A program made the translations under genes and the position numbers. Shown piece after piece: positions 1-64,000 of a stretch of 64,000 nucleotides of DNA. The notes beneath the pieces are model-generated. The model worked only from the letters and a program-made list of their open reading frames with translations, was not told the DNA's origin and ran no database searches. Position 1 is the first letter of the stretch, and every line of letters starts with the position of its first letter. The stretch comes from Polyangiaceae bacterium. GTDB taxonomy: Bacteria; Myxococcota_A; Polyangia; Polyangiales; Polyangiaceae. The stretch spans positions 1 through 64,000 of the forward strand of contig JAICQO010000009.1 in the NCBI GenBank assembly GCA_025937835.1, in the 5' to 3' direction.

Positions 1-611
1 AGCGCCTCGATCGGCTCCGCGATCGCGCGCCCGATGAAGGCGGCCGCCAACGCCGCAGCCGCCCCCAACACCAGGCTAATCACGAGCACCGTCGGCGCGA
101 TGTCCGCGACCAGGTTGCGCATCGCGAGCGTCGGCTTGATCACGCGCACGAGTCCCCTGGGCTGTCCGTGCACGACGATCGGCGCCTCGACCGTCACGCT
201 CCCCTGGTCCTGACCCGGCATCCCGCGCGGGCGAAAGCGCACTGTCCCGTCCGAGTCGACGAGCTCGATCGTGAGGTCAGCGCCGCGCAGCTGCTCCTGT
301 CTCAGGTGCTCGGCCAGCTCGCGCACGGTGCCGCCGGCGCGATCCAGCTCACCCGCCAAAATACCGGCCACGGCGCGCGCCTCGTCTTCCGCCGCCTGCG
401 TCGCGAGCCGCACGGCCCGCGCCTCCACGCGATCGACGACCATCACGCCCAGGCCGAACGCGAAGGCGCCGACGATCAGCGCCAGCGCCAGGAACACCTG
501 CAGGCGCACGCTCATGCCGCGCGTGCGTGCGCGCAGCAGCCGCGAGACGACGAAGGCGACGAACAGGATCAGGCCGACCGCGGCCAGCGCCACGATCACG
601 AGCCGGATCAT
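1..611 (-). CDS. Sensor histidine kinase, N-terminal part (cut by window edge)
   Basis: Only the first ~203 residues are inside the window. They show hydrophobic segments near residues 2-24 and 41-57, an extracytoplasmic stretch of about 110 residues, then another membrane helix (about 170-192) followed by the HAMP-like start IGRAIAEPIEAL. This is the usual sensor layout of a membrane histidine kinase; the kinase core lies beyond the left edge and is not seen. Its ATG overlaps the stop of the response regulator upstream (ATGA), so the two are translationally coupled and very probably form a two-component pair. The signal sensed cannot be told. A start at the internal Met at residue 35 is also possible. 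Confidence 0.8.
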   Translation of the reverse strand, partial: MIRLVIVALAAVGLILFVAFVVSRLLRARTRGMSVRLQVFLALALIVGAFAFGLGVMVVDRVEARAVRLATQAAEDEARAVAGILAGELDRAGGTVRELAEHLRQEQLRGADLTIELVDSDGTVRFRPRGMPGQDQGSVTVEAPIVVHGQPRGLVRVIKPTLAMRNLVADIAPTVLVISLVLGAAAALAAAFIGRAIAEPIEA

Positions 612-1303
612 TCGGGCGGCTCCGGATCGCTGTCGCTCGCGATGCGAAACCCGACGCCGCGCACGGTCTCGATCACGGCCGGCCCCGCGCCGCCGTCCCC
701 CACCTTGCGGCGCAGCGACTTGACGTGGGAGTCCACGGTGCGGTCGGTGATCGCGTAGCCGTCGCCCCACACGCGGTCGATCAGCTGGGCGCGCGTGAAC
801 ACGCGGCCCGGCCGCTGGAGGAGGCACGCCAGCAAGTCGAACTCGACGCGCGTGAGCTCCACCTCCCGGTCCACGACGAACGCCCGCCGTTCTCCCAGAT
901 CGACGCGCACCGGGAAGTCGCGGGGCGGTGGCGTCACCGGCATCTCGACCCTGCGCAGCACCGCGCGCACGCGCGCCACGACCTCGCGCGGGGAGAAAGG
1001 CTTGGTCACGTAGTCGTCGGCGCCGGCCTCGAGCGCCGCCACGCGATCGGCCTCGTCGTCCCGGCTGGAGAGCACGATGATCGGCGTCTTCAAGCCGCGC
1101 TCGCGAAACTCCGCGATCAGATCGAAGCCGCTCGAGTCCGGCAACATCAGGTCGAGCACGACCAGGTCCATTCCGGCGACCTCACGCTCCGCGTCGCGCG
1201 CCGTGCTGGCGATGGTCACCGTGAAGTGATCGCGGCGCAGCGCGTACGCAACCGACTCCGCGATCGCCGGTTCGTCTTCGACCACCAGAATTCGTTGCGT
1301 CAT
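608..1303 (-). CDS. OmpR/CreB-type response regulator
   Basis: A 231-residue protein with a receiver domain and a C-terminal winged helix. Seen directly: acidic pocket E9-D10, phospho-acceptor D51 in VVLDLMLPD, and conserved K101 in DDYVTKPF. The C-terminal half carries the OmpR-type DNA-binding domain ending in the wing motif ETVRGVGFRI. Length and architecture are complete. By family it is phosphorylated by the partner kinase encoded just downstream with a 4-bp overlap and binds DNA as a transcription factor. The overall pattern recalls CreB/PhoP-like regulators, but its targets are unknown. It is transcribed divergently from the SixA-like phosphatase gene. Confidence 0.93.
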   Translation of the reverse strand: MTQRILVVEDEPAIAESVAYALRRDHFTVTIASTARDAEREVAGMDLVVLDLMLPDSSGFDLIAEFRERGLKTPIIVLSSRDDEADRVAALEAGADDYVTKPFSPREVVARVRAVLRRVEMPVTPPPRDFPVRVDLGERRAFVVDREVELTRVEFDLLACLLQRPGRVFTRAQLIDRVWGDGYAITDRTVDSHVKSLRRKVGDGGAGPAVIETVRGVGFRIASDSDPEPPE

Positions 1304-1443
1304 TCCGCGGTCCGAGCCCGGAAACGGCCGCTCCTCCGTTGCCCAGTCTTCATGGCGGCCCGTATTCTAGCCCCACCGCGCCCGGGGCGAACGGCCGCGC
1401 CAGGGCCGTTGCGAACCGAACCCGGCCGGTGAATGCTCCGCTC

Positions 1444-1935
1444 ATGAAAACCCTGCTGATCTTGCGTCACGCCAAGGCGGATCGCGACGATGCGTCGAGC
1501 GATCACGCGCGCGAGCTGACCAAGAAGGGCAAGAAAGCGGCGCGACGGATCGGCGAGATCCTGCGGGAAGAGCAGGCGCTGCCGGACCTGATCTTGTCCT
1601 CGGCGGCCGAGCGAGCTCGGCGCACGGCCGAAGAGACGGCGGCCGCGGCGGAGTACCGCGGCGATCTGAAACTGCTCGAAGAGCTGTACCTCGCCGAGCC
1701 GCATGCCTACCTCGACGCCCTGCGCCGCTTCGGGGGCTCGGCCCAGCGCGTGATGGTCGTCGGCCACAACCCGGGGATAGAAGCGCTGATCTTTCGCCTG
1801 ACGGGCGCGGCGGAGCACATGCCCACTGCGGCGCTCGCGGAGTGCTCGCTCCCGATCGACGAGTGGACCGCGCTCGGCCCCGAAACCACGGGCCAGCTCG
1901 AGCGCGTGGTGCGGCCGAAAGAGCTCGAAGACTGA
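1444..1935 (+). CDS. sixA: SixA-like phosphohistidine phosphatase (histidine phosphatase superfamily)
   Basis: 163 residues starting MKTLLILRHAKAD, which contains the RHG-type catalytic motif (LRHAK) of the histidine phosphatase superfamily near the N terminus. The second catalytic His is in VVGHNPGIEAL. The conserved segment LPDLILSSAAERARRTAE matches SixA proteins, which remove phosphate from histidine-containing phosphotransfer domains. The ATG at 1444 fits the family start exactly; an upstream in-frame extension would add about 35 unlike residues. It is divergent from the two-component regulator, which is suggestive of phosphorelay trimming, but no HPt protein is in view. Confidence 0.85.
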   Translation: MKTLLILRHAKADRDDASSDHARELTKKGKKAARRIGEILREEQALPDLILSSAAERARRTAEETAAAAEYRGDLKLLEELYLAEPHAYLDALRRFGGSAQRVMVVGHNPGIEALIFRLTGAAEHMPTAALAECSLPIDEWTALGPETTGQLERVVRPKELED

Positions 1936-2021
1936 GCCAAACCGAGCCACTCGTCGCGAATTTCCCGTCTTTGTGCGCCCGCTGCCGAAGTGCCGTCTAG
2001 CCTTCTAGCCGCGAGAGCGCT

Positions 2022-2723
2022 ATGGGTCGGGACGGAATGGCCTCGCCTCCCCGCCTGCCTGCCAAGAAGGACGTGGCGCTAGCACTGCTCGAGCAGTCCA
2101 CCGTCTTCGTCCATCTCGACCCGCGACCCGAGGAGGTTCGAGTCCCGCCCTGGTTCAAGAAGGAGCACCAGCTCGTCCTCCAGATCGGCCTGAACATGGC
2201 CATCCCGATCCGCGATCTGGATGTGGGGGAAGACGCGCTGTCCTGCACCCTGAGCTTCAACCGCAGCCCTCACTTTTGCCGCATCCCCTGGGCCGCCGTG
2301 TTCGCGCTCGTCGGCGAAAACGGCCGGGGCATGGTCTGGCCCGACGACGTCCCGCCGGAGGTGGCCGCCCAGGCCGCCCGCCAGCAGGCCAAAGAGAAGC
2401 CGAAGCTTCACGCCGTGGCGCCCGCCGCCGAACAGCCTGCCCCCGTGAGTCCCGCCGCCCCGGCCGACGCTGCGAAACCGGCCAAGGGCCGGCGCACGCG
2501 CAAACCGCGGCCGGCCAAGGATCCGGCGGCCGCTGCGGCAGCGCCCACGGCGTCTCCGGCGCCCGCGGAGCCACGCAAGCGCCGGGCGCGCCCCGTACCG
2601 GCACCCGCCCTCGCGGCCGAGCCGAGCGAGGCGCCGCCCAAGGCGCAACCCGCTGCTGCCGGGCGCACCAACTCGCCGGGCTCCAAGCGCGAGCTGCCGC
2701 CCTACCTGCGCGTGATCAAATAG
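2022..2723 (+). CDS. sspB: SspB-family ClpXP protease adaptor with long Ala/Pro linker
   Basis: The first ~115 residues match the SspB fold: KKDVALALLEQSTVFVHLD, then VPPWFKKEHQLVLQIGLNM, LSFNRSPHFCRIPW and VGENGRGMVWPDDVP. SspB tethers ssrA-tagged substrates to ClpXP. A low-complexity Ala/Pro/Lys linker of about 100 residues follows, and the protein ends in ELPPYLRVIK, which resembles the C-terminal ClpX-binding tail of E. coli SspB (ending LRVVK). The linker is longer than I would expect for E. coli SspB. A second in-frame ATG at 2037 gives MASPPRLP and is an equally good start. Its 3' end overlaps the convergent lipoprotein gene by 8 bp. Confidence 0.9.
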   Translation: MGRDGMASPPRLPAKKDVALALLEQSTVFVHLDPRPEEVRVPPWFKKEHQLVLQIGLNMAIPIRDLDVGEDALSCTLSFNRSPHFCRIPWAAVFALVGENGRGMVWPDDVPPEVAAQAARQQAKEKPKLHAVAPAAEQPAPVSPAAPADAAKPAKGRRTRKPRPAKDPAAAAAAPTASPAPAEPRKRRARPVPAPALAAEPSEAPPKAQPAAAGRTNSPGSKRELPPYLRVIK

Positions 2724-3105
2724 GCGATCCGGCGCTGCCGCCGGCGCCCGCGCTACCGCCACCGCTCGCCCCGCCGGCACTGCTGCCGTCATCCACGACG
2801 CATTCCCACAGGCCGTCGGCGGCGCTGCAAATGAAGCCTTCCACGCAGCCGATGTCCCCCCAGCTGCAGTCGCCGACCTTGCAACTGCCGTCGCGGCTGC
2901 AGGTTTCGTTGTCTGCGCAGTCGGTGGGGGCAGCGCAGAACTCCTCGGGGTTCTCCACGCAGCTGCCGGCCTCCACGTCGCACACGTAGCCCGGCGCACA
3001 TTGCGAATCGCGAACGCAGCTCTCGGTCTCGCCGTAGCCGGGGCAGCCCGAAAACACGAGCCCAGTCAGCGCGAGCACGAGGGAGGACCGGGCCAAGCTG
3101 AACAC
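2716..3105 (-). CDS. Small Cys-rich lipoprotein
   Basis: 129 residues. The N terminus is a lipoprotein signal: a charged start, a hydrophobic stretch and the lipobox LVFSGC. The mature part has about a dozen cysteines in repeats such as CVRDSQCAPGYVCDVEAGSC and CAAPTDCADNETC, a pattern typical of disulfide-rich surface proteins in myxobacteria. It ends in a Gly/Ala/Ser-rich tail. No enzymatic motif is visible, and function is unknown. It is convergent with sspB. Confidence 0.75.
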   Translation of the reverse strand: MFSLARSSLVLALTGLVFSGCPGYGETESCVRDSQCAPGYVCDVEAGSCVENPEEFCAAPTDCADNETCSRDGSCKVGDCSWGDIGCVEGFICSAADGLWECVVDDGSSAGGASGGGSAGAGGSAGSPI

Positions 3106-3236
3106 TTCGTGCGCGAGCCTAGCAAGTGCACCGTGCGCGACAAGCCCGAGCTTCTAAAGCCTGAAGCGTGCTAGCGTTTCACGCCGCGGCACGAGGAACC
3201 GCTCCCGGCGTTCTCCCTCGAAAACCCGCGTTCTCG

Positions 3237-5315
3237 ATGGAAGTACGCTGCAACCGCTGTGGGACCGAGTACGAGTTCGACGACGTTCTGATCTCGGAAC
3301 GCGGCACCACGGTCAAGTGCACGAACTGCGGCTTCCAGTTCAAGGTGTTCGCGCCGGGCTCGCGGGCCGTGGCTCCCGAGCGCTGGTCGGTCCGCACCGT
3401 CGCGGGCGAAGAGCTGGTGTTCGGGTCGCTGCGCGATCTGCAGCGCGGCATCGCCGAGCGCCGCGTCGGCCCGCAAGACCTGCTGTCGCGCGGCAGTGAC
3501 CCACCGCGCCGCCTCGGGCTGATCGCCGAGCTCGAGCCGTTCTTCGCGGTCCAGAACGCGCGACCGAAGGGCCCCATCCCGCGCACCCTGCACGGGGTCG
3601 CTCCCGAGTTCCCGAACGTCAGCAGCCTGCCGCCGGTTCAACCCAGCCATCATCCGAGCGTTCCGAGCCAGGCGCCGAACATCACGCCGGTGCCTCCGCA
3701 GAGCGGCCCGCCGACGCTGGTCGAGCCGGTGCGGCCGTTCGACGAGTCGCGCCACGGCTCGGCGGTGCCCACGCTGCGCACCACGCCGATCCCGGAGGTC
3801 GTGCCGCGGAGCGCCGTTCAGCCCGCGGCGTCGCTGCCCGCGGTGCCGCCGGGCCTCGCGCCGGAGAGCAGCACGCGCCCGCCCGCGACGCCGATTCACC
3901 GCAGCAATGCTTCGCCGTCGCAGCGCGCCGCCATCGAACGCCTGTCGGCGACGCTGCCGAGCGCGCCCGCGCCGCACATCCCCGACCCGCCGAGCCCGCG
4001 CCCGTCGCCACGCAGCGCGATGCCGGCAGCGCCGCTCCGCACCCAGGATCTCGATCTCGGCGAAGACACCGAGGACACCGGCAGCGCGCGCTCACGCTGG
4101 ATCGCGGCGCTGGTCGTGGCCGGGGTCGTGGTCTTGCTCGCGCTCACCGTGGGCCGCCGCTACCTGTCGCGCTTCCAGGCGCCCCAAGCGCGCGAGGCCG
4201 CCGTCGCAGAAGATCCGCGCGTCGCGCTGCTGCTCGAAGACGGCAACCGCCTGCTCGAGAGCGGCGACTGGGAAGGCGCACGCGAGCGGCTGCTCAAGGC
4301 CTCGGCGCTCGCCGAGCACGACGCGCGCGTCCTCACCTCGCTCGCGCGTCTGGAAACGCTGCGCGCCGATCAGGGCTGGCTCGAGCTGCGCTTGCTCGAG
4401 CCGAGCGCGACCGACCTGGTCCAGGCTCGAAAGCGCGAGCTCGAGCGCCGGCTCGCGCGCGCCGAGCAGGCCGTCAACGCCGCGCTCGCCGCTGCGCCGA
4501 AGGAGATGGCGCCTTCCCGTGCCGAGATAGACCTGCTGCGCATGAAGGGTGAGCTCGAAAAAGCCCGCCAGAAGAGCGCGCCTCTCGTCGAGCGCTCGAC
4601 CGACGCCGCCAACGCCTACGTGCTCGCCGCGCTCGACTTCGCCGGAGACTCTCCCGAGTGGGACGGCGTGATCGAGCGCCTGCGCATCGCGAGGAACGGC
4701 GAAGCCGGCGGCGGCCGCGCGCAGGCTGCGCTCGTCTACGTCCTCGCTCGCGCCGGCCGCGCCGAAGACGCGCAAGCCGAGCTCGCCAAGATCGGACCGA
4801 GCTCACCGATGGCTCCGCTGTTGCCCCAGTTGAAGGCCTTCGTCGCGAGAGCGCCGAAAGGCTCCGCACCCAGCGCGAGCGCCAGGCCCGCCGCTCGCGC
4901 CCCTGCCGCTCCCGCCGCTCGTGCTCCCGCCGCTCCCGCCGCTCGCGCTCCCGCAGGCGAGGCCAATGCGATGCTCGACAAGGCGCAACAGGCGACGAGG
5001 AGCGGTCGCTACGCTGCGGCCGAAGAGCTCTACTACCGCGTGCTCGAGCGCAGCCCCGGCAACGCCCGAGCGCTGTCCGGCCTCGCCGAGATCGCGCGCC
5101 GCAAGAACGACACGGCCCGCGCCGAAGAGCTGAAAGAGCGCGCGCGCCTCGACGCCAACAACCCGAAGGGCGACGGCGCCACGCAGGCGAAGGAGCCCGA
5201 GGAAGAGCCGCCCGCCGCGCCCAAGAGCGAACCCGACACCGGCAACGGCTCGAACCCGAGCCCGACCCTCCCACCAGAGGTCGACACCACCGATCTGCCG
5301 GGGTCGAAGCCGTGA
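3237..5315 (+). CDS. Zinc-ribbon, single-TM, TPR-repeat protein
   Basis: 692 residues. The N terminus is an MJ0042-type zinc ribbon (CNRCGTEYEFDD then CTNCGFQFKVF). After it comes a GYF-like segment (WSVRTVAGEELVFGSLRDLQ), then a long Pro/Ser-rich linker, one membrane helix (WIAALVVAGVVVLLALTVG) and a C-terminal half rich in TPR-like helices, with a second TPR block after an Ala/Pro/Arg repeat (APAARAPAAP). This layout, zinc ribbon-linker-TM-TPR, is common in myxobacterial scaffold proteins; a protein-protein interaction role is inferred. The start at 3237 puts the zinc ribbon at the N terminus; 23 more in-frame codons upstream look non-native. It overlaps sppA by 4 bp (GTGA). Confidence 0.85.
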   Translation: MEVRCNRCGTEYEFDDVLISERGTTVKCTNCGFQFKVFAPGSRAVAPERWSVRTVAGEELVFGSLRDLQRGIAERRVGPQDLLSRGSDPPRRLGLIAELEPFFAVQNARPKGPIPRTLHGVAPEFPNVSSLPPVQPSHHPSVPSQAPNITPVPPQSGPPTLVEPVRPFDESRHGSAVPTLRTTPIPEVVPRSAVQPAASLPAVPPGLAPESSTRPPATPIHRSNASPSQRAAIERLSATLPSAPAPHIPDPPSPRPSPRSAMPAAPLRTQDLDLGEDTEDTGSARSRWIAALVVAGVVVLLALTVGRRYLSRFQAPQAREAAVAEDPRVALLLEDGNRLLESGDWEGARERLLKASALAEHDARVLTSLARLETLRADQGWLELRLLEPSATDLVQARKRELERRLARAEQAVNAALAAAPKEMAPSRAEIDLLRMKGELEKARQKSAPLVERSTDAANAYVLAALDFAGDSPEWDGVIERLRIARNGEAGGGRAQAALVYVLARAGRAEDAQAELAKIGPSSPMAPLLPQLKAFVARAPKGSAPSASARPAARAPAAPAARAPAAPAARAPAGEANAMLDKAQQATRSGRYAAAEELYYRVLERSPGNARALSGLAEIARRKNDTARAEELKERARLDANNPKGDGATQAKEPEEEPPAAPKSEPDTGNGSNPSPTLPPEVDTTDLPGSKP

Positions 5316-7099
5316 GGCTGGCCGTCGCGTGTGGCCTCGCCCTGCTGGTCGCGAGCTGCGGCCGCCCGCGCAGCTCGCAGAACCAAGACGAGCCCGAGCC
5401 CGGTAAGAACGACTCGCGCATCGTGGAGATCGATCTCGAATCGGGCGCGCCGGAGGGCTCGAGTGGGAGCCTGTTCCAGTTGCCCGCGACGCGCACGTAC
5501 ACGGGCCTGGTCCGCGCGCTCGAGCGTAGCCTGCAGAGTAAAGAGACTGCCGGCCTGTTCATCAAGCTCGGCGCCGCCGGGCTCGATTTTTCGCGCGCCT
5601 CGGAGATCGGCCGCATCGCCTCGCGCTACCGCGAGAAGAAGCTGCCGGTCGTGTGCCACGCCCACACCCTGGCCAACGCCGGCGCCTGGCTCACCCTCAA
5701 GGGTTGTAGCCGGATCTGGCTCAGCCCCGCGGGCAGCTACGACACGGTCGGCATCGCCGCCGAGCTCGTGCACGTGAAGAGCCTGCTCGACCGCCTCAAG
5801 GTCGCGACCGACTTCATCGCCATCGGCAAGTACAAGGGCGGCGCGGAGCCGCTCACGCACACCGAGCCGAGCGAGGCCACGCGCGAAGTCCTGGGCGCGA
5901 CCCTCGGCTCGATGCGCGCAGCCTGGCTCGCCGACATCGAATCCGCGCGCCAGGGCCTCGGCCCCGGGCTCGAAGCCGGCCCGTATAGCCCGGAAGAAGC
6001 CAAGGCGCAGAAGCTGGTCGACGCCGTGGGCTTCGAGGCGGAAGCCCTGGCCGAGGCCAAGCGGCTCGGCAAGACGAGCTTCTCCAAGGCCGAGTTCGGG
6101 CCCGACACCGGCACCAAAGACGGCTTCGATCTCGGCCAGTTGATCCGCATCCTGTCCGGCGCCGAAGAAGCCACGGGCGGCAAGCCGCACCTGGCGGTCG
6201 TGCCCGCCGAGGGCGCCATCACCCTCGAGAGTGGTGGCCCGTTCGACAGCGGCGGCATCACCTCCCACTCTCTCAACAAGACTCTCGAGCGCCTGCGCAA
6301 GGACGACTCCGTCAAGGCCGTCGTGCTCCGGATCGACTCCCCCGGCGGCTCTCCGCTCGCCAGCGACCTCATCTGGCGCGAGCTCCGGGAGCTTTCGAAG
6401 AAGAAGCCGGTCGTCACCTCCGTCGGCAGCATGGCCGCGAGCGGCGGTTACTACCTCGCCGTCGGCACCCAGAAGATCATCGCCGAGAGCACCAGCATCG
6501 TCGGCTCGATCGGCGTGTTCGGCGGCAAGATCGTGCCCGGCCCCGCGCTCCACGAGGTGGGCATCGACGCCTTCCTGATCCCGGCCAATCCCGATCCCGT
6601 CGCAGCCCAGCGCGCCGCGTACCTGTCGCCGTTTCGCCTGTGGGACGACGCCACGCGCGAGCGGGTCCGCGCCCACATGCAGAGCGTCTACGACCTGTTC
6701 ATCGAGCGCGTCGCGACCGGGCGCCGCCTCCCGAACGAGAAGGTCCGCGAAATCGCCGAGGGGCGCATTTACAGCGGCAACCAGGGCAAAGATCTCGGCC
6801 TGGTCGACGAAATCGGCGGACTTGCTCACGCCATCGACAGCGTCCGCAAGATGGCGAAGCTCGCCCCGGACACACCCGTCACGGTCGAGGGCCCGCGCGA
6901 TGGCCTGCTCGAGCGTTTGCTGCTCGGCGAAGAAGCGAGCAACGCCCAGATCGAAGCCGCCGTGCTCGCCTACGAGAAGCGCACGGCCCTCCTCGCCCAG
7001 ATCCCGCCCTCGCTGCGCGCTCACGTCGCCTCGCTCTCGCCGCTGCTGACTGGCGAAACCGCCGTCGTCGCCCTGCCGCTCGCGGTCACGCTGCGCTAG
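5312..7099 (+). CDS. sppA: Signal peptide peptidase SppA, 67-kDa type, lipoprotein form
   Basis: 595 residues of the S49 peptidase family, which cuts leftover signal peptides in the membrane. Two tandem S49 domains are visible. The catalytic Lys is expected in the N-terminal half at K175 (GKYKGG) and the nucleophile Ser in the C-terminal half at S377 (MAASGGYY); both are present, as in E. coli SppA (K209/S409). Unlike that enzyme, whose anchor is a membrane helix, this one starts with a short lipoprotein signal ending LLVASC. Start is GTG overlapping the preceding TGA, indicating coupling with the zinc-ribbon/TPR gene. Expected location: periplasmic face of a membrane. Confidence 0.9.
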   Translation: MRLAVACGLALLVASCGRPRSSQNQDEPEPGKNDSRIVEIDLESGAPEGSSGSLFQLPATRTYTGLVRALERSLQSKETAGLFIKLGAAGLDFSRASEIGRIASRYREKKLPVVCHAHTLANAGAWLTLKGCSRIWLSPAGSYDTVGIAAELVHVKSLLDRLKVATDFIAIGKYKGGAEPLTHTEPSEATREVLGATLGSMRAAWLADIESARQGLGPGLEAGPYSPEEAKAQKLVDAVGFEAEALAEAKRLGKTSFSKAEFGPDTGTKDGFDLGQLIRILSGAEEATGGKPHLAVVPAEGAITLESGGPFDSGGITSHSLNKTLERLRKDDSVKAVVLRIDSPGGSPLASDLIWRELRELSKKKPVVTSVGSMAASGGYYLAVGTQKIIAESTSIVGSIGVFGGKIVPGPALHEVGIDAFLIPANPDPVAAQRAAYLSPFRLWDDATRERVRAHMQSVYDLFIERVATGRRLPNEKVREIAEGRIYSGNQGKDLGLVDEIGGLAHAIDSVRKMAKLAPDTPVTVEGPRDGLLERLLLGEEASNAQIEAAVLAYEKRTALLAQIPPSLRAHVASLSPLLTGETAVVALPLAVTLR

Positions 7100-7115
7100 C
7101 GCTGGCGCGTGCCGC

Positions 7116-7751
7116 TCAGATCGGGTCTCCGACGCGGGGGCGCTTCAGGTCGTGCACCGCGACGTGCACGAGCAGGCCCGCGACCGCCGCAGAGATCCAT
7201 GCTTCGAAGGACTCCATCAGCCCCGCGTCCACCCACGACGCGAGCAAGATCCCGAGCCCGCTCGCCACCGCAAAGCCCGCGCAGCGAAAGGCCGCGCCCC
7301 GCCGCCCTTCGCGCCGCGCGTAAGCCGCTGCCACCACCGCAACCAGCGGGACCGTGTGTGCGACGAGCGCGATCAGCACGTCGAGGTGACTGAACGGCCC
7401 GTCGCTGATCCGCGCGATCGCGCCGAGCGCGAGCCCGTCCCCGACGTGGTGCACCATCAGTCCCCAGAACCCGAGCTCCAGCCCGAGGTCCGCCCCGTCC
7501 GTGGCGCGCCCGCGCATGAGCTGCTCGAGCCCGATCGGCAACACCGCACCCGCCGCAAACACCACGAGCGCCCAGGCAATGCCGATCGCGTGCACCGCCT
7601 CCGGCAAGATGTGCGCGAACACCACGACCAGACCCGCGATCAGCGCGAACGACCGCAGCATCGCGACCGGCTTCGGACTTCCGATTGGCGCAAGCCCGAG
7701 CGCGGCCCCGAGGGCGACGGCGAGCGTGGCCAAAACGAACGCGAGAGCCAA
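7116..7751 (-). CDS. ZIP-like metal transporter (short form)
   Basis: 211 residues with about seven hydrophobic segments. ZIP-type metal site motifs are seen: HILPEAVHAIG, then HHVGDGLALGA and VAHTVPLVAVV, which correspond to the histidine/acidic motifs in the central helices of ZIP zinc/iron permeases. The protein is somewhat short for the family and lacks an obvious His-rich loop. Metal specificity cannot be read. It is convergent with sppA and in the same direction as the FAD-oxidase/HupE genes, separated by about 30 bp from the former, so it may be the last gene of a minus-strand run. Confidence 0.65.
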   Translation of the reverse strand: MALAFVLATLAVALGAALGLAPIGSPKPVAMLRSFALIAGLVVVFAHILPEAVHAIGIAWALVVFAAGAVLPIGLEQLMRGRATDGADLGLELGFWGLMVHHVGDGLALGAIARISDGPFSHLDVLIALVAHTVPLVAVVAAAYARREGRRGAAFRCAGFAVASGLGILLASWVDAGLMESFEAWISAAVAGLLVHVAVHDLKRPRVGDPI

Positions 7752-7781
7752 GGGGGCGCGTTTCTAGCACGAACCGCGGGG

Positions 7782-9212
7782 TCAACAGGCCTGGTGCGCG
7801 CCCCCCGGGAAAATCTTGCCCGGATTCAACAGCCCGCTCGGATCGAACAGGCGCTTCAGGTCCTTTTGCAGAGCGATCAGCTCGGGTGACTGCTCGAGCG
7901 GCAGGTAGGGCGCCTTCAACACGCCGATCCCGTGCTCGCCGCTCAAGGTCCCCCCGAGGGCCACCACTTCCCGAAACAGATCCCCGATCGCGAGGTCCAC
8001 GCCCGGCATCTCGTCGTCGGTGTCCCACAAGAAGTTCACGTGCAGGTTGCCGTCGCCCGCGTGACCGTAGGTGAGCGAGCGCACCCGGTGCTTCTCGCAG
8101 CTCGCCGCCACGCGCTCCAGCAAGGTCGCGATGCATTGCCGCGGCACCACCACGTCCTCGCTCAGCTTGCGGCGAGTGAGCTTTCGCACGGCGTGGCTCA
8201 TCTCGCGGCGCGCCGCCCAGAGCCGCTCCCGTTGCCCTGCGTCCTGCGCGACGAGCACCTCGAGCGCCTGCGCCGCTTCACAAGCCATCCCGACTCGCTC
8301 CGCCGCGACCTCGCAGTCCCGCGCGGACCCGTCGACCTCGATCAAGAGCAGAGATCCCGCACGCGCGTCGATCGGATTGCCCGCCGCGCGCATCGCGTTC
8401 AACGTCGAGCCGTCGAAGAACTCGATGCAGCGCGCCGTCACGCCCGCGCTCGTCATCTCCGCCACGCAGCGCGTCGACGCGCGCACGTCGGGGAACAAGG
8501 CCAGCAGCGTCGTCACCGACTCCGGCTTGCGGATCAACTTCAAGGTGATGTCGCCGAACACCGCGAGCGTCCCTTCACTGCCGACCAGCAGCGCCGTCAC
8601 GTCGTACCCGGTCACGCCTTTCAGCGTGCGCCGGCCCACTTGCAGCCGCTGCCCGCCGATCAGCAAGGCCGTCATCCCGAGCACGTAGTCGCGCGTCACC
8701 CCGTATTTGAAAGCGCGCGGCCCGCCCGCGTTCTCCGCCACGTTCCCGCCCAGGCAGCACGACGACAGCGAGTTCGGATCCGGCGGATAGAACCAGCCCT
8801 CGCGCTCGACCGCGTCGTGAAGGCTCTTCAAAATCAGCCCCGGCTCGACGACCGCGATCCCCTCGCGCAGGTCGACGTCCTTCAGCTGATTCGTGCCGGA
8901 AATCGCCAGCACGATCCCGCCTCCGACCGGTACGGCTCCACCCGTGCGGCCCGTGCCGCCCGCTCGCGGCGTGATCGGCACTTCCGCCTCTCTCGCGGCG
9001 CCGAGCGCTTTCTGGATGTCATCGGTCGAGCTCGCCAGCACGACCGCGTCCGGGATCACGCCTTCCGCCTCCGACTCGTCGCGTACGAAACGCTCGCACG
9101 CGTCGCGCTCCACCAGGACCTTCGAGGGCCCGAGCGACGCCTCCAGCAGTCGGCGCGCCTTGTCGCGCGCTGCGACACTCGGTCGTGGTACGTCCGGTCG
9201 AGACAGCAGCAC
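7782..9212 (-). CDS. GlcD-type FAD-linked oxidase (glycolate/D-lactate dehydrogenase family)
   Basis: 476 residues. The N-terminal PCMH-type FAD domain shows PITPRAGGTGRTGGAVP and the flavin loop GGNVAENAGGPRAFKYGVT. The C-terminal FAD-oxidase domain shows YGHAGDGNLHVN and SGEHGIGVLKAPYL, the hallmark substrate-site histidines of GlcD and bacterial D-lactate dehydrogenases. Such enzymes oxidise 2-hydroxy acids and pass electrons to the respiratory chain. No GlcE or GlcF partner lies next to it, so a single-subunit D-lactate or D-2-hydroxyacid dehydrogenase is more likely than the glycolate oxidase complex. Confidence 0.88.
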   Translation of the reverse strand: MLLSRPDVPRPSVAARDKARRLLEASLGPSKVLVERDACERFVRDESEAEGVIPDAVVLASSTDDIQKALGAAREAEVPITPRAGGTGRTGGAVPVGGGIVLAISGTNQLKDVDLREGIAVVEPGLILKSLHDAVEREGWFYPPDPNSLSSCCLGGNVAENAGGPRAFKYGVTRDYVLGMTALLIGGQRLQVGRRTLKGVTGYDVTALLVGSEGTLAVFGDITLKLIRKPESVTTLLALFPDVRASTRCVAEMTSAGVTARCIEFFDGSTLNAMRAAGNPIDARAGSLLLIEVDGSARDCEVAAERVGMACEAAQALEVLVAQDAGQRERLWAARREMSHAVRKLTRRKLSEDVVVPRQCIATLLERVAASCEKHRVRSLTYGHAGDGNLHVNFLWDTDDEMPGVDLAIGDLFREVVALGGTLSGEHGIGVLKAPYLPLEQSPELIALQKDLKRLFDPSGLLNPGKIFPGGAHQAC

Positions 9213-9232
9213 GCAGCGAGCTTAGCGCGAAA

Positions 9233-10144
9233 CTAGGCGAACACGGCCCAGACCCGCTCGATTGCCCAACAGCTCGCAGCCGAGCCGATCGCGTACACGA
9301 GGGCGCGTTCCACCGTCGCTGCGCGCGCCCAGCGCGTCGCCGAGCGCAGCGCGAACCAAGCCGGCGCAACCACCAAGAGCTGCCCGAGCTCCACCCCCGC
9401 GTTGAACGCCCCGAGCGCGAGCGGAACCTGCTGCGGCGGCAGCCCGACCTCGGCGAGCGCCCCCGCGAACCCGAAGCCGTGCAAGAGCCCGAACCCGAAC
9501 GCCACGGCCCAGGGTGCGCGCCGCGACCACGAATCCCCGGGCTTTGCGCACTCCACCGCGACCAGCAGGATCGACAGCGCGATCACCGCCTCCACCGGGG
9601 CAGACGGCACGCGCACCCAGCCGAGCACCGCGCCCGCCAGGGTAACGCTGTGTGCCAGCGTGAACGCGGTCACCGTCGCCACCAGCCGCCTTCCGTCGCG
9701 AACCAACAGCACGAGGGCCAGCACGAACAGCAGGTGGTCGATTCCGCCGAGGATGTGCTCGACCCCGAGCTTCGAAAACTCCCGAATCGTCTCCGCGACG
9801 TCCGTTCCGCCCCGCAGCTCGAGCCGCGCGTGTTCTGCGGAGGCGACCTGGGTGAGCTCCTTTCCGCCCGCCCACTGCACCCGCACCACGATCCGGTGCG
9901 CGCTGCCCTCGAGACCCGCAAAGTCGATCGAGGTGAGCCCCTCGCTGCCGCAGTCGATCGCCCCCTCCAGCAACGCGCAGTGCTCCGGGAACTCGGGATC
10001 GACGCCTCTTGCCGGCGCGGTCCATCGGATTAGAAATCGTCCGGCCGCCGTCTCTTCCAGCGCGAGCGCGCCGGAGGTCGCCTGGTGGCAAAGCCCCGTC
10101 CGCGCGAACAGCAGCACCGCGCACAGCAGCAGCAAGCGGATCAC
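9233..10144 (-). CDS. HupE/UreJ-family membrane protein
   Basis: 303 residues. It has a signal peptide, an N-terminal soluble domain of about 110 residues, then six or so membrane helices with the family signature HILGGIDHLLFVLALVLLV, FTLAHSVTLA, FGLLHGFGFAGAL and FNAGVELGQL. HupE/UreJ proteins are thought to be nickel/cobalt permeases, but the long-ectodomain subgroup like this one has no proven substrate. Start is GTG overlapping the PPIase stop (GTGA), so the two are coupled; I recall this PPIase-HupE pairing in other bacteria. No hydrogenase or urease genes are in view. Confidence 0.82.
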   Translation of the reverse strand: MIRLLLLCAVLLFARTGLCHQATSGALALEETAAGRFLIRWTAPARGVDPEFPEHCALLEGAIDCGSEGLTSIDFAGLEGSAHRIVVRVQWAGGKELTQVASAEHARLELRGGTDVAETIREFSKLGVEHILGGIDHLLFVLALVLLVRDGRRLVATVTAFTLAHSVTLAGAVLGWVRVPSAPVEAVIALSILLVAVECAKPGDSWSRRAPWAVAFGFGLLHGFGFAGALAEVGLPPQQVPLALGAFNAGVELGQLLVVAPAWFALRSATRWARAATVERALVYAIGSAASCWAIERVWAVFA

Positions 10145-10959
10145 GACGCCTCCACGAAGCGGTACCGCGACAACAGACGCCGCTCCGCTTTCTCTTTCAG
10201 CTCGTCACCCAGCGACGCTTTCCAGTCACGCACGAGCCGCGGCAAAAGCAGCGCTTCATCCGGCAATCCCGCGGGGATCGTCGCGACGACCCGCACCGCA
10301 TGAAAGCCGCGCGTGCTCTCCAGAACCACGACCGCTCCGGGCCTCGCGCGCGCCACGCCCTCTGCGAACTCGAAGCCAAAGAGCCGCGCCAGATCCTCGA
10401 ACGCCACTTCTTCCACCTTCGAGCCCACGTCGTACACGTCCCCCAGCGCCGAAAGCTCTTTTCCCTCCTTTGCCGCGCTGGCCGCGAAGCCCTTCGCGCG
10501 CGCCTCGGCGTCGCCGCCTTCCCGCTTGGCGAAGGCGTGCTCGAGCGTGTAACGCTCCGGCACCTCGTAGCGCGCGCGGTTCGCCTCCAAGAACCCGGTG
10601 AGCTCGGTGTCGGTCGGCTCGCGCTGGATCTCGAGCCTGCGAAACACCTCCAGGGCACGCGCCGCGATCCGCGCCGCCAGCTCCGGATCCGTGTGATCCA
10701 CGCCGAGCCGCACGGCTTCGCGGTACACCACCTCGTCGCTCTTCCAGCGCGCAATCGCCTCGTCGCGCTCGGCCGCCGTCGCTGCCCGACCCAATCGCCC
10801 TTCCAGCTCGCGCACCAGGTGCTCGCGCGTCGCCCGAGTCACCCGCACGACGTGCGCATCATCCGTGCGCGCCGCCGTCGCCCGGAGCGCGGCGAGCAGC
10901 CCGCCGAGCACGACGAAGTGGAGCAGCGGCTCCCGCAGCAGGCGCAACATCGATGCCAT
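10141..10959 (-). CDS. Parvulin-like peptidylprolyl isomerase, membrane anchored
   Basis: 272 residues from the ATG at 10959 (or 10950). One N-terminal membrane anchor (LLHFVVLGGLLAAL) is followed by an SurA-like helical region with VYREAVRLGVDHTDPELAAR and a C-terminal rotamase-like domain (ERYTLEHAFAK, GFHAVRVV). The PPIase core is divergent and some canonical parvulin active-site residues are not obvious, so it may be a chaperone-like relative. It is translationally coupled to the HupE/UreJ gene downstream and probably acts periplasmically on it or on its ectodomain (inference). Longer in-frame upstream sequence runs through the duplicated dyad region and is rejected. Confidence 0.75.
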   Translation of the reverse strand: MASMLRLLREPLLHFVVLGGLLAALRATAARTDDAHVVRVTRATREHLVRELEGRLGRAATAAERDEAIARWKSDEVVYREAVRLGVDHTDPELAARIAARALEVFRRLEIQREPTDTELTGFLEANRARYEVPERYTLEHAFAKREGGDAEARAKGFAASAAKEGKELSALGDVYDVGSKVEEVAFEDLARLFGFEFAEGVARARPGAVVVLESTRGFHAVRVVATIPAGLPDEALLLPRLVRDWKASLGDELKEKAERRLLSRYRFVEAS

Positions 10960-11041
10960 CCTAGACCGGTGCCCGCCCTCCGGGCGCAACCCGCTCTGCC
11001 TCGACGTCCGGCAGACCGTCCACGTCGGGGGAGCCTTCTCC

Positions 11042-11157
11042 AAACCCCAATCACAGTCACGATCGAGACTGCTACCGTGCGGTGCCGGAGCGGGTGACGG
11101 TGGCGAGCATGATCTCGGGCCTCGAAACCCCCATCACAGTCACGATCGAGACTGCTA
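11042..11157. repeat. Two copies of a 33-bp repeat containing an 18-bp near-perfect dyad
   Basis: Copies at 11042-11074 and 11125-11157 differ at one base. Each contains the dyad CAGTCACGATCGAGACTG (11054-11071 and 11137-11154), which equals its reverse complement except at one symmetric pair of positions and is centred on CGATCG. The two dyads are 83 bp apart and lie about 95 and 178 bp upstream of the PPIase-HupE start on the minus strand. The shape suits a dimeric repressor or activator. The regulator is not identified. Confidence 0.6.
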
Positions 11158-11201
11158 AATCGTTTCGCGAAGTGGACTGCCTCCGTCGCGAGGCCCTCGC
11201 C

Positions 11202-11265
11202 CCGCGCGCAGCGCAGCGAGCACGGGGCTTGAGGGCCTCGGCCGCGCGCAGCGCAGCGAGCACGG
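11202..11265. repeat. Pair of 24-bp GC-rich direct repeats
   Basis: The 24-mer beginning CCGCGCGCAGCGCAGCGAGC occurs at 11202-11225 and again at 11242-11265, exactly 40 bp apart, each preceded by a gaggccctcg/gagggcctcg-like stretch. No coding role is apparent. Possibly a remnant of a dispersed genomic repeat. Confidence 0.5.
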
Positions 11266-11452
11266 CCGGCCGCCATTCGCCGTACCCCGCGGGGAGCAGC
11301 CCCTGCCGACCGCCCTGCCAAACTCAAAAACCCCGCATAAACGCGCCGAGTCCGAGCGTCTGCCGTCCCCTCGCACCGCTCGCGTGTGGATCCCGTGCGC
11401 CGCCGCTTGACCTCCGGAAGCCACCGGCTAGGGTTCGCCCCTCAGATCGCCC

Positions 11453-11540
11453 GGAGAGGTGACCGAGTGGCCGAAGGTACCCGCTTGCTAAGCGGGCGTA
11501 GGTCAAAAGCCTACCGCGGGTTCGAATCCCGCCCTCTCCG
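11453..11540 (+). tRNA. tRNA-Ser (GCT anticodon)
   Basis: The 88-nt cloverleaf folds cleanly. The acceptor stem GGAGAGG (11453-11459) pairs with CCTCTCC (11533-11539), with discriminator G at 11540. The anticodon stem CCCGC/GCGGG encloses loop TTGCTAA, with anticodon GCT at 11487-11489. A long variable arm (GTAGG...CCTAC) is present as expected for class II tRNAs, and the T loop is TTCGAATCC. The 3' CCA is not encoded. It reads serine codons AGC/AGT. No integrase or duplicated 3' end is seen nearby, so it does not look occupied by an element. Confidence 0.97.
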
Positions 11541-11717
11541 CTGATGCCCCCACCCGTCGCTCCTCGCAGCCCTTCGGGCCGCTGCGGGGCGCCGACGCTG
11601 ACACGGGTCGCAACGAACACCACCGCTCGTCGTTGCTTCGCCGAACCGCGTTGAACGCTGGATACCGATACCTGCCCGACGTGGACGCCTCGACAGCGAG
11701 GAAACCCACCGCGCCCC

Positions 11718-12692
11718 TCAACCGCTCGGTGGTTCCCCGAGATCGAGGAGCTGCGAGCAGTAAAGGCCGACGCACTCGCTCGGCGTGGAGCGCGCGATGA
11801 GCTGTTGCATGGCGCGGACGTACTGCAGGTGGAGGTCGTGGAGCTCGCGCAGGGTGGCTCTCGAGACGGCGAAAACGCTGTAGCCGAAGCGACCCGGCGC
11901 GTTCGTCTTGAGGCGTTCGAGCGCTGTCTCCAGCCAGGCGACCTTCAGGGCCCGAGCGCGCTCAGGGTACTGGCCCGTGTCTATCGCCATGACTTCGAGC
12001 AAGCGGTAGCCGCGAGCGGTGCGTTTCACCTGCGCAGACCGTTCGAGCAGCTCGAGAGCGTCTCGAACTCGTTGCGGCGTAACGCACAAGCGGCGAGCAA
12101 TCCAAGCGCGCTGCGCAGCCGCGCCATTTGGCATGCCTTGGAGCTCGAGGGCCCGCAAGACCGCGTGCGACCAAGGCAAGTCGTAGCCTGCGTGGCGGGC
12201 GAGCTGGAGCCGCTCCCAGGCGCGGCTCACCGAGGGGACGCGGCTCGGATCTTCGACGGCTGCGATCAGATCGGGGAGGCGCCGGCTCATAACGTCCACC
12301 AGGCGGAGAAAATCTGGAAGCTTGGGTTCGGCCTCGCCCGCAAGCCAGCGCGCGACGCTGTAGCGATTGCGGTGAGCGAGCTCGGCGATCCGCAATACGG
12401 GCGTCTTTCCCCGAAGGTGCCTGAGGAACGCGGCGACGGCAGCAGCGGAGGTCGGTTCGTAGGCGGCAGCCCACTCGGGGAGCACGTGAAAGAAGGTCGC
12501 GAGCCAGTTTTTCGCTGTTGGGCGCAGCTTGCGGCGCACCTGAAGGAAGCGCGCAGCCGTGGGCCAGCTTCGCTGCGACTCCCACCGGTGCACGATGTTG
12601 CTGCGATAGCCGGCGCGGCGGCTCAGCTCCGCACACGATCTCTGCCCTCGTAGTGCCCGCACCAGCTGCGCTGCGGTCACCTCGTAGTTCAT
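11718..12692 (-). CDS. TIGR02147/DUF4423-type regulator
   Basis: 324 residues from MNYEVTAAQLVRALRG. The N terminus is a helix-turn-helix of the XRE kind (CAELSRRAGYRSNIVHRWES), the middle repeats a second HTH-like piece (HRNRYSVARWLAGE), and the C-terminal half (WIARRLCVTPQRVRDALELLER then GYSVFAVSRATLRELHDL) fits the DUF4423 part of the TIGR02147 family that is expanded in myxobacteria and Fibrobacter. Function in that family is unproven but regulatory in appearance. It is divergent from a lipoprotein gene; the 129-bp gap carries two phased 10-bp repeats that could be its operator. Confidence 0.72.
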   Translation of the reverse strand: MNYEVTAAQLVRALRGQRSCAELSRRAGYRSNIVHRWESQRSWPTAARFLQVRRKLRPTAKNWLATFFHVLPEWAAAYEPTSAAAVAAFLRHLRGKTPVLRIAELAHRNRYSVARWLAGEAEPKLPDFLRLVDVMSRRLPDLIAAVEDPSRVPSVSRAWERLQLARHAGYDLPWSHAVLRALELQGMPNGAAAQRAWIARRLCVTPQRVRDALELLERSAQVKRTARGYRLLEVMAIDTGQYPERARALKVAWLETALERLKTNAPGRFGYSVFAVSRATLRELHDLHLQYVRAMQQLIARSTPSECVGLYCSQLLDLGEPPSG

Positions 12693-12757
12693 CGGCGTCG
12701 CTCGCAAGTCGCGATTACTGCTGGCATGTATGGACTGATTAGCACATTGACGTGGCA

Positions 12758-12787
12758 TTCTGGGCATGAGATGTGCGTTCTGGGCAT
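12758..12787. promoter_or_regulatory. Two TTCTGGGCAT repeats, 20 bp apart, in a divergent promoter
   Basis: TTCTGGGCAT occurs at 12758-12767 and 12778-12787, i.e. with a spacing of two DNA helix turns, between the TIGR02147 regulator and the divergent lipoprotein gene. Same-face direct repeats are typical of cooperative activator or repressor sites. Binding by the adjacent regulator is an inference. Confidence 0.4.
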
Positions 12788-12821
12788 TGCCGCGCGCCCA
12801 GTGCCGTGACATTCCCGAGCC

Positions 12822-13679
12822 ATGGGCACGGCAAACCGTCTGCGTCGGAGCGGAGCGTCCTCTCTGGTGGTCTTGTTCGTGAGCGGGTGCACCGCGTCGA
12901 ACGATGACCGCGACGCGCCGCCAGCGGGTGGCGATGGCGCTGAAGCGACGAGCGTTTGCGCCGAGTGCCCGGTGCAGGCGGGCGGCGAGTCGAGCGATTA
13001 CGGCGGAACACCTCACCCGTGCATGACCTTCGAGGTGCGAACGGAGGTCGACCGCGAGCGCGCCGTCGAGCTCGGTTTCGACGTAGACCAACTCGAGCGA
13101 CGCATCGAGCGACCCATCGACGCCGCGTTGCAGTGGATGCCGGCAGACCCTCGAGGAGGCAGCGCCGCCGCGGGCTATCTAACAGAGACGCGAATCTCGG
13201 CCTCCGTTCGGCCTTCCGATCGGTTCACGCATGTGGGACCCGATCCTGCGCGCTGCGACGGGAGCGCGTGCTCGGACCCCGAGCTCGGCGAGTGGACCTG
13301 TGCCGAGCGCCTCGAGCTCGGCGTCGAGGCCGAGCTCCGCACACTCGACGGCGCCGTCAACGCTGTCGTCTCGGGCTCCGTTCTCCAGGGAAAGCCCGGG
13401 GGCTCCTTCGCTGACACCCCAGCGGGGTCGCTCCACTCAAACCTCCGCGACGTTTACGGAAGCTTGCGCGTGTTCCCGGACCCGAACTTCACGATCGTGG
13501 AAGCGCGCTTGATGGTGGACCTCTACTTTATGGCCGATCACACGGCAGGAGATGTGAACCCTGCGATCGTGCTCCGGAGCTCCCCCGCTAGCGCCGTGCA
13601 CTACCGCCCGCTGCGGGGACATTGGCCGAGCACGCCCGCTGACCCCGTGGATCCTCCGATGGGCGGGCCCGAGCCGTGA
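12822..13679 (+). CDS. Lipoprotein of unknown function
   Basis: 285 residues with an Arg-rich start, hydrophobic core and lipobox LFVSGC. The mature protein has paired cysteines (CAECPVQAGG, CDGSACSDPELGEWTC) and a beta-rich body (FEVRTEVDRERAVELGFD, GSLRVFPDPNFTIVEARL), but I recognise no domain. It is divergent from the TIGR02147 regulator, an arrangement I associate with myxobacterial surface proteins. Its TGA overlaps a following GTG (GTGA). Confidence 0.7.
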   Translation: MGTANRLRRSGASSLVVLFVSGCTASNDDRDAPPAGGDGAEATSVCAECPVQAGGESSDYGGTPHPCMTFEVRTEVDRERAVELGFDVDQLERRIERPIDAALQWMPADPRGGSAAAGYLTETRISASVRPSDRFTHVGPDPARCDGSACSDPELGEWTCAERLELGVEAELRTLDGAVNAVVSGSVLQGKPGGSFADTPAGSLHSNLRDVYGSLRVFPDPNFTIVEARLMVDLYFMADHTAGDVNPAIVLRSSPASAVHYRPLRGHWPSTPADPVDPPMGGPEP

Positions 13680-14056
13680 CCTTGGAGTCCGAGGCCACCG
13701 TTCACACGTTCAGCCGCTTCGAGCGCGAGGTGCGCTGGGACCTGGGGGACCGATCGGGCTCGTCGCGCACTCTGGCGTTGCGATCGGGTCTCGAGCTGAG
13801 CCTTTCACGCTTGCGCTGGAAGCGAAGCTGGGCGCTTGCGTTCGATCCCGAGCCTTCGACGCTGAAGTTCCTGATCACCTGCGGTCCGGGTCCGACGCTG
13901 ACCACTCCCGGGGGCGCTGCGCACGAGCTCGCGAGTGGCACGGCGCACGTCGGCGGTGCATTGCCTGGTCCGACGGATCCGGCGCATGATCCGAGCGCCG
14001 GACTTTCCAGCGATGACACCGACCCTCCCAGAAATTCGGCTGCTCCGAGACAGTGA
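13676..14056 (+). CDS. Orphan fragment resembling an AraC-type N-terminal sensing domain
   Basis: 126 residues with a GTG start overlapping the lipoprotein stop. The stretch LRSGLELSLSRLRWKRSWAL then STLKFLITCGPGPTLTT and ASGTAHVGG resembles the beta-rich N-terminal domain of some AraC-family regulators. The similarity stops near residue 98 and the last part is low complexity; no AraC DNA-binding domain follows, and its 3' end overlaps the GNAT gene by 44 bp. It is most simply a decayed or truncated gene whose C-terminal half has been lost. It could also be untranslated. Confidence 0.4.
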   Translation: MTLESEATVHTFSRFEREVRWDLGDRSGSSRTLALRSGLELSLSRLRWKRSWALAFDPEPSTLKFLITCGPGPTLTTPGGAAHELASGTAHVGGALPGPTDPAHDPSAGLSSDDTDPPRNSAAPRQ

Positions 14057-14543
14057 CTCATTCGAAGCCCTGACGGCTCTCCTGCACCGCGCCTACGCGT
14101 CGCTCGCCGCCTTGGGTTTTCGCTATCGCGCGACGTATCAGGATGCGGCGACCACGCGGCAGCGCGCCGCGAAAGGAGAATGTTACCTCGCCTTCCAGGA
14201 CGATCGCCTGGTCGGCACCATTCTCCTGGTTCCACCATCGGAGCGGGCACCGCACTGTTCCTGGTACGACCGCAACGACGTCTCGATCGTGAGCCAGTTC
14301 GCAGTCGAGCCCGAGCTCCAACGACAAGGGCTCGGCGGGCGCCTCTTGTCGATGGCCGAAGAGCGCGCGCAGGTGCTCGGTGCCGCCGAGGTCGCCATCG
14401 ACACGGCAGAAGGCGCCGCCCACCTGATCCGCTTCTACGCTGCTCGTGGCTACCGTCACGTGGGGTACGAACAGTGGAACCACACCAACTATCGGAGCGT
14501 GATCCTCAGCAAGCGGCTCGGCGATGGAAAGCCGGGAGATTGA
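14013..14543 (+). CDS. GNAT-family N-acetyltransferase
   Basis: 176 residues from the ATG at 14013. The acetyl-CoA-binding signature is visible as VSQFAVEPELQRQGLGGRLL (motif A, Q/RxxGxG/A), followed by VAIDTAEGAAHLIRFYAARG, typical of the motif B region where the substrate-facing residues lie. The C terminus contains RHVGYEQW. Substrate unknown. The gene starts inside the AraC-like fragment, so the start at 14013 is preferred over one further upstream. Confidence 0.85.
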   Translation: MTPTLPEIRLLRDSDSFEALTALLHRAYASLAALGFRYRATYQDAATTRQRAAKGECYLAFQDDRLVGTILLVPPSERAPHCSWYDRNDVSIVSQFAVEPELQRQGLGGRLLSMAEERAQVLGAAEVAIDTAEGAAHLIRFYAARGYRHVGYEQWNHTNYRSVILSKRLGDGKPGD

Positions 14544-14570
14544 CCGGATCAGCGCTATCCTTCTTCCGCC

Positions 14571-14819
14571 ATGGCTGAGCAATTTGGAAGCATCGCGGCG
14601 ATCGGTCGTCTGTTGGGGGAGGTGGAGGCGTTACTGAAGCAGCCGAGCGTGCAGATGGAGCTCGGGAAGCGCGGGATCAACGCCAGCATCGCGCTGGTAG
14701 CCGCCCAGGGGCTCGAGTTCTACATGGAGGGCAACCGGGTTCGCGCGCACGAGGACTTTGCGACGGCCGCCGAGGAGATCCGAGCGCGCCTGGAGGTGCC
14801 GCCCTCCCGGCTCCCCTAG
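14571..14819 (+). CDS. Small hypothetical protein
   Basis: 82 residues, MAEQFGSIAAIGRLLGEV to PPSRLP, mostly predicted helix, acidic-basic balanced, with no signal or membrane segment. The composition and frame-specific GC pattern look like real coding sequence, and an ATG with upstream purines is present. Its stop shares the palindromic CTAG with the convergent HxlR gene. Function unknown. Confidence 0.55.
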   Translation: MAEQFGSIAAIGRLLGEVEALLKQPSVQMELGKRGINASIALVAAQGLEFYMEGNRVRAHEDFATAAEEIRARLEVPPSRLP

Positions 14820-15502
14820 GTCGAGGCGGCGCGGGGGATGTTCGCGAACGAGCTCAAGAGCAGCCACGAGGGGAAGGCGCGGGTGAGCTTGGGGTCGCCT
14901 TTGAGCTCGATGGCGCGGGTGCGCAGGGCTTCGGTGATGTCGCGGTGGCCCATCCAGACTTCGACCATGGTGCGGAGCTTGGCTTCGACGGTGAGGGCGA
15001 CGTCGAAGCCGGGGTTGGTCATGCACAGCTCGACGTCGGGTCGCTCGACGCACAGCCAATAACGGCTGACTTTGGCGGGGACGTCGCGGAACCAGAACTG
15101 GACGACGGTCTGCTCGGCGGGGAGGCGCTGGGTGTCGAGGCGCCGGCGCAAGTCCCACATCATCAAGACCGGATCGAGATCGTCGGGCGAGAGGTTGTGC
15201 TCGACCCAGCGCCGTGCCCAGGTGCCGAGGCCCATCACGATCGGCTCGAGCTCACGACCGGCCTGGGTGAGGCGGTAGACGACGACGCCCTTCTCGCGTT
15301 CCTGCCGCTCGACGAGGCCGGCCTCCTCGAGGCTCTTCAAGCGTTGCGACAACAGGCTGCGCGAGATCAGGGGCAAGCCGTTCAGGAGCTCGTTGAAGCG
15401 ATAGTCGTCGCACAAGAGCTCGCGCACGATCAGCAGCGTCCAGCGCTCGCCGACGATCTCGAGGGCCTGCGAGACGGGGCAGAACTGGCCATAGCCGGAC
15501 AT
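14816..15502 (-). CDS. HxlR-family transcriptional regulator with SCP2-like extension
   Basis: 228 residues. The N-terminal winged helix is clearly HxlR type: CPVSQALEIVGERWTLLIVR, then FNELLNGLPLISRSLLSQRL and VVYRLTQAGRELEP. About 110 residues follow that resemble a sterol-carrier/SCP2-like domain (VQFWFRDVPAKVSRYWL, LTVEAKLRTMVEVWMG), a fusion seen in other HxlR proteins. The Cys at position 8 is the redox or ligand-sensing Cys of many HxlR members. It is divergent from an acyl-CoA dehydrogenase gene, which is its likeliest target. Confidence 0.88.
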   Translation of the reverse strand: MSGYGQFCPVSQALEIVGERWTLLIVRELLCDDYRFNELLNGLPLISRSLLSQRLKSLEEAGLVERQEREKGVVVYRLTQAGRELEPIVMGLGTWARRWVEHNLSPDDLDPVLMMWDLRRRLDTQRLPAEQTVVQFWFRDVPAKVSRYWLCVERPDVELCMTNPGFDVALTVEAKLRTMVEVWMGHRDITEALRTRAIELKGDPKLTRAFPSWLLLSSFANIPRAAST

Positions 15503-15588
15503 GCCGTGATTTTCTTGGAAAATAGCGGCCAGGGCAACGGTCCATTTTTCGAACTTGTTCGGGATCGCCGCGGGCGTAGCTTGGGCGC

Positions 15589-16695
15589 GTGACCTCAGCT
15601 CAACGGTTTTTCGATCTCGTCCAAACCCTGGGGCCCGGCTTCCGCGAGCGCGCGGCGGGGTCCGATCGCGACGGCCGTTTCGCGGCCGAAAACTACGCCG
15701 CGCTCAAGGAACATCGATTCTTTTCCGCCGGCGTGCCCGTGGAGCTCGGTGGCGGCGGCGCGAGCCATCGAGAGCTCTGCGAGCTGCTCCGGCAGCTGTC
15801 GTGTTTCTGTTCGTCGACCGCGCTCGCGCTGTCGATGCACACGCACCTGGTCGCGCTCTCTGTCTGGAGGCACCGCCACGGGCAGCCGGCAGAGGCCTTG
15901 CTACGCAAGATCGCCGCTTCCGAGCTGGTGTTGGTGAGCACGGGAGCTGGGGACTGGGTGGACAGCGTCGGCCGCGCCGAGCGCGTGGAAGGCGGCTATC
16001 GCGTGAACGCGGTCAAACGCTTCTGCAGCGGAGCGCCCGCCGGCGATCTGCTGGTCACGAGCGCGCCCTGCGATGCCGAGGTGCTGCACTTCCCGGTGCC
16101 CATCCGGAGCCCCGGTGTCACGATCCGCGACGACTGGGATACGCTCGGCATGCGCGCGACCGGCTCGCACTCGATCGAGCTCACGGACGTGTTCGTCCCG
16201 GAAGCAGCGGTCGCGCTGAAGCGCGCGCGCGGCGAATGGCACCCGTTCTGGAACGCGGTCGTGACCATCGCGCCGCCCATCTACCTGGCTCCGTACGTGG
16301 GAGCGGCCGAAAGCATCGCGGAGCTTTCGCGCGCCGCTGTGAAACAGAAACCGCTCGATGCCTTGCAAATACTCACGCTCGGCGAGCTCGAGAATCAGCT
16401 CACGCTCCTGCACCTTTCCTGGCAGAGCATGGTCGACATCAGCAACGACTACGACGTCGCCCCGAGCATCGACAGCGCGAACCGCATGCTGGTCAGAAAG
16501 ACGCTCGCCGCCAACGCCGCGCTCGCCGTCGCTGCCAAAGCCGTCGAGCTCAGCGGCGGCAGCGCGCTCTTCCGCTCCAGCGGCATGGAGCGGCTGTTCC
16601 GCGACCTCCAGGGCGCCCCGTTCCATCCGCTTCCCGAGAAGAAGCAGCTGCTGTTCAGCGGTCGCGTCGCCGCGGGCTTGTCACCCGTCGGCTAG
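15589..16695 (+). CDS. Acyl-CoA dehydrogenase-like flavoprotein
   Basis: 368 residues with a GTG start. The order of segments matches acyl-CoA dehydrogenases: an N-terminal helical domain (VPVELGGGGASHRELCELLRQL), the FAD-binding beta domain (LVLVSTGAGDW, WDTLGMRATGSHSIELTDVFV, where the TLGMRATGS motif contacts flavin) and a C-terminal helical bundle. The usual catalytic Glu is not obvious, so it may be a monooxygenase or nitroalkane-oxidase-type relative such as the DszC/HpaB-like group. It is divergent from the HxlR regulator. Confidence 0.82.
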   Translation: MTSAQRFFDLVQTLGPGFRERAAGSDRDGRFAAENYAALKEHRFFSAGVPVELGGGGASHRELCELLRQLSCFCSSTALALSMHTHLVALSVWRHRHGQPAEALLRKIAASELVLVSTGAGDWVDSVGRAERVEGGYRVNAVKRFCSGAPAGDLLVTSAPCDAEVLHFPVPIRSPGVTIRDDWDTLGMRATGSHSIELTDVFVPEAAVALKRARGEWHPFWNAVVTIAPPIYLAPYVGAAESIAELSRAAVKQKPLDALQILTLGELENQLTLLHLSWQSMVDISNDYDVAPSIDSANRMLVRKTLAANAALAVAAKAVELSGGSALFRSSGMERLFRDLQGAPFHPLPEKKQLLFSGRVAAGLSPVG

Positions 16696-16718
16696 GGCTC
16701 GGGGATTCGGGTCGATCC

Positions 16719-17243
16719 TCACCGCCGTTCGAACAACATCTCCTCGTCTTCCTCGATGATCGAGAGCGAGGCTCCGGATGCCGTGTATCCGAAGGCGTTG
16801 ACGCGGCCTTCCGGGCAGACCATCTCGACCGCCAACACATTGCCGGTCGTCGCCACGCGTGCGGTGAATCCCCGGGGCTCCGGCGCCTCTCCGGCGGAGC
16901 CTTCGTCGAACCAATAGTCGAGGACGGTGGCGTTTCGACGTAAGCGCAGCGCGGCGCGCATGAAGCTTGGTTCGTCGTCGTCTCTCGCCATCATCCGATA
17001 GCGCACGTGTCCGACGAGCTCGTAGTCTCCGTCTTTCAGCGCGCCGCCGGCCCCGGTCGGGAGCTCCGTCACGATCCGCACCTCCTCCTGATGGGCCGTC
17101 TCCGGGAGCGTGAGCACCGCGCAGTCGATCGGGCCCGTTTCCACCGGTCCCATCTCCGGATCGTCACCCTGCGAATCGTCGTCCCCGCAACCGGCTAGAA
17201 GGAACCCGCAACCCATTAGAAGGCAAACGACCACACACCGCAT
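16719..17243 (-). CDS. Small lipoprotein of unknown function
   Basis: 174 residues starting MRCVVVCLLMGCGFLLAGC, a lipoprotein signal with lipobox LLAGC followed by an acidic stretch (GDDDSQGDDPEMG). The rest is beta-rich (DGDYELVGHVRYRMM, RGFTARVATTGNVLAVEMVC) without a family I recognise. Its start lies inside the 3' end of the LuxR-type gene, an 80-bp same-strand overlap in a different frame. Confidence 0.65.
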   Translation of the reverse strand: MRCVVVCLLMGCGFLLAGCGDDDSQGDDPEMGPVETGPIDCAVLTLPETAHQEEVRIVTELPTGAGGALKDGDYELVGHVRYRMMARDDDEPSFMRAALRLRRNATVLDYWFDEGSAGEAPEPRGFTARVATTGNVLAVEMVCPEGRVNAFGYTASGASLSIIEEDEEMLFERR

Positions 17244-18051
17244 CCTCCCCTTCTTGCCCTACCTCGTCCGAGATTGCCAGGCCGCTGGGCGGCGCCGGAC
17301 GGACGAGCAGGCTTGCGACGCGCGCCATCAGCTCGCTGCGGCCGGAGACCTCCAGACGGCGAAAGGCCGAGGACAGTTGGTTCGCGATCGTGCGCTTGCT
17401 GGTGCGGCGGCGCGCCGACATCTGGGCGTAGGACAGGCCGGCGAGCGCCAGGCCGCAGACTTCGACCTCCGCGGGCGACAGACGCTTCGAGAGCTCGGGC
17501 TCGACGCGCGGCACGACGATCGCCACGAGCCTCGGAGCGACGCGATACCAGGGCGCCGTCAGCGTGCTCCGCTCCTTCTCGGCGCAGGCGAGCTCCGCTA
17601 GCAGAATGGGGATCACGGCGACCCCACCGGAGAGGCCGAGCCGTTTGGTCGTGCGACTCAGGCTGCTCGAGACCGAGGACAGCGACGCGCCGAACTCTTC
17701 CGCGAGCACCTTCAGGCTCGCCCCTTCGAGCACGCGTTGCAGCATCGCGAGATCGCGGCCGACGACGGCATGGGCCGCAGCGACCTGCGGTGTTCGCTCG
17801 CGGAACACGGCGATCGTGTGCGCTCCTTCATTACGGATGCCGTGAATGGCGAGCGCCCCGTCCCGCAGCGCATGCCAGATCGACGCGAGCGAACGCCGTT
17901 CGAGGACCTGGCCGAGCGCCTCGATCGAGCCGGGGCTGACGCTACCAGTCGCGAACAGTGTCGGTGCGGCGAGCGGGTCGGGCGTCTCAGCCGGGCTCGG
18001 CGCGACACGGAATAGTGACTTGGAAGGTCCCAGTACGGCAAACGGCCTCAT
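17164..18051 (-). CDS. LuxR-type helix-turn-helix regulator
   Basis: 295 residues. A GerE/LuxR DNA-binding domain is visible near residues 190-250: LSPAEVEVCGLALAGLSYAQ, then RTIANQLSSAFRRLEVSGRS. The N-terminal ~180 residues are not a receiver or autoinducer domain I recognise but include a second HTH-like stretch (LAEEFGASLSSVSSSLSRTT). The last ~40 residues are low complexity and overlap the downstream lipoprotein gene, so the real C terminus may be unimportant. Target unknown; the overlapping lipoprotein gene may be co-expressed. Confidence 0.75.
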   Translation of the reverse strand: MRPFAVLGPSKSLFRVAPSPAETPDPLAAPTLFATGSVSPGSIEALGQVLERRSLASIWHALRDGALAIHGIRNEGAHTIAVFRERTPQVAAAHAVVGRDLAMLQRVLEGASLKVLAEEFGASLSSVSSSLSRTTKRLGLSGGVAVIPILLAELACAEKERSTLTAPWYRVAPRLVAIVVPRVEPELSKRLSPAEVEVCGLALAGLSYAQMSARRRTSKRTIANQLSSAFRRLEVSGRSELMARVASLLVRPAPPSGLAISDEVGQEGEDAVCGRLPSNGLRVPSSRLRGRRFAG

Positions 18052-18141
18052 ACCGAGGCAGAGAAGTCAGCTGCGATTTGTGAGGGGCCGAATCAGCGAA
18101 AACGCGTCTCTCGGAGCATGGCTGTCGGCTGCCGCGCCACG

Positions 18142-18792
18142 TCAGAGCAGCCCGCGCTTCTTGGCGAGCTGCTTGAGCTTCGCTTTGACCTCGACGAATC
18201 GCTGGCGAAGCGCCGCTTCGAGGCGGCGCAGTCGCTCCTCGTCCGCTTGCTCGTCCGCGGGCAGCATGGCGTGCGCGACCTCTCGCCAGGAAAGGGCCCG
18301 GTCGATGCGCAGAGCGAGCAGATCCCGATCCGCCTGCGTCAGCTCCTCGCGCAACTTCTGGATCTCGCCTTTGACCTCGGAGCGGAGGTGAGCCTGGGTG
18401 CTGGTGCGGGCGCGGTCGACGGCTTCATCCAGGAACCCGACCTCCTCGAGCGACACGTGGCGAGCGCGCCGGTTTTGCGGGCTGCGGCGGTAGCGATGCG
18501 CCGCGTTCCGCGCCAGACGATAGCACCAGGCGCGGGCGGAACAGCGCCACAGGAAGCCGGGCAGGCCGCGCCACAGGTCCTCTTTGAAGCTGGAAAAGAC
18601 GTCGTCGGCCTGATCCCAGCTATGACGGAATTGCGCGAGGATGAAGCTGTACAGTTCTCGTCCGTAAGCGTCGAGGACGAGGGTCGCTGCGGACTTGAAG
18701 TCACCCTCTTGCCAGGCGGCGTGGATCGCTTGTTCGGCGGAGCTCGTCCGCTCATCTGCGGAAGGAGGCGGCTCTTCCTCGCGGGCGTTCAT
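18142..18792 (-). CDS. ECF-type RNA polymerase sigma factor
   Basis: 216 residues. Region 2 is seen as YSFILAQFRHSWDQADDVFS and CSARAWCYRLARNAAHRYRR, and region 4 as LTQADRDLLALRIDRALSW followed by the helix-turn-helix REVAHAMLPADEQADEER. The region 2-region 4 layout without region 3 marks an extracytoplasmic-function sigma factor. No anti-sigma gene follows it; the next gene on the same strand, 90 bp downstream, is the LuxR-type regulator. Confidence 0.85.
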   Translation of the reverse strand: MNAREEEPPPSADERTSSAEQAIHAAWQEGDFKSAATLVLDAYGRELYSFILAQFRHSWDQADDVFSSFKEDLWRGLPGFLWRCSARAWCYRLARNAAHRYRRSPQNRRARHVSLEEVGFLDEAVDRARTSTQAHLRSEVKGEIQKLREELTQADRDLLALRIDRALSWREVAHAMLPADEQADEERLRRLEAALRQRFVEVKAKLKQLAKKRGLL

Positions 18793-18844
18793 GTCTCCCG
18801 CATAGGAGTAACACGACTCGCCCGCAGAAAATACCCGTGGCCGG

Positions 18845-20062
18845 CTACTCCGCGGCCAGCGGGAAGTCTTTCTGGAACCCCGACAGAGTCAACCCCGTGT
18901 GAATTGCGGGGTAGGCATCCCGAAAGGCCTGCTCGCCCCAGAAGATATCCAGGTGTCCGTAGCGCGGCACGATGTATTTGCGGTGCCTCTGGCGCTCGAA
19001 CCGGGGATCGCCGACGGGGTCCGTGGCCTCGTTGCGCAGCCACTCGTACATGAGATCGATGGAATCGCGGTGCCAGAGCCGGTCGTCCGAGCCGGTCAGG
19101 GCGGTGACCCGCTTGTTGCGAAAATAGGTCGGAATCAGGTCATGGCCGGGGACCAGCTGGCTTCTGCGGCTGATGCGCGTCCGGTCGAGCACGTCCAGCG
19201 CGCCGTACCGCGCCGCGTAACCCCGGCGCACCATTTGTCCGGCGTGCAGGAACAAGCCCAGGTGGATCGGGCCGAAAAAGTCGGTGCTGTCCAGCCGGCG
19301 CTCGAAGGCGGAGTCGAGGCGGGAGCGAGCGTACGGCTCGCCGTAACAGAACGTGAGCCGCTTGAAGAGCTCGTCTACGGAGCTCGAGCCGCTGGCGCCG
19401 AGCCACGCCGCCGGCCAGCGTTTGTAGGCCTGCGTCATGGGGTCCGGCCAGCCCGATGGGAAAAACGGATCGACCGCGCGACACTCGGGGTTCGTAGACA
19501 ATATCCGTTCGAGGATGAAGTCTTCCGCCTTGACCCAGCCATTCCACGGCACCTCGTAGAACAGGCCCATGGTGGAGAGCACGACGTTGCCGACGCCGTG
19601 GCTCTCCAAATGGCCGCGCGCAATCGACATCGCCAGCGCGCCCGCCGACAAGCAAAAGCCGAGCACGGAGATTTCCGGGGTGACCTCTTGCGTCTTGCGC
19701 ATCACCGCCAGCGCGGCGGGAATTTCTGCCTCCGCGACGCGGTCGAGCGTGAACGCCCGGCGCTCCCTCTGCACGTCGCCGAAGAGCGGGCCATTCGAGC
19801 GCACGAGCTCGCTGAGTAGGGGAGCGCTCGTGCGCCAATCGAGCGTCCAGACGTCGCAGTTCCGCTCGGCCAGGTACTTGACCAGCCCGCCGCGCGGCCA
19901 ATGATAAAGCTCGCTGCTCGTGTTACCTCCGTGCAACAGCAGCACCGACTGCCGGACCCCGAGCGGCTGCAACGGCGGAGCGCTGAAGCGGCGCAGTGGA
20001 AGCTTCAGCTCGTCGATCGCGAGCCAGCGCTCGTCTATCAGAGTGGCCCGGTCTTGGTCCAT
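18845..20062 (-). CDS. Alpha/beta hydrolase partner of the GMC oxidoreductase
   Basis: 405 residues. The oxyanion region is VLLLHGGNTSSELYHWPRGG, the nucleophile elbow LGFCLSAGALA (Ser in a C-x-S-x-G variant of G-x-S-x-G), an acidic residue follows in TALTGSDDRLWH, and the catalytic His is likely in RYGHLDIFWG. The overall form recalls PHA-synthase/lipase-type hydrolases that are fused to or adjacent to cholesterol-oxidase-like GMC proteins in actinobacteria. It begins 1 bp after the GMC stop, so the two are one operon; a joint role in sterol or lipid alcohol oxidation and ester cleavage is inferred. Confidence 0.8.
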   Translation of the reverse strand: MDQDRATLIDERWLAIDELKLPLRRFSAPPLQPLGVRQSVLLLHGGNTSSELYHWPRGGLVKYLAERNCDVWTLDWRTSAPLLSELVRSNGPLFGDVQRERRAFTLDRVAEAEIPAALAVMRKTQEVTPEISVLGFCLSAGALAMSIARGHLESHGVGNVVLSTMGLFYEVPWNGWVKAEDFILERILSTNPECRAVDPFFPSGWPDPMTQAYKRWPAAWLGASGSSSVDELFKRLTFCYGEPYARSRLDSAFERRLDSTDFFGPIHLGLFLHAGQMVRRGYAARYGALDVLDRTRISRRSQLVPGHDLIPTYFRNKRVTALTGSDDRLWHRDSIDLMYEWLRNEATDPVGDPRFERQRHRKYIVPRYGHLDIFWGEQAFRDAYPAIHTGLTLSGFQKDFPLAAE

Positions 20063-20063
20063 C

Positions 20064-23063
20064 TTAGACTCTCAGTCGCGGGCGCTCGTGACGCACGCCG
20101 TTCGGCAAGGGTTCGAAAAGAGCGCTCGAGGCGGCTCGCGCGCCGGGCGAGTAGATGCGCTGCAGCGTTCCGAAGAAGAACGCCATGAATTTGCCGAGTG
20201 CCCAGGTCACGCGCGCGGGATCCTGGGTGCCGGTCACTTCGAGACCCGGCGGGCGCGGCAGCGCGCCCTCGCCACCGATCGTCGCGAACGATGGCATCTC
20301 CTCGTACGCGAAGTCGGTCAGGTTGACGTGGACGACGCCGGCCGCGACGGCGTCGATCGGGCTGCCGAGCGGCGAGCCCGCCACCCGCGGTCGGCCAAAG
20401 CGCGTGAACAGCGCCGTCGTGTCGCGCCACGCGTCGAGACCCGGGTCGTTGCGGATCCGCTTGTAGCCCTCGAGGCGCAGCGCGTCTTCCGGCAACGCCA
20501 GGTGGTAGTACATGAAGCGGGGCGCGCCCGGCGACGGGTTGCCCTTGCGCGTCCGGTGGGGGCGGCCGGTGATTGCTCTCTGCTCACCCTTGAGCTTCGG
20601 CGACACCCCGTACGGTTTGTGCCGCGGGACCAGAAGCTCCAGATAGCCGCGAACCTTGGTGCCCTTTTCGCCGCTGTTGGGCAGCCCGGGCAGGTGAAAC
20701 TCGAGTGTGCCTTCGAGCTCGAGGCGATGCGTCATGTCTTCGAAGAAGCGATGGAGATTGACGCAGCTCACGTTCAGTTCCAGCGAGAAAGCGTGCTCTG
20801 GCCGCCCGCGGATCTCGAACAGGCGGTGGGCCGCGTCGACGCCGGACCGATACCTCTTGCTATCTCCCTCGCCGGCGATCGGATCCTCTCCGGGTTTGAG
20901 AGGTGCGCAGTAGCCATGAAACTTCTCCTGAAAACGCAACCCGAGCGGCGCGCTCTGGACGGCCACCGCAGGCTCCGGCTCGAAGCGCAGTTGCCAGCCG
21001 CGCGCTGTCGCGCGCTTTTGCCAGTCGCGAGCACCCCGTACGTGCTCCAGGTACTGGGCTGCCCCCGGCGGGCGCTGGCCCGGAAGCTCGGGCCAATTGT
21101 CGCCGCGCTCCGCCCGGATGAAGTCGAGGATGTTGAGCTCCGAAATGGCCAGGATGGTCGGGGTCGGGTTCACACCGACGGAGCGGCACAGCACCGAGCC
21201 GTCCATCACGTAGAGGCCGGGGCAGCCGTGCACCTGCCCGTCGGGGCGTGTGACGCCGTTCGCGGGTTCGTTGCTCATCGTGCAGCCGCCCAGGCTGTGC
21301 ACGGTGATGGGCTTTCCGAAGAAGGACCAGGCCGGGTTGAGCCGCAGCTCGCCGCCCAGCTCGCGCGCGAGGTCCTTCATCAACAGCTCCTGCTCCGTGA
21401 AGGTCGGGATCAGGTGATAGAGGTCCAGGTCCGCCACCATCCCGAGCTTGCGGTCGAAGAGCAGCGCGCCGGGTGCGCTGTCTTCACCCATGGCCAGCAG
21501 CATCATGCGCCGCGTCGCGCCGCTCGCGTCGTAGCCGAAGATGTCGCGCACGTACGCTTTTCGGTCGAGGTCCGAGCCCTTCAAGAGCCCTTGCAGCGCG
21601 TGATGCCCGACCTCGCCGTTGCCGCCCACGAAGCCGATGAACCACTCGAAGGTGCTCTTGAACAGCCGCACCGGTAACGACCCGTAGCGGAACAGCTTCT
21701 TCACCCAGCGGGGCAGGCGCTCGTAGCGCGCACGCGACGAGCGCTCGATGGTCGCCGCGACGATCGCGGGCATCAGCAGCGGTCGCTCGAGCTCGCGCAA
21801 AAAGCCTTCCCAGCTGGCGCGCAGGGCGGTGGGGAGCGTGGTGACGAGCGCGTTACCCGCCGCGGCATCGAGCAACCCGTCGAGCGGGGACACCAGAGCC
21901 ACGCCGGGCATCGGGGTCGGCTCACGGGGCGTGTCCCGTGGAGCCCGGGCCGGGCGCACGGCGTCGTGGATCCGATTGCGCCCGGACCAGAGCGGCGCCC
22001 TCAGCACTCCGAGCAGGCGCTCGAGCTCGGGTGCGTAGCCGCCGTCCTGGATCATGAAGAAGCGCTCTTTGCGTTCGTCCTCCCCTGCGGCCTCGTCCCG
22101 CTGCCAGTGTACGGCGCCGGTGGTGATGCACGGCCCTTCGGACGGAAAGCACTCGTCTTTGGTGTCGTAGACCATGCCGGCGGCATCGGCGTTCGGGAAG
22201 TACCCGAGCCCGACTCGCTGTTTGACTTCCCGGCACTCCGGACGCAGCTTCGCTCCGCGCAGCAGACGGGTCGAGTTCACGACACCGGCACACACGAATA
22301 CGTTTCTTGCCGTGACCGGAACTTGAATCGCCCGCAGGTGGTCCGTGTATTCCACGGTCCAGCGCTGCTCCGCTGCATCGGCTGCCCCCTGAACGATCCC
22401 GGTGACCTCACACTGGGTGCGCGCGACCGCGCCGTTCTGCTCGGCGATTGCCAGGTAATTATGATCGAGCGTGTTCTTGGCGCGCGACGGGCAACCGGTG
22501 GCGCACTTGCCGCACCCCGTGCAGCTGCCTTGCGTCTCGCCGAACGCGTTCGGCCCGTCGCTGTAGCTGATGGCGAGCGGAGGCTGGAACGACTTTCGTC
22601 CCAGGCCGTGCGTTGCTTGCCGAAGCACCGCCGTCTTCTTGAACTCTTCCCCCGGCCGCTCGGAGATCGGCGACACGTTCAGCATGTAGGCGGCGAGGTC
22701 GAAGTAGTCCTCGAGCGCGCCGTCCTGAAACCTGGCCGGCCAATGCTTGTCGTTGAACGCTTCCTTCGGCGGCCGGAGATGAACGTTGGCGTAGATGAGC
22801 GAGCCACCACCGTAGCCCGCGGCCTGCACCGTCACGATCTCGCCCAGGTCCCGCAGATCCCAGAGCCCCTGCTCCTCGGACCAGACCCAGCGCCGGAGAT
22901 CCGGCAAGAGCCGGTCGTCGTCGGGAAGCGCCGGAAAATCAGCGGACTCGTAGCGGCGCCCGCGCTCGAGCACCAGCACGCGGAAGCCGGCCTGCGAGAG
23001 CCGGCAAGCGGCAACGGCGCCGCCGAACCCACTGCCTATGACTATGGCATCGAAGTGCTCCAC
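20064..23063 (-). CDS. Large GMC oxidoreductase, cholesterol-oxidase-like, with Cys4 motif and C-terminal extension
   Basis: 999 residues from a GTG at 23063 with an upstream GAGGA ribosome site. The FAD dinucleotide fold AIVIGSGFGGAVAACRL is at residues 6-22. C181, C184, C187 and C191 form a CxxCxxCxxxC motif followed by RAKNTLDHNYL, as in ChoD-like proteins. The catalytic end of the GMC fold is HSLGGCTMSNEP and SVGVNPTPTILAISE. About 400 residues beyond this exceed the usual GMC length and look like an added beta-rich domain. A sequence extending 300 codons upstream is open but runs antisense into the kinase gene and is not part of it. Substrate unproven; sterol or long-chain alcohol is likely. 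Confidence 0.88.
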   Translation of the reverse strand: MEHFDAIVIGSGFGGAVAACRLSQAGFRVLVLERGRRYESADFPALPDDDRLLPDLRRWVWSEEQGLWDLRDLGEIVTVQAAGYGGGSLIYANVHLRPPKEAFNDKHWPARFQDGALEDYFDLAAYMLNVSPISERPGEEFKKTAVLRQATHGLGRKSFQPPLAISYSDGPNAFGETQGSCTGCGKCATGCPSRAKNTLDHNYLAIAEQNGAVARTQCEVTGIVQGAADAAEQRWTVEYTDHLRAIQVPVTARNVFVCAGVVNSTRLLRGAKLRPECREVKQRVGLGYFPNADAAGMVYDTKDECFPSEGPCITTGAVHWQRDEAAGEDERKERFFMIQDGGYAPELERLLGVLRAPLWSGRNRIHDAVRPARAPRDTPREPTPMPGVALVSPLDGLLDAAAGNALVTTLPTALRASWEGFLRELERPLLMPAIVAATIERSSRARYERLPRWVKKLFRYGSLPVRLFKSTFEWFIGFVGGNGEVGHHALQGLLKGSDLDRKAYVRDIFGYDASGATRRMMLLAMGEDSAPGALLFDRKLGMVADLDLYHLIPTFTEQELLMKDLARELGGELRLNPAWSFFGKPITVHSLGGCTMSNEPANGVTRPDGQVHGCPGLYVMDGSVLCRSVGVNPTPTILAISELNILDFIRAERGDNWPELPGQRPPGAAQYLEHVRGARDWQKRATARGWQLRFEPEPAVAVQSAPLGLRFQEKFHGYCAPLKPGEDPIAGEGDSKRYRSGVDAAHRLFEIRGRPEHAFSLELNVSCVNLHRFFEDMTHRLELEGTLEFHLPGLPNSGEKGTKVRGYLELLVPRHKPYGVSPKLKGEQRAITGRPHRTRKGNPSPGAPRFMYYHLALPEDALRLEGYKRIRNDPGLDAWRDTTALFTRFGRPRVAGSPLGSPIDAVAAGVVHVNLTDFAYEEMPSFATIGGEGALPRPPGLEVTGTQDPARVTWALGKFMAFFFGTLQRIYSPGARAASSALFEPLPNGVRHERPRLRV

Positions 23064-23243
23064 GACTGTATCCTCGGTTGTGGCCGACCGATCCGACAAC
23101 CGCCCTCGGGCGAGCTGACGGCGCCAGCATGCACGAGGAAGAGTCGATTGGGGAGACTTGTGAGGACAAAGTCGCTCTGATCGCCAGAGCGCCGAAATTA
23201 TACTCACGTTCACCGGAGTCGGTCTCTGTGGGTTGGCTGTTGC

Positions 23244-26200
23244 ATGACCAGTGAGGACTCGGAAGACGAGGCGTTCGGTGAGTTGTTGAAGAGCATCGCG
23301 CGCACGCCCGATGTTTCTGCGTTGCGTCGAGACCTGGGGCCCGGAACAGAGCTGCTGGGCCGGTTCGTGATGGGCAGGCAGCTCGGCGAAGGGGGTATGG
23401 GGCGGGTGTTCGCTGCGTTCGACCGGCTGCGTCAGGTCAAGGTGGCAATCAAGACTCTCGGCGTCCTCACCCCGCATTCCATCGCTGCGCTGAAGGCGGA
23501 GTTCCGGAGCGTCGCCGAGCTCGCCCACCCGAACCTGGTCCGCCTGTACGAGCTCTTCAGTGACGATGAAGAGTGGTTCTTTTCCATGGAGTTGCTGGAG
23601 GGCAAGACACTGCGCAAGCTCTTGCTCGAGCGCCCGGGAGACATGGACCTGGTCCGGCACGTGTTCCGGCAGCTGGCCTCCGCCCTCTGCGAGCTGCACC
23701 GCGCCGGCACGCTGCACGGCGACCTGAAGCCCTCCAATTTCCTCGTGGTGGAGCCGGGCCAGCGCGCGGTGCTGCTGGATTTCGGCGTCTCCCGGCCGCT
23801 CGTGCGAGAACCTCGCGAATCCGGCTTCGGCGGCACGCGCCGCTACAGCGCTCCGGAGCAGCGGGCAGGTACCCACGTGACGGAAGCGGCCGATTGGTAT
23901 GCCTTCGGGGTAGTCTTGTTCGAAGCGCTCACGGGTAAGCTGCCCAAGGCTTCGGGGTTCGAACACGAGCTCGAGTTCGCTCCCCCGGAGTTATCTGGCC
24001 TGTGCCGGCAGCTCCTCTCGCCGGACCCCAGCCAGCGCCCCCCGTCGAACGTGGTGCAGCGAGTGCTCGGCGCCCCCGAAGTCAGCTATGCCGGCCCCGC
24101 CTTGCGGCCCGCCTCCGCCGCGCCGCGTCAGCTGTTCGGGCGCAACCCCGAGCTCGAGCGGCTGTTCGACGCCTACGCCTCCGTCTCGGCGGGGAACCCC
24201 CAGGTCGTGCTGGTGCGCGGCGACTCCGGCATCGGCAAGAGCGCGCTCGTGAACTACTTTGCGACCGAGCTCTCGGCGCGGGGCGCGGTGGTGCTGCGGG
24301 GCCGCTGCCGAGAGCGCGAGTCCACCAGCCACAAGGCGGTCGACGGCCTGATCGACGACCTGGTCCGGTACCTCGACGGACTGCCGCGCGAGGCGGCGAC
24401 GCGGCTCCTACCAGAAGGGCTCACCGAGCTCACGCGGCTGTTTCCGGCGTTGCGAACGGCGGAGACGGTGGCGATGCGGGCGGCGCGCGGTCCGATCGAG
24501 CCGAGCTCGGACCAGACCATCCTCAAGCAGCGCGCGCTCGCCGCGTTTCGCGAGCTGCTCACGGCCATCGCCGAGCGCGCGCCGCTCGTGGTCTGCATCG
24601 ACGACCTGCAATGGAGCGACGTGCACAGCGCGGCGCTGCTCGAGCCCGTCCTGGCCGGTCCCAAGCGAGCGGCGATCCTGTTCGTGGGCGTGTGCCGCTC
24701 CCTGGGGCAGCTCCACGGCCCGACCATCGACGCCCTCTACGCGCGCGGGCAGACCCAGCTGCCGCCGCTGAAGTTCGTCGATCTGTCTCCGCTTTCGCCC
24801 GAGGCAGGGCAATCCCTCGCCCGCGAGCTCTTGCCCAGCACCAGGCAAAATGACGAGCTGATCCGCGAGATCGCGCGCGAAGCAGCCGGCAGCCCGCTGT
24901 TCATCGCAGAGCTCGTGCACCACCTCGGCATCGACCCCGGCGCGCTCTCGCCTCCGCGAAGCCTCGACCTGAGCCGGTTGGTGCGGACGCGCGTGGCGGC
25001 GCTGCCAGCGGAGGCGCGCGAGGTCCTCGAGTCGCTGGCTCTCGCCGGAGTGCCGCTGTCGTACACGGCGGTGCGTCGCAGCAATCGGCTCACACCCGAC
25101 CTGGCGGAGGAGGCCATTCACCTGTTGCGGGTGAACCACCTGGTGCGCACCCACGACTCCGCGCCGGAGCGCAGCGTCGAGACTCAGCACGACAGGATCC
25201 GCGAAATCGTGCTGCAGAGCTTGTCGAGCGAGGTCCGGAAGCGACACCACCTGCGGCTCGCTCGAGCCCTCGAAGCCGAACCCACGCTGATGCCGGAGAT
25301 CATCGCCGCACATTTCTTCGCGGCCGGTCACCTGCAGAGCGCGGGCCGCTACTGGATCCAGGCAGCCGACGCAGCCTTCGAGGCGCTCGCGTTCGGCCAC
25401 GCTGCGGAGCTCTACCAGCGCGGCGAGGAGCTCGCCGGGCTCGAGGCCGCAGCCCTCGCGGCACTGCGGATCCGCCGGGCCGAAGCGCTCGCCCACGATG
25501 GCAAGGGCGCGAACGCCGCCGAGGTGTACCTGGTCGCGGCGGAGGATCACGGCCGCGACCAAGCCATCGAGCTCCGGCGCCGCGCCGCCGAGCAGCTGCT
25601 GCTTTCGGGTCATCTGGATCGCGGGCTGCAGGTGATAGCTCAGGTGCTGCGCGGGCTCGGCATGCGCAAGAGCCGCACGGGGCGCCGGGTGATCCCTTCA
25701 ATCCTGCTCGGCCGGCTGCTGGTGCGGCTGCGGGGGCTGCGCTTCAGAGCCCGCAAGGCCAGCGAGATTGCCCAGCGTGAGCTGACGCGCGTCGATGCGT
25801 CCTGGAGCATCGCCTGTTCCCTGGGCGTGCTCGATTTCATGCGTGGCGCCGACTTTCAGAACGACCACCTGCTGCTGGCGCTGCGCGCGGGTGAGCCGCG
25901 GCGACTGCTCCGCGCGCTGACGCTCGAAATCTCGTACTCGGCGACGTCCGGAGCCGGGGGCGCGCGGCGCACGGCGAGGCTGCTCTCGCTCGCGGACGAG
26001 CTGGCGAGAACCGTGGAAGATCCGATCACGTCGGGCCTCGTGCGCGTCAGCCGCGGCGTGGCCGCGTATCTCAACGGCCGATTCGCGGAGGCGCTGCTCG
26101 AATGCGGGGCGGGCGTCACCGAGCTGCGGCGTTACGCGGGTACGGTGTGGGAGAGCGTCACGGCCCAGCGCTTCATGGTCGCCTCGCTCTATCACCTCGG

Positions 26201-26969
26201 CCGGCTCGGAGAGCTCGCCGAGCTCGTCCCACCACTGCTCGCCGAGGCCGACGCGAAGGGCAACCTTTACGCCTCGACCTACTTTCGCAGCACCTTCAGC
26301 AACGCGGCCTGGCTGCGCAGCGACCTCGTCGACTCGGCCCGCGAGCAGCTGCAGGTTGCGCGCGACGAATGGCGCGCCTCCGGCACGCAGCTTCCGCATT
26401 GCTGGATGCTGCTCGGCGAGGGGCAGCTCGCGCTCTACGCGGGCGAATCCGAGGGCCTGTGGCAGAAGCTGCTCGGCGAGTGGTCGCGCATGCGCGCGGC
26501 GCAGTTCTTCCGCATCGGCATGGTCCACGTCCAGCTCTGGCACCTGCGCTCGGCCGCTGCCTTGCACCAAGCCTTTTCGCAAATCCAGGCCGGTCGCCAC
26601 GGCGAAGCCCGGCGTTTCGGCAAGGAAGCGCGGCGTTGCGCGCGGCGGATTCCGCTGCAAACCCTGGGCTTCTCCAAGCCGCTGAGCGAGCTGATGCTCG
26701 CAGGGAGCGCGCTCGTCGCCGGCGCCCCGGAGCAGGCTGGCCACCACTTGCGGGAAGCGATCGCGCGCTTCACTGGCGAAGACATGGCGCTCTACGCCGC
26801 GGCAGCCCGCATGCGGCTGGGCGAGCTCGTCGGTGGGGAGGACGGCGCGGCGCTGCTTGCCCAGGGTCGCGCTGCCTTCGAAGCCGAGGGCGTCGTCAAC
26901 GTCGTCCGCTTTTCGAACATGCTGGCGCCGATGGCGGTCCAGGCCCGCGGCCTCCTCGCGCCCGAGTGA
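23244..26969 (+). CDS. Ser/Thr protein kinase fused to AAA-type ATPase and TPR-like sensor (PknK-like)
   Basis: 1241 residues. Kinase domain 38-280: glycine loop LGEGGMGRVFAAF, K70 in VAIK, H158-G159-D160 with LKPSN, D179-F180-G181, and APE at 203-205. The catalytic loop is HGD, not HRD, so it is a non-RD kinase. A P-loop ATPase follows with Walker A GDSGIGKS (326-333) and Walker B VVCIDDLQWSD, then about 650 residues of helical repeats. This kinase-ATPase-repeat layout is a signalling type abundant in myxobacteria. It is divergent from the GMC/hydrolase operon with about 180 bp between. A link between them is only positional. Confidence 0.92.
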   Translation: MTSEDSEDEAFGELLKSIARTPDVSALRRDLGPGTELLGRFVMGRQLGEGGMGRVFAAFDRLRQVKVAIKTLGVLTPHSIAALKAEFRSVAELAHPNLVRLYELFSDDEEWFFSMELLEGKTLRKLLLERPGDMDLVRHVFRQLASALCELHRAGTLHGDLKPSNFLVVEPGQRAVLLDFGVSRPLVREPRESGFGGTRRYSAPEQRAGTHVTEAADWYAFGVVLFEALTGKLPKASGFEHELEFAPPELSGLCRQLLSPDPSQRPPSNVVQRVLGAPEVSYAGPALRPASAAPRQLFGRNPELERLFDAYASVSAGNPQVVLVRGDSGIGKSALVNYFATELSARGAVVLRGRCRERESTSHKAVDGLIDDLVRYLDGLPREAATRLLPEGLTELTRLFPALRTAETVAMRAARGPIEPSSDQTILKQRALAAFRELLTAIAERAPLVVCIDDLQWSDVHSAALLEPVLAGPKRAAILFVGVCRSLGQLHGPTIDALYARGQTQLPPLKFVDLSPLSPEAGQSLARELLPSTRQNDELIREIAREAAGSPLFIAELVHHLGIDPGALSPPRSLDLSRLVRTRVAALPAEAREVLESLALAGVPLSYTAVRRSNRLTPDLAEEAIHLLRVNHLVRTHDSAPERSVETQHDRIREIVLQSLSSEVRKRHHLRLARALEAEPTLMPEIIAAHFFAAGHLQSAGRYWIQAADAAFEALAFGHAAELYQRGEELAGLEAAALAALRIRRAEALAHDGKGANAAEVYLVAAEDHGRDQAIELRRRAAEQLLLSGHLDRGLQVIAQVLRGLGMRKSRTGRRVIPSILLGRLLVRLRGLRFRARKASEIAQRELTRVDASWSIACSLGVLDFMRGADFQNDHLLLALRAGEPRRLLRALTLEISYSATSGAGGARRTARLLSLADELARTVEDPITSGLVRVSRGVAAYLNGRFAEALLECGAGVTELRRYAGTVWESVTAQRFMVASLYHLGRLGELAELVPPLLAEADAKGNLYASTYFRSTFSNAAWLRSDLVDSAREQLQVARDEWRASGTQLPHCWMLLGEGQLALYAGESEGLWQKLLGEWSRMRAAQFFRIGMVHVQLWHLRSAAALHQAFSQIQAGRHGEARRFGKEARRCARRIPLQTLGFSKPLSELMLAGSALVAGAPEQAGHHLREAIARFTGEDMALYAAAARMRLGELVGGEDGAALLAQGRAAFEAEGVVNVVRFSNMLAPMAVQARGLLAPE

Positions 26970-27015
26970 GCATCGGCTTCATCGGCTCGCGTCGCCCCTC
27001 CCCCCCCCCGGGAGC

Positions 27016-27963
<948 letters not shown>

Positions 27964-28095
27964 GGGTTCCGAAGATAGGGCGCCCGCGCTTTGCAGCGCT
28001 TGCCGGTTCCTCCGAGCTGTTTGCCTAATCCTACATCGGCCTGGAAATTGGACGCCGACGCGCCCGGGCCGTTGCGCCGGTGCTATTGGAGGAGC

Positions 28096-28965
28096 ATGCA
28101 CCTCGAGGCACTCACCGAGCTGGCTTCGCAACGCGCCTTTACCAAGGAAATTGGCCTGCAACGCGCCCAGACGCTCGAAGGCCTCGCGCTGTTCCGCCAG
28201 CGCTCACCGAGCTCGTTCGAGTCCTCGTTGTACGAGCCGGTCCTTTGCCTGATCCTTCAGGGTCGGAAAGAGGTCTCGCTCGGCGAGCAGGCCTTGTCGT
28301 TCGGACCGGGGGAGTGTCTGCTCGTGAGTCACGATCTGCCCGTGCGCTCGAGGATCACCAAAGCCCCGTACCTGTCGCTGGTCTTCCAGATGGACGTCGG
28401 CACGGTCCGCAAGCTTTACGACGAGGTCGACGAGAAGGCTCTGGAGGGCGACAGTGCTCGTGCAGCGGAGACGCACCGCGCGGATCCAGAACTCTTGGAT
28501 GCCCTGCGCCGCTACCTGGCGCTCGCCGATTCACCGTCGAACGCCAAGGTGCTCGGCCCGCTGATCTCGAAAGAAATTCACTACCGCGTGCTGACGGCTC
28601 CGTTCGGCGGAATGCTCCGCAGCCTGATCCGCCACGACAGCAACGCCAGCGCCATCGCCCGCGCCATCGGGAGGATCCGAGAGGATCTCCGAGCGCCGAT
28701 TGCGATCCCGAGCCTGGCGCGGCAGGTCGGGATGAGCGCGTCCTCGTTCCACAAGAATTTCAAGACCATCACCGCGACGACGCCGCTGCAGTACCAGAAG
28801 GAGCTTCGCTTGCTCGAGGCGCGGCGCCTGCTGAAAACGGGCGGCACCTCGGTCACGGCGGCGGCCTTCGACGTCGGCTACGAAAGCTCGAGCCAGTTCA
28901 GCCGCGAATATGCGAGAAAGTTCGGCGTTCCTCCGAGCCACGACCTGGCGGGCGCGGCTGGCTGA
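28096..28965 (+). CDS. AraC-family transcriptional regulator (AraC_N type)
   Basis: 289 residues with a strong ribosome site (ggaggag) just before ATG. The N-terminal cupin-like domain begins with [20 protein letters not shown] and [13 protein letters not shown], the hallmark of the AraC_N subgroup. The C-terminal double HTH is [20 protein letters not shown] and [20 protein letters not shown]. Regulators of this subgroup commonly sit divergent from the aldo/keto reductase or alcohol dehydrogenase they control, as here, so regulation of the AKR gene is the natural inference. Confidence 0.9.
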
Positions 28966-28976
28966 GGATGCGACCT

Positions 28977-29600
28977 TCAGCGCTCGACGAGGTAGCTCAC
29001 GATCAGCTCGGTGAGCTCGGAGACCAGCACGGCGTCGTCCACCCCCGCGGGGCTCTCCAGCAGGTAGGCGAGCATGGTGGCGCGGACGGATTGGTAGATG
29101 ACGAAGGCGGCCGTATCCAGCTGCTTGGGACGGATGCGCGCAGGCTCCAGCAGCAGGAAGTTCTTGATGATGCCGACGACGCGCAGGTCGAAGGCGAGGA
29201 CGCGCTCGGGCGGAGTGACGCGGAGCCCTTCGAGCGCGAGAATGCGGTGTAGAGCGGGAGCGGCGCGATACAGACGGAGTAGCTCGACCACCACCGACCT
29301 TGCCACCTCGCGCTCCGAGGCGGGGCCGGCCACGGACAGCACGCGCTGCATCATCTGCGTGGCGCGCTCGAACTCGCGGTCTTGCAGGGCGTCGAGGATG
29401 GCGTCGCGATTCGCGAAGTACTGGTACAGCGTGCCGACGCTGACCCCGGCCACTTCCGCGACGCGCGAGGTGGTGGCAGCGTCGGCTCCTTCTCGTTCGA
29501 AAATCCGAACCGCGGCGTCCAGGATCAGCTCGAAGGTCGCCCGCGAGCGCGACTGGCGCGGCTGATTTCTAGGGGGACGAGCGGTGACTCGGGGCGGCAT
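28977..29600 (-). CDS. TetR-family repressor
   Basis: 207 residues from MPPRVTARPP (a further 19 residues upstream are possible). The N-terminal HTH is visible as FELILDAAVRIFEREGADAA and TSRVAEVAGVSVGTLYQYFA. The C-terminal ligand-binding half is helical, with no recognised ligand signature. It is divergent from a fatty acid desaturase, the arrangement of DesT-type regulators, so control of that gene by an acyl-CoA or lipid signal is a reasonable guess. No clear operator could be picked out in the 100-bp gap. Confidence 0.87.
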   Translation of the reverse strand: MPPRVTARPPRNQPRQSRSRATFELILDAAVRIFEREGADAATTSRVAEVAGVSVGTLYQYFANRDAILDALQDREFERATQMMQRVLSVAGPASEREVARSVVVELLRLYRAAPALHRILALEGLRVTPPERVLAFDLRVVGIIKNFLLLEPARIRPKQLDTAAFVIYQSVRATMLAYLLESPAGVDDAVLVSELTELIVSYLVER

Positions 29601-29700
29601 CGAAAATCCGAAACTTACGCGAATGGTGCGTGGCGTCGGCAGGGAGCATGCTGACACACGTCACGCGCCGTCCGCGCGGAACCTAACACGGACCATCGCC

Positions 29701-30573
29701 ATGCGCCTCCGCTTCGCAGAAGATCGACGCACGCTGTTCTGGGCATTCGTGCTGTTGCCGTCCGCGCCCGTACTCGCCTTCGCGGTGCCGGCGGCAACGC
29801 CCTGGCTCATCCCGTGGATCTTGTACCTATCGTATTGCTCGGGAGTGCTCGCGCACAACCACAACCACTCGGGCGTGTTCGTGGGCCGTCGCAGCAACAC
29901 GCTTTATGCCGCCTGGCTGTCGTTGTTCTACGGCTTCCCGATTTTCGCCTGGATACCGACTCACAACCAGAACCATCACCGCTACCTGAACGGCATGGGT
30001 GACGCGACCCGCACGACCAGGCACTCCTCGAGAGATACCTTGTTGGCGGCGCTCACTTACCCGCTCGCCTCGGCTATCTGGCAATCGCGAGGGATCGCCG
30101 CCTACGCCTGGGAAGCGCGCAAACGTCCGGCCCGTCTGCGGCGGGTGCTGCTTGAAACGACCGTGTTGCTCGGGGGCCACGGCTTGTTGCTCGCGCTCGC
30201 CCTGGGCCTGCACGGGCCTGCGCTGGGAGCCTGGGTTTACGCGATCAGCGTCGGGATGCCGGCCGTGCTGGCCACCTATTTCATGATGTTCACGAATTAC
30301 GTCCAGCACGTCGACTGCGACCCTGCGTCAGCCGACGACCATTCCCGGAACTTCACGAGCCCGACCTGGAACTGGTTCGTGTTCGACAACGGCTTGCACA
30401 CCGTGCACCACGAGCACCCCGGGGTGCACTGGAGCCAGTACCGCGCTCTGCACGAAGCCCGCGCCGCGCGCATCGCTCCGCACCTGAATCAGCGCTCGCT
30501 GTTCGCCTACCTGATGAACACCTATGTGTTGCAGAGGCGGCCGCTCCGTCGCGAGCCGGCGCTTCACTGCTGA
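29701..30573 (+). CDS. Membrane fatty acid desaturase
   Basis: 290 residues. Three histidine boxes of the membrane diiron desaturase family are present: HNHNHSG, HNQNHHRYL and HTVHHEHPGVHW. Four or so hydrophobic stretches surround them. The family introduces double bonds into acyl chains using O2. The ATG at 29701 is preferred; the in-frame upstream part overlaps the TetR gene and lacks similarity. Divergent from the TetR gene. Specificity (position and acyl carrier) cannot be read. Confidence 0.88.
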   Translation: MRLRFAEDRRTLFWAFVLLPSAPVLAFAVPAATPWLIPWILYLSYCSGVLAHNHNHSGVFVGRRSNTLYAAWLSLFYGFPIFAWIPTHNQNHHRYLNGMGDATRTTRHSSRDTLLAALTYPLASAIWQSRGIAAYAWEARKRPARLRRVLLETTVLLGGHGLLLALALGLHGPALGAWVYAISVGMPAVLATYFMMFTNYVQHVDCDPASADDHSRNFTSPTWNWFVFDNGLHTVHHEHPGVHWSQYRALHEARAARIAPHLNQRSLFAYLMNTYVLQRRPLRREPALHC

Positions 30574-30580
30574 AGCCGCG

Positions 30581-31738
30581 TCAGAGCGAGACGGTGGAGT
30601 CGCTCTGCGCTGCTTGCTGGATCGCCTGCAGGATCCGAATGTCGCGCAGCCCCTCTTCCCCCGGGACGACCGGCGGGCGCCCCTCGAGGATGGCCAGGGC
30701 TTCATCGTCCATCTGCCGGGCTTGTTGGTTGTCGATCGGCTGATCGAGCGCCTTGCCGTCGCTGGTCTGGCCCTTCACGCCCTCGTAGCTCTGCATTGGT
30801 TCCAGCTGGTACCAGCCGTTCTGCGCCTCGACGCGCAGCACATTTTCGGGCTTGAAACGGCTAGCCTTGCCGTAGGCGGTGATCCCCGAGGGCAGCTCGA
30901 GCTCGTACTCGGTGGACTCGTCGACCTCCCGGAACAGCTCCGGGCGATCGGCCCACTGGCGGGCGCGGAGGACACGCACCGGCTCCTCCGAGGTGGCGTA
31001 GCGAATGGCGTTGATCGTGTAAACGCCCATGTCGTAGAGCGCGCCGCCCCCCATGGCGCGGACCATGCGCCAGCTCGGCTCACCGCCCATGTGATCGGCA
31101 GCTACGGCGCGCACGCTCCGAATTGCCCCATAGGGCTTGTCCCGTCCCATCTGGATCACGGTCCGCGTGTTCGGCTCGTGCTGCATGCGGTAACCGATCG
31201 AGAGCGAGACCCGGTTGGCGCGGCAAGCGTCGATCATGCGCTGGCACTCGTCCGCGGTCATCGCCATTGGCTTTTCGCACCACACGTGCTTGCCGGCTTC
31301 CGCCGCGGCGATCGAGTATTGGGCGTGCAGGGACGTGGGAACGACCACGTACACCACGTCGATCTCGGAGTTATTGGCGATGTTCGGCAACGACGCATAG
31401 TCGTACACGTTGCGGTCGGCGATCCCGTATCGCTCTTGCCAGACGGGGATCTTCGCGGGCGTGCCCGTCACGATGCCGCGCAGCGCGCAGTGTGTCGTCT
31501 TCGTCAGGGCAGGGGCGAGCCGCGTCTCGCTGTAGTTTCCGAGACCGAGCAGCGCCACGCCGAGCTGCGATTTTCCGCTCGGTACCGGCACGCTCGCGGA
31601 GCCCGAGGGATGCGGAGCCGTCCCCGAATTACCGGGGGAAGACACGCAAGCGGAAGCACCCAGGGCCGCGCTACCGACCAGCAACCGCCGGCGATCCAGA
31701 AGGGGTCTGGAGAGGGATGAACCATACAGCAGTCTCAT
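30581..31738 (-). CDS. Exported Gfo/Idh/MocA-family oxidoreductase
   Basis: 385 residues. The N terminus LLDRRRLLVGSAALGASAC combines a twin-arginine motif with a lipobox-like Cys. The Rossmann fold begins VALLGLGNYSETRLAPAL, and EKPMAMTADE is the EKP motif of this family, with the second half close to glucose-fructose oxidoreductase (GGGALYDMGVYTINAIR, where D and Y line the active site). GFOR carries tightly bound NADP and is exported folded through Tat, which fits. Convergent with the desaturase gene, 7 bp apart. Substrate is likely a sugar. Confidence 0.88.
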   Translation of the reverse strand: MRLLYGSSLSRPLLDRRRLLVGSAALGASACVSSPGNSGTAPHPSGSASVPVPSGKSQLGVALLGLGNYSETRLAPALTKTTHCALRGIVTGTPAKIPVWQERYGIADRNVYDYASLPNIANNSEIDVVYVVVPTSLHAQYSIAAAEAGKHVWCEKPMAMTADECQRMIDACRANRVSLSIGYRMQHEPNTRTVIQMGRDKPYGAIRSVRAVAADHMGGEPSWRMVRAMGGGALYDMGVYTINAIRYATSEEPVRVLRARQWADRPELFREVDESTEYELELPSGITAYGKASRFKPENVLRVEAQNGWYQLEPMQSYEGVKGQTSDGKALDQPIDNQQARQMDDEALAILEGRPPVVPGEEGLRDIRILQAIQQAAQSDSTVSL

Positions 31739-32202
31739 GAGCGGGCGCTCATGCAACGGCCGTTCCGTCCGCGGCGCTTCGTGTCTCAGGCGCGGCGCTG
31801 GAGCATCACGATCACGATCGAGACGCCGACCCCCGCGGCCACCACGAGCCCGATACCGAGCGGCGACCATTTCAACCACCACGCGGCGGCCAGTGAAAGC
31901 CCTTCCACGGCCGCGCAGGCCACGATCACCCGTTGCCTCTGCTCCAGTGTCACGTGGCCGACTCTAGCGGTGACGGGCGCGCAGGTCACGAGGGAACGTG
32001 CAGCGGAGAGGATCCCGACCGTGGTCCAGAGCCGCTGCGGCGCGGCGAGCCCGTCTGCTTCAGGGCCACGGCCGCTCGCGAACGCTTACCGCCCGGCGCC
32101 GAATCGCCCGCTCCGACTTTTCGCTGCGCGCACGACGGAGAGTGCCGGATCGCGGGCTGCGGCAACGTCTGCGTCGCATATCCCTACTCTCATATCGAAA
32201 CC
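31739..32202. other. Sparse intergenic region
   Basis: About 460 bp between the sugar oxidoreductase and the next small gene. Apart from one possible 67-residue membrane protein on the minus strand I see nothing supported here; the remaining open frames are Arg/Ala-rich shadows. Confidence 0.5.
31786..31989 (-). CDS. Possible small membrane protein
   Basis: 67 residues with two hydrophobic segments (VIVACAAVEGLSLAAAWWL and LGIGLVVAAGVGVSIVIVML) and a basic C-terminal end (QRR), which is the profile of a small two-helix membrane protein. No family recognised. The opposite strand also has an open frame but that one is Arg-rich and unlike a protein. Low confidence. Confidence 0.4.
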   Translation of the reverse strand: MTCAPVTARVGHVTLEQRQRVIVACAAVEGLSLAAAWWLKWSPLGIGLVVAAGVGVSIVIVMLQRRA

Positions 32203-32436
32203 ATGCTCAACCTTCTGCCGCTCTTGCACGTGCAGGCCTCCGTCAACGAGCTGAACGCCGAGCTGGCTCCTCACTCCGCGCCGAATCGGCGCTTCTCGCG
32301 CGCGAATTGGGCCCTCTGTGTGCTGAGCGGCCTGCTGCTCGGCAGCGCCCTCGCAAACATCATCGCTCCCCCGGCAGACAAGGCTCTGGCTGAAGACGAG
32401 GCTCCGGCGCTCGGCGAGAGCCACTCTGCGGAGTGA
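32203..32436 (+). CDS. Small single-TM protein, unknown
   Basis: 77 residues, with a helical N-terminal part (VNELNAELAPHS), one membrane helix (WALCVLSGLLLGSALANII) and an acidic C-terminal tail (DKALAEDEAPALGESHS). The ATG at 32203 has no strong ribosome site. Longer in-frame upstream sequence is Arg/Ala-rich and rejected. Unknown function. Confidence 0.45.
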   Translation: MLNLLPLLHVQASVNELNAELAPHSAPNRRFSRANWALCVLSGLLLGSALANIIAPPADKALAEDEAPALGESHSAE

Positions 32437-32541
32437 CACCTAGCGATACGCTCTATGTCGGCGCACGACCTACGCTTGGCTCGCACCCGGTAGAAGGGTC
32501 TTGCGTGCCCGCACACCGGCGTCCTACTGTCATGAGATTGC

Positions 32542-33270
32542 ATGGAGGTTGCGGTGAAGGGACGTCAGTGGGCGACGGGGCTTTTGGTGTTGGCGGCGTT
32601 GAGCTTGCCCGCGCAGGCGCAAGCGCAGGACGTGGGCGTCGAGCTGGGCGCGCGCGTCGGTTTCGGTGTACCGATCGGAAAAGCCAGCGAGGAGGGCGCC
32701 GACCTGAGCGAGGTGATCTCCGGCCAGTTCCCGCTCTGGCTGGATCTCGGGATCCGCGCCGACCGCGTATTCGTGGGCGGCTACTTTCAGTACGGGCTGG
32801 GGCTGGTCGGGAGCGGGATCGACGACGAGTGTGAAGAATTCGAAGCGCAGGCCGACGCGACGCCAGACGCCGACGTCGACGCCGGTTGCTATGCCCGCAA
32901 CACCCGCCTGGGCGCTCAGCTTCACTACCACTTCGGAGCACCCGAACGGCCGGATCCGTGGCTCGGCTTCGGTGCCGGCTACGAGTGGACGACCCTGACG
33001 GTGTGGGCAGAAGCCGGCGACGAAGAATTGAAGATGCGGACTTCGGTCAAGGGCTTCGAGTATCTGAACCTGCAGGGCGGTGTCGACTTCCCTCTCGGCC
33101 CGACCACGGCGCTGGGCCCCTTCTTCACCTGGACGCTGTCTCGCTTCGATAGCGCATCGCTGGACTGCAGCGGCGACTGTGGCGACATCCAGGGCCTCGA
33201 GGCGGACATCGACGAGAAAGCCATGCACTATTGGCTGTTTTTCGGGGCGCGATTCTCGTTTTTCCCCTAG
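32542..33270 (+). CDS. Outer-membrane beta-barrel protein
   Basis: 242 residues. A signal peptide (LLVLAALSLPAQAQA) leads into alternating hydrophobic/polar beta strands (VGVELGARVGFGVPI, FVGGYFQYGLGLVG, LGFGAGYEWTTLTVW) with acidic loops and a C-terminal strand ending WLFFGARFSFFP, the aromatic-ended signature of outer-membrane barrels. Four Cys in loops (CEE, GC, CSGDC) may form disulfides. Function unknown. Confidence 0.8.
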   Translation: MEVAVKGRQWATGLLVLAALSLPAQAQAQDVGVELGARVGFGVPIGKASEEGADLSEVISGQFPLWLDLGIRADRVFVGGYFQYGLGLVGSGIDDECEEFEAQADATPDADVDAGCYARNTRLGAQLHYHFGAPERPDPWLGFGAGYEWTTLTVWAEAGDEELKMRTSVKGFEYLNLQGGVDFPLGPTTALGPFFTWTLSRFDSASLDCSGDCGDIQGLEADIDEKAMHYWLFFGARFSFFP

Positions 33271-33338
33271 CCCCAGTCTCGGACAACCAAAGACTTGCCT
33301 ATTGCGGCCTCGGCAGGCGCGAAACAAAAAGGGGAACC

Positions 33339-34001
33339 ATGCCTGAGCTCACCCTGGATGTGTGGCGCGCGGCGGCGGTGGCACTTTGCGAATACGCCTG
33401 CGGGTACACGGCGGGGCGGAGCAAGGACGACCCGGTCTACGTCTCCGTCACCGAGGGGCGCGACGGCCCCGGGCCCGAGCAGCGCGCCCGCTACAGCTCC
33501 TGCGGGGATCTGGCGCATTGGATGTACATGCGCCTCGGGATCCGAGCACCGTGGCTCAATCGCAACGACGACGACTCTTTCGGTCCGTGGAAGCCCGGTC
33601 GGAACATCACCCGCTTGTGGGGCACGGCCTGCCCGTTCGATCGCGAACCTCCGAATGCTCCCAACTGGGTACCGGAAGCCGGCGACGTGATGCTGATCTG
33701 GAACACGGGCCTGGATGCGCACGTGATGGTCTCGCTCGGACGCGACGGTGCCGCGCTCCGCACCGCGAACTACGGCGCCGGCGGCATGTCTCCCCTGCCC
33801 TTCCCCGGGGCGAAGATCGCGAGCAAGCCGATCACGCACCATCAGGGCAAGCCGTTCTACGGCACACGCCAGATCCAACGCTATCTGCCGCTCGGCCTGG
33901 CCGTGCAGCACATCACTGCCAGGCCGAACCTCGAGGGCGCCAAGCTCACGGGCGAGCACTTCGACGCCATCGAGCGCGGGTGGAACGCCGCCGGTCGCTG
34001 A
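33339..34001 (+). CDS. NlpC/P60- or CHAP-like cysteine peptidase candidate
   Basis: 220 residues with a good ribosome site (aagggga). No signal peptide. The pattern RYSSCGDLAHWMYMRLGIR (candidate nucleophile Cys) followed by NWVPEAGDVMLIWNTGLDAH (PGD-type turn, then a candidate catalytic His in DAHVMVSLG) matches the Cys...PGD...H order of NlpC/P60 and CHAP peptidases, which cut peptidoglycan cross-links or amides. The lack of a signal peptide suggests delivery by another route, e.g. an effector, or an intracellular amidase role. Family assignment is by pattern only. Confidence 0.55.
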   Translation: MPELTLDVWRAAAVALCEYACGYTAGRSKDDPVYVSVTEGRDGPGPEQRARYSSCGDLAHWMYMRLGIRAPWLNRNDDDSFGPWKPGRNITRLWGTACPFDREPPNAPNWVPEAGDVMLIWNTGLDAHVMVSLGRDGAALRTANYGAGGMSPLPFPGAKIASKPITHHQGKPFYGTRQIQRYLPLGLAVQHITARPNLEGAKLTGEHFDAIERGWNAAGR

Positions 34002-34208
34002 GCGACCGCGGGCTCGACGCTGACAGGGCTCGGGACATCCGCTTCGTGGCGGTCTGCGCGGCTCAGCGGAATGTAGCCACAGCGGATAGTTGAAACCGTA
34101 GCCCAGGGACGTAACGGACGGCTCGCGCACGTCACGAATCGGTGAAATAGCTAGGGCTCGCCGGTTACTCAGTTCTTGTCGCTGCGGCATCGGCAGCGGG
34201 GTCCACTA

Positions 34209-35285
34209 ATGCGCCACTCTCGAATCGAAATTTCTTCAATCATCCAAGTATCTTTGGCTCTCAGCGCCGCTGCGGCGGCTTTCGGGTGTTCGTCGGATAC
34301 GAACGACCCAGCGACGGCGACCGGCGGCGAATCGTCGGTCCCCACGACCGGCGGCTCGGGAACCGGCGGTTCGCCCGGGTCGAACGGAGGCTCCCCCAGC
34401 TCCACCGGCGGTGCGGCCTCGGATCCGAACGCGCTCGTCGGATCGTTCACGGTGACGCTGAACCCGGCGGGTGAGCTGATGGACGCCTACACCTCCGTGA
34501 TCGGGAAGGTGTACTCCGGTGCCTATCCCACGGACGTGATCGAGACCCCGCTCGCGACGGGGAACGGCTGCACCACGTTCAAGTTCTCGCGACAGAGCTG
34601 CATCGACGTGACTTGCACGGGCTCGCAAGTCTGCGCCGCGCCGGACGTGTGCCGCGACGTGCCCAAGCTGGTCAGCGTCGGCAAGGTGTCGATCGCGGGC
34701 ATCGACCCCGGAACGCTGATGCTGTCGGGAGTGAACAACAACTACCAGTACCCCGCCGACATCACCTACCCGGGTTTCGCCGAGGGTGCTGCGATCACCT
34801 TGTCGGCGAGCGGCGATTATTACCCTGCGTTCGAGGTCTCCACGACCGGCGTGGCGCCGGCGGCGATGAAGGCCGACAGCTACTTGATCGCGCCGGGGCA
34901 GCCGCTCGCGCTCGAATGGGAGCCCGGCGCAAACGCCGATGCAGACGTGTCGATTGTGTTGAACATCAGCAAACATGGCGGCAGCGCCGGCTACCTGCGC
35001 TGCGATACGACGGACACGGGGTCGCTGACGATCCCCGCGGACGTGCTGCAAGCGCTGATCGATCTGGGCGTGGCCGGTTTCCCGGCGCTGACCTTGACGC
35101 GTCGCACGCGCGGAGTAGCGCCGGTCATGGGCGGCAAGGTTGCGCTGGACGTGGCAGCGGAGGCCCATCCGACGCTCAACGTCGAAGGCTACTGCTCGTG
35201 CTTCAACAGCTCCGATTGCGGCTCGTGCTCCGATGCGACCAAGACGGTCTGCGATTCGGTGCGAAAGCTCTGCAATGCGCCCTGA
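34209..35285 (+). CDS. Surface lipoprotein with GG-rich linker and Cys-rich end
   Basis: 358 residues. The lipobox is AAFGC. A Gly/Ser/Thr linker (TTGGSGTGGSPGSNGG) leads into a beta-rich body (LVGSFTVTLNPAGELMDAYT) with Cys pairs near SRQSCIDVTC and VCAAPDVCRD, and ends with YCSCFNSSDCGSCSD. I recognise no catalytic motif; an adhesive or structural surface role is plausible. It is followed at 28 bp by another lipoprotein gene of similar style, probably cotranscribed. Confidence 0.75.
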   Translation: MRHSRIEISSIIQVSLALSAAAAAFGCSSDTNDPATATGGESSVPTTGGSGTGGSPGSNGGSPSSTGGAASDPNALVGSFTVTLNPAGELMDAYTSVIGKVYSGAYPTDVIETPLATGNGCTTFKFSRQSCIDVTCTGSQVCAAPDVCRDVPKLVSVGKVSIAGIDPGTLMLSGVNNNYQYPADITYPGFAEGAAITLSASGDYYPAFEVSTTGVAPAAMKADSYLIAPGQPLALEWEPGANADADVSIVLNISKHGGSAGYLRCDTTDTGSLTIPADVLQALIDLGVAGFPALTLTRRTRGVAPVMGGKVALDVAAEAHPTLNVEGYCSCFNSSDCGSCSDATKTVCDSVRKLCNAP

Positions 35286-35313
35286 CACCACCCCGACGGT
35301 CTCCAGCAAGCTC

Positions 35314-36561
35314 ATGAAAATCCGCCTCGATCACTTCTCGTACCTGTCCCTCGTGTTGTCTGCGGTCGCGATCGCCGTATCGTGTTCGGCTTCCGAGGAG
35401 GACGACCCGTTCTCGGGTAACGCGGGTGCGCCCGCCGCCGGCACGACCAACGGCGGCTCGCCGAATGCCGCGGGCGGTACGACGGGCGGCACCACTCCGA
35501 CGGGTGGGAGCGTGTCCCAGGCCGGTTCGGGGCCCACGGGCGGATCCGTCGCAACGGGCGGCGCCAGCACCACGGGCGGCGCCGTCAGCACCGGCGGCAA
35601 CACGGTGATGGGCGGTGGCCCTCCCGTCGGCAACGGCGGCGCGATGATGAGCGGAGGCGCGGGTGCGAGCGCAGGTTCCCCGGCTACTGGAGGAGCGGGC
35701 GGAGGGTCGTCGTCGGAATGCGCCGGGGTGACGCCGATCTCCAAGTCCACCTGCACGGCGGGTGAGTCGAACTGCTTCAGCTTCTTCGTGGCGAGCCGCG
35801 CGCGCATGTTCGCGCTGGCCGAAAAGTTCAACGGCAGCACCAAAGGCTGGGGCGGCGATCTGCGCTACGGCACTGGCGACGGCCTCACCGGCGCCGACAA
35901 GATCTGCACGGAAATCGCCGAGCAGTCCCTGCCCGGAAATTGCCGAAAGTGGCGGGCGTTCTTGAGCACCACCAAGGTGAACGCCATCGACCGCGTCGGC
36001 AGCGGGCCTTGGTACGATCGTCTGAACCGCACGATCGCCAACAACCTCACCGAGCTGATCGAGACGCGCCCCGGTGGCATCACGGTCGCCTCGATCCGCA
36101 ATAACCTCCCGAACGAGGACGGGACCCCGCATCACGACGAGGAGGTCGGTTGCAGCGATCTCAACGACTGCGCCGATAACCACGACGTCCTGACCGGCTC
36201 GGATACGGACGGCAAGCTCTGCACCCAGACCACCTGCCCCGGCTTCGGCTTCATGTTCCCGGGCGGGAGAGGCGGCATCGGCGGCATGACGGGCGGCGGC
36301 GGAATGACCACGCTCACCGACCAGGCCTGTGAAGACTGGACCCTCGGCAGCTCCAAGGCGGGCATCGCTCCTCGCTGCGGACACACCTGGCCCACCCGCG
36401 GCGGCAGCTCGGAAGACGACTGGATCAGCCTCCTGAACGAGAACGGCTGCGCTCCCGGCTACAACCTGGTGCAGGACGGCGGCCCGATGCCGACGGGCAT
36501 GGGGTCGGTCGGTGACGGCGGCGGTTACGGAGCGATCTACTGCCTCGCGCTCGGCGACTGA
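35314..36561 (+). CDS. Lipoprotein with TGG linker and DUF1554 (endostatin-like) domain
   Basis: 415 residues. Lipobox VSCS near residue 24, then a linker of about 100 residues made of repeats such as TTGGTTPTGGSVSQAG. The C-terminal domain matches DUF1554: GADKICTEIAEQSLPGNCRK, then WRAFLSTTKVNAIDRVGSGP and WYDRLNRTIANNLTEL. It is Cys-paired and resembles the lectin-like/endostatin fold. Likely displayed on the outer membrane surface. Operonic with the lipoprotein upstream and with the next gene. Confidence 0.85.
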   Translation: MKIRLDHFSYLSLVLSAVAIAVSCSASEEDDPFSGNAGAPAAGTTNGGSPNAAGGTTGGTTPTGGSVSQAGSGPTGGSVATGGASTTGGAVSTGGNTVMGGGPPVGNGGAMMSGGAGASAGSPATGGAGGGSSSECAGVTPISKSTCTAGESNCFSFFVASRARMFALAEKFNGSTKGWGGDLRYGTGDGLTGADKICTEIAEQSLPGNCRKWRAFLSTTKVNAIDRVGSGPWYDRLNRTIANNLTELIETRPGGITVASIRNNLPNEDGTPHHDEEVGCSDLNDCADNHDVLTGSDTDGKLCTQTTCPGFGFMFPGGRGGIGGMTGGGGMTTLTDQACEDWTLGSSKAGIAPRCGHTWPTRGGSSEDDWISLLNENGCAPGYNLVQDGGPMPTGMGSVGDGGGYGAIYCLALGD

Positions 36562-36569
36562 TCCCGTGG

Positions 36570-37667
36570 TTGGCCGCGCTGCTCGCCTGCGGTGTCGCCT
36601 GCGGAGCGCTGCTCTACTACTTCAGCCCGTCGCGGGCCGTCCTCGAAAGTCTGGAAGCCACCGTGCGCTCGCGCGGCGGCGTGCTTCACGTCGAGAAGGT
36701 CCGACGCGGTGTGCTCGAAGACGTGGTGCTGGGCGCGCGGATCGAGCTCGGTGACGGAACGGCCCTCGTCGCTCCCGAAGCCCGAATCGTGCGGCGCGCT
36801 TCGGGCGCCCCCGAGCTGCGTGTGCCCGAAGCACGGGTGGAGCTGCACCGCGATCCGATCGCGGCGTACTCCGGATTTCGCACGCTCGAGGGCGCAGTTC
36901 CGGAGGGGCTCGTGGTCGAACGGACCTCGCTGGTCTACGAGCACCGCTCCGTCGGGCGGCTTGCGCTGGATGGGCTCCGCCGCGTGGCAGGAGCCGGGCC
37001 CGATTCGTTCGCGGCAGAGCGCGCGCGGCTGGGCCCAGTCACGTGGCCCAACCCGACATTCACGTTGAAGGCCAAAGACCGAGCGCTCGAAGTCTTGCTC
37101 GGACCGCGCGCGACGGCGCGCTACCTCGCGAGCGACGGGCGCGCCGCAGAGTGGCTGGTTCAGCTGCCGCGGCAGACCTTCGGGCGCGAGCCCGCGCGCT
37201 TCACCGCGACATTCTCGTGGATCGTCCCCGAAGATGCCGCGTTGGATGGGCGCGGCAGCTTTCGAGTCATTCTCGACCAATGGCCAACGCCAGCGTGGCC
37301 GGAGGCAACCGCCCTGCTCGGCAACTCGGGTGCGATCGCGGCCCCGGTGACGCTCTCCCCGGAGCCATCGACGCTACGGCTCGAGCGCGTGAAGGTCGAA
37401 ACCGCTCATTTCTCGCTCGATGGCAGCGGCACGATCACGCTCACCGAACAGCCGCGGCTCGAGCTCGAGGCGAAGGGCCGCCGAGCTTGCACGGAGCTTT
37501 TGCGAACGATCCCGAGCTCGCGCTATCGCGACGCGATCGCCGCGCACGGCCCGCGCGAGGGAGAATCCGTGGAGCTCTCGCTACACCTCGAGCTCTCGAT
37601 GCGCGACGGCTTCGCACCCCGTTTGGATTGGCGGCTGTCGGCGGGGTGCGGGCTCGCGGCGCTGTGA
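36570..37667 (+). CDS. Membrane-anchored AsmA-like hypothetical protein
   Basis: 365 residues. An N-terminal hydrophobic anchor (ACGVACGALLYYF) is followed by a beta-rich body with repeating hydrophobic strands (VLHVEKVRRGVLEDVVLGAR, LELEAKGRRA, VELSLHLELSMRDGF) in the manner of AsmA-type proteins. No catalytic motif. The start shown is TTG, 8 bp after the upstream stop; no ATG or GTG in frame is available, and a CTG further upstream could supply the positive N-terminal charge a signal anchor needs, so the start is uncertain. The assignment is tentative. Confidence 0.55.
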   Translation: MAALLACGVACGALLYYFSPSRAVLESLEATVRSRGGVLHVEKVRRGVLEDVVLGARIELGDGTALVAPEARIVRRASGAPELRVPEARVELHRDPIAAYSGFRTLEGAVPEGLVVERTSLVYEHRSVGRLALDGLRRVAGAGPDSFAAERARLGPVTWPNPTFTLKAKDRALEVLLGPRATARYLASDGRAAEWLVQLPRQTFGREPARFTATFSWIVPEDAALDGRGSFRVILDQWPTPAWPEATALLGNSGAIAAPVTLSPEPSTLRLERVKVETAHFSLDGSGTITLTEQPRLELEAKGRRACTELLRTIPSSRYRDAIAAHGPREGESVELSLHLELSMRDGFAPRLDWRLSAGCGLAAL

Positions 37668-37668
37668 G

Positions 37669-38847
37669 CTAGACCGACGCGATCTTGCCGACGACCTCGT
37701 CCAGCTGGCTCTGGCTGGTGAAGCCGATCGTGAACGCATCGATCGCGTCCAGGTCGACGGCGTGCTTGATGGCCGTGTCGAGCTGGTTGGCGAGGCGCCC
37801 TTCGCCGAGGATCTTCATGCCGATCACGCCCTTGCCCGCGGCTTTCATTTCACGGAGCACCGAGATGACGGTGGCCGGATCGGAGTCCATGACCACCCCC
37901 GAGGGATTGACGCGCGCCAGGTCGATGTCCACCCAGGGTTCGCGCGCGGCCAGGCGCAGCGCCTCGATGCTGTGACACGAGACCCCATGGGCACGGATCG
38001 CGCCGCCTTGTTTGGCGCGGGCGAGCACGTTCATCGCGTCTTCGCAGCGGGTCGTCCAGTCGCTGCGGGTCTTCAGGTGCAAGAGCACGATGTCGATCGT
38101 ATCGACCCCGAGCTCTTCGCGGAAGCGCGCCAGATCGGCCTCGACGCCCTCCGCGGTCTCCGCGGTGGTCTTCGTCAGCACCACGACGTTCTCGCGGCCG
38201 ACGCGGCGAATGGCCTCGGCTACGTGGGGGTGAGTGCCATAGGCATCGGCGGTCTCGAAGAAGGTGATGCCCTGTTGCTCGTGACCGTAGCCGAGCAACT
38301 TCGAGAACTCCTCGACGCCGAGGCGCGACTGAGCCGATTTGCCCCCGGTGCCGGTCGTTCCACCGCCCATGGCCAGGCGCGAAACGCGGATGCCGGTGGA
38401 GCCGAGCACGACCTGGTCGCTCGCCGTTTTGCGGACGACCGTTGCGGCCCCGCCGCTCGCACTGACGGCCCCGCCGCTCGCACCGGCGGCCCCGCCGCTC
38501 GCGCTGGCGACCCCGCCGCTCGGGCTGGCGACTCCGCCGCTCGCGTTGGCGGCTCCGCCGCTCGGGCTGGCGGCTCCGCCGCTCGCGTTGGCGGCCCCGC
38601 CGCTCGCGCTGGCGGCCCCGCCACTCGCACTCGCGTTGGCGGCCCCGCCGCTCGCGCTGACTGGAGCTCCGCCCGTGACACGCGCACCGGAGCTCCCGCC
38701 CGCACCGCCGCTGCCCGGTGCGCCACCCGTGGTTGGCGGAGCACCGGGGTCGGCTCCGTCGTCTGTGCACGCTGCGGCGCCGACGAGCGCGCTCGACACT
38801 CCCGTGACGAATTGACGACGTCCAAGCGGGTTGGATTGCATGGCCAT
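37669..38847 (-). CDS. Exported lipoprotein aldo/keto reductase
   Basis: 392 residues from MAMQSNPLGRRQFVTG with ribosome site aaaggagc. The N terminus has a twin-arginine motif (GRRQFV) ending in the lipobox VGAAAC, then a long SASGGAA-type linker of about 100 residues. The body is an aldo/keto reductase with tetrad residues in FFETADAYGTHP (D, Y), VVVLTKTTAE (K) and IVLLHLKT (H), and a VGSTGIRVSRLAMGGG-type start. AKRs are usually cytosolic NADPH enzymes, so Tat export with its cofactor and lipid anchoring is unusual. Ends 1 bp after the convergent AsmA-like gene. Confidence 0.85.
   Translation of the reverse strand: MAMQSNPLGRRQFVTGVSSALVGAAACTDDGADPGAPPTTGGAPGSGGAGGSSGARVTGGAPVSASGGAANASASGGAASASGGAANASGGAASPSGGAANASGGVASPSGGVASASGGAAGASGGAVSASGGAATVVRKTASDQVVLGSTGIRVSRLAMGGGTTGTGGKSAQSRLGVEEFSKLLGYGHEQQGITFFETADAYGTHPHVAEAIRRVGRENVVVLTKTTAETAEGVEADLARFREELGVDTIDIVLLHLKTRSDWTTRCEDAMNVLARAKQGGAIRAHGVSCHSIEALRLAAREPWVDIDLARVNPSGVVMDSDPATVISVLREMKAAGKGVIGMKILGEGRLANQLDTAIKHAVDLDAIDAFTIGFTSQSQLDEVVGKIASV
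38444..38661. repeat. SASGGAA-type low-complexity repeat array in an AKR linker
   Basis: About 215 bp of short GC-rich repeats built on gccgccgctcg, translated on the minus strand as ASGGAA/PSGGVA units. Codon-level identity between units makes slippage likely, so its length may vary between strains or be assembled wrongly. The reading frame is intact. Confidence 0.75.
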
Positions 38848-38974
38848 GACCGCTCCTTTCGCCCGGCTAGGATACGCGGAACCGAGCATCCGTGGCAGTG
38901 ATTACGCCAGCGCGTGGAAACACCTGCCCGCGACCGTAACGCGCCACCCCGTGGGGGAGTAGATCGAAGCTCCC

Positions 38975-39829
38975 ATGACCTTCAAACAAGCCGTGAAAAC
39001 GAGCATCGGAGCGCTCGGCACCTTGCCGCTGGTTTCCCCGATCCTTCACAACCGCCACGTGCGGTCTGCCCTGGGTCATGTGCGCGGCACTGGATTGCTT
39101 TACGACGGGTGGAATCGACCCCATCCCTTCGACCGCCGGTATGGGACGGACACGAGCGGGCGTTTCTCCGCGGAGGAGATGCGCGCTCGTAGCCAGGCAG
39201 CCGCCTCCGAGCACATGCGGGGCTACGGAGGCTCGCAACCGAGTCTCGTCCGCGCGGCGCTGAACACGCTGCCGCGCGTCCGAAGCTGCACGTTCGTCGA
39301 CCTCGGCTGCGGCAAGGGGCGGCCGTTGCTCGTCGCCACGGAGTTTCCGTTTCGCGACATCGTCGGAGTCGAGCTCTCGCCCGAGCTTGCGCGCACGGCT
39401 CGTCACAATACGCAAATGGTCGCGGCCCTCCATCCCGGTCGCACCAGAGCGCGCGTCGAGACCGGTGACGCCAGCGAATTCCCGCTCCCGGCGGGCGACC
39501 TCGTGTTGTTCCTCTATCACCCATTCAGCGCGCCGCTGATGCAAAAGGTGGTGCAGCAACTCGAGCGCGCGCTGCGCGATGAGTCCACGCGCCGCTGCTT
39601 CGTGGTGTTGTACAACCCCGTGCACGGCGCGCTGTTCGACGCTTCGCTGGCGTTCACTCGTCGCTTCGCTCGCCTGCTGCCGTACGCTCCCCAGGAGCTC
39701 GGCTATGGGCCGGACGCTCGCGACGCGATCGTGATCTGGCAGGCGGGCCAGGTGCCTGCGCTTGCGTCGCCCCCGGCCGCGCGGATCCGCATCACCGAGC
39801 CCGGGGTGCGCGCCGAGCTGGACGAATAA
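38975..39829 (+). CDS. Class I SAM-dependent methyltransferase
   Basis: 284 residues. The SAM-binding motif I is CTFVDLGCGKGRPLLVA and motif II-like acidic VGVELSPELARTARHN; a later motif is GDLVLFLYHPFSAPLM. The N-terminal ~90 residues are a separate segment without a known domain. Substrate unknown. It is divergent from the exported AKR, about 130 bp apart, and stands in the same direction as the OmpA lipoprotein. Confidence 0.85.
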   Translation: MTFKQAVKTSIGALGTLPLVSPILHNRHVRSALGHVRGTGLLYDGWNRPHPFDRRYGTDTSGRFSAEEMRARSQAAASEHMRGYGGSQPSLVRAALNTLPRVRSCTFVDLGCGKGRPLLVATEFPFRDIVGVELSPELARTARHNTQMVAALHPGRTRARVETGDASEFPLPAGDLVLFLYHPFSAPLMQKVVQQLERALRDESTRRCFVVLYNPVHGALFDASLAFTRRFARLLPYAPQELGYGPDARDAIVIWQAGQVPALASPPAARIRITEPGVRAELDE

Positions 39830-39898
39830 CCCCAGCGAACCTTCAGCCGGAGTTCTGGCCTTCGTCTTGCACCGCTCCGCTCGGAAGGAGAGAACCCC

Positions 39899-40627
39899 AT
39901 GCAACCTTCGAAGAACGGCATCTGGTCGCTCGGCTGTGGCGCCGCGTTCGCGCTGGCCCTCGCCAGCTGTGCCGAGAACCAGATGGAGGCAAAAAACCCC
40001 GCGCCGGCCGAGCCGAGCGCGGAAACCGACTCCGCATCGGCCGACCGCGCGACGACCGTGCAGATCTCGGCGGCACTCCGCGACCGCTGCCGCATGCCGG
40101 ACGATCCGCGTGCCACGCCCAATTTCGAGTTCGACCAGGCCACCCTGCGAGCGCGCGGGAAAAATGTGCTCGACGATGTGGCCGCTTGCCTCACGAGCGG
40201 TCCGCTCCAGGGCGAGGTGATCACGCTGGTCGGTCGCGCGGATCCGCGCGGCTCGGAGGACTACAACCAGGCGCTCTCGGCGAGCCGTGCCGCGGCAGCG
40301 CGCAATTACCTCGCGCAGCGCGGCGTACCCGACGCGCAGATGAAGCTGATGGCCCGGGGAGAAGAGGGAGCCCAAGGCAGCGACGAGTCCACCTACGCGC
40401 TCGATCGACGCGTCGACATCGAGGTGGGCGACGTGAAGAACAGCCCGATCCTGCAGGGCACGATGATGCAGAAGGAGACCTCGGATTCGAAGCCGTCCGA
40501 CACCCGGAAAGCCGGGAGTTATGCCGACGTCGCCGAGGGCGGCGAGGTCGTCAACGACGGTGCCGCCAGCAGCGGCTCGAGCGGCTCGGTGAAGGCGTCG
40601 GGCTCGGTGAACGCGACCACCAAGTAA
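39899..40627 (+). CDS. OmpA-family (Pal-like) lipoprotein
   Basis: 242 residues. The signal peptide ends at the lipobox ALASC. The C-terminal OmpA/Pal domain is seen as FEFDQATLRARGKNVLDDVA, then ITLVGRADPRGSEDYNQALS and SRAAAARNYLAQRGVP, with the R/D pattern of peptidoglycan binding (ALDRRVDIEV). A Ser/Gly-rich tail follows. Likely anchors the outer membrane to peptidoglycan. In the same direction as the neighbouring LEA14-like gene (47-bp gap). Confidence 0.9.
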   Translation: MQPSKNGIWSLGCGAAFALALASCAENQMEAKNPAPAEPSAETDSASADRATTVQISAALRDRCRMPDDPRATPNFEFDQATLRARGKNVLDDVAACLTSGPLQGEVITLVGRADPRGSEDYNQALSASRAAAARNYLAQRGVPDAQMKLMARGEEGAQGSDESTYALDRRVDIEVGDVKNSPILQGTMMQKETSDSKPSDTRKAGSYADVAEGGEVVNDGAASSGSSGSVKASGSVNATTK

Positions 40628-40673
40628 ACGTTCGCTTTTGACGCCTGCGAGCGGAGGGCGGATAACCCCGGCG

Positions 40674-41183
40674 ATGCCTACCCTCCCCCTCCGCTCGCTC
40701 GCCGTCCCGCTGTTCGTGGCAGCGGGGTTCGCGTTCGGCGGGTGCGCGAAGCCGGCGCCGCCCACGGTGAAGCCCGTCTCGATGCGCGCCACGTCCGTCA
40801 GCCGCGAGCGGCTCCAGCTAGCCGTAGAGCTCGACGTGCACAACCCGAACTCCTTCCCGCTCGCGGTGCAGAGCGTGGCCGGCATGTTGTCTCTCGACAA
40901 CGGCGCAACGTTGGGCGCGGCCTCAGCGGAGCCGCGCACGGCGCTTCCGGCAGAGGCGAGCACGGCCGTGACGCTCAATCTCGACGTGCCCTGGCAAAAC
41001 CTGACCGCGCTCGCCCCCTTCGCGCTGTCAGGCACCGACGTCCCCTATCGCTTCAACGGCACGGCCAGGCTCGGGGGTGAGCGGCTGAACACCGACGTCC
41101 CCTTCGCACTCGAAGGGAAGCTGACGCGCGCACAGGTGATCGAGCTAGGGTTGCGCGGGCTCGGCGCGCCGCCAGCTCGCTGA
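40674..41183 (+). CDS. LEA14/WHy-like lipoprotein
   Basis: 169 residues from MPTLPLRSLAVPLFVAAG, lipobox GFAFGGC. The body matches the LEA type 2/WHy fold: LQLAVELDVHNPNSFPLAVQ, then a second strand set VTLNLDVPWQNLT. Such periplasmic beta-sandwich proteins are linked to desiccation or stress, function uncertain. It lies in the same direction and 46 bp after the OmpA lipoprotein. Upstream in-frame Met at 40638 is possible but adds a non-signal segment. Confidence 0.8.
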   Translation: MPTLPLRSLAVPLFVAAGFAFGGCAKPAPPTVKPVSMRATSVSRERLQLAVELDVHNPNSFPLAVQSVAGMLSLDNGATLGAASAEPRTALPAEASTAVTLNLDVPWQNLTALAPFALSGTDVPYRFNGTARLGGERLNTDVPFALEGKLTRAQVIELGLRGLGAPPAR

Positions 41184-41335
41184 CGGCCTCCGGCGCCGGC
41201 CGGCGATCCCGCGGGCGTTCGGCGCGACGCAACGCTTCCCAGAGCCGGGCGTGGCCGGAATCGGTGCTTTTCGTGACTGCGCGGGGTTAGCTGCTACACC
41301 GCGCGGCTCGCACGGTCGCGTGCGTCCGTCTCACT

Positions 41336-43096
41336 ATGATTCCACAACCCGATCCCTCCGCCACGCCCGAAACCGATTTCTCCGAGCTCCTGGGCGCGCC
41401 CCTGGCTTCTGCGCTTTCCGCGAAGGGATACACGACGCTGACGCCGATCCAGAAGTCGGTGCTGGATCCGGCGCTCGACGGGCGAGACCTGCGGATGAGC
41501 TCGCAGACGGGCTCCGGGAAAACGCTCGCGGTCGGTTTCGTGCTGCGCCACGCGTTCGCCGAGCCGATGCCTCGCGGCGGGCAAGCCTCGCAGCCGCGGG
41601 CGCTGGTGATCGCGCCGACGCGGGAGCTCGCAAAGCAGGTGGAGGCCGAGCTCGGCTGGCTCTACGCACCGCTCAAGATCCGGGTGGTCGCGCTCACCGG
41701 CGGTGCAAGCTATCGCGACGAGCACCGGGCGCTGGCTCAAAATCCTGGCATCGTGGTGGGCACGCCGGGGCGGCTGCTCGACCACCTGAACCGCGGCAGC
41801 CTGAACGGCTCGCTCGTGGAGACGGTCGTGCTCGACGAAGCGGACCGCATGCTCGACCTCGGGTTCAAGGAAGAGCTGGAGTCGATCCTCGCGACGTTGC
41901 CGGAAGGCCACCGCACGCACCTGGTCTCTGCGACCTTCGATCGTCAGGTCGCGGCTCTCGCCGATCGCGTGCAGTCGAACGCGACGACGGTTCAAGGCAC
42001 ACCGCTCGGCGTCGCCAACGACGACATCGACCACGTGGTGTACCTCGCTCACCCACAGCAGCGGATCGACGCGCTGATCAACCTGCTGTTGATGCAGCCG
42101 GATGCACAGACCTTGATCTTCGCGCGCACCCGCGCCGAGGTCTCGGAGATCACGGAAGAGCTTCGCAATCAGGGCTTCAACGCCGATTCCTTGTCGGGCG
42201 AGATGCCGCAGGACGCGCGAAACCGCGCCCTCGCGGGCATGCGGCGCGGCGCGACGCGCGTGCTGGTGGCGACCGACGTGGCCGCCCGCGGCATCGACGT
42301 GCCGGCGATCGCGTTCGTGATCCAACTCGATACGCCGAACGATCCCGATACCTATACGCATCGCAGCGGTCGTACGGGCCGCGCCGGTCGCAAGGGGACG
42401 AGCGCGCTCTTGATCCCGCCCGCCGCGCTGAACCGCACCAAGTCGCTGTTGGCGCGCGCTCGCGTTCGCCACCGCATCGAGCCGGTGCCGACCGCCGAGG
42501 CGATCCGCGCAGCGGACGATCAGCGGGCGCTCGCCGAGCTGAGCCGCGAGCTCGACGCCGAGGTGCCGGAGCGGATCCGCGAGCAGGTTCGAAAGCTGAT
42601 CGAGGCCGGAGCCGCCGAGCGCGCGCTCACGCACCTGTTGCTCGAGTCACAAAATGCCTCGGTCGAGCCGCGGCAGATCCAGCCGCTCTTGCCGCAGCAG
42701 GAGCGCAAGCGGCCGTTCCAGAGCGCGCCGCGCCAGCGCGAGCTCGCTCCGCAGCGCGGCTTCGCTCCGCGCGACCGCGACTTCGCTCCGCGCGACCGCG
42801 ACTTCGCTCCGCGCGACCGCGACTTCACTCCGCGCAACCGCGACGTCGCCCCAAGCGACCGCGTCGATTGGGTCCCGTTCCACGTGTCCTGGGGCGAGGA
42901 GCACGGCGCCGATGCGCGCCGCCTGGTCGCCATGCTGTGCCGCCGCGGTGGGATCCGGAGCTCCGACATCGGCGCCATCCGCGTCAGCCGCAAGTTCTCG
43001 AGCGTCGAAGTGGCCGCCCGCGTCTCGGAAGGCTTCCGCCACGCGACCCGCACCCCGGATCGACGCGATCCGAACGTGTCGATCATCCCGGCCTGA
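41336..43096 (+). CDS. DEAD-box RNA helicase with DbpA-like RNA-binding tail
   Basis: 586 residues. Motifs in order: Q motif LTPIQKSVLD, Walker A SQTGSGKT, PTRELAKQ, VGTPGRLLDH, DEAD (VLDEADRMLD), SAT, and in the second domain FARTRAEVSE, TDVAARGIDVP and HRSGRTGRAG. After the core comes a segment of near-perfect 7-residue repeats (APRDRDF), then a C-terminal DbpA-type RRM-like domain (VDWVPFHVSWGEEHGADARR). DbpA helps 50S assembly by binding 23S rRNA hairpin 92; by analogy this is likely a ribosome-assembly helicase, but the rRNA specificity is not proven here. Confidence 0.93.
   Translation: MIPQPDPSATPETDFSELLGAPLASALSAKGYTTLTPIQKSVLDPALDGRDLRMSSQTGSGKTLAVGFVLRHAFAEPMPRGGQASQPRALVIAPTRELAKQVEAELGWLYAPLKIRVVALTGGASYRDEHRALAQNPGIVVGTPGRLLDHLNRGSLNGSLVETVVLDEADRMLDLGFKEELESILATLPEGHRTHLVSATFDRQVAALADRVQSNATTVQGTPLGVANDDIDHVVYLAHPQQRIDALINLLLMQPDAQTLIFARTRAEVSEITEELRNQGFNADSLSGEMPQDARNRALAGMRRGATRVLVATDVAARGIDVPAIAFVIQLDTPNDPDTYTHRSGRTGRAGRKGTSALLIPPAALNRTKSLLARARVRHRIEPVPTAEAIRAADDQRALAELSRELDAEVPERIREQVRKLIEAGAAERALTHLLLESQNASVEPRQIQPLLPQQERKRPFQSAPRQRELAPQRGFAPRDRDFAPRDRDFAPRDRDFTPRNRDVAPSDRVDWVPFHVSWGEEHGADARRLVAMLCRRGGIRSSDIGAIRVSRKFSSVEVAARVSEGFRHATRTPDRRDPNVSIIPA
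42761..42844 (+). repeat. Four tandem 21-bp units encoding FAPRDRD
   Basis: Units at 42761, 42782, 42803 and 42824 are the same 21-mer (ttcgctccgcgcgaccgcga then c), the last unit with two changes. They encode FAPRDRD three times and FTPRNRD once, in the linker of the helicase. Expansion by slippage is likely, and the basic repeat may help hold RNA. Confidence 0.85.
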
Positions 43097-43111
43097 ACCG
43101 GCTGGCGCCGC

Positions 43112-43285
43112 TCAGGTGCCCCGACGGGCGGCGTCGTCGCTCGATGGCGCCTCGGGCTCGCCAGTTTGCGGCGCTGCTTCCACCTTCTGAATTGCCAGGG
43201 TGCGAAGGTGTCGGCGGCCGGCGATCACGGTGGGCGACTCGGTCTCTTGGAAGGACTGCGAGCTCGGTGCTTCGGTGTCGCTCAT
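43112..43285 (-). CDS. Doubtful small protein
   Basis: 57 residues starting MSDTEAPSSQSFQETE, mostly polar, ending QTGEPEAPSSDDAARRGT. No domain, no membrane segment, weak start. It could be real because the amino acid composition differs from the usual shadow frames, but nothing else supports it. Confidence 0.3.
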   Translation of the reverse strand: MSDTEAPSSQSFQETESPTVIAGRRHLRTLAIQKVEAAPQTGEPEAPSSDDAARRGT

Positions 43286-43367
43286 GCTCGGATCAGTGGC
43301 AGCGCGCCGAGTGAATTTCTGAAGCCCCACGGTTTGTGGGAGCTCGACCCGCGCCGCCGAACCGCAC

Positions 43368-45128
43368 TCACCGGCGGCGGCGGCGTGCGCGAGCGACGAG
43401 CCAGGCGGCCGCGAAGAACGCGAGCGGTGTGGCGGAGGCGCGCGCCGGAGTCACGACACAGGAGCACCCGTCCTCGCCGCTGCTCGGCGGAGGCTCGGGC
43501 GGAGGCACGCTGGTAGAACCGCCACTCGCGCTGGGTGAGCCTCCGGTGCTGGTCACGGAGCCACCCGTCGCGACCGGAGCGCCTCCCGTCGGGGCGCGCC
43601 CACCGCTTGCGCCGGTCTGTCCAGCTTGCCCGGACGCGGGCATCCCTCCCGTGGGAGATGCGGCAGCGCCGCCCGTAGCGGCAGCAACGCCGCCGGTCAC
43701 GGTCGAGGCACCGCCGCTGGACGCGCCGCCTCCGCCGGAAGCGGCGCCACCCGCACCCCCACCACCCGCGCCACCGCTGCCCCCGCCCTCGACGGGCGTG
43801 AACTGCCAGAAGTCGAAGCCGAAGCTGCCCTTGAACGCAAACACGAGATCTTTGACGCCGGTCGCCCCGGTCACGTCGCAGGTCGTCGTCGCCCAGGTCT
43901 GGGCACCGCCCGTCGCGGTCACGTCGCATTTTCCGAGGACCGGGCCCGTCGCGCCGTCGGCGTGGATCTCGATCGAGCCCGTGCCGGTGCCCGCGACGCT
44001 GGCGCTGAAGGACTTTGCCCCGCTGCTGCCGAAATCGACGCCGCGCACGCTGATCCAGTCGCCGTCGCCGATGCTGGTCACGAACATGCCGCCAGCGTTC
44101 GCGCGCTCGGTCTCGATGCCGCTCTGCGCGTTGGTGGTCTCGGCTTCGACGCGTACGTACGGATCCAGCGTGCCGACCTGAGGGACGCCGTCGGTCGTGT
44201 ACGTGACCTCTTTGATGCTGCCGTCTTCGTTGAAGTCGAGCACCTCGAGCGCGATGTTGCGCTTGTACGTATCCGGAACCCCCGCCTTTTTGGCGACCAC
44301 GCGGTTGTGATAGGCGTGGTACCACCTGCCCTTGAACTCGAACTCCGAGGCGTGGTTGTTGTTGCCGTTCTCGGGAGGTTGATCGGCGATGATGCCGCCG
44401 TACGTGTAGCCCGACATCGGCGAGCTGCTCTTCAGGTAGTCGATGCGCAGGCCATTGTCGGAGTTGGTCGAATAAGCGAGGTAGTAAACGTCGTTGCGCT
44501 TGAACAGGAACGCGGCCTCGAAGAAGCCCTTGGGCGAGAGCGGCGTGGCCGATCCCATGACGCTGACGAGGTCGCTGCCGAGCTGGATCAGACGCGCGTT
44601 GTTCTCGCCGTTGCCTCCGAACGCGAGGTACGCCTTGCCGTCGGTGTCGAGCAACACGCCCGGATCGAACAGCCAGATGTTCGTGCCCGGCGCTCCGGGC
44701 GTGTTGGAGTCGATGAGCGCGCTGCCCTTCGCGTCTTTGAAGCCGCCGGCGGGGTTCTTGCTCGAAGCCACACCGACGCCGTTCGCGTTGTTGCCGAAGT
44801 AGAGGTAGATGGTGCCGTCACGCTCGAGCGGCTGGGGCGCCCAGGAGTGATGGGCCCAAGAAGCGTCGGCCGGGACCTGGAATACGATTCCGTGATCCGT
44901 CCAATTCTTCATATCGGCGGACGAGAGACAGACGATCGACTTCATCTCGTACCCGTCGTTCGGGTTGTCGTCGTCGTTGGAGTTGTAGAGGTAGACCCGC
45001 CCCTCGTGCACGAGCGCCGCGGGATCCGCCAGGAAGCGGTGCGACGCGATCGGATAGTCGGCTCGCGCGTGACCGGTGAACGCCAAGAGGAGAGCGAGGA
45101 CGGAGAGCGAGAGGGTTCGTTGGGGCAT
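43368..45128 (-). CDS. GH43-type glycoside hydrolase with CBM6-like domain and MYXO-CTERM-like tail
   Basis: 586 residues. Signal peptide (SVLALLLAFTGHARA). GH43 five-blade propeller with the three catalytic acids expected near ADPAALVHEGRVYLY, WLFDPGVLLDTDG and GFFEAAFLFKRNDVYYLAYS. A CBM6-like domain follows (VRVEAETTNAQSGIETERAN), then a TGG linker. The C terminus is GCSCVV, a hydrophobic stretch (LAFFAAAWLV) and RARRRRR, which looks like the MYXO-CTERM sorting signal (Cys motif, TM, basic end). Probably a cell-surface xylanase or arabinofuranosidase. Specificity is unknown. Confidence 0.87.
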   Translation of the reverse strand: MPQRTLSLSVLALLLAFTGHARADYPIASHRFLADPAALVHEGRVYLYNSNDDDNPNDGYEMKSIVCLSSADMKNWTDHGIVFQVPADASWAHHSWAPQPLERDGTIYLYFGNNANGVGVASSKNPAGGFKDAKGSALIDSNTPGAPGTNIWLFDPGVLLDTDGKAYLAFGGNGENNARLIQLGSDLVSVMGSATPLSPKGFFEAAFLFKRNDVYYLAYSTNSDNGLRIDYLKSSSPMSGYTYGGIIADQPPENGNNNHASEFEFKGRWYHAYHNRVVAKKAGVPDTYKRNIALEVLDFNEDGSIKEVTYTTDGVPQVGTLDPYVRVEAETTNAQSGIETERANAGGMFVTSIGDGDWISVRGVDFGSSGAKSFSASVAGTGTGSIEIHADGATGPVLGKCDVTATGGAQTWATTTCDVTGATGVKDLVFAFKGSFGFDFWQFTPVEGGGSGGAGGGGAGGAASGGGGASSGGASTVTGGVAAATGGAAASPTGGMPASGQAGQTGASGGRAPTGGAPVATGGSVTSTGGSPSASGGSTSVPPPEPPPSSGEDGCSCVVTPARASATPLAFFAAAWLVARARRRRR

Positions 45129-45256
45129 CGGCGGGCTCGGTGGCGGTGCGCTCTGGCAGTGCGCTCTGCAGTAGATTTCCGTCACTGTATCTCCCGATCT
45201 GTGGCGGATTTGAAGGCGCGCCCCCACAAAACTTCGAGAAAAGCTGCTGGTACGCT

Positions 45257-45273
45257 CCCTGCCTTAGGCAGGG
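45257..45273 (+). promoter_or_regulatory. Hairpin overlapping the ribosome site of the next gene
   Basis: CCCTGCC (45257-45263) and GGCAGGG (45267-45273) are perfect complements around a TTA loop, ending 1 nt before the ATG at 45275. The right arm would hide the purine-rich Shine-Dalgarno (GGCAGGG) of the small membrane protein. This could limit translation; a coincidence in GC-rich DNA cannot be excluded. Confidence 0.4.
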
Positions 45274-45274
45274 C

Positions 45275-45634
45275 ATGCCCTTTAGCCGCTGGAAGAAGCA
45301 GTGGAACGAGAACTGGCAGGCGCTCAAGGCGTCGAAACCGGGTAAGCGCTTCCAAGAGGCTCGGGACCGCCAGCGCGAGAAAGATCGATCGCGCTCCGCC
45401 CTCGCACGCTGGTTGCGGCCGATCTTCGCGGTGCTCGCGTTCGCCGTCGGGGTGGTGCTGGCGTTCATACCGGGCCCGGCGGTCGTCTTCTTCGCCCTGT
45501 CTGCGGCGTTGTTCGCGACGCAATCCGAGACGATCGCCAAGGCGCTGGATCGCTTCGAGCTATGGCTACGCCGAGTGTGGACGAAGCTCCGAAAGGGTTC
45601 GGGGCCCGGGCACAGAAAGCAGGTTGCTCGCTGA
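45275..45634 (+). CDS. PGPGW-like small membrane protein
   Basis: 119 residues. A basic N-terminal region (KKQWNENWQALKASKPGKRF) is followed by one or two membrane helices (LRPIFAVLAFAVGVVLAFIP and VVFFALSAALFA) linked by GPA; the IPGPAVVFFALSAALFA segment matches the PGPGW family of putative membrane proteins. The C terminus is basic. Unknown function, no obvious operon partner; divergent from the GH43 gene. Confidence 0.75.
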   Translation: MPFSRWKKQWNENWQALKASKPGKRFQEARDRQREKDRSRSALARWLRPIFAVLAFAVGVVLAFIPGPAVVFFALSAALFATQSETIAKALDRFELWLRRVWTKLRKGSGPGHRKQVAR

Positions 45635-45745
45635 CGGTCTCCTCAGGGATAACGCGCTGGCGCTTTCACCAGCGTGTCAAACCGCTCGGCGCGGCGCCGT
45701 GCCCGGCTTGACGCAGCCCGAAGGCCGGGCGAAAGCCGAGCAACC

Positions 45746-48193
45746 GTGGTTGCTGTTTTGGGGACGAGACGTATACGGGCCGTGTTTTGGAGCTCGACCT
45801 TGGCGGCCTTGCTCGCGGCGTGCGGTCGCACTCCGCTGGACGCACTTTCGAATGCGGCGAGCGGAGGCGCGGCGACGGGCGGCTCCGGGGCGACGGGAGG
45901 GCTGACCACGGGCGGTGCCGCACCAGCCGGAGGCGTGCCAACGACCGGCGGCCTGGCTCTGACCGGCGGCGTGGCTCCAACCGGAGGTTCCCCGGTGGTG
46001 GCTCCCGGCGCGGGCTTCGGCGGAATGGTCTCGGCGGGCGGAGCCGCGCCGGGCGGGAGCGGCGGCGCGGGAGCGAGCCTGTCGAGCTGCGATGCCGCAC
46101 TTTCCACCGTCGTAGACGGCCCACTCGCCAACGAGGCCGGAGGCAGCGTGGTCGCGAGCGTCAGCCGCGACTTCAACGCGGACGGTCGCCTGGATCTGGC
46201 CGGCGCCAACCTGGACGGCAGCCTCAGCGTGTTGCTGGGCAACGGCGACGGCACTTTTGCGGCCGGTGTCGTCTATTCGACCGGGCTCGAGGACGGTCAG
46301 CGCTCCGGCTACTCCCCGAGCGTGATCGTGGCCTCGGACTTCGACTCGGACGGCACGGCGGATCTGGCGCTCGTGAGCCCAGCTTCCACGAGCGTGAGCG
46401 TGCTGCTCGGAAGGCCGGATGGCACGTTCGGAACGGCCACCGAATACCCGCTCCCTGGCGTAAACATCGCCCTCACCAGCGGCGACTTCGACGGCGACGG
46501 CAGCGTGGATCTGGCGGTTCTGGGCCTGGTGGCGAACGCTGGGATCGACGTCGGCACGCTACACGTCCTCTTTGGCAGGCGCGATGGGACGTTCGTCGTG
46601 GAGGGGCAGTCCTGGGAGGGAGGCGCCGTGGAAGACATCGAGGCCGCCGACATCGACGCGGACGGCGTTCTCGACCTGGTGGTGCTCGACTACACCTCGA
46701 TCACCGTGTTGTACGCCCAGGGCGGCGGAAGGTTCGGCGCGCCGCGCGTCCTCTCGGGTGCCGACACCTTCACGTCTTTGGAGGCGAGCGACTTCGACAC
46801 GGATGGTTACGTGGACCTCGCCGTGTCGTTCTCTTGCGGTCGCTCCGCCCTCCCGGAGAGCGGCGTCCAGTTGTTCCAGGGAGACGGCATGGGCGGCCTC
46901 GTGGCGGGTTCGCGGTATCTCCTCGCGGGCGGCTGCGCCGGGCCGCTGCACCTCGCAGACGTGAACGGCGACGGGGCGCCGGATTTGGTCGCCGCGCCGT
47001 GGAGCCCATTCCTCGCCCTGGGCGACGGCAGCTTTTCGACCGAAGTGTCCAGCGCGGGGCTGTTTGGACAAACCCTGGTGGGCCTCGCCGACTGGGATGG
47101 GGACGGCAATCGCGACGTCATGACCAGCGCAGGCACCTCGGTGATCGTTTACCCAGGGCGCGGTGACGGCACGTTCGGCTACAGCCCGGTCTTCGAAACC
47201 GGGATTGCCCCCACGAGCCTGGTCGTCGGAAACTTCGGCGCCAGCGCTGCGCCGGACGTCGCGACGCTGAACTTCGATTCCTCGCTCGGGAGCTCGGTGA
47301 GCCTGCTCTTCAACGAGGGCGACGGCACGCTCGCATCCCCCGTTCAATACCCGACCGATCCCCCGGCAGGTGCGCTCCGCACCGCAGATCTGAACGCTGA
47401 CGGCTGGCTGGATCTGCTGCTGCCGCTCGCGTCGAGCGCCGGGATCGGCGTGCTGTTGGGATCCAGCAGCGGCGAGTTTTCGTCGATGGTCAGCTACGAG
47501 GCCGGCCGCGATCCACGAGACCTCGACGTCCGCGATTTGAACCGGGACGGCGCGCTCGATGTGGTGGTCGCGGATCAAGTCGGACAAGCCATCCAGGTGC
47601 TTCTCGGCAAGGGCGACGGCAGCTTCGAAGCACCGGCGCGCGTGCAGCTGAATCGAGACGCCACGCAGGTCGTGGTGCTCGACGCCAACCGCGATGCATT
47701 TTCAGACGTCGCCGTCACCAGCCTCGGCGCCTTGAGCTGGACGCTGCTGCTCGGAGACGGGACGGGCGCGTTCCACGAGGCGTTCGAGTATGCGGGCGGA
47801 GAACGCGCTTCCCAGCTTAGCCACGGCGATCTGGATCGCGACGGGAACGAGGATGTCCTGATTTCGAACCAGCTCGGCCTCAGCATCTTCTTCGGAACGA
47901 GCGAGGGCAACTTCGAGCGCACGCTCGGACACGCGGGACTCGGCGGCGACTTCAGCGTGGTCGATATGGACGGAGACGGCATTTCGGATCTCGTTTCGAC
48001 GAGCTTCGGCGACCCATCCGGTGTCACGATCGCGTTCGGCAACGGCGACGGAACGTTCCGCTGCACGCAACGGTATGCGCTCGGCCGCTCGGTGCGTTCC
48101 CACGCGGTCGGCGACCTGGATCGCGATGGCCGCAACGACCTCGCCGTCGTCAGCGGTGACGGCGTCGAGGTTTGGTTGAGCCGCCCGCGCTAG
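45746..48193 (+). CDS. FG-GAP/VCBS repeat lipoprotein
   Basis: 815 residues from the GTG at 45746 (another GTG, 45782, or an upstream one at 45674, are alternatives). Signal with lipobox LAACG, a TGG linker, then a series of about 12 FG-GAP/VCBS repeats: DFNADGRLDLAGAN...GDGTF, DFDSDGTADLALV, DFDGDGSVDLAVL, and so on, each with a calcium-type DxDxDG loop. Such repeats form a beta propeller of the integrin-alpha type and are common in secreted adhesins and in enzymes. No catalytic domain is attached. The last 44 bp overlap the convergent LysR gene. Confidence 0.87.
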   Translation: MVAVLGTRRIRAVFWSSTLAALLAACGRTPLDALSNAASGGAATGGSGATGGLTTGGAAPAGGVPTTGGLALTGGVAPTGGSPVVAPGAGFGGMVSAGGAAPGGSGGAGASLSSCDAALSTVVDGPLANEAGGSVVASVSRDFNADGRLDLAGANLDGSLSVLLGNGDGTFAAGVVYSTGLEDGQRSGYSPSVIVASDFDSDGTADLALVSPASTSVSVLLGRPDGTFGTATEYPLPGVNIALTSGDFDGDGSVDLAVLGLVANAGIDVGTLHVLFGRRDGTFVVEGQSWEGGAVEDIEAADIDADGVLDLVVLDYTSITVLYAQGGGRFGAPRVLSGADTFTSLEASDFDTDGYVDLAVSFSCGRSALPESGVQLFQGDGMGGLVAGSRYLLAGGCAGPLHLADVNGDGAPDLVAAPWSPFLALGDGSFSTEVSSAGLFGQTLVGLADWDGDGNRDVMTSAGTSVIVYPGRGDGTFGYSPVFETGIAPTSLVVGNFGASAAPDVATLNFDSSLGSSVSLLFNEGDGTLASPVQYPTDPPAGALRTADLNADGWLDLLLPLASSAGIGVLLGSSSGEFSSMVSYEAGRDPRDLDVRDLNRDGALDVVVADQVGQAIQVLLGKGDGSFEAPARVQLNRDATQVVVLDANRDAFSDVAVTSLGALSWTLLLGDGTGAFHEAFEYAGGERASQLSHGDLDRDGNEDVLISNQLGLSIFFGTSEGNFERTLGHAGLGGDFSVVDMDGDGISDLVSTSFGDPSGVTIAFGNGDGTFRCTQRYALGRSVRSHAVGDLDRDGRNDLAVVSGDGVEVWLSRPR

Positions 48194-49106
48194 AGCCGCG
48201 CTCCCAATACGGCGGTTTCCCGAGCCGCTCCCGGAAAAAGTCGATGAAGGCGCGGGTCTTGCGCGGCAAGAGCTCCCGGTCCGCCGTCAGCGCGAAGATG
48301 CCGTGTTCGGGCAGCTGCCACTCGGAGAGCAGCTGGACGAGCCGGCCTTTCGCGAGGTCTTCCCCGACCACGAAGCGCGGAACGCGCGCGAGCCCGAGGC
48401 CTTGCAGCAAGGCCTGATGCAGGGCCAGGCTGTTGTTGACGCGCAGCGGCCCGCGCACCGCGATCGTCTCCGTCTTCGAGCCGCGGGTGAAGGCCCAGCG
48501 CGCGCCCGTGGGGGAGAGAGAATAAACCAGCGCAGAGTGCTCGGTGAGGTCCGCGGGCTTCTTCGGAGCTCCGGCCCGTTTCAGGTAAGACGGGTGAGCC
48601 GCGATCACGTTGCTACCGCTCGCGAGCCGGTGAGCAATCAAGCTCGAATCGGCGAGGGTGCCGACGCGGAGCGCTAGATCGAAGCCGCCCTCGACGAAGT
48701 CGAGCACGCGATCGTCGAGCACCAGATCGATGCGCACCTCCGAAAACTTTTGCGCGAAGGCGCCGAGCGCGGGCACCACGTGTAACAGACCGAACGACAT
48801 CGGCGCGTTGACGCGCAGCACGCCGCGCGGCAAAAGCTGGGTTTGAGTCGCCGACTCCTCCGCGTCCCGCGCGGCGACAAGCGCGCGCTGCGCGTGCGGC
48901 AAGGCCGCCTGACCCGCCTCGGTCAAGGACAGGCGGCGCGTGGTGCGCTGGAACAGCCGCACCCCGAGCCCGGCTTCGAGCCGCGAAACGGCCACGCTCA
49001 CCATCGCCTTCGAGACGGAGAGCCGCTTGGCAGCCGCGGAAAACCCCTGCGTTTCGGCGACAGCCACGAAAACGGCCAGATCCTGGAGCGCGCCGAGATT
49101 GTTCAT
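48150..49106 (-). CDS. LysR-family transcriptional regulator
   Basis: 318 residues. N-terminal winged HTH: FVAVAETQGFSAAAKRLSVS, then SKAMVSVAVSRLEAGLGVRL and LFQRTTRRLSLTEAG. The C-terminal part is the periplasmic-binding-like effector domain (VRIDLVLDDRVLDFVEGGFD). It is close to the DsdC/AaeR-like broad group (CrgA-type). It is divergent from a short-chain reductase/epimerase gene, which is its likely target; the gap holds a clear dyad. Confidence 0.9.
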   Translation of the reverse strand: MNNLGALQDLAVFVAVAETQGFSAAAKRLSVSKAMVSVAVSRLEAGLGVRLFQRTTRRLSLTEAGQAALPHAQRALVAARDAEESATQTQLLPRGVLRVNAPMSFGLLHVVPALGAFAQKFSEVRIDLVLDDRVLDFVEGGFDLALRVGTLADSSLIAHRLASGSNVIAAHPSYLKRAGAPKKPADLTEHSALVYSLSPTGARWAFTRGSKTETIAVRGPLRVNNSLALHQALLQGLGLARVPRFVVGEDLAKGRLVQLLSEWQLPEHGIFALTADRELLPRKTRAFIDFFRERLGKPPYWERGSSAGGSTKPRRRHR

Positions 49107-49127
49107 CTACGTGAACTATATGTTCAC
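49101..49127. promoter_or_regulatory. Dyad GTGAAC-N5-GTTCAC, likely LysR operator
   Basis: GTGAAC (49111-49116) and GTTCAC (49122-49127) form a perfect inverted repeat with a 5-bp spacer, and an overlapping GTTCA...TGAAC pair lies at 49101-49116; another GTGAAC is at 49152. The palindrome sits between the LysR start (49106) and the SDR start (49174), where LysR regulators bind. Not tested. Confidence 0.55.
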
Positions 49128-49173
49128 ATTTGGACTGATTATAGGTCAACGGTGAACGTCGTAGACGAAGGGC

Positions 49174-50079
49174 ATGAACCTCTTCGTCACTGGAGCCACT
49201 GGATACATCGGCTCGGTCACCACCGAGCACCTCACGCGCGCCGGGCATACGCTGACTGCGCTTGCACGCTCCGAGCACAGCCAAGCGCGGCTCGCCGCGC
49301 AAGGCGTCACACAGGTCCGCGGCGAGCTCTCCGACACGGCGCGCCTGGCCGAGCTCGCGAGCGCGGCCGAAGGCGTGGTGTGGATGGCGACGTCCAACCG
49401 CGAGGACATCGACGCGCCGGCGGTCGACGCGATCCTCGAGCGCCTGCGCGGGAGCGGCAAGACCTTCCTCTACACGAGCGGTGTCTGGGTGCACGGCAAC
49501 ACGCGAGGTCGCGGCGACGAGGACAGCCCGCTCGACGCTGCCGAGCTCGTGGCCTTTCGCGTGCCGGTCGAGCGTCGCGTGCTCACGACGCCCGGGATCC
49601 GCGGTTTGGTGGTGCGTCCGGGCATCGTCTACGGCAGAAACGGCGGGATCCCGTCGATGCTCAGCGCGTCTGCTGCCGCGAGCGGGGCCGCGCGCTTCGT
49701 CGGCACGGGCGAAAACCGCTGGGCCACGGTGTGGGTGGACGACCTGGCCGACCTCTACGTGCGCACGCTGGAGCGCGCGCCGGCGGGCTCGGTGCTGATC
49801 GGGGTTCACGGCGCCGCCTTCCGCGTCCGCGAGATCGCTCGAGCCGCGAGCGCCGGCGCCGGTGCGGCTGAACGAGTCGTGTCCTGGCCGCTTTCAGAGG
49901 CGCGCGTCGAGCTCGGAGCGTTCGCCGACGCGCTGGTGCTCGATCAGGAGCTCAGCTCCGCGCGCGCCGAACGCCTGCTCGGCTGGCGGCCGCGCGGGCC
50001 GTCGATTGTCGAAGAGCTACGCGGCGGATCCTACGCCATCGCGAGCGCGGCTCCGGCCGCGGCGGCTCGCTCGAGGTAA
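49174..50079 (+). CDS. NAD-dependent epimerase/dehydratase-like SDR
   Basis: 301 residues. Rossmann start MNLFVTGATGYIGSVTTEHL (TGxxGxxG). The usual YxxxK catalytic pair is not clear in this protein: the region TSGVWVHGNTRG carries a Thr-Ser and the next strand VRPGIVYGRNGG is the extended-SDR RPxxxYG motif. It belongs to the extended/atypical SDR group (NmrA/GalE-like). Divergent from the LysR gene, possibly regulated by it. Substrate unknown. Confidence 0.83.
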   Translation: MNLFVTGATGYIGSVTTEHLTRAGHTLTALARSEHSQARLAAQGVTQVRGELSDTARLAELASAAEGVVWMATSNREDIDAPAVDAILERLRGSGKTFLYTSGVWVHGNTRGRGDEDSPLDAAELVAFRVPVERRVLTTPGIRGLVVRPGIVYGRNGGIPSMLSASAAASGAARFVGTGENRWATVWVDDLADLYVRTLERAPAGSVLIGVHGAAFRVREIARAASAGAGAAERVVSWPLSEARVELGAFADALVLDQELSSARAERLLGWRPRGPSIVEELRGGSYAIASAAPAAAARSR

Positions 50080-50085
50080 GGGAGC

Positions 50086-51189
50086 TCAACCGCGCTTGCG
50101 TTCGCGCTTGTGGGCAAAGCTGTGCGCGGCGAGCTCGAGCCCGACCCGATCGAGGCCGGCGAGGGACCTCGCCGTTTCGCCGTCGAGACCGGCTCGCGCC
50201 GCCCAGAGCTCGGGAGACTGGAGGAAGCCGCGGCGCGTGGGCTCGTCGGTGTACAGCCGAACCAAAAAGCGCTCGAGCGCCTGAGCCGCGTCGCTCCGGG
50301 CATGCGGCTCGCAGTACTGAATGGCGGCGGCAGGCTCGGTGACCGCCCGGCGACGGCCTTCCGCGAGCACCGCTCGAGCCCGCTCGATTTCCACGAGCAG
50401 CTCGCCGAAAGCCGGGTACGAGCCGTCTCGCTCGAGGATCACGCTCAGCGGTCGTGGCGCACGCGCCCCGAGCTCGGTGAGCAGCGAGTAGACGGCTTCG
50501 GGCACCGCGTGCAAATGGTCGTCGAGCAAGCGCTGGTTTCCGGCCGGCCCGATCCATTTGCCACCTGCGAGGTGGACGGCCCGAACACGCTCGAGCGGCA
50601 AAGCGCAGAGCTGCTCGAGCGGGTCCCTCCCGAAGTTCACGGCGTTGGAGTAGAGGTTGTTGAGATCGAGCAGCAGCGGGGCGTCGCTTTGCACCAGCAC
50701 GCGCGCGATCCACTCGCTCTCGTCGAGCTCGCTGCCCGGCGGTTCGAGCAGCGTCGCGATGTTTTCGAGCAGCGGCGTCGCACCGACGATGCGCCGCGCA
50801 CGCGCCACGTTCTCTGCCGCGCCACAGACGGTGGCCACGCTGCGCGGAGGCGCGGCCAAATGCCCGATCTCCACGCCGTCGCCGCGAACGAACGCCAGGT
50901 GCTCCGACCAGAGCTCGGGCTCGATCGAATGCACCACGCGAGCCAACGACTCGAGACGCCGGGCATCGACCGGCAGCGACGAGGCCAGGCCGAGCGAAAC
51001 CCCATGCAACACGACCGGCACCTGCGCCGAGAGCGTCTTCATCGCCCGCAGCTCACGCGCGGGAGCCCGGAACAGATCGTCGGCGATCACCTCGACCAGC
51101 TCGATCCGGTCGAGGTTCGAGAGAATGCCCCCGGCGAGCTCGCGCCTCCAGCCGATGCCGACGCGATCCTTCCCCGTCAACTCCCGCAC
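50086..51189 (-). CDS. DUF692/MNIO-type iron oxygenase
   Basis: 367 residues from a GTG at 51189. Conserved residues of the multinuclear non-heme iron oxygenase fold are all visible: E33 in IELVEVIADD, H62 in VVLHGVSLGL, H97 in LWSEHLAF, E142 in LLENIATL, D175/N177/N178 in LLLDLNNLYSNAVNFG, H206 in VHLAGG, D224/H225/H227 in LLDDHLHAVP and E253 in ILERDGSY. In the family these ligate two or three irons; known members (MbnB, TglH, bufferin enzymes) modify Cys in peptides. It overlaps the Cys tail of the TIGR04222 gene by 13 bp. C-terminal ~100 residues are an extension of unknown role. Confidence 0.9.
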   Translation of the reverse strand: MRELTGKDRVGIGWRRELAGGILSNLDRIELVEVIADDLFRAPARELRAMKTLSAQVPVVLHGVSLGLASSLPVDARRLESLARVVHSIEPELWSEHLAFVRGDGVEIGHLAAPPRSVATVCGAAENVARARRIVGATPLLENIATLLEPPGSELDESEWIARVLVQSDAPLLLDLNNLYSNAVNFGRDPLEQLCALPLERVRAVHLAGGKWIGPAGNQRLLDDHLHAVPEAVYSLLTELGARAPRPLSVILERDGSYPAFGELLVEIERARAVLAEGRRRAVTEPAAAIQYCEPHARSDAAQALERFLVRLYTDEPTRRGFLQSPELWAARAGLDGETARSLAGLDRVGLELAAHSFAHKRERKRG

Positions 51190-52076
51190 CCCCCGCAGCC
51201 GCCACCACCGCCGCAAGACGACCCGCACGACGACGAGCCGCACGAAGAAACGCCGCACGCATGCGTCGAAGACGACCACGAGCTGCCCGGGCTGCCGCTA
51301 TCCGGCAGCGGCCCCGGGAAAAGCGCCGTGAAGCGCTCGCGGAGCGGGCCCTCTAGCGCGACGGCGCCGTAGATTCCCAATAGTAACGTGAGCTCGTTGG
51401 TGGCTCCGCCAGGAGCGATGTTGGCGGACCGCTCGCGGAGTCCGGAGAACAAGGCTTGAAAGTCCTGAACCACGCGGCGCCCCAGCGTGGTGCGGCGTCG
51501 CCACAGCAAGCAGCCGGCCGCGACGGGCACAACCAAGCTCAGCGCGACCAAAAAACCGACGTTGTGGTGACCTCGAGCGAACGCCAGCGACACCTTCGTG
51601 AACGACACCCACCATAAAAACGCGCAAGCGCCGAGACCGAGCAACAGCCGGACCCCCTGCTGCCCCGGGGACGGCAGCAGCCGCTGCTCGCGGAGCTGGG
51701 CTTCGATGGCGGTGCAGGCACGCCGGCATTCGTAGCTACGGAGCGCGCTCGAGGCGGGGCTCGGAGCCTCGAAGTGCTGGACGATGTTTTGCTCTATCGG
51801 GCGGCGCGTGTACGAGGCCGCGCCGGGCACCGCGTGCAGCGTGTCCCCGTTCGCCACCAACAAGCCGCGATCGTGGAGGGCCAACGTGGCGATCCGGATC
51901 ACCTCGTCCGTGTCGGCGCGCAGCCGCGCGAACCAGTACGGATCCGGCTGCCAGATCTGCGGAACCGGCCCCGATTCGAGGAAATAGCGGGCGAGCCCCA
52001 CGCCGCCCAGCACGAAGCTGGACAGCACGGCGTAGAAGACCAGAAACTCGGGGCCGCGCAGGTCGAACGGGTTCAT
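51177..52076 (-). CDS. TIGR04222 membrane protein with six-Cys C-terminal tail
   Basis: 299 residues. N terminus MNPFDLRGPEFLVFYAVLSS and LRADTDEVIRIATLALHDRG match the TIGR04222 family. Three membrane helices (about 10-30, 145-165, 172-192) precede a soluble segment. The last 36 residues are almost all Ser, Gly and Cys with Cys at 274, 279, 284, 288, 294 and 297 (HACGVSSCGSSSCGSSCGG...). This looks like a RiPP-type core region fused to a membrane anchor. It is the middle gene of a three-gene operon (6-bp gap upstream, overlap downstream) with a DUF692 enzyme. Function unproven. Confidence 0.87.
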   Translation of the reverse strand: MNPFDLRGPEFLVFYAVLSSFVLGGVGLARYFLESGPVPQIWQPDPYWFARLRADTDEVIRIATLALHDRGLLVANGDTLHAVPGAASYTRRPIEQNIVQHFEAPSPASSALRSYECRRACTAIEAQLREQRLLPSPGQQGVRLLLGLGACAFLWWVSFTKVSLAFARGHHNVGFLVALSLVVPVAAGCLLWRRRTTLGRRVVQDFQALFSGLRERSANIAPGGATNELTLLLGIYGAVALEGPLRERFTALFPGPLPDSGSPGSSWSSSTHACGVSSCGSSSCGSSCGGGGGCGGCGS

Positions 52077-52082
52077 CGCCGA

Positions 52083-52820
52083 CTAGTGCAGAGCCGTTGC
52101 CTGGCGGTGCATTTCCGTGGCCAGCTCGAGCAGGTCGAGCAGCGCTCGCGGGGCGGCACCCGCCGGCAACGCGCGCGTCTCGCGGGCGAGGGAGAGCCGC
52201 TCCAACGTCTCTCGATAACGATCACCCGGCAGCTGTGCCGCGACTTGCTCGAGCGAGAGCTTCGGCGACGGCGCAGGTTGGCCCTTGAGCTCGAGCAGAG
52301 CCTCCGCGCAGGCGCGGAGCGGCCCGGCGGTGTCCGCTACCAGGGCTGCGGCCTGTTCGTCGCGCAAGCTGCGCAGCAAATACCTCTGCCGGAGCCGGAG
52401 GATCAGGTTCAAGAGAACCTGCCGCAACCGTGCGAGCTCGGCGGCGCGCGACGGACGGATCTCCGCGAACGGATCCGGACCGTGGAGCACGCGGCGGCGA
52501 TGCAGGATGTCCGCGAACTTCACCGCGAACGCTTCGACGGCTGCCGGAACCTCGCTCGAAAGCAGGAACATGGCCTCGAGCCGGATCGCCGCGTAAGCCG
52601 TGCGCAGCGGATCTCTCAATCGATCGGCGCGGTCGGGCGAAAACTCCTCGAGCACGAGGATCAGGTTCACGTCCGAGGTCTTTCGCAGCTTTCCCTCGGC
52701 AGCGCTGCCGTAGAGCACGACGGAGACCAGCTCCGAGCCGAAAACCTGGCGAGCCTCTGCGACGAACCCCGACAGGACCCGCTGCACGGAATCGGGCAGT
52801 AGCGCGCTCTCTTCAGACAC
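52083..52820 (-). CDS. Minimal nucleotidyltransferase (MNT-like) with altered SDxD motif
   Basis: 245 residues. The signature is VVLYGSAAEGKLRKTSDVNL: GSxxxG is present, but the usual second metal-binding Asp of SDxD is Asn (SDVN). Downstream are helical parts (FADILHRRRVLHG, LRQRYLLRSLRDEQ) without a HEPN motif. Such proteins transfer nucleotides to small molecules, tRNA or partner proteins. Coupled to the TIGR04222/DUF692 pair (6-bp gap). The altered metal ligand may reduce activity or bind without catalysis; a sensor or regulatory use is possible. Confidence 0.78.
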   Translation of the reverse strand: MSEESALLPDSVQRVLSGFVAEARQVFGSELVSVVLYGSAAEGKLRKTSDVNLILVLEEFSPDRADRLRDPLRTAYAAIRLEAMFLLSSEVPAAVEAFAVKFADILHRRRVLHGPDPFAEIRPSRAAELARLRQVLLNLILRLRQRYLLRSLRDEQAAALVADTAGPLRACAEALLELKGQPAPSPKLSLEQVAAQLPGDRYRETLERLSLARETRALPAGAAPRALLDLLELATEMHRQATALH

Positions 52821-53003
52821 TAGATTCCCAAAACGAGCAGCAATGTCTCGTATCTAGACGTGCCGACGAGCGGCAGCAATCCGAATCAGTGATCGAAATC
52901 TGGCTGCGATCGCCGGGGCCTCGCGCCCTGGCTCGAAAAATCCCGTCCAAGCCGGCTCCGAGGGGGGCGTGCGCCGCTTGCGAGTCCTCCAGGTACTATC
53001 AAG

Positions 53004-54503
53004 ATGGACGCTTCACTCGTGGATCCCTTGCTTCGCCCGCGTCAGCTCTGGGTCTTGTTGGCCGGGGCGGCTGCCCTGCCCGGCTGCCCGCCCACCGACG
53101 ACTATTTTCTGAGCCAAACCCAGCCAACCAGCACCGCCGGTGCGTCTGCGGGCAACGCCGGCCAGCCACCCATGGGCGATCCGCACCCGGAGTGCGGTAA
53201 TGGAGTCGCCGAGGGGGCCGAGGGCTGCGACGGCGCCGATCTGCGAGGCGCGAGCTGTGAGTCCTTGGGTCAAGGCACTGGGCAACTCACTTGCGTGAAC
53301 TGCAAGCTGGACAACGCCGGGTGCGAAGTCAGGTTGCCCTTCTGCGGCGACGGAATCGTCGATCCCGAAAAGGAGGGCTGCGACGGCGCGGATCTGCGCC
53401 AGGCGACTTGCGAGCTCCTCGGCTACGAGGGGGGAACGCTGGTCTGTACTGCCACGTGCCACCTCGACACGGACGGTTGCACGAGCGCGACACCCGTCGC
53501 GGTGTGCGGCAACGGTTCCGTGGAAGCAGACGAGCTCTGCGACGGGCTCAACTTGCGCAGCCAGACCTGCCAGAGCCTCTTGGGTCAGGCGTCCGGGACG
53601 CTGCGCTGCACGACCCTGTGTGCGTTGGACGCGTCGGATTGCACCTTGCACCGGGCAATGTGCGGCAACGGTATCCCCGAGGGCGCCGAGAGCTGCGACG
53701 GCGCCGACCTCAAAGGCTACACCTGCGAAACCGTCGGATTCGGGCCCGGCAAGCTCTCCTGCACGGGCTGCGCGTTCGACACGACCGGCTGCGGCACGGC
53801 GGTAAGCGGCTGTGACGGGCTGGGCGGCTCGGGCGGTACCGGCTCTGCCTGCTGCGTGCCCGCTGCCGAGATCTGCGACGGGCGCAGCAACGACTGCGAC
53901 GCGGAGGTGGACGAAGGCGGCGTGTGTCCGGACGGCTGCACCGCCCAGCTTTACGAGGACCGTCTCTACCTGCTGTGCATCCACCCCGACGCCACGGCCC
54001 AACGTGACTACGCCGACGCCTCCGCCGATTGCGCGGCCGCGACTACGACGCTCGGGCTCCCGATCGCCCTCGAGCTCGCGCACATCGAGTCCGCACCCGA
54101 AAATGCGTTCGTGAAGGGCTGGATCCGGGAGCGCATTGCGGAGGCCGGCGTGACCGAGGGCATGGTCTGGAACGGCGCCAACGACATCGCGCGCGAAACG
54201 CGCTGGGTCTGGGGCCAGGGGCTGAACGCCGTGCACTTCTTCCAGGGCACGTTGTTCGGCGGCGGCGATCCGGTGGCCGGGCGCTTCCATGATTTTGCCT
54301 CGGGCCGCCCCAACAGCGCGAACGCCACCGACGAGGACTGTGGGGGGTTCGACTCGGAAGCAGACTGGCGCTGGAATGACCGGCTCTGCACGCGACGCGC
54401 GCTCGGCTTCGTGTGCGAGCAGTCCGACGGCAACTCCGGCATGCCCCCCCCCACGGCCCCGCCGCCCCCACCGGGTCCGATGGGTCCGAGGCCGTGGCCG
54501 TAG
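53004..54503 (+). CDS. Lipoprotein with four Cys-rich repeats and a C-type lectin domain
   Basis: 499 residues. Signal with lipobox ALPGC. Four repeats of about 45 residues each begin CGNG/CGDG and contain EGCDGADL...C...G.L.C...C..D..GC, a disulfide-rich module typical of myxobacterial surface proteins. The C-terminal domain shows LYLLCIHPDATAQRDYADAS and AHIESAPENAFVKGWI, EGMVWNGANDIARETRWVWG, DCGGFDSEADWRWNDRLCTR, that is the C-type lectin fold with its WND motif and Cys pairs. Ends in a Pro-rich tail. Likely surface sugar binding. Confidence 0.87.
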   Translation: MDASLVDPLLRPRQLWVLLAGAAALPGCPPTDDYFLSQTQPTSTAGASAGNAGQPPMGDPHPECGNGVAEGAEGCDGADLRGASCESLGQGTGQLTCVNCKLDNAGCEVRLPFCGDGIVDPEKEGCDGADLRQATCELLGYEGGTLVCTATCHLDTDGCTSATPVAVCGNGSVEADELCDGLNLRSQTCQSLLGQASGTLRCTTLCALDASDCTLHRAMCGNGIPEGAESCDGADLKGYTCETVGFGPGKLSCTGCAFDTTGCGTAVSGCDGLGGSGGTGSACCVPAAEICDGRSNDCDAEVDEGGVCPDGCTAQLYEDRLYLLCIHPDATAQRDYADASADCAAATTTLGLPIALELAHIESAPENAFVKGWIRERIAEAGVTEGMVWNGANDIARETRWVWGQGLNAVHFFQGTLFGGGDPVAGRFHDFASGRPNSANATDEDCGGFDSEADWRWNDRLCTRRALGFVCEQSDGNSGMPPPTAPPPPPGPMGPRPWP

Positions 54504-54514
54504 CGACTCGCCGC

Positions 54515-55333
54515 TCAGCGCCGGCAGTACAACATGTTCGGGGTGGTCGGGTTGGTCGTCACGCGCTTGAGCGTCGAGGGCGATGCCACGCCCGGACAGC
54601 TGCACGCAGCGCCGTCGAGGCGCGGGCTGGCGGTGGTCGGGTTGTATTCGGTGCAGTGGTTGGACGCGCCGGGCTCGAACTCGAGGCTCGTGCCAATCGA
54701 CACGCTGTTCGCGGTCGAGGAAAACGCCAGATGCGGGTTCGGGCCGTTGCCTTCGGCGAACTTGAGCGCGTTCCGGAGGTTGGCCGGCGTGCTCAGGTTT
54801 CCGCCGGCGGGCTTCTGCGCGCCGAACTTGTTCGAGGCGGAACAGGGACCGGTTCCCGTCGAAGTAAACGTGAGTTTGTGTTTCTCGAACGCGCACCACC
54901 CGCCGGGGACGCACGCCTTCATCACGTCGTAGCCCGTCGCGAGCCGTGAGGCGAAGGACCAGGAGCTCAGCTTGGTTCCGTCGGCGAACTGAAAGACCTG
55001 ATCCAGGCGCGAGTCCTGGTACGCGAGGATCTGCTTGATCGTCGCGCAGCCGTTGCTGCACGGAGCCGTCGACTTCAGGCGCAGCATCTCCTGGTTGTTG
55101 TGACCGCGAAATTTCTCGAAGTCGGCGACGATGTCCCAGCGGCCGAGCTCCTTGGCCATGGCGTTGGCCAGCAACGCCAGCATCGGGTTCGTTCCGCCGT
55201 CGCCGTTGGCGCACGCGGCCTCGACGTTCTCCCCCACCGCCTCGCTGTCGGCGTCGACCGCCTCGACGCTGCACCCAGCAAAAACCAAAGAGCCACCCAG
55301 AGCCGCGATCATCGAAGAGACGAGCTTGTTCAT
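54515..55333 (-). CDS. Cys-containing lipoprotein, unknown function
   Basis: 272 residues. Start at 55333 gives MNKLVSSMIAALGGSLVFAGC with lipobox VFAGC. The mature part includes CSNGCATIKQ, a helical acidic region and a C-terminal beta part with TASPRLDGAACSCPGV. I recognise no domain. Convergent with the lectin-repeat gene, 11 bp apart. Confidence 0.7.
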   Translation of the reverse strand: MNKLVSSMIAALGGSLVFAGCSVEAVDADSEAVGENVEAACANGDGGTNPMLALLANAMAKELGRWDIVADFEKFRGHNNQEMLRLKSTAPCSNGCATIKQILAYQDSRLDQVFQFADGTKLSSWSFASRLATGYDVMKACVPGGWCAFEKHKLTFTSTGTGPCSASNKFGAQKPAGGNLSTPANLRNALKFAEGNGPNPHLAFSSTANSVSIGTSLEFEPGASNHCTEYNPTTASPRLDGAACSCPGVASPSTLKRVTTNPTTPNMLYCRR

Positions 55334-55719
55334 CCGAAACATCCTTCCTGAACACCAGTTTTGCGCACGTGCGCGAACCACCCAACCAGTCGAGGCTCAA
55401 CCTCGACCAACCGTAGCCACACTCGGTATCTCGTCCTTGCACTCGCGGTCAAGAGACGGATTCGCAACTCGAGCATGTCAGTCGGTGCGTTGCCCACGCC
55501 TGGCGACAGGCGTCGCCGCGGCCCGTATCACCCTCGATCGTGGTGTCTGCGCCGATCGACGCCCGACACGCGCTGCGTCGAATGCCCTTTGCAGAAGCCG
55601 ATCCCGCGATTGGCCCTGCGCGCGCTGACAGGGGCCTTTGCTCCCAGTTCGCGAGGCATTCCCTCGGAACGCACACCGTCACCGAAGCTAGCCGCCGCGC
55701 GCACCGCGAGCGCGCTCAA
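55334..55719. other. Intergenic region without visible gene
   Basis: About 390 bp between the lipoprotein start and the mntP stop. The open frames here are short, Arg-rich and not protein-like, and no repeat or hairpin stands out. Likely holds the lipoprotein promoter and the end of mntP transcription. Confidence 0.5.
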
Positions 55720-56298
55720 TCAGACGGCCGAGAGGTGTTCCACCAAGATCTTGAGTCCGAGCCCGATCAACACGATCCCACCGAAAGCATCGAGTCGTTG
55801 CCCTAGGGCGGAGCCGAAGCGACGTCCGGCTAGCACACCGAGCGCGCTCAGCCCGGCCGTCGTCACGCCGATCGTCAGGAGCGAGCTCACGAACGGCGCA
55901 TTCAGCATCGGCAAGGTGAAGCCCACCGCGAGCGCGTCGATGCTGGTCGCGAGCGCGAGCACGAGCAAGAGCTGGATGCGGAACGATTCATCGACGGAGA
56001 GCGCGGGCTTCGCTCCGGCGTCGTGCTCCAAGCGCGCCTCCCACAGCATCTTCCCGCCAATGGCGCTGAGCAACGTGAACGCGATCCAGTGATCCCAGGC
56101 CTGAATCAGCGGCCCGATTCGAGCACCCACGAGCCAGCCAATCCAGGGCATCAGCGCTTGAAAGCCGCCGAACAAGAGGCTTACCGAGAGCACGTGCCGG
56201 AGCCGCAGCGTCCGCGCCGCCATGCCCCGCGCCGCGGCTACGGCCGTCGCATCCATGGCGAGGCCCACGGACAGGAGCAAGATCGCGCCGAAGGTCAA
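55720..56298 (-). CDS. mntP: MntP-family manganese efflux pump
   Basis: 192 residues with six hydrophobic helices in two homologous halves. Family motifs: LLLSVGLAMDATAVAAARGM and ATSIDALAVGFTLPML, where the Asp residues in each half (AMDA and SIDA) are the metal ligands. MntP exports Mn2+. Start is a TTG (56298) which gives the usual N terminus; no ATG is available at that position. No yybP-ykoY riboswitch is evident upstream, although that element commonly controls mntP. Divergent from the 56.45-kb operon. Confidence 0.9.
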   Translation of the reverse strand: MTFGAILLLSVGLAMDATAVAAARGMAARTLRLRHVLSVSLLFGGFQALMPWIGWLVGARIGPLIQAWDHWIAFTLLSAIGGKMLWEARLEHDAGAKPALSVDESFRIQLLLVLALATSIDALAVGFTLPMLNAPFVSSLLTIGVTTAGLSALGVLAGRRFGSALGQRLDAFGGIVLIGLGLKILVEHLSAV

Positions 56299-56453
56299 GG
56301 CCGGAGCGTAGCCCGCGCACGCCGCCGCACCAGTCCTACCCGGAAGGCTCGTATTCTGGCCTCGGAGCGGAGGTCGCCGGCGCCCGGCGGAATAAATGAC
56401 CAGACGCGGGGGTGGTGTGATCTTCCGGTAGTTGTTCTAAACATGGACCCCGA

Positions 56454-57557
56454 GTGACCACATTCCTTCCGGAAGGCCGCGCCACGAGGGATCCGTATCT
56501 GCGCTCCGCGTCGCTCTCGAGCGCCTTCGAGCGTTGGCAGCAGAGGTACCACCCCTACCCGATCGCCGTTCCAGCGGAGCTCCGCCGGCGAGTGCCGCTC
56601 CCGATGCCGCTCGAGCGCCTGACGCCGAGGTTGGAGCAAACGTCGCACGATCCGGCGCACGCCTACATGTGCGCGTGCTGCGAGCACACGCTGAACAAGA
56701 TCCGGCATCCACAGGCGGAGCGCTTCAAGCATTCGAGACACGCGCACACGCCGAGGCGGTCCGCGAAGCCGAGGCTCGAACACTCGGATCACGAGGTCGA
56801 TATCGAATATGCGATCGACTCGTCGATCACGACGGTCAGCATCTGGTCGTTCTTCGTCGGCGTCACCGAGCAGCAGGCGAAACGGATCGTCGAAATGGCG
56901 GATCCGCCGAACTGGCACGGAGCCGTACCGGCCTTCTTCGAGGGCAGCGATCCGGGGACGCTCGATGAAGCCACCGGCAAGTTCCAGGTCGATCCGGAGC
57001 TCGCTCGAGCGCCGGCACCGAACAAGTACCAGCTCCGAGAGTACGTGGAGTGGCACTGGTCCCCCCAGGTAGAGGGCGGCATGGTCAACGTGCTCGAGAT
57101 CGAGCGCCCGAGCCGCGAGCCCCGGCCCGCGGCCGCCTTGGTGGAGGAGGTGCTGCTCCGAACCCAGGCCGAGGACCGCTACGCGGCGCTGCTCGCTCCG
57201 AAAGCCCACGGCAACACTCCGGAGTTACTGGACGAGTACGACTACCGGCTCGTGCGCAGCGTGCAATCGATGTTCGTGAGCAGCTGGGAAACGGGCGGCA
57301 TCGACGTCGACGAGGGCAGCTATGCCGCCGTGTGGATGGGCCCGGTGCCCGAGCGCCATCCGGGAGCGCTGTTCGTGTACTCGAGAAAGGCGCTCCGCTA
57401 TTCTCAGCGCGCGGACATCATCCCCGGCTTCAAGACGCTGTTGAATCTGCTCGCGCCGGCGGTGACGAGCATGCTCATGACCCATCTCGGCTACAGCGGC
57501 ATCGTGAACTTTCTGAGGGGCTCTCCCGACGAGCGCACGGACCACGTCGCTGCTTGA
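56454..57557 (+). CDS. Unknown protein, first gene of the isoprenoid-type operon
   Basis: 367 residues from GTG. No signal peptide. Visible features: a Cys cluster MCACCEHTLN near residue 72, an acidic/aromatic region SIWSFFVGVTEQQAKRIVEM, WHGAVPAFFEGSDPG, a mixed C-terminal half (RLVRSVQSMFVSSWETGG, MLMTHLGYSGIVNFLRG). I recognise no family. It is separated by 23 bp from the next gene and begins a run of seven same-strand genes. A tiny frame ATG-GAC-CCC-GAG-TGA (56443) overlaps its start, perhaps by chance. Confidence 0.65.
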   Translation: MTTFLPEGRATRDPYLRSASLSSAFERWQQRYHPYPIAVPAELRRRVPLPMPLERLTPRLEQTSHDPAHAYMCACCEHTLNKIRHPQAERFKHSRHAHTPRRSAKPRLEHSDHEVDIEYAIDSSITTVSIWSFFVGVTEQQAKRIVEMADPPNWHGAVPAFFEGSDPGTLDEATGKFQVDPELARAPAPNKYQLREYVEWHWSPQVEGGMVNVLEIERPSREPRPAAALVEEVLLRTQAEDRYAALLAPKAHGNTPELLDEYDYRLVRSVQSMFVSSWETGGIDVDEGSYAAVWMGPVPERHPGALFVYSRKALRYSQRADIIPGFKTLLNLLAPAVTSMLMTHLGYSGIVNFLRGSPDERTDHVAA

Positions 57558-57579
57558 TCCACGGAAGGAACACCCACGA

Positions 57580-58146
57580 ATGGCCAACAATCCCCCTGCC
57601 CCCGGCGGCAAAGCGATCCCGGAAGTCGAACGAACCGGCTCCTTCCCGGGCTACCAACGCGGGTTGTCGCTGTTCGCGTTGTGGGCCGAGACGATGCAAC
57701 AGCAGAGCCGGGTCTGGAACGAGGCCTGGGGCAAGCTCACGGCGGGCAAGTACGAGATGAGCGACTGGTACCGCGGGGTCGGACAAATGTTGAGCTCGAG
57801 CGCGAGCGCGACCGAGCGCGCGGTGCAGATCCTGGCCGGTACGGAGTCACCCCCGTGGGTCGCCATGCCGTGGCGCCCGATGAGCGAAGTACCGGTCCGC
57901 GTGCGGCGCCCGGTGGACGGCGGCCACGCGCTGAGCATCCCGGCTCTCCTGTATTGCGGTCCCGACGGGGGCGGAGGTAGCGTCATCCGCGGCAACGCGC
58001 GCGTCGACGGCGACACGATCCTGCTCGCGCTCAAGCCCGACGACAGCCGCGCGGTGAAAGAAGGCCCGTACATGGGCTTTTTGTTCAGCGATCGCTATCC
58101 CGGCGAACCGCTCGCGGTGCTGACGACTCAGGCCAGCCCTTACTGA
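57580..58146 (+). CDS. Small operon protein, phasin-like N terminus plus beta C terminus
   Basis: 188 residues. Helical amphipathic N-terminal half (SLFALWAETMQQQSRVWNEA, then WYRGVGQMLSSSASATERA) and a beta-rich C-terminal half (VRVRRPVDGGHALSIPALLY, ending GPYMGFLFSDRYPGEPLAVL). The C terminus resembles the end of the other small protein in this operon (GTYNGLFLERGSQRPCG), so they are probable paralogues. No enzyme motif. Perhaps a membrane- or granule-surface scaffold (inferred). Confidence 0.6.
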   Translation: MANNPPAPGGKAIPEVERTGSFPGYQRGLSLFALWAETMQQQSRVWNEAWGKLTAGKYEMSDWYRGVGQMLSSSASATERAVQILAGTESPPWVAMPWRPMSEVPVRVRRPVDGGHALSIPALLYCGPDGGGGSVIRGNARVDGDTILLALKPDDSRAVKEGPYMGFLFSDRYPGEPLAVLTTQASPY

Positions 58147-58160
58147 GGGCATGTCGACGA

Positions 58161-58322
58161 AGGTGCAGCCTCCGACCAAAGTCGCCGTGATCGGGGGGGG
58201 TACGTGAGCACCGGAGCGCAGCGAAAACGAAGCCAAAACCCAAAATCGCCGGGCGTGGTGGAAGCTAAAGATCCCGGGGATGAGGTGCAGCCTCCGACCA
58301 AAGTCGCCGTGATCGGGGGGGG
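58161..58322 (+). repeat. 40-bp exact direct repeat at the start of the FAD oxidoreductase
   Basis: Bases 58161-58200 and 58283-58322 are identical (starting aggtgcagcctccgaccaaa). Copy 1 belongs to a short frame ATG at 58151 that reads MSTKVQPPTKVAVIGGG and then stops at 58205. Copy 2 gives VQPPTKVAVIGGGC at the N terminus of the real gene. The offset of 122 bp is not a multiple of three, so the first copy cannot be joined to the gene. It looks like a partial tandem duplication of the gene start, or an assembly problem. Confidence 0.85.
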
Positions 58323-60405
58323 ATGCGCGGGCATGACCGCCGCGTTCGAGCTCACGCGTCCGGAGCTCGGCGGGCGCTATCGAGTGACCGTGTACCAGAT
58401 GGGTTTTCGGCTGGGCGGCAAGGGCGCGTCGGGACGCGGCGAGCACGGTCGCGTCGAAGAGCACGGGCTCCACCTGTGGATGGGATACTACGAGAACGCG
58501 TTCCGGCTGATGCGCGACTGTTACGCAGAGCGGCTCGAGCTCGACCCGGATCGCCCCGCCTTGCGCTTCGAGGACGCGTTCTCGCCGGCCCATTTCAACG
58601 GGGCGATGGATTTAGCGGCGAACGGCGAGTGGTTGCCGTGGAAGGTCGACTTTCCGGCCATGCCAGGCCTGCCGGGCGATCCGAACCCGCCCAAGCTCGA
58701 CATCCCGACCTACCTGATCCACGCCGCGCGGCTGCTGCGCACCTTGCTCACGACGCTGTCTGGCGTGGACGACGCGAAGGCCGAACCGGTGCGCCCGCGC
58801 GCGCAGCCCTCGGAAGGCGAGCTCACCGAGCTCCTGAAGCGGCTGACCCAGCTCGGCGCGTTCGCAGGGCTCGGTGCGGCGGTCGAGGCCACGCGCTGGC
58901 TCGAGCTGGTGCTCGGCGCTCTGCCGGAATACCCACAGAGCCTGATCGCGCGTTTGCTCGACGCGGTCTCCGAGCTCGCGCAAACGGAGCTCCGGCGCCT
59001 GACGGAGGCGAACCACGAGCTGCGCCGGCTGTGGGAGATCGCCGAGCTGATCCTCGCGACGATCCGCGGCTGCGTCCGCTTCCGGCTGGTCTTCGATCCG
59101 CGCGGCTTCGACGCGATCGACGACTACGACTGCCGCGAATGGCTGGCGCTGAACGGCGCCTCGCAGGGCGCGATCGACAGCGCCTTCATCCGCGCGCTCT
59201 ACGATCTTGCCTTTGCTTACGAGGGCGGAGACGAAAAGCGCCCGGCGATCGCGGCGGGCTCGGCGTTGCGCGGCGCCTTTCGGGCGTTTTTCAGCTACCG
59301 CGGCGCGTTCTTCTGGCGCATGAACGCCGGCATGGGCGACATCGTGTTCGCTCCGCTCTACGAGGTGTTGTGCCGGCGCGGCGTGCGCTTCGAGTTCTTT
59401 CACAAGCTCACGAACGTGGGCCTTTCGGAGCCCGGAGCCGCTTCCGCGCACGTCCGGGAGCTCGAGTTCGACGTGCAAGCGCACACGCTTTCGGGCGGCG
59501 AGTACGAGCCCCTCTGCTCGGTGAAGGGGCTCCCATGCTGGCCGGCTCGGCCGCTCTTCGAACAGCTGGTGGGCGGCGCGGAGCTCGAGGCGCTCGGGAT
59601 CGATTTCGAGACGCAGAGCGACCGGCGCGCGTGCGAGAGAAAGCTCTTGCGCGTGGGCGTCGATTTCGATTTCGCCGTGCTCTCGGTCGGCCTCGGCGTG
59701 CTGCGCTCGGTGTGCGGCTCGATCCTCGAGCGCGACGAGCGCTACCGCAACATGCTCGAGCACGTAAAGTCGGTGCCGACCCAAGCCTTTCAGCTCTGGC
59801 TCGACAAGGATCTATGGGAGCTCGGCGGGGGCAGCCGCCCGATCAACCTCTCCGGTTACGTGGAGCCCTTCGACACGCTCGCCGACATGACGCACTTGAT
59901 CCCGAAAGAGGATTGGGCGCGGCCGCCGAAGCTGCTCGCCTACTTCTGTAACGTGCTCCGCGACACCGCCGACCCGCGAGATGGGCGCTACGACACCGAA
60001 GAGTTCCTCGCGCGCGAGCGCTCGCGTGTCCGCCAGCATTGCGTCGATTTCTTGAGCCGCGACGCTGCAGCGCTGTGGCCGGCTTCGCGGGTTGCCGGCG
60101 GGTTCGACTGGTCGGCGCTGTCCTCTGACGCAAAGCTCGAAGGGCCGGCGCGCTTCTCGTCGCAATACTGGACGGCGAACGTGAGACCGAGCGACCGCTA
60201 CTCCCAGGCGTTGCCAGGCAGCACGCGTTTTCGGATCTCTCCTCTCGACCAGAGCTACGACAACCTGACCCTGGCAGGCGACTACACGAACTGCAGCTTG
60301 AACATGGGCTGCGTCGAAGCGGCGGTGATGTCGGGCATGCTCGCGGCGCACGCGCTGTCCGGCTTTCCCGCGCTAGCGAACATCGTCGGATACGATCACC
60401 CTTGA
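58204..60405 (+). CDS. Large FAD-dependent oxidoreductase, desaturase/amine-oxidase-like
   Basis: 733 residues from GTG 58204 (overlaps a TGA). FAD-binding motif VAVIGGGCAGMTAAFELTRP, then GFRLGGKGASGRGEHGRVEE, where the RxGG type motif of the phytoene desaturase/hydroxysqualene-dehydroxylase group is seen, and HLWMGYYENAFRL. The end shows NLTLAGDYTNCSLNMGCVEA, the ADP-ribose/FAD-closing motif of these enzymes. About 730 residues is longer than most such enzymes. In an operon with an isoprenyl diphosphate synthase, an isoprenoid substrate is plausible. The N-terminal 25 residues before VQPPTK are the insert between two repeats. Confidence 0.8.
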   Translation: MSTGAQRKRSQNPKSPGVVEAKDPGDEVQPPTKVAVIGGGCAGMTAAFELTRPELGGRYRVTVYQMGFRLGGKGASGRGEHGRVEEHGLHLWMGYYENAFRLMRDCYAERLELDPDRPALRFEDAFSPAHFNGAMDLAANGEWLPWKVDFPAMPGLPGDPNPPKLDIPTYLIHAARLLRTLLTTLSGVDDAKAEPVRPRAQPSEGELTELLKRLTQLGAFAGLGAAVEATRWLELVLGALPEYPQSLIARLLDAVSELAQTELRRLTEANHELRRLWEIAELILATIRGCVRFRLVFDPRGFDAIDDYDCREWLALNGASQGAIDSAFIRALYDLAFAYEGGDEKRPAIAAGSALRGAFRAFFSYRGAFFWRMNAGMGDIVFAPLYEVLCRRGVRFEFFHKLTNVGLSEPGAASAHVRELEFDVQAHTLSGGEYEPLCSVKGLPCWPARPLFEQLVGGAELEALGIDFETQSDRRACERKLLRVGVDFDFAVLSVGLGVLRSVCGSILERDERYRNMLEHVKSVPTQAFQLWLDKDLWELGGGSRPINLSGYVEPFDTLADMTHLIPKEDWARPPKLLAYFCNVLRDTADPRDGRYDTEEFLARERSRVRQHCVDFLSRDAAALWPASRVAGGFDWSALSSDAKLEGPARFSSQYWTANVRPSDRYSQALPGSTRFRISPLDQSYDNLTLAGDYTNCSLNMGCVEAAVMSGMLAAHALSGFPALANIVGYDHP

Positions 60406-60419
60406 GCTCGAGACCCATC

Positions 60420-61136
60420 ATGGACGACAGCAACCGACCGAAACGGCCCAAAATGGAGCGCACCGAGCCCGATCGCTCCTGGATGAACGGCTCTTTCGGG
60501 CCGGGCGCATCCGCTGCGGGCTCGGACCCGCGCGCAGCGGGTTACCAGGCGATCAACAACGCTTATCGCCTGATCGACGAGTACGTGCGCCAGGGACAAC
60601 GCATGGCCGAAAACCTGTGGTTGCCGCTGGACGGGTCGGCCGGGCGCGCCGCAAGCGCCTTCAACGCCCCAGAGCGGCTGATGCGCGCCATGGGCGACAT
60701 GACGATGGCCTGGCTCGAGGTGATGGAGCAATTCACGAAGAATGCGCAAGCCAAGCCCTCACCGGTCCCGGCCGGGAGCGCTGGCCCGTTCGCGAGCTCG
60801 CGCGTGGAGCCGCCGCCCGCCGCTACCGAAGCTCCGTCGCCGTCCGCGCCAGCGAAGGCCCAACCGCTGAAGCTATCGCTCGACGCGCGCGGCCGTGTCG
60901 AGGTCTCGTTCCAGCTCGCAGACGCAGCGTCACTGGCAGAGCTCGCCGTGACGGAGCTTCGGTCGTTCGGGAGCGATGCCGAGCCGATCCGCGGCGTCGA
61001 GCTCTCGGGCGCGCCGGACGAGCCGGTGCTGCGCGTGCGCGTTCCCGAGGGCCAGCCGGCGGGGACTTACAACGGCCTGTTTCTCGAGCGCGGGAGCCAA
61101 CGGCCCTGCGGCACCATCAGCCTGGTCGTGCACTGA
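60420..61136 (+). CDS. Small operon protein, paralogue of the gene at 57580
   Basis: 238 residues from the ATG at 60420 (a TTG at 60402 overlapping the previous stop is possible). N-terminal helices (YQAINNAYRLIDEYVRQGQR and MAWLEVMEQFTKNAQ) resemble phasin-like proteins, then an Ala/Pro/Ser linker and a beta domain (LKLSLDARGRVEVSFQLA, ending RVPEGQPAGTYNGLFLERGS). The C-terminal end matches the smaller protein upstream (GPYMGFLFSDRYPGEP). The two flank the FAD oxidoreductase. Role unknown. Confidence 0.6.
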   Translation: MDDSNRPKRPKMERTEPDRSWMNGSFGPGASAAGSDPRAAGYQAINNAYRLIDEYVRQGQRMAENLWLPLDGSAGRAASAFNAPERLMRAMGDMTMAWLEVMEQFTKNAQAKPSPVPAGSAGPFASSRVEPPPAATEAPSPSAPAKAQPLKLSLDARGRVEVSFQLADAASLAELAVTELRSFGSDAEPIRGVELSGAPDEPVLRVRVPEGQPAGTYNGLFLERGSQRPCGTISLVVH

Positions 61137-61148
61137 GCCCGTAGCGCC

Positions 61149-62180
61149 GTGAGTCCGCCTTCCGACCTCGTTCGCTCCGTGCTCGACGAATATGGCTCGC
61201 TCGCTCAGCGCGCGCTGTCGTCGTACCTCGAGCGCGAGTCGCGCCGCTCGGACGTGTACCGGCTCGCCGCCGATTACCCGCTGCGCAAGGGCCGCAGCCT
61301 GCGCGCGAGCCTGTGCATGGCTGCAGCCCGGGCCTTCGGCGCCGCGGCGGAAGAGGCGGTGTACTCCGCGGTGTCGCTCGAGCTGATGCACAACGCCTTC
61401 CTGGTTCACGACGACATCGAGGACGAGAGCGACGAGCGGCGCGGAGGACCCGCGCTCCATCGCTTGCACGGGGTGCCGGCGGCTCTGAACGCCGGGGATG
61501 CACTGGTAGTCCTCGGCCTGCGCCCGCTGCTCCAAAACCGCGACGTGCTCGGTGCGCGTGTGTCTTTCAGGATCCTCGAAGAGGCGGAGCGCATGGTGCG
61601 CGAATCGGTCGAGGGGCAGGCGCTCGAGCTCCGCTGGCGCCGCGAGAACGCGGACGCCCTCACCGAATCCGACTACCTCCGGATGACGCTCAAGAAGACC
61701 TGCTGGTACACCTCCATTTACCCGATCCGCGTCGGCGCGTTGATCGGGACTCGCGATGGGGTGGACCTCGACGCGTTCGTGCGCTTCGGCTTCTTCCTGG
61801 GCACGGCGTTCCAGATCCAGGACGATCTCTTGAATTTGCACGGCGATCACGCCCAGTACGGCAAAGAGCTCGAGGGAGACCTGCGCGAAGGCAAGCGGAC
61901 ACTGATGCTGATCCGGCTGCTCGAAGCGGCGACCGAAGCGGAGCGCGCCCGAGCGCTGCGGTTGCTCGAGCTGCCGCGCGCCGCCAAGCCGCAGACGGAG
62001 CTCGCCTGGCTACGCGACACGATGCTACGGCTCGATTGCATCGACTATGCACGCGCCGTGGCGCACGCGCTGGCGGGCGCTGCGCTCGGCGAGTTCCCGA
62101 GGGCGTTCGGCGACGCCCTCGAGGGCCGGGACAAGCGCTTCATCGAGTCTCTCCCGTACTGGGCCCTCGAGAGGTCCTGA
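61149..62180 (+). CDS. Isoprenyl diphosphate synthase (GGPP-synthase-like)
   Basis: 343 residues from GTG 61149. First Asp-rich motif is HDDIEDESDERRGG, with DDIED in place of DDxxD; Lys/Arg for diphosphate are present in LRKGRSLRASLCMAA. The second motif is FQIQDDLLNLHGDH, where DDLLN replaces DDxxD, as in some type III GGPP synthases. Lys in KRTLMLI. The family condenses IPP with allylic diphosphates to C15-C20 or longer products; product length cannot be read reliably. It is preceded by 12 bp and followed by 2 bp in the operon. Confidence 0.85.
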   Translation: MSPPSDLVRSVLDEYGSLAQRALSSYLERESRRSDVYRLAADYPLRKGRSLRASLCMAAARAFGAAAEEAVYSAVSLELMHNAFLVHDDIEDESDERRGGPALHRLHGVPAALNAGDALVVLGLRPLLQNRDVLGARVSFRILEEAERMVRESVEGQALELRWRRENADALTESDYLRMTLKKTCWYTSIYPIRVGALIGTRDGVDLDAFVRFGFFLGTAFQIQDDLLNLHGDHAQYGKELEGDLREGKRTLMLIRLLEAATEAERARALRLLELPRAAKPQTELAWLRDTMLRLDCIDYARAVAHALAGAALGEFPRAFGDALEGRDKRFIESLPYWALERS

Positions 62181-62182
62181 GC

Positions 62183-63247
62183 GTGCAGGCCATGCCCAGC
62201 CAAAGCGTGCTCGTGTACGGCGCGAACGGCTACACGGCGCGGCTGTTCTTCCCGCGCCTTCGTGAGCTCGGCATCGAAACGATCGCCGCGGGGCGCAACG
62301 CCGAGGCCGTGCGCGGGGTGGCGCAGCGCTTCGGTCTGCCGCACCGCGTGTTCCCGCTCGACGAGCCCGCGGGGCTAGACCGCGAGCTCCGCGGCGTCCG
62401 CTTGCTGTTGAACGCGGCCGGGCCCTACACCCGGACCGCGCGCCCGATGATCGACGCTTGCCTGCGCCAGCGCGTGGACTACCTGGATCTATCGGGTGAG
62501 CTCGAGCCCCTCTCCTATGCCGCCGACTCGGGCCGGATCGCGCGGGAGCTCGGGGTGATGCTGCTGCCCGCGATCGGCTTCGACGTGGTTCCGTCCGATT
62601 GCCTGGCGCTTCACCTGTCCGAGCGGCTACCGGGCGCAGAACGCCTGATCCTGAGCATTTCCGCGTCGAACCTGCTGTCCCGCGGATCAGCGGCGACGTT
62701 CGTCGAGCACGCCGGCACGAGTGTCCACGTCCGGCGCGACGGCGCGCTCGAGCCGCTTCGTTTGCGTACCCAGATGCGCTTCACCGACTTCGGCAGCGGC
62801 GCGCGGCCCACGATCGCCGTGAGTTGGGGCGACCTCGTCACGGCCCATCACTCGACCGGGATCCGCAACATCGAGGTTTATTTCGAGGCCACGGCCTTTC
62901 GCTGGTTCGCGGTCACCGCCAATCAATACTGGGGCTGGGCGCTGCGCGGCGACACCGCCAAGTCCGCGCTCGGCGCGCTCACTCGGATCTTGCCGGAGGG
63001 CCCGAGCGAGGCCGAGCGACAACGCGAGCGCTCCGTGATCGTCGGCGAGGTCCTGCGCGGCGGCGAGCGGCGGAGAGCCCGGCTGGTCGTGCCGGAAGCC
63101 TACACGTTCACGGCGGAGGTCGGCTGCCGCGTGATCGAGGCAGTCCTGCGCGGTGTTCGCGCCCCCGGCTTCCGAACGCCCGCCAGCTTGTTCGGCGCTG
63201 ATTTCGTGCTCGGCTCGCCGGAAGTTTCGCGAGAGGACCTGGAATGA
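62183..63247 (+). CDS. Saccharopine dehydrogenase-like reductase
   Basis: 354 residues. Start is GTG 62183 with a gagg ribosome site, or ATG 62192 (MPSQSVLVYG). Rossmann fold VLVYGANGYTARLFFPRLRE with AAGRNAEAV, then LLLNAAGPYTRTARPMIDAC and VDYLDLSGELEPL, the signature of the Lys9/saccharopine-dehydrogenase NAD(P)-binding group that includes trans-acting enoyl reductases. It overlaps the next gene by 4 bp. In this context reduction of an isoprenoid or lipid intermediate is more plausible than lysine metabolism. Confidence 0.83.
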   Translation: MQAMPSQSVLVYGANGYTARLFFPRLRELGIETIAAGRNAEAVRGVAQRFGLPHRVFPLDEPAGLDRELRGVRLLLNAAGPYTRTARPMIDACLRQRVDYLDLSGELEPLSYAADSGRIARELGVMLLPAIGFDVVPSDCLALHLSERLPGAERLILSISASNLLSRGSAATFVEHAGTSVHVRRDGALEPLRLRTQMRFTDFGSGARPTIAVSWGDLVTAHHSTGIRNIEVYFEATAFRWFAVTANQYWGWALRGDTAKSALGALTRILPEGPSEAERQRERSVIVGEVLRGGERRRARLVVPEAYTFTAEVGCRVIEAVLRGVRAPGFRTPASLFGADFVLGSPEVSREDLE

Positions 63248-64000
63248 GCATCGGAGAACGTGAGCTCGTGAGCTCCGCGACGCTCGACGGGCTGTGTTGC
63301 GAGCTCCTGATTGAGCGCCAGCGGCTGCTCGCTCTGATCCGGAGCCACGGCGCGCTCGACATCCAACCCGCGAGCGACGGCGATCCGCAGCTTTTGCCGG
63401 TGGTGTGCGAGCTTTGGCACGTGACGGATGGCCGCTCGCTCTTCGGCGGGCTCGATCCAGAGCGGGTCTTCGAGCAGTGGGCCGGTGTGGCGGGCGCCTT
63501 CTTCGGGCCGGGCGCGGAGTCCATCCGAGCCCTGAATCGCTTGTTCTCGTTGGGCCCCTACCACGAGTGTTTGGTGGCCGTACCGAACGTGCTCCTCGAG
63601 CACCGAGGCCAGCGCCACGCGCTCGTGCTCGCCATGATCACCGATAACCCGATCGCGCTCGCGATCGATCGCAGCTTTCGCTACGGCTATCGAAAGCGGC
63701 TCGGCCGCTTCGATTTCGAAGACCGTCGTCGTTTCGAGGTGAGCGTGGAGCGCGAGCTGGTGGTTCTGGGCGAGATCGCCGAGGAGGAGGCCCTAGGGGA
63801 GCCAGATCGAGCCTGGTTCGACGAATATTGGGCGCAGCCGTTGCTCGGGTGGCTCGGGCCGCGTGATTTTCGGCGCTCCTGGCTCGAACGCCGGCTCTCC
63901 GCCTCGGAAGCGCGAGCGTCGCAGGTCGCCTCGAGCGTGGCGCTGTCGCCGGAGCTCGGGCTCGGCGGAGAGCGCGTTCACGGCCGGGCCGTCTCGTTCA
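63244..64000 (+). CDS. Acetoacetate decarboxylase-like protein, cut by right edge
   Basis: At least 252 residues; the frame is still open at the window end. Start ATG overlaps the preceding TGA. The stretch GPYHECLVAVPNVLLEHRGQ, then LVLAMITDNPIALAIDRSFR and YGYRKRLGRFDF has the layout of acetoacetate-decarboxylase-like proteins, with the K in the GYRKRL region matching the PKK/L segment. No catalytic Lys can be assigned with certainty. The last gene seen in the operon; its function may be lyase- or ligand-binding-like. Confidence 0.55.
   Translation, partial: MSIGERELVSSATLDGLCCELLIERQRLLALIRSHGALDIQPASDGDPQLLPVVCELWHVTDGRSLFGGLDPERVFEQWAGVAGAFFGPGAESIRALNRLFSLGPYHECLVAVPNVLLEHRGQRHALVLAMITDNPIALAIDRSFRYGYRKRLGRFDFEDRRRFEVSVERELVVLGEIAEEEALGEPDRAWFDEYWAQPLLGWLGPRDFRRSWLERRLSASEARASQVASSVALSPELGLGGERVHGRAVSF

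Follow-up and report, generated by a model that had tools for sequence, protein, structure and literature searches.

MNIO (DUF692) enzymes form a rapidly expanding class of enzymes that modify peptides. Among the described systems, the closest to the locus considered here are clusters in which an MNIO gene adjoins a gene for a TIGR04222 membrane protein. That linkage, the Cys tail of the membrane protein as a candidate substrate, and the PME-type 2 partners have been published (Antoine et al. 2025, PMC12452194). According to the same survey, TIGR04222 proteins, for which no function is known, make up 40% of the candidate MNIO substrates that lack signal peptides, and C-proximal Cys residues are absent from over a quarter of them. 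The initial annotation of the window (the whole stretch of 64,000 nucleotides that was analyzed) had likewise placed an MNIO gene beside a TIGR04222 gene and taken the Cys tail as candidate substrate, a proposal that our analysis supports and that was already in print. Our locus shares with the published clusters a membrane protein with a Ser/Gly/Cys C-terminal tail, the proposed extracytoplasmic substrate, next to an MNIO. It differs in its origin, since the published TIGR04222 proteins are mostly actinomycete, and in the partner: a PME-type 2 protein is found in at least 10% of the published clusters, whereas here a small domain is fused to the MNIO.

Other known systems resemble single components. 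Bufferin clusters (BufB/HvfB MNIO plus DUF2063) employ an enzyme of the same MNIO superfamily, but their small Sec-type precursor and DUF2063 are missing from the window operon. The Os1348/LigA-like domains of the NHLP clan (NF038399, PF07746) match stand-alone acidobacterial homologues of the MNIO C terminus, just under the cut-off; in the window the domain is fused to the MNIO and is not a leader peptide. AadA and the ANT(3'')(9) enzymes share with the nucleotidyltransferase-like protein of the operon (hereafter NT) the full-length fold of an NT domain and a helical domain, over 222 residues, but the window NT is only about 18% identical to them, scores far below their cut-offs, reads D-x-N in place of D-x-D, and is conserved beside a membrane protein. 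The Hailong (HalA/HalB) and MntA/HepT systems pair a nucleotidyltransferase with a membrane partner (HalA) or a HEPN partner (HepT). The window NT is similar to these in fold, but it scores far below the HalB and MntA cut-offs and its partner is TIGR04222.

The main text of the survey (PMC12452194) contains no mention of nucleotidyltransferase, adenylyl or transferase. The open-licence literature yielded no paper joining MNIO with nucleotidyltransferase and RiPP, or MNIO with Sorangium, which is weak evidence; the single paper there that holds both DUF692 and nucleotidyltransferase treats them separately. What is known is MNIO with TIGR04222; what we have not found described is the conserved AadA-fold partner, its intact and decayed clades, and the fused MNIO partner domain.

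Layout of the operon

As the initial annotation had it, the operon encodes, in this order, an NT, a TIGR04222 protein with a Cys tail, and a DUF692 enzyme; all three genes lie on the minus strand (Table 1). All three open reading frames are present and each scores above the cut-off of its family: 22.2 bits for the NT against NTP_transf_2 (PF01909; cut-off 21), 78.6 bits (E 5e-22) for the middle gene against TIGR04222 (curated cut-off 43), and 221.7 bits (E 1.3e-65) for the DUF692 gene against PF05114 (gathering cut-off 25). A gap of 6 nt separates the NT stop codon from the TIGR04222 ATG. The direct overlap reported between the TIGR04222 and DUF692 genes is real, although the start given for the latter is not. 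Position 51279 is merely the mechanical start of the open reading frame; it is wrong as the MNIO start because the DNA of the Cys tail would then be read in another frame. Since MNIO homology begins at RVGIGWR, the start is either the GTG at 51189, which gives a 13-nt overlap, or the TTG at 51180, which gives a TTGA overlap.

Two other genes of the window lie nearby. A putative manganese efflux pump, MntP (55720-56298), is found about 3 kb upstream of the operon, with no sign of belonging to it, and the opposite strand encodes at 53004-54503 a Cys-repeat protein (CGNGVxEGxExCDGADL repeats) with a lectin-like C terminus.

Table 1. Coordinates of the operon features, counted from the first nucleotide of the window
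Feature	Position	Strand	Description and basis
AadA-fold nucleotidyltransferase-like protein (NT)	52083..52820	-	245 aa, GTG start; PF01909, AF2 model, homologues adjoining TIGR04222
Degenerate NT catalytic motif G38-S39...D50-V51-N52	52665..52709	-	Motif table over NT family; profile alignment to ANT(3'')(9) in PDB
TIGR04222 membrane protein	51177..52076	-	299 aa, four candidate TM segments; TIGR04222 score, TM/charge profile of 56 homologues
Ser/Gly/Cys tail, C-terminal 36 residues, six Cys, candidate MNIO substrate	51180..51287	-	Cys tails common to relatives
MNIO (DUF692) enzyme	50086..51189	-	367 aa from GTG 51189 (alternative TTG 51180); PF05114, AF2 model
Os1348/LigA-like partner domain fused at MNIO C terminus	50089..50301	-	Homologous stand-alone acidobacterial ORFs
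TIGR04222 stop / MNIO start overlap, 13 nt	51177..51189	-	Corrected MNIO start

The MNIO enzyme and its candidate substrate

The AF2 model of the MNIO has a TIM-barrel fold, matching TglH (8hi7_B) with Z 28.9 and an rmsd of 2.6 over 271 residues and MbnB with Z about 27. Eleven of its residues (H63, E97, H98, H111, E143, D176, N179, H207, D224, H226 and E254, in A3 numbering) are invariant in 26 relatives; these His, Glu, Asp and Asn positions fall within the part alignable to MbnB and TglH and are predicted ligands. The full set of iron ligands predicted by the initial annotation is thus supported indirectly, by invariance and alignment. Compared with the equivalogs for bufferin maturases, the protein scores under both cut-offs (MNIO_BufB, its best NCBIfam match, 184.5 of 310 bits; HvfB, 148.1 of 360), and neither a DUF2063 protein among the scanned flanking genes nor a small Cys precursor before the MNIO was found in this operon. 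Two more MNIO loci of the same genome (L002 and L003, on contigs C147 and C172) are bufferin-cluster-like in that they have small precursors with a Cys motif and, as recognized by eye, a DUF2063-like gene. In the closest relative of the window (L038:6417-8531), no stop ends the MNIO frame, which extends into a lipoprotein-like alpha/beta hydrolase.

While its identity as an MNIO stands, the DUF692 protein had been described as an enzyme alone, and a fused partner domain at its C terminus was overlooked. The last 65-70 residues are extra to the MbnB/TglH-like fold, and a homologous segment forms a stand-alone open reading frame directly after the MNIO in Acidobacteriota (L142-L146, L148 and L149; HMM domain E 1e-10 to 1e-25). 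The two of these that were scanned reach 36.2 and 37.5 bits against the Os1348 model NF038399 (cut-off 40; E 2e-9 to 5e-9) and also match the LigA model (PF07746), just under its cut-off; the window MNIO itself reaches 16.9 bits against NF038399. Because these scores fall under the NF038399 cut-off, we call the domain Os1348/LigA-like and not a member. In the comparison with PME-type 2 proteins, which have the DUF2063-like domain of NGO1945/TglI, the domain is modeled at low confidence and gives no DUF2063 match. Enzymes from loci in which the MNIO gene comes first (MNIO-first, below) carry a different fused C-terminal block, with a conserved KR, and this block matches a 61-aa protein encoded directly after the MNIO in a Tsukamurella TIGR04222 locus (E 7e-9). 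Judged by these matches, both C-terminal types are fused versions of small MNIO neighbors, and very likely of the kind that Antoine et al. call partner proteins. We do not claim a common origin for the two types (hhalign probability 18.6%).

The tail of the TIGR04222 protein comprises its last 36 residues, GSSWSSSTHACGVSSCGSSSCGSSCGGGGGCGGCGS. It contains the six Cys previously noted, and 31 of the 36 residues are Ser, Gly or Cys; in the long reading frames of the 64-kb window, only 3 of 71,512 stretches of 36 residues are as rich in these three amino acids. Nearly all MNIO-adjacent TIGR04222 proteins have Cys tails. Those of the MNIO-first clade (e.g., L055, L065, L068 and L150) show a strikingly regular C-x5 pattern, such as SSCSSSSCGGGGGCGGGGGCGGGGGCGG, that is conserved between families and in one Vicinamibacteria genome (L150). 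At L040:7069-9070, TIGR04222 genes lie in tandem, the second of which encodes a protein with a single Cys near its end and an Asp-rich finish.

A profile over 56 TIGR04222 homologues reveals four hydrophobic segments, around which Lys plus Arg average about 0.2 before TM1, 2.6 after TM1, 2.9 before TM2, 3.2 after TM3, 2.5 before TM4 and 0.7 after TM4; the TM2-TM3 loop is short and somewhat positive too. By the positive-inside rule this pattern suggests that the N terminus and the tail lie outside the cytoplasm and the large domain inside, while the side of the window tail is uncertain because hydrophobicity is weak in TM4 of the window protein. Our charge profile differs here from the account of Antoine et al. 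(PMC12452194), in which the large TIGR04222 domains are periplasmic. If the tail is outside and the MNIO cytosolic, modification would need to precede passage of the tail through the membrane.

A nucleotidyltransferase-like partner

The AlphaFold2 model of the NT (26 sequences, pLDDT 94) matches solved AadA over 222 residues (Z 15.8, rmsd 3.2, 18-19% identity) and AAD(9) nearly as well (Z 15.4), with further matches to ANT(4''), HalB (Z 10.8), MNT antitoxin in the N-terminal half and HEPN in the C-terminal half. In sequence, the profile alignment to ANT(3'')(9) is limited to the motif region, and the scores against these NCBIfam models are under cut-off: 26.2 of 340 bits for ANT_9, with ANT(3'') also weak; 19.6 of 60 for MntA antitoxin; and 14.3 of 190 for HalB (18.1 for an intact relative). 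The window NT retains GS and E82, but the canonical D-x-D is here D50-V51-N52, the second metal-binding Asp being replaced by Asn. Since the mechanism of the superfamily is metal dependent, this substitution is predicted to abolish activity, and the window NT is probably a pseudo-nucleotidyltransferase, although D-x-N may keep some activity. The nucleotidyltransferase family given by the initial annotation holds, but in this operon the protein is probably not an active enzyme. Two close relatives (the NTs of L038 and L050) also lack the residue corresponding to E82.

To place this gene in a wider context, TIGR04222 was searched in 318 genomes of the window's class, and the window proteins supplied the profiles with which 40 neighborhoods were scanned; the counts omit two TIGR04222 matches with neither tail nor partners (L043 and L061) and one locus that matched no profile (L072). 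The NT adjoins 31 of the 37 credible TIGR04222 loci. All three genes are found at 27 (including L046, where TIGR04222 is divergent), four have the NT with no MNIO nearby (two of them at contig edges), five have the MNIO and no NT, and one is cut by the contig end. Two main gene orders occur, MNIO-NT-TIGR04222 in the majority (MNIO-first) and NT-TIGR04222-MNIO as in the window (NT-first). The NCBI cut-off is missed by several of the MNIO-first TIGR04222 proteins, which may explain why this group went unnoticed. Among Acidobacteriota the NT is present at 4 of 11 TIGR04222 loci; at three actinomycete plasmid loci, found by MNIO query, it is absent, and a tblastn search of TIGR04222 against plasmids gave no match. 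A scan keyed on the NT alone, built from 11 intact-clade sequences and hence biased toward that clade, returned 29 loci, nearly all from Myxococcota and most with TIGR04222 and MNIO adjacent; Sorangium cellulosum, Minicystis rosea and Paraliomyxa miuraensis are among them and carry the intact version. A Verrucomicrobia match (L102) is a sensor kinase and was rejected as false. Linkage in two phyla and two gene orders argues that the NT is a linked, accessory third component, and the earlier view of it as an undescribed partner holds up well; the refuting condition that the initial annotation had set, a neighborhood that related genomes do not share, is not borne out.

Gene order and catalytic residues go together in these loci. 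The full set of G-S, D-x-D and third acid is found in 22 of 24 MNIO-first loci versus none of nine NT-first loci, a contrast (Fisher p 1.4e-6) that is a description and not a test, as the rows are related and not phylogenetically independent. Maximum-likelihood trees of the NT and of TIGR04222 display the same deep split, MNIO-first on one side and NT-first plus TIGR04222-MNIO loci on the other, the TIGR04222 tree being a quick version and the placement of some long-branched NTs unsure; several loci of the second TIGR04222 clade have no NT.

A few loci bear on which component the NT accompanies. The NTs of L108, L109 and L121 lie beside a TIGR04222-like protein that ends near the expected start of the tail, and an MNIO is absent from their vicinity (67.8 bits against TIGR04222 for L108, 39.3 for L109, under the cut-off of 43, and a match for L121 only with the profile built here). 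Because the NT is kept there without tail or MNIO, its partner is probably the membrane protein. L050 has an NT and a TIGR04222 protein with a Cys tail, and no MNIO was found in its genome (G253), whose completeness is rated at 98%. Co-occurrence in these few loci suggests that the NT works with the TIGR04222 membrane core and the MNIO with the tail, so that the NT probably tracks the core rather than the tail or the MNIO. NT paralogues also occur without TIGR04222 or MNIO (L089, L090, L098, L099 and L113-L117). In Labilithrix-type genomes such a paralogue is flanked by a MoxR-like AAA gene and by Lon, and its motif is often GG...SDVN instead of GS...D-x-D.

A proposed mechanism and its alternatives

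We lean toward the explanation that the operon specifies a membrane-tethered, MNIO-modified tail together with a TIGR04222-specific NT partner, here a pseudoenzyme. The cytosolic MNIO, with its fused domain as partner, would oxidize tail Cys residues, either ahead of membrane insertion or in its course. Through the last TM segment the tail would then be exposed outside the cytoplasm and would bind a metal there, probably copper. The NT would partner the cytoplasmic core of TIGR04222 and not the tail. In the MNIO-NT-TIGR04222 clade it would probably transfer a nucleotide, for example by adenylylating TIGR04222 or a related target; in the clade of the window, where catalytic residues are lost, it may act as a binding, assembly or regulatory subunit. 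More tentatively, and with considerable doubt, we speculate that the NT is a dedicated partner of the core, that one clade has it as an active regulator able to transfer nucleotides and the other as a catalytically dead subunit, and that nucleotide transfer or binding would control the modified, metal-binding tail. Against the overall explanation stand the genome without an MNIO (G253), the weak TM4, the large periplasmic domains described by Antoine et al., the activity that D-x-N may keep, the relatedness of the rows in the triad count, the NT paralogues away from TIGR04222 and the five class loci without an NT.

Alternatively, every version of the NT, that of the window included, could be catalytically active and adenylylate Ser, Thr or Tyr in the tail or in TIGR04222, a second post-translational modification. 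The Ser-rich tails, the AadA-like fold over the full length of the NT and the GS/D-x-D/E set, complete in 22 of 24 MNIO-first loci, would suit such an enzyme. We consider this unlikely: the window has D-x-N, no NT-first locus of nine has the full triad, the third acid is missing from the closely related NTs of L038 and L050 too, and occurrence of the NT with tail-less TIGR04222 speaks against the tail as its target. Those tail-less pairs, the pairing of the NT with a membrane protein, its structural resemblance to HalB (Z 10.8) and its weak matches to CBASS cyclase and candidate-defense NT models are what might be expected of a Hailong-like signaling pair, in which a nucleotide signal made by the NT would gate the membrane protein, with the MNIO-modified tail added as a sensor or effector. 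HalB model scores of 14-18 against a cut-off of 190, the lack of a PADLOC match for TIGR04222 and the loss of catalytic residues from NT-first members make such a pair improbable in our estimation.

It is also rather improbable that the MNIO acts on another, unannotated peptide while the Cys tail of TIGR04222, left unmodified, binds metal or forms disulfides. Tail and NT do occur without an MNIO in G253, and over a quarter of published TIGR04222 proteins have no C-proximal Cys (PMC12452194), but in the loci examined here MNIO presence tracks the Cys tail, and no other Cys-rich open reading frame was noticed in the operon. Chance presence in the operon of an NT gene unrelated to it, of resistance or housekeeping type, seems very improbable; NT paralogues elsewhere and weak ANT(9)/ANT(3'') scores might be cited for it, but it is disfavored by a linkage kept in two phyla and two gene orders, with matching deep clades. 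On the low family scores and the conserved linkage, an aminoglycoside-resistance gene was likewise rejected.

The system is open to testing, as the intact version is present in the cultured myxobacteria S. cellulosum, M. rosea and P. miuraensis. A conserved NT partner that one clade has kept intact and the other has let decay offers a direct handle on the role of TIGR04222 and on the question of MNIO action on entire membrane proteins.

Follow-up and report, generated by a model that had tools for sequence, protein, structure and literature searches.

The seven genes g1 to g7 form one copy of a gene cluster that is widespread in at least seven bacterial phyla. From what is known of the enzyme families, this patchily distributed cluster appears, on balance, to be biosynthetic and to make a modified isoprenoid. 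More tentatively, it could represent an undescribed isoprenoid pathway of at least seven phyla that combines new protein families (g4, g2 and g1) with giant two-domain enzymes of the acetoacetate decarboxylase (ADC) fold and a dedicated STAND kinase/cyclase, the product possibly being a terpenoid signal or a terpenoid inclusion body.

The operon is complete and runs on the plus strand from 56454 to 64050, its last 50 bp lying outside the window, the 64,000-nt stretch of DNA that was analysed. All seven ORFs are open, without internal stops, and display a strong coding signal (GC3 0.83-0.87, GC2 0.46-0.56), with spacings from g1 to g7 of 22, 57, -4, 12, 2 and -4 bp, in agreement with the seven tightly spaced same-strand genes described in an earlier, sequence-only reading. 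The start codon of g6 is either the GTG at 62183 or an ATG at 62192. The left border is formed by a divergent MntP-like gene, 155 bp from g1, and the right border by a convergent kinase-AAA_16 gene (contig positions 64053-67820), 2 bp after g7. Since g7 reaches only 50 bp beyond the window and is followed by a convergent gene, the operon stops there and does not run on past the right edge as had been supposed.

Features of the operon and of its upstream flank, in window coordinates.
Feature	Position	Strand	Description
g1	56454..57557	+	367 aa, no Pfam match; predicted START/SRPBCC helix-grip fold
g2	57580..58146	+	188 aa small protein; C-terminal end related to that of g4
g3	58204..60405	+	733 aa FAD oxidoreductase, HpnE / zeta-carotene desaturase / phytoene desaturase type; core gene
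g4	60402..61136	+	244 aa; two predicted helices and C-terminal beta-sandwich; hallmark family of the cluster
g5	61149..62180	+	343 aa isoprenyl diphosphate synthase (IPPS), DDIED and DDLLN; core gene
g6	62183..63247	+	354 aa saccharopine-dehydrogenase-like NAD(P)-binding reductase
g7	63244..64050 (window edge at 64000)	+	268 aa divergent ADC-like protein
Presumed promoter region	56299..56453	.	155 bp intergenic stretch between the MntP-like gene and g1

Genes in the fetched loci were called with a home-made finder, and their presence was counted anew by profile searches in all six frames. A lack of joint conservation, which the sequence-only reading had named as a finding that would speak against it, was not observed, and the genes do travel together: among 70 loci retrieved with only the FAD gene as query, the FAD, g4 and IPPS genes are contiguous in 58, and g4 lies beside the IPPS gene in 8 others. 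The FAD gene is conserved in all loci compared, the g4 family is present in 6/6 cluster carriers and 0/33 other relatives, and g6 is found in 26 of 44 complete loci and missing from 18. Carriers belong to Myxococcota, Pseudomonadota, Cyanobacteriota, Acidobacteriota, Gemmatimonadota and Binatota, with a rearranged version in Mycobacterium, and the spread is patchy, with phyla intermixed. They include the named strains Archangium violaceum Cb vi76, Minicystis rosea DSM 24000, Sulfitobacter mediterraneus DSM 12244, Rhodopila globiformis DSM 161 and Synechococcus sp. BO 8801, so that the product question is directly testable. The set of genes, centred on an IPPS, an FAD oxidoreductase and a reductase, is as unusual as first thought. 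It also lacks a described pathway as far as the literature search reaches, full-text searches on gene-name combinations, read at the level of titles and abstracts of open journal papers, having returned no account of the cluster, and one of them papers on encapsulins. The joint retention of these genes in at least seven phyla, together with an IPPS and a signalling protein that belong to the cluster, suggests a bacterial isoprenoid that has perhaps never been looked for.

The cluster occurs in two mutually exclusive architectures, one with an ADC-like protein, usually giant, and the other, to which the window locus belongs, with g1 and g2. For the exclusion between g1 and the c4-type ADC protein, Fisher's test on an uncorrected table that ignores the relatedness of the loci gives p about 5e-8.

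We propose the following roles. The dedicated IPPS g5 would supply a prenyl diphosphate, in all likelihood the C20 compound GGPP, and the PDS/ZDS/HpnE-type FAD enzyme g3 would desaturate, saturate or dehydroxylate the isoprenoid chain. A carbonyl intermediate could be the substrate of a protein of the ADC fold (g7 in the window, usually a giant two-domain ADC protein elsewhere), which has a conserved lysine, putatively of the Schiff-base type, and would act in the manner of a decarboxylase or an aldolase, and the saccharopine-dehydrogenase-like g6 could reduce a C=C or C=O bond with NAD(P)H. Proteins g4 and g2 might anchor the enzymes at a lipid surface or coat the product, which g1 might carry in its START-like pocket. 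The adjoining STAND kinase/cyclase-AAA protein would control the pathway or sense its product.

The assignment of g5 is clear, with 178.9 bits to the Pfam polyprenyl synthetase family PF00348 (cut-off 27) and both Asp-rich motifs intact. Because the genome of the window has four other IPPS genes elsewhere, we consider g5 a dedicated enzyme. Its nearest solved relative is the Thermus thermophilus GGPP synthase (PDB 1wmw), matched with 214 bits over most of the protein. Like this enzyme and IdsA it has the DDxxD and DDxxN motifs, but it differs in having an Ala instead of a Trp at position -5, as do 62 of 68 IPPS sequences, and in being tied to the cluster of FAD and g4 genes. The sequence-only reading had suggested a modified polyprenyl lipid or an unusual side chain. 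In a pathway of this kind, leading to a long-chain polyprenyl lipid or a quinone side chain, the IPPS would make a C30-C50 chain for later modification. The Ala at -5 permits products longer than C15, and many long-chain synthases do match g5; however, they do so at lower scores than the short-chain synthases (IdsA and GGPP synthases, including that of Thermus) that are its best matches, and neither a ring prenyltransferase nor a quinone gene is found among the common neighbours. We thus regard a long-chain product as unlikely. Judged from its sequence features, which fit C20 at least as well as polyprenyl, the precursor made by g5 is probably C20. The best NCBIfam match of g5 is the polyprenyl transferase that is a cargo of family 2 encapsulins (NF041169), with 163.5 bits, far under the cut-off of 450, and inspection of the gene families common to the loci revealed no encapsulin shell. 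Cyclic nucleotides are a feature of both settings, through the cyclase of the STAND protein in the cluster and through the cyclic-nucleotide-binding shells of family 2 encapsulins.

In raw counts, a STAND-type kinase/cyclase-AAA protein is encoded within 10 kb at 35 of 36 complete IPPS loci and, among the FAD loci that lack an IPPS, at 15 of 25. The copy of the window itself is the kinase-AAA_16 protein encoded directly after the operon; the sequence-only reading had overlooked this gene. These counts, the patchy distribution with its mixed phyla and the resemblance of the kinase and cyclase domains to those of PADLOC models would suit a signalling or conflict system, in which the enzymes make a lipid messenger recognised by the STAND kinase/cyclase, for example in a stress or phage response. 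Yet g1 to g7 gave 0 matches to PADLOC models and the STAND proteins matched generic kinase or cyclase domains only, and we consider such a system improbable.

The annotation of g3 as an FAD enzyme of the amine-oxidase/HpnE/ZDS type holds in profile searches. Its best named NCBIfam families are HpnE (62.9 bits, cut-off 283), ZDS (41.8 bits, cut-off 622) and PDS (32.1 bits, cut-off 569), and four of its relatives likewise score under these cut-offs. As a single sequence it matches plant PDS in the PDB (E 1.8e-4), and the FAD alignment used as a profile query against the PDB gave no match. It has in common with PDS, ZDS and HpnE an FAD-binding N-terminus, an E-x-x-G-L-H-x-W-x-G-x-Y segment and a C-terminal G-D-W-T segment, whereas these enzymes are 430-480 aa long and the cluster enzyme about 700 aa, with an extra helical stretch. 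This kinship would fit a carotenoid- or squalene-type pathway, in which phytoene, squalene or a similar product of head-to-head condensation, with a synthase encoded elsewhere, is the substrate of the FAD enzyme. Indeed, the genome of the window encodes a single squalene/phytoene synthase, away from the contig of the cluster, and PF00494, the family of this synthase, is present on another contig in G000, G006 and G013. However, no PF00494 match was obtained in the draft carriers G033, G034 and G007 (95, 99 and 86% complete, respectively), which makes a carotenoid or hopanoid product unlikely in those three carriers. In line with the sequence-only reading, which had seen no terpene cyclase or carotenoid synthase, neither a terpene cyclase nor a squalene/phytoene synthase is among the families common to the loci. 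A dedicated IPPS would moreover be redundant with the IPPS that adjoins the genome's own squalene/phytoene synthase. A carotenoid- or squalene-type pathway is thus quite unlikely. Least plausible of all, and very improbable, is a catabolic cluster degrading isoprenoids or other hydrophobic compounds: IPPS-free Azospirillum relatives do adjoin a gene for outer-membrane protein transport (FadL-type), but a dedicated IPPS belongs to anabolism, and one is found with nearly all FAD genes of a supported 67-row clade.

The match of g7 to the ADC Pfam family (15.6 bits) is under the cut-off of 29.8, which makes the assignment weak alone, and it is backed by small ADC homologues: a related small ADC protein reaches 30.2 bits against the same cut-off, and profile comparison links g7 to this subfamily (E 6.6e-6). 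Both g7 (YGYRKRL) and other small ADC proteins, in a similar segment, keep a candidate lysine, placed by alignment, whose position may correspond to that of the Schiff-base lysine Lys115 of ADC. The giant proteins resemble the acetoacetate decarboxylase superfamily in their ADC-like domain and in the conserved lysine of GREVYGWPK, invariant in the first domain (15/15), but differ from it in having two domains, the second without the lysine; g7 itself is very divergent. The reductase g6 scores 26.5 bits to Sacchrp_dh_NADP (cut-off 25.1), and its matches in the PDB are at chance level only.

The small proteins g2 and g4, described as paralogues in the sequence-only reading, have in common a C-terminal segment of ~40 residues (hhalign 91.6%, E 8e-7). 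They are reminiscent of phasins in being small, predicted helix-pair proteins next to a lipid-related enzyme; g4 differs by its extra C-terminal beta-sandwich, and 36 g4 members gave no match to Pfam phasin families. A fold search with g4 against the PDB yielded no match at E <= 0.001. In NCBIfam, g2 matches phasin PhaP6 at an E of only 0.11, and its comparison with the mycobacterial small protein gave 24%. Based on the predicted helices, g4 and g2 may have a phasin-like or lipid-surface role.

Homologues of g1 occur in other g1-type loci. In its predicted model, the part beyond residue ~110 has a helix-grip fold (VIA-align Z up to 12.2, with an rmsd of 3.6 over 159 residues), with 25 Foldseek matches at E <= 0.001. 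Thus, g1 is predicted to have a START/SRPBCC-like fold with a hydrophobic ligand pocket. It differs from START/SRPBCC proteins in lacking a sequence match to them and in carrying an N-terminal extension of ~110 residues, which is modelled with low confidence. Homology between g1 and the giant ADC protein whose place it takes found no support (hhalign 0.1%). Both the START-like fold of g1 and the two-architecture cluster in at least seven phyla had escaped the sequence-only reading.

The contig, whose bases 1-64000 form the window, is 121 kb long and belongs to a 6.9-Mb draft genome. All seven ORFs of the operon (g1 to g7) are open and show a strong third-position GC bias. Since a divergent MntP-like gene lies to the left across a 155-bp gap, the operon ends at contig position 64050 and the next gene runs the opposite way, the operon is complete with seven genes. 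In the 499-aa protein encoded upstream, cysteine-rich CGNG...CDGADL units are repeated and the C-terminal part is lectin-like.

Locations of features at the operon and at related loci (L, fetched locus; G000, genome of the window)
Feature	Location	Strand
Cysteine-rich protein	window 53004-54503	
Basic N-terminal segment of g4 (g4 alignment A4)	window 60420-60510	
Protein kinase-AAA_16 protein, 1255 aa, next gene after the operon	contig 64053-67820	opposite to operon
Squalene/phytoene synthase gene with another isoprenyl diphosphate synthase	G000:C10:35104-38253	
Second, distant FAD relative and adjacent kinase-AAA protein	L037 (G000:C29:58001-78000), 8855-11782 and 3617-8842	minus
Giant ADC-like protein (alignment A11)	L117, 18134-21961	
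Azospirillum brasilense Sp 7 plasmid p3 gene group	L121, 9648-24668	

Among 38 relatives searched alongside the genome of the window, five carry a close FAD oxidoreductase (g3; 48-55% identity), all with g4 and the isoprenyl diphosphate synthase (IPPS, g5) at the same locus. The g4 profile matched only these five genomes and that of the window; the remaining 33 gave no match. A wider scan was performed with the FAD profile only, on one genome per species (84,980 species), and the presence of cluster genes in the fetched loci was scored by six-frame profile searches. Within the best 80 of 340 relatives, 58 of the 70 loci with both enzymes have the FAD, g4 and IPPS genes adjacent to each other on a single strand, and in 8 others g4 adjoins IPPS; the g6 reductase is present in 26 of 44 complete loci. 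The IPPS-linked FAD enzymes, mycobacterial ones included, form a single supported group of 67 rows in the tree, where Myxococcota, Pseudomonadota and Binatota are mixed and some records are bins. Transfer between phyla is a likely cause of this mixing, of which the tree alone is no proof. The cluster is accessory and patchy, as FAD relatives (E ≤ 1e-100) occur in 32 of 192 sampled genomes of the class, a minority of them of the close type.

The g5 protein matches polyprenyl synthetase in Pfam (178.9 bits), keeps both the DDxxD and DDxxN motifs intact, and has a Thermus GGPP synthase as its closest solved relative. An alanine precedes the first motif at position -5 in 62 of 68 cluster members, which, judging from FPP synthase mutants in the literature, presumably fits a C20 or slightly longer product. 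The g3 protein matches amine oxidase in Pfam, and its scores against HpnE (62.9 bits), zeta-carotene desaturase (41.8) and phytoene desaturase (32.1) are all far under cut-off. Its highly conserved E-E-H-G-L-H-x-W-x-G-x-Y segment is taken here as the counterpart of GLHxFFGxY in PDS/ZDS.

Pfam barely places g6 above the Sacchrp_dh_NADP cut-off and gives no match for g1, g2 or g4; g7 is a highly divergent acetoacetate-decarboxylase-like (ADC-like) protein. The predicted structure of g1 has the START/SRPBCC helix-grip fold, members of which bind ceramide, carotenoids, abscisic acid and polyketides, fold likeness alone being no proof of function. That of g4 comprises long helices (43-72 and 86-115) and a confident C-terminal β-sandwich (157-243), for which no close fold was found in the PDB; g2 shares its C-terminal end. 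Ahead of the helices, g4 proteins of many phyla carry a short basic segment (approximately R-x-K-R-P-x-x-x-R-x-x-P-x-R) that may act as a peptide for docking or targeting.

Two architectures are apparent among the 44 complete IPPS loci. In counts uncorrected for relatedness, g1 is present in 14 and absent from 30, and an ADC protein of the c4 type occurs in 29 of the 30 loci lacking g1 and in none of the 14 with it. This protein has about 420 aa in cyanobacteria and elsewhere reaches about 1300 aa with two domains; a lysine at the putative Schiff-base position is kept in the first domain of the giants (15 of 15 aligned) and lost in the second. A KQFRD...CYQAL motif recurs in both domains (L117 and relatives). 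The g1 loci usually hold g2-like proteins, and several hold small ADC-like proteins, either g7-type or of another subfamily; the two ADC matches counted among the g1 loci (L025 and L026) are small proteins of a different subfamily from c4-type. In mycobacterial copies, hhalign recognises proteins like g1 (87.5%) and, through the C-terminal domain, like g4 (95%). No homology was found between g1 and the giant ADC proteins, which would make any replacement one of function rather than of descent.

The analysis shows which genes are present, how they are conserved and what folds they are predicted to have; the chemistry inferred from their families is most likely that of an isoprenoid-modifying pathway. 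The dedicated IPPS would supply a prenyl diphosphate, probably C20, whose saturation or hydroxylation would be altered by the PDS/HpnE-type flavoenzyme. The ADC-fold protein may carry out carbonyl chemistry and the saccharopine-dehydrogenase-like enzyme a reduction, while the small helix/β proteins and the START-like protein would handle a hydrophobic intermediate and the large AAA_16 (STAND) protein would regulate or sense. A squalene/phytoene-type route is probably not involved, since no such synthase was matched in three carrier genomes (95, 99 and 86% complete) or among the genes common to several loci. The window's genome has a squalene/phytoene synthase gene on another contig, probably its carotenoid or squalene locus. 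PADLOC models matched no operon protein, and searches of open PubMed Central, itself part of the literature, yielded no description of the cluster. Because IPPS and desaturase-like enzymes are already known kinds, the cluster is ranked among isoprenoid gene clusters; depending on its product, it may turn out to be categorically new.

Besides an AAA_16 domain and, in most cases, TPR repeats, the STAND partner has either a class III cyclase or a Ser/Thr kinase. Of 36 complete IPPS loci, 35 have it, as do 15 of 25 FAD loci that lack IPPS; such genes are common in myxobacteria. In one copy (Archangium, L042), a kinase domain is accompanied by a weak cyclase domain, which links the two partner types. 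The distant FAD relative in the window's genome is a 975-aa fusion whose N-terminal domain has a relative in a Rufibacter neighbour protein of 317 aa. A kinase-AAA protein of 1741 aa is encoded 12 bp away, and the two form a minimal FAD and STAND pair without IPPS. In the Azospirillum group, which adjoins eutB and eutC, two FAD relatives are found with one ADC-family gene and one outer-membrane transport gene, together with a kinase-AAA protein of 1919 aa.
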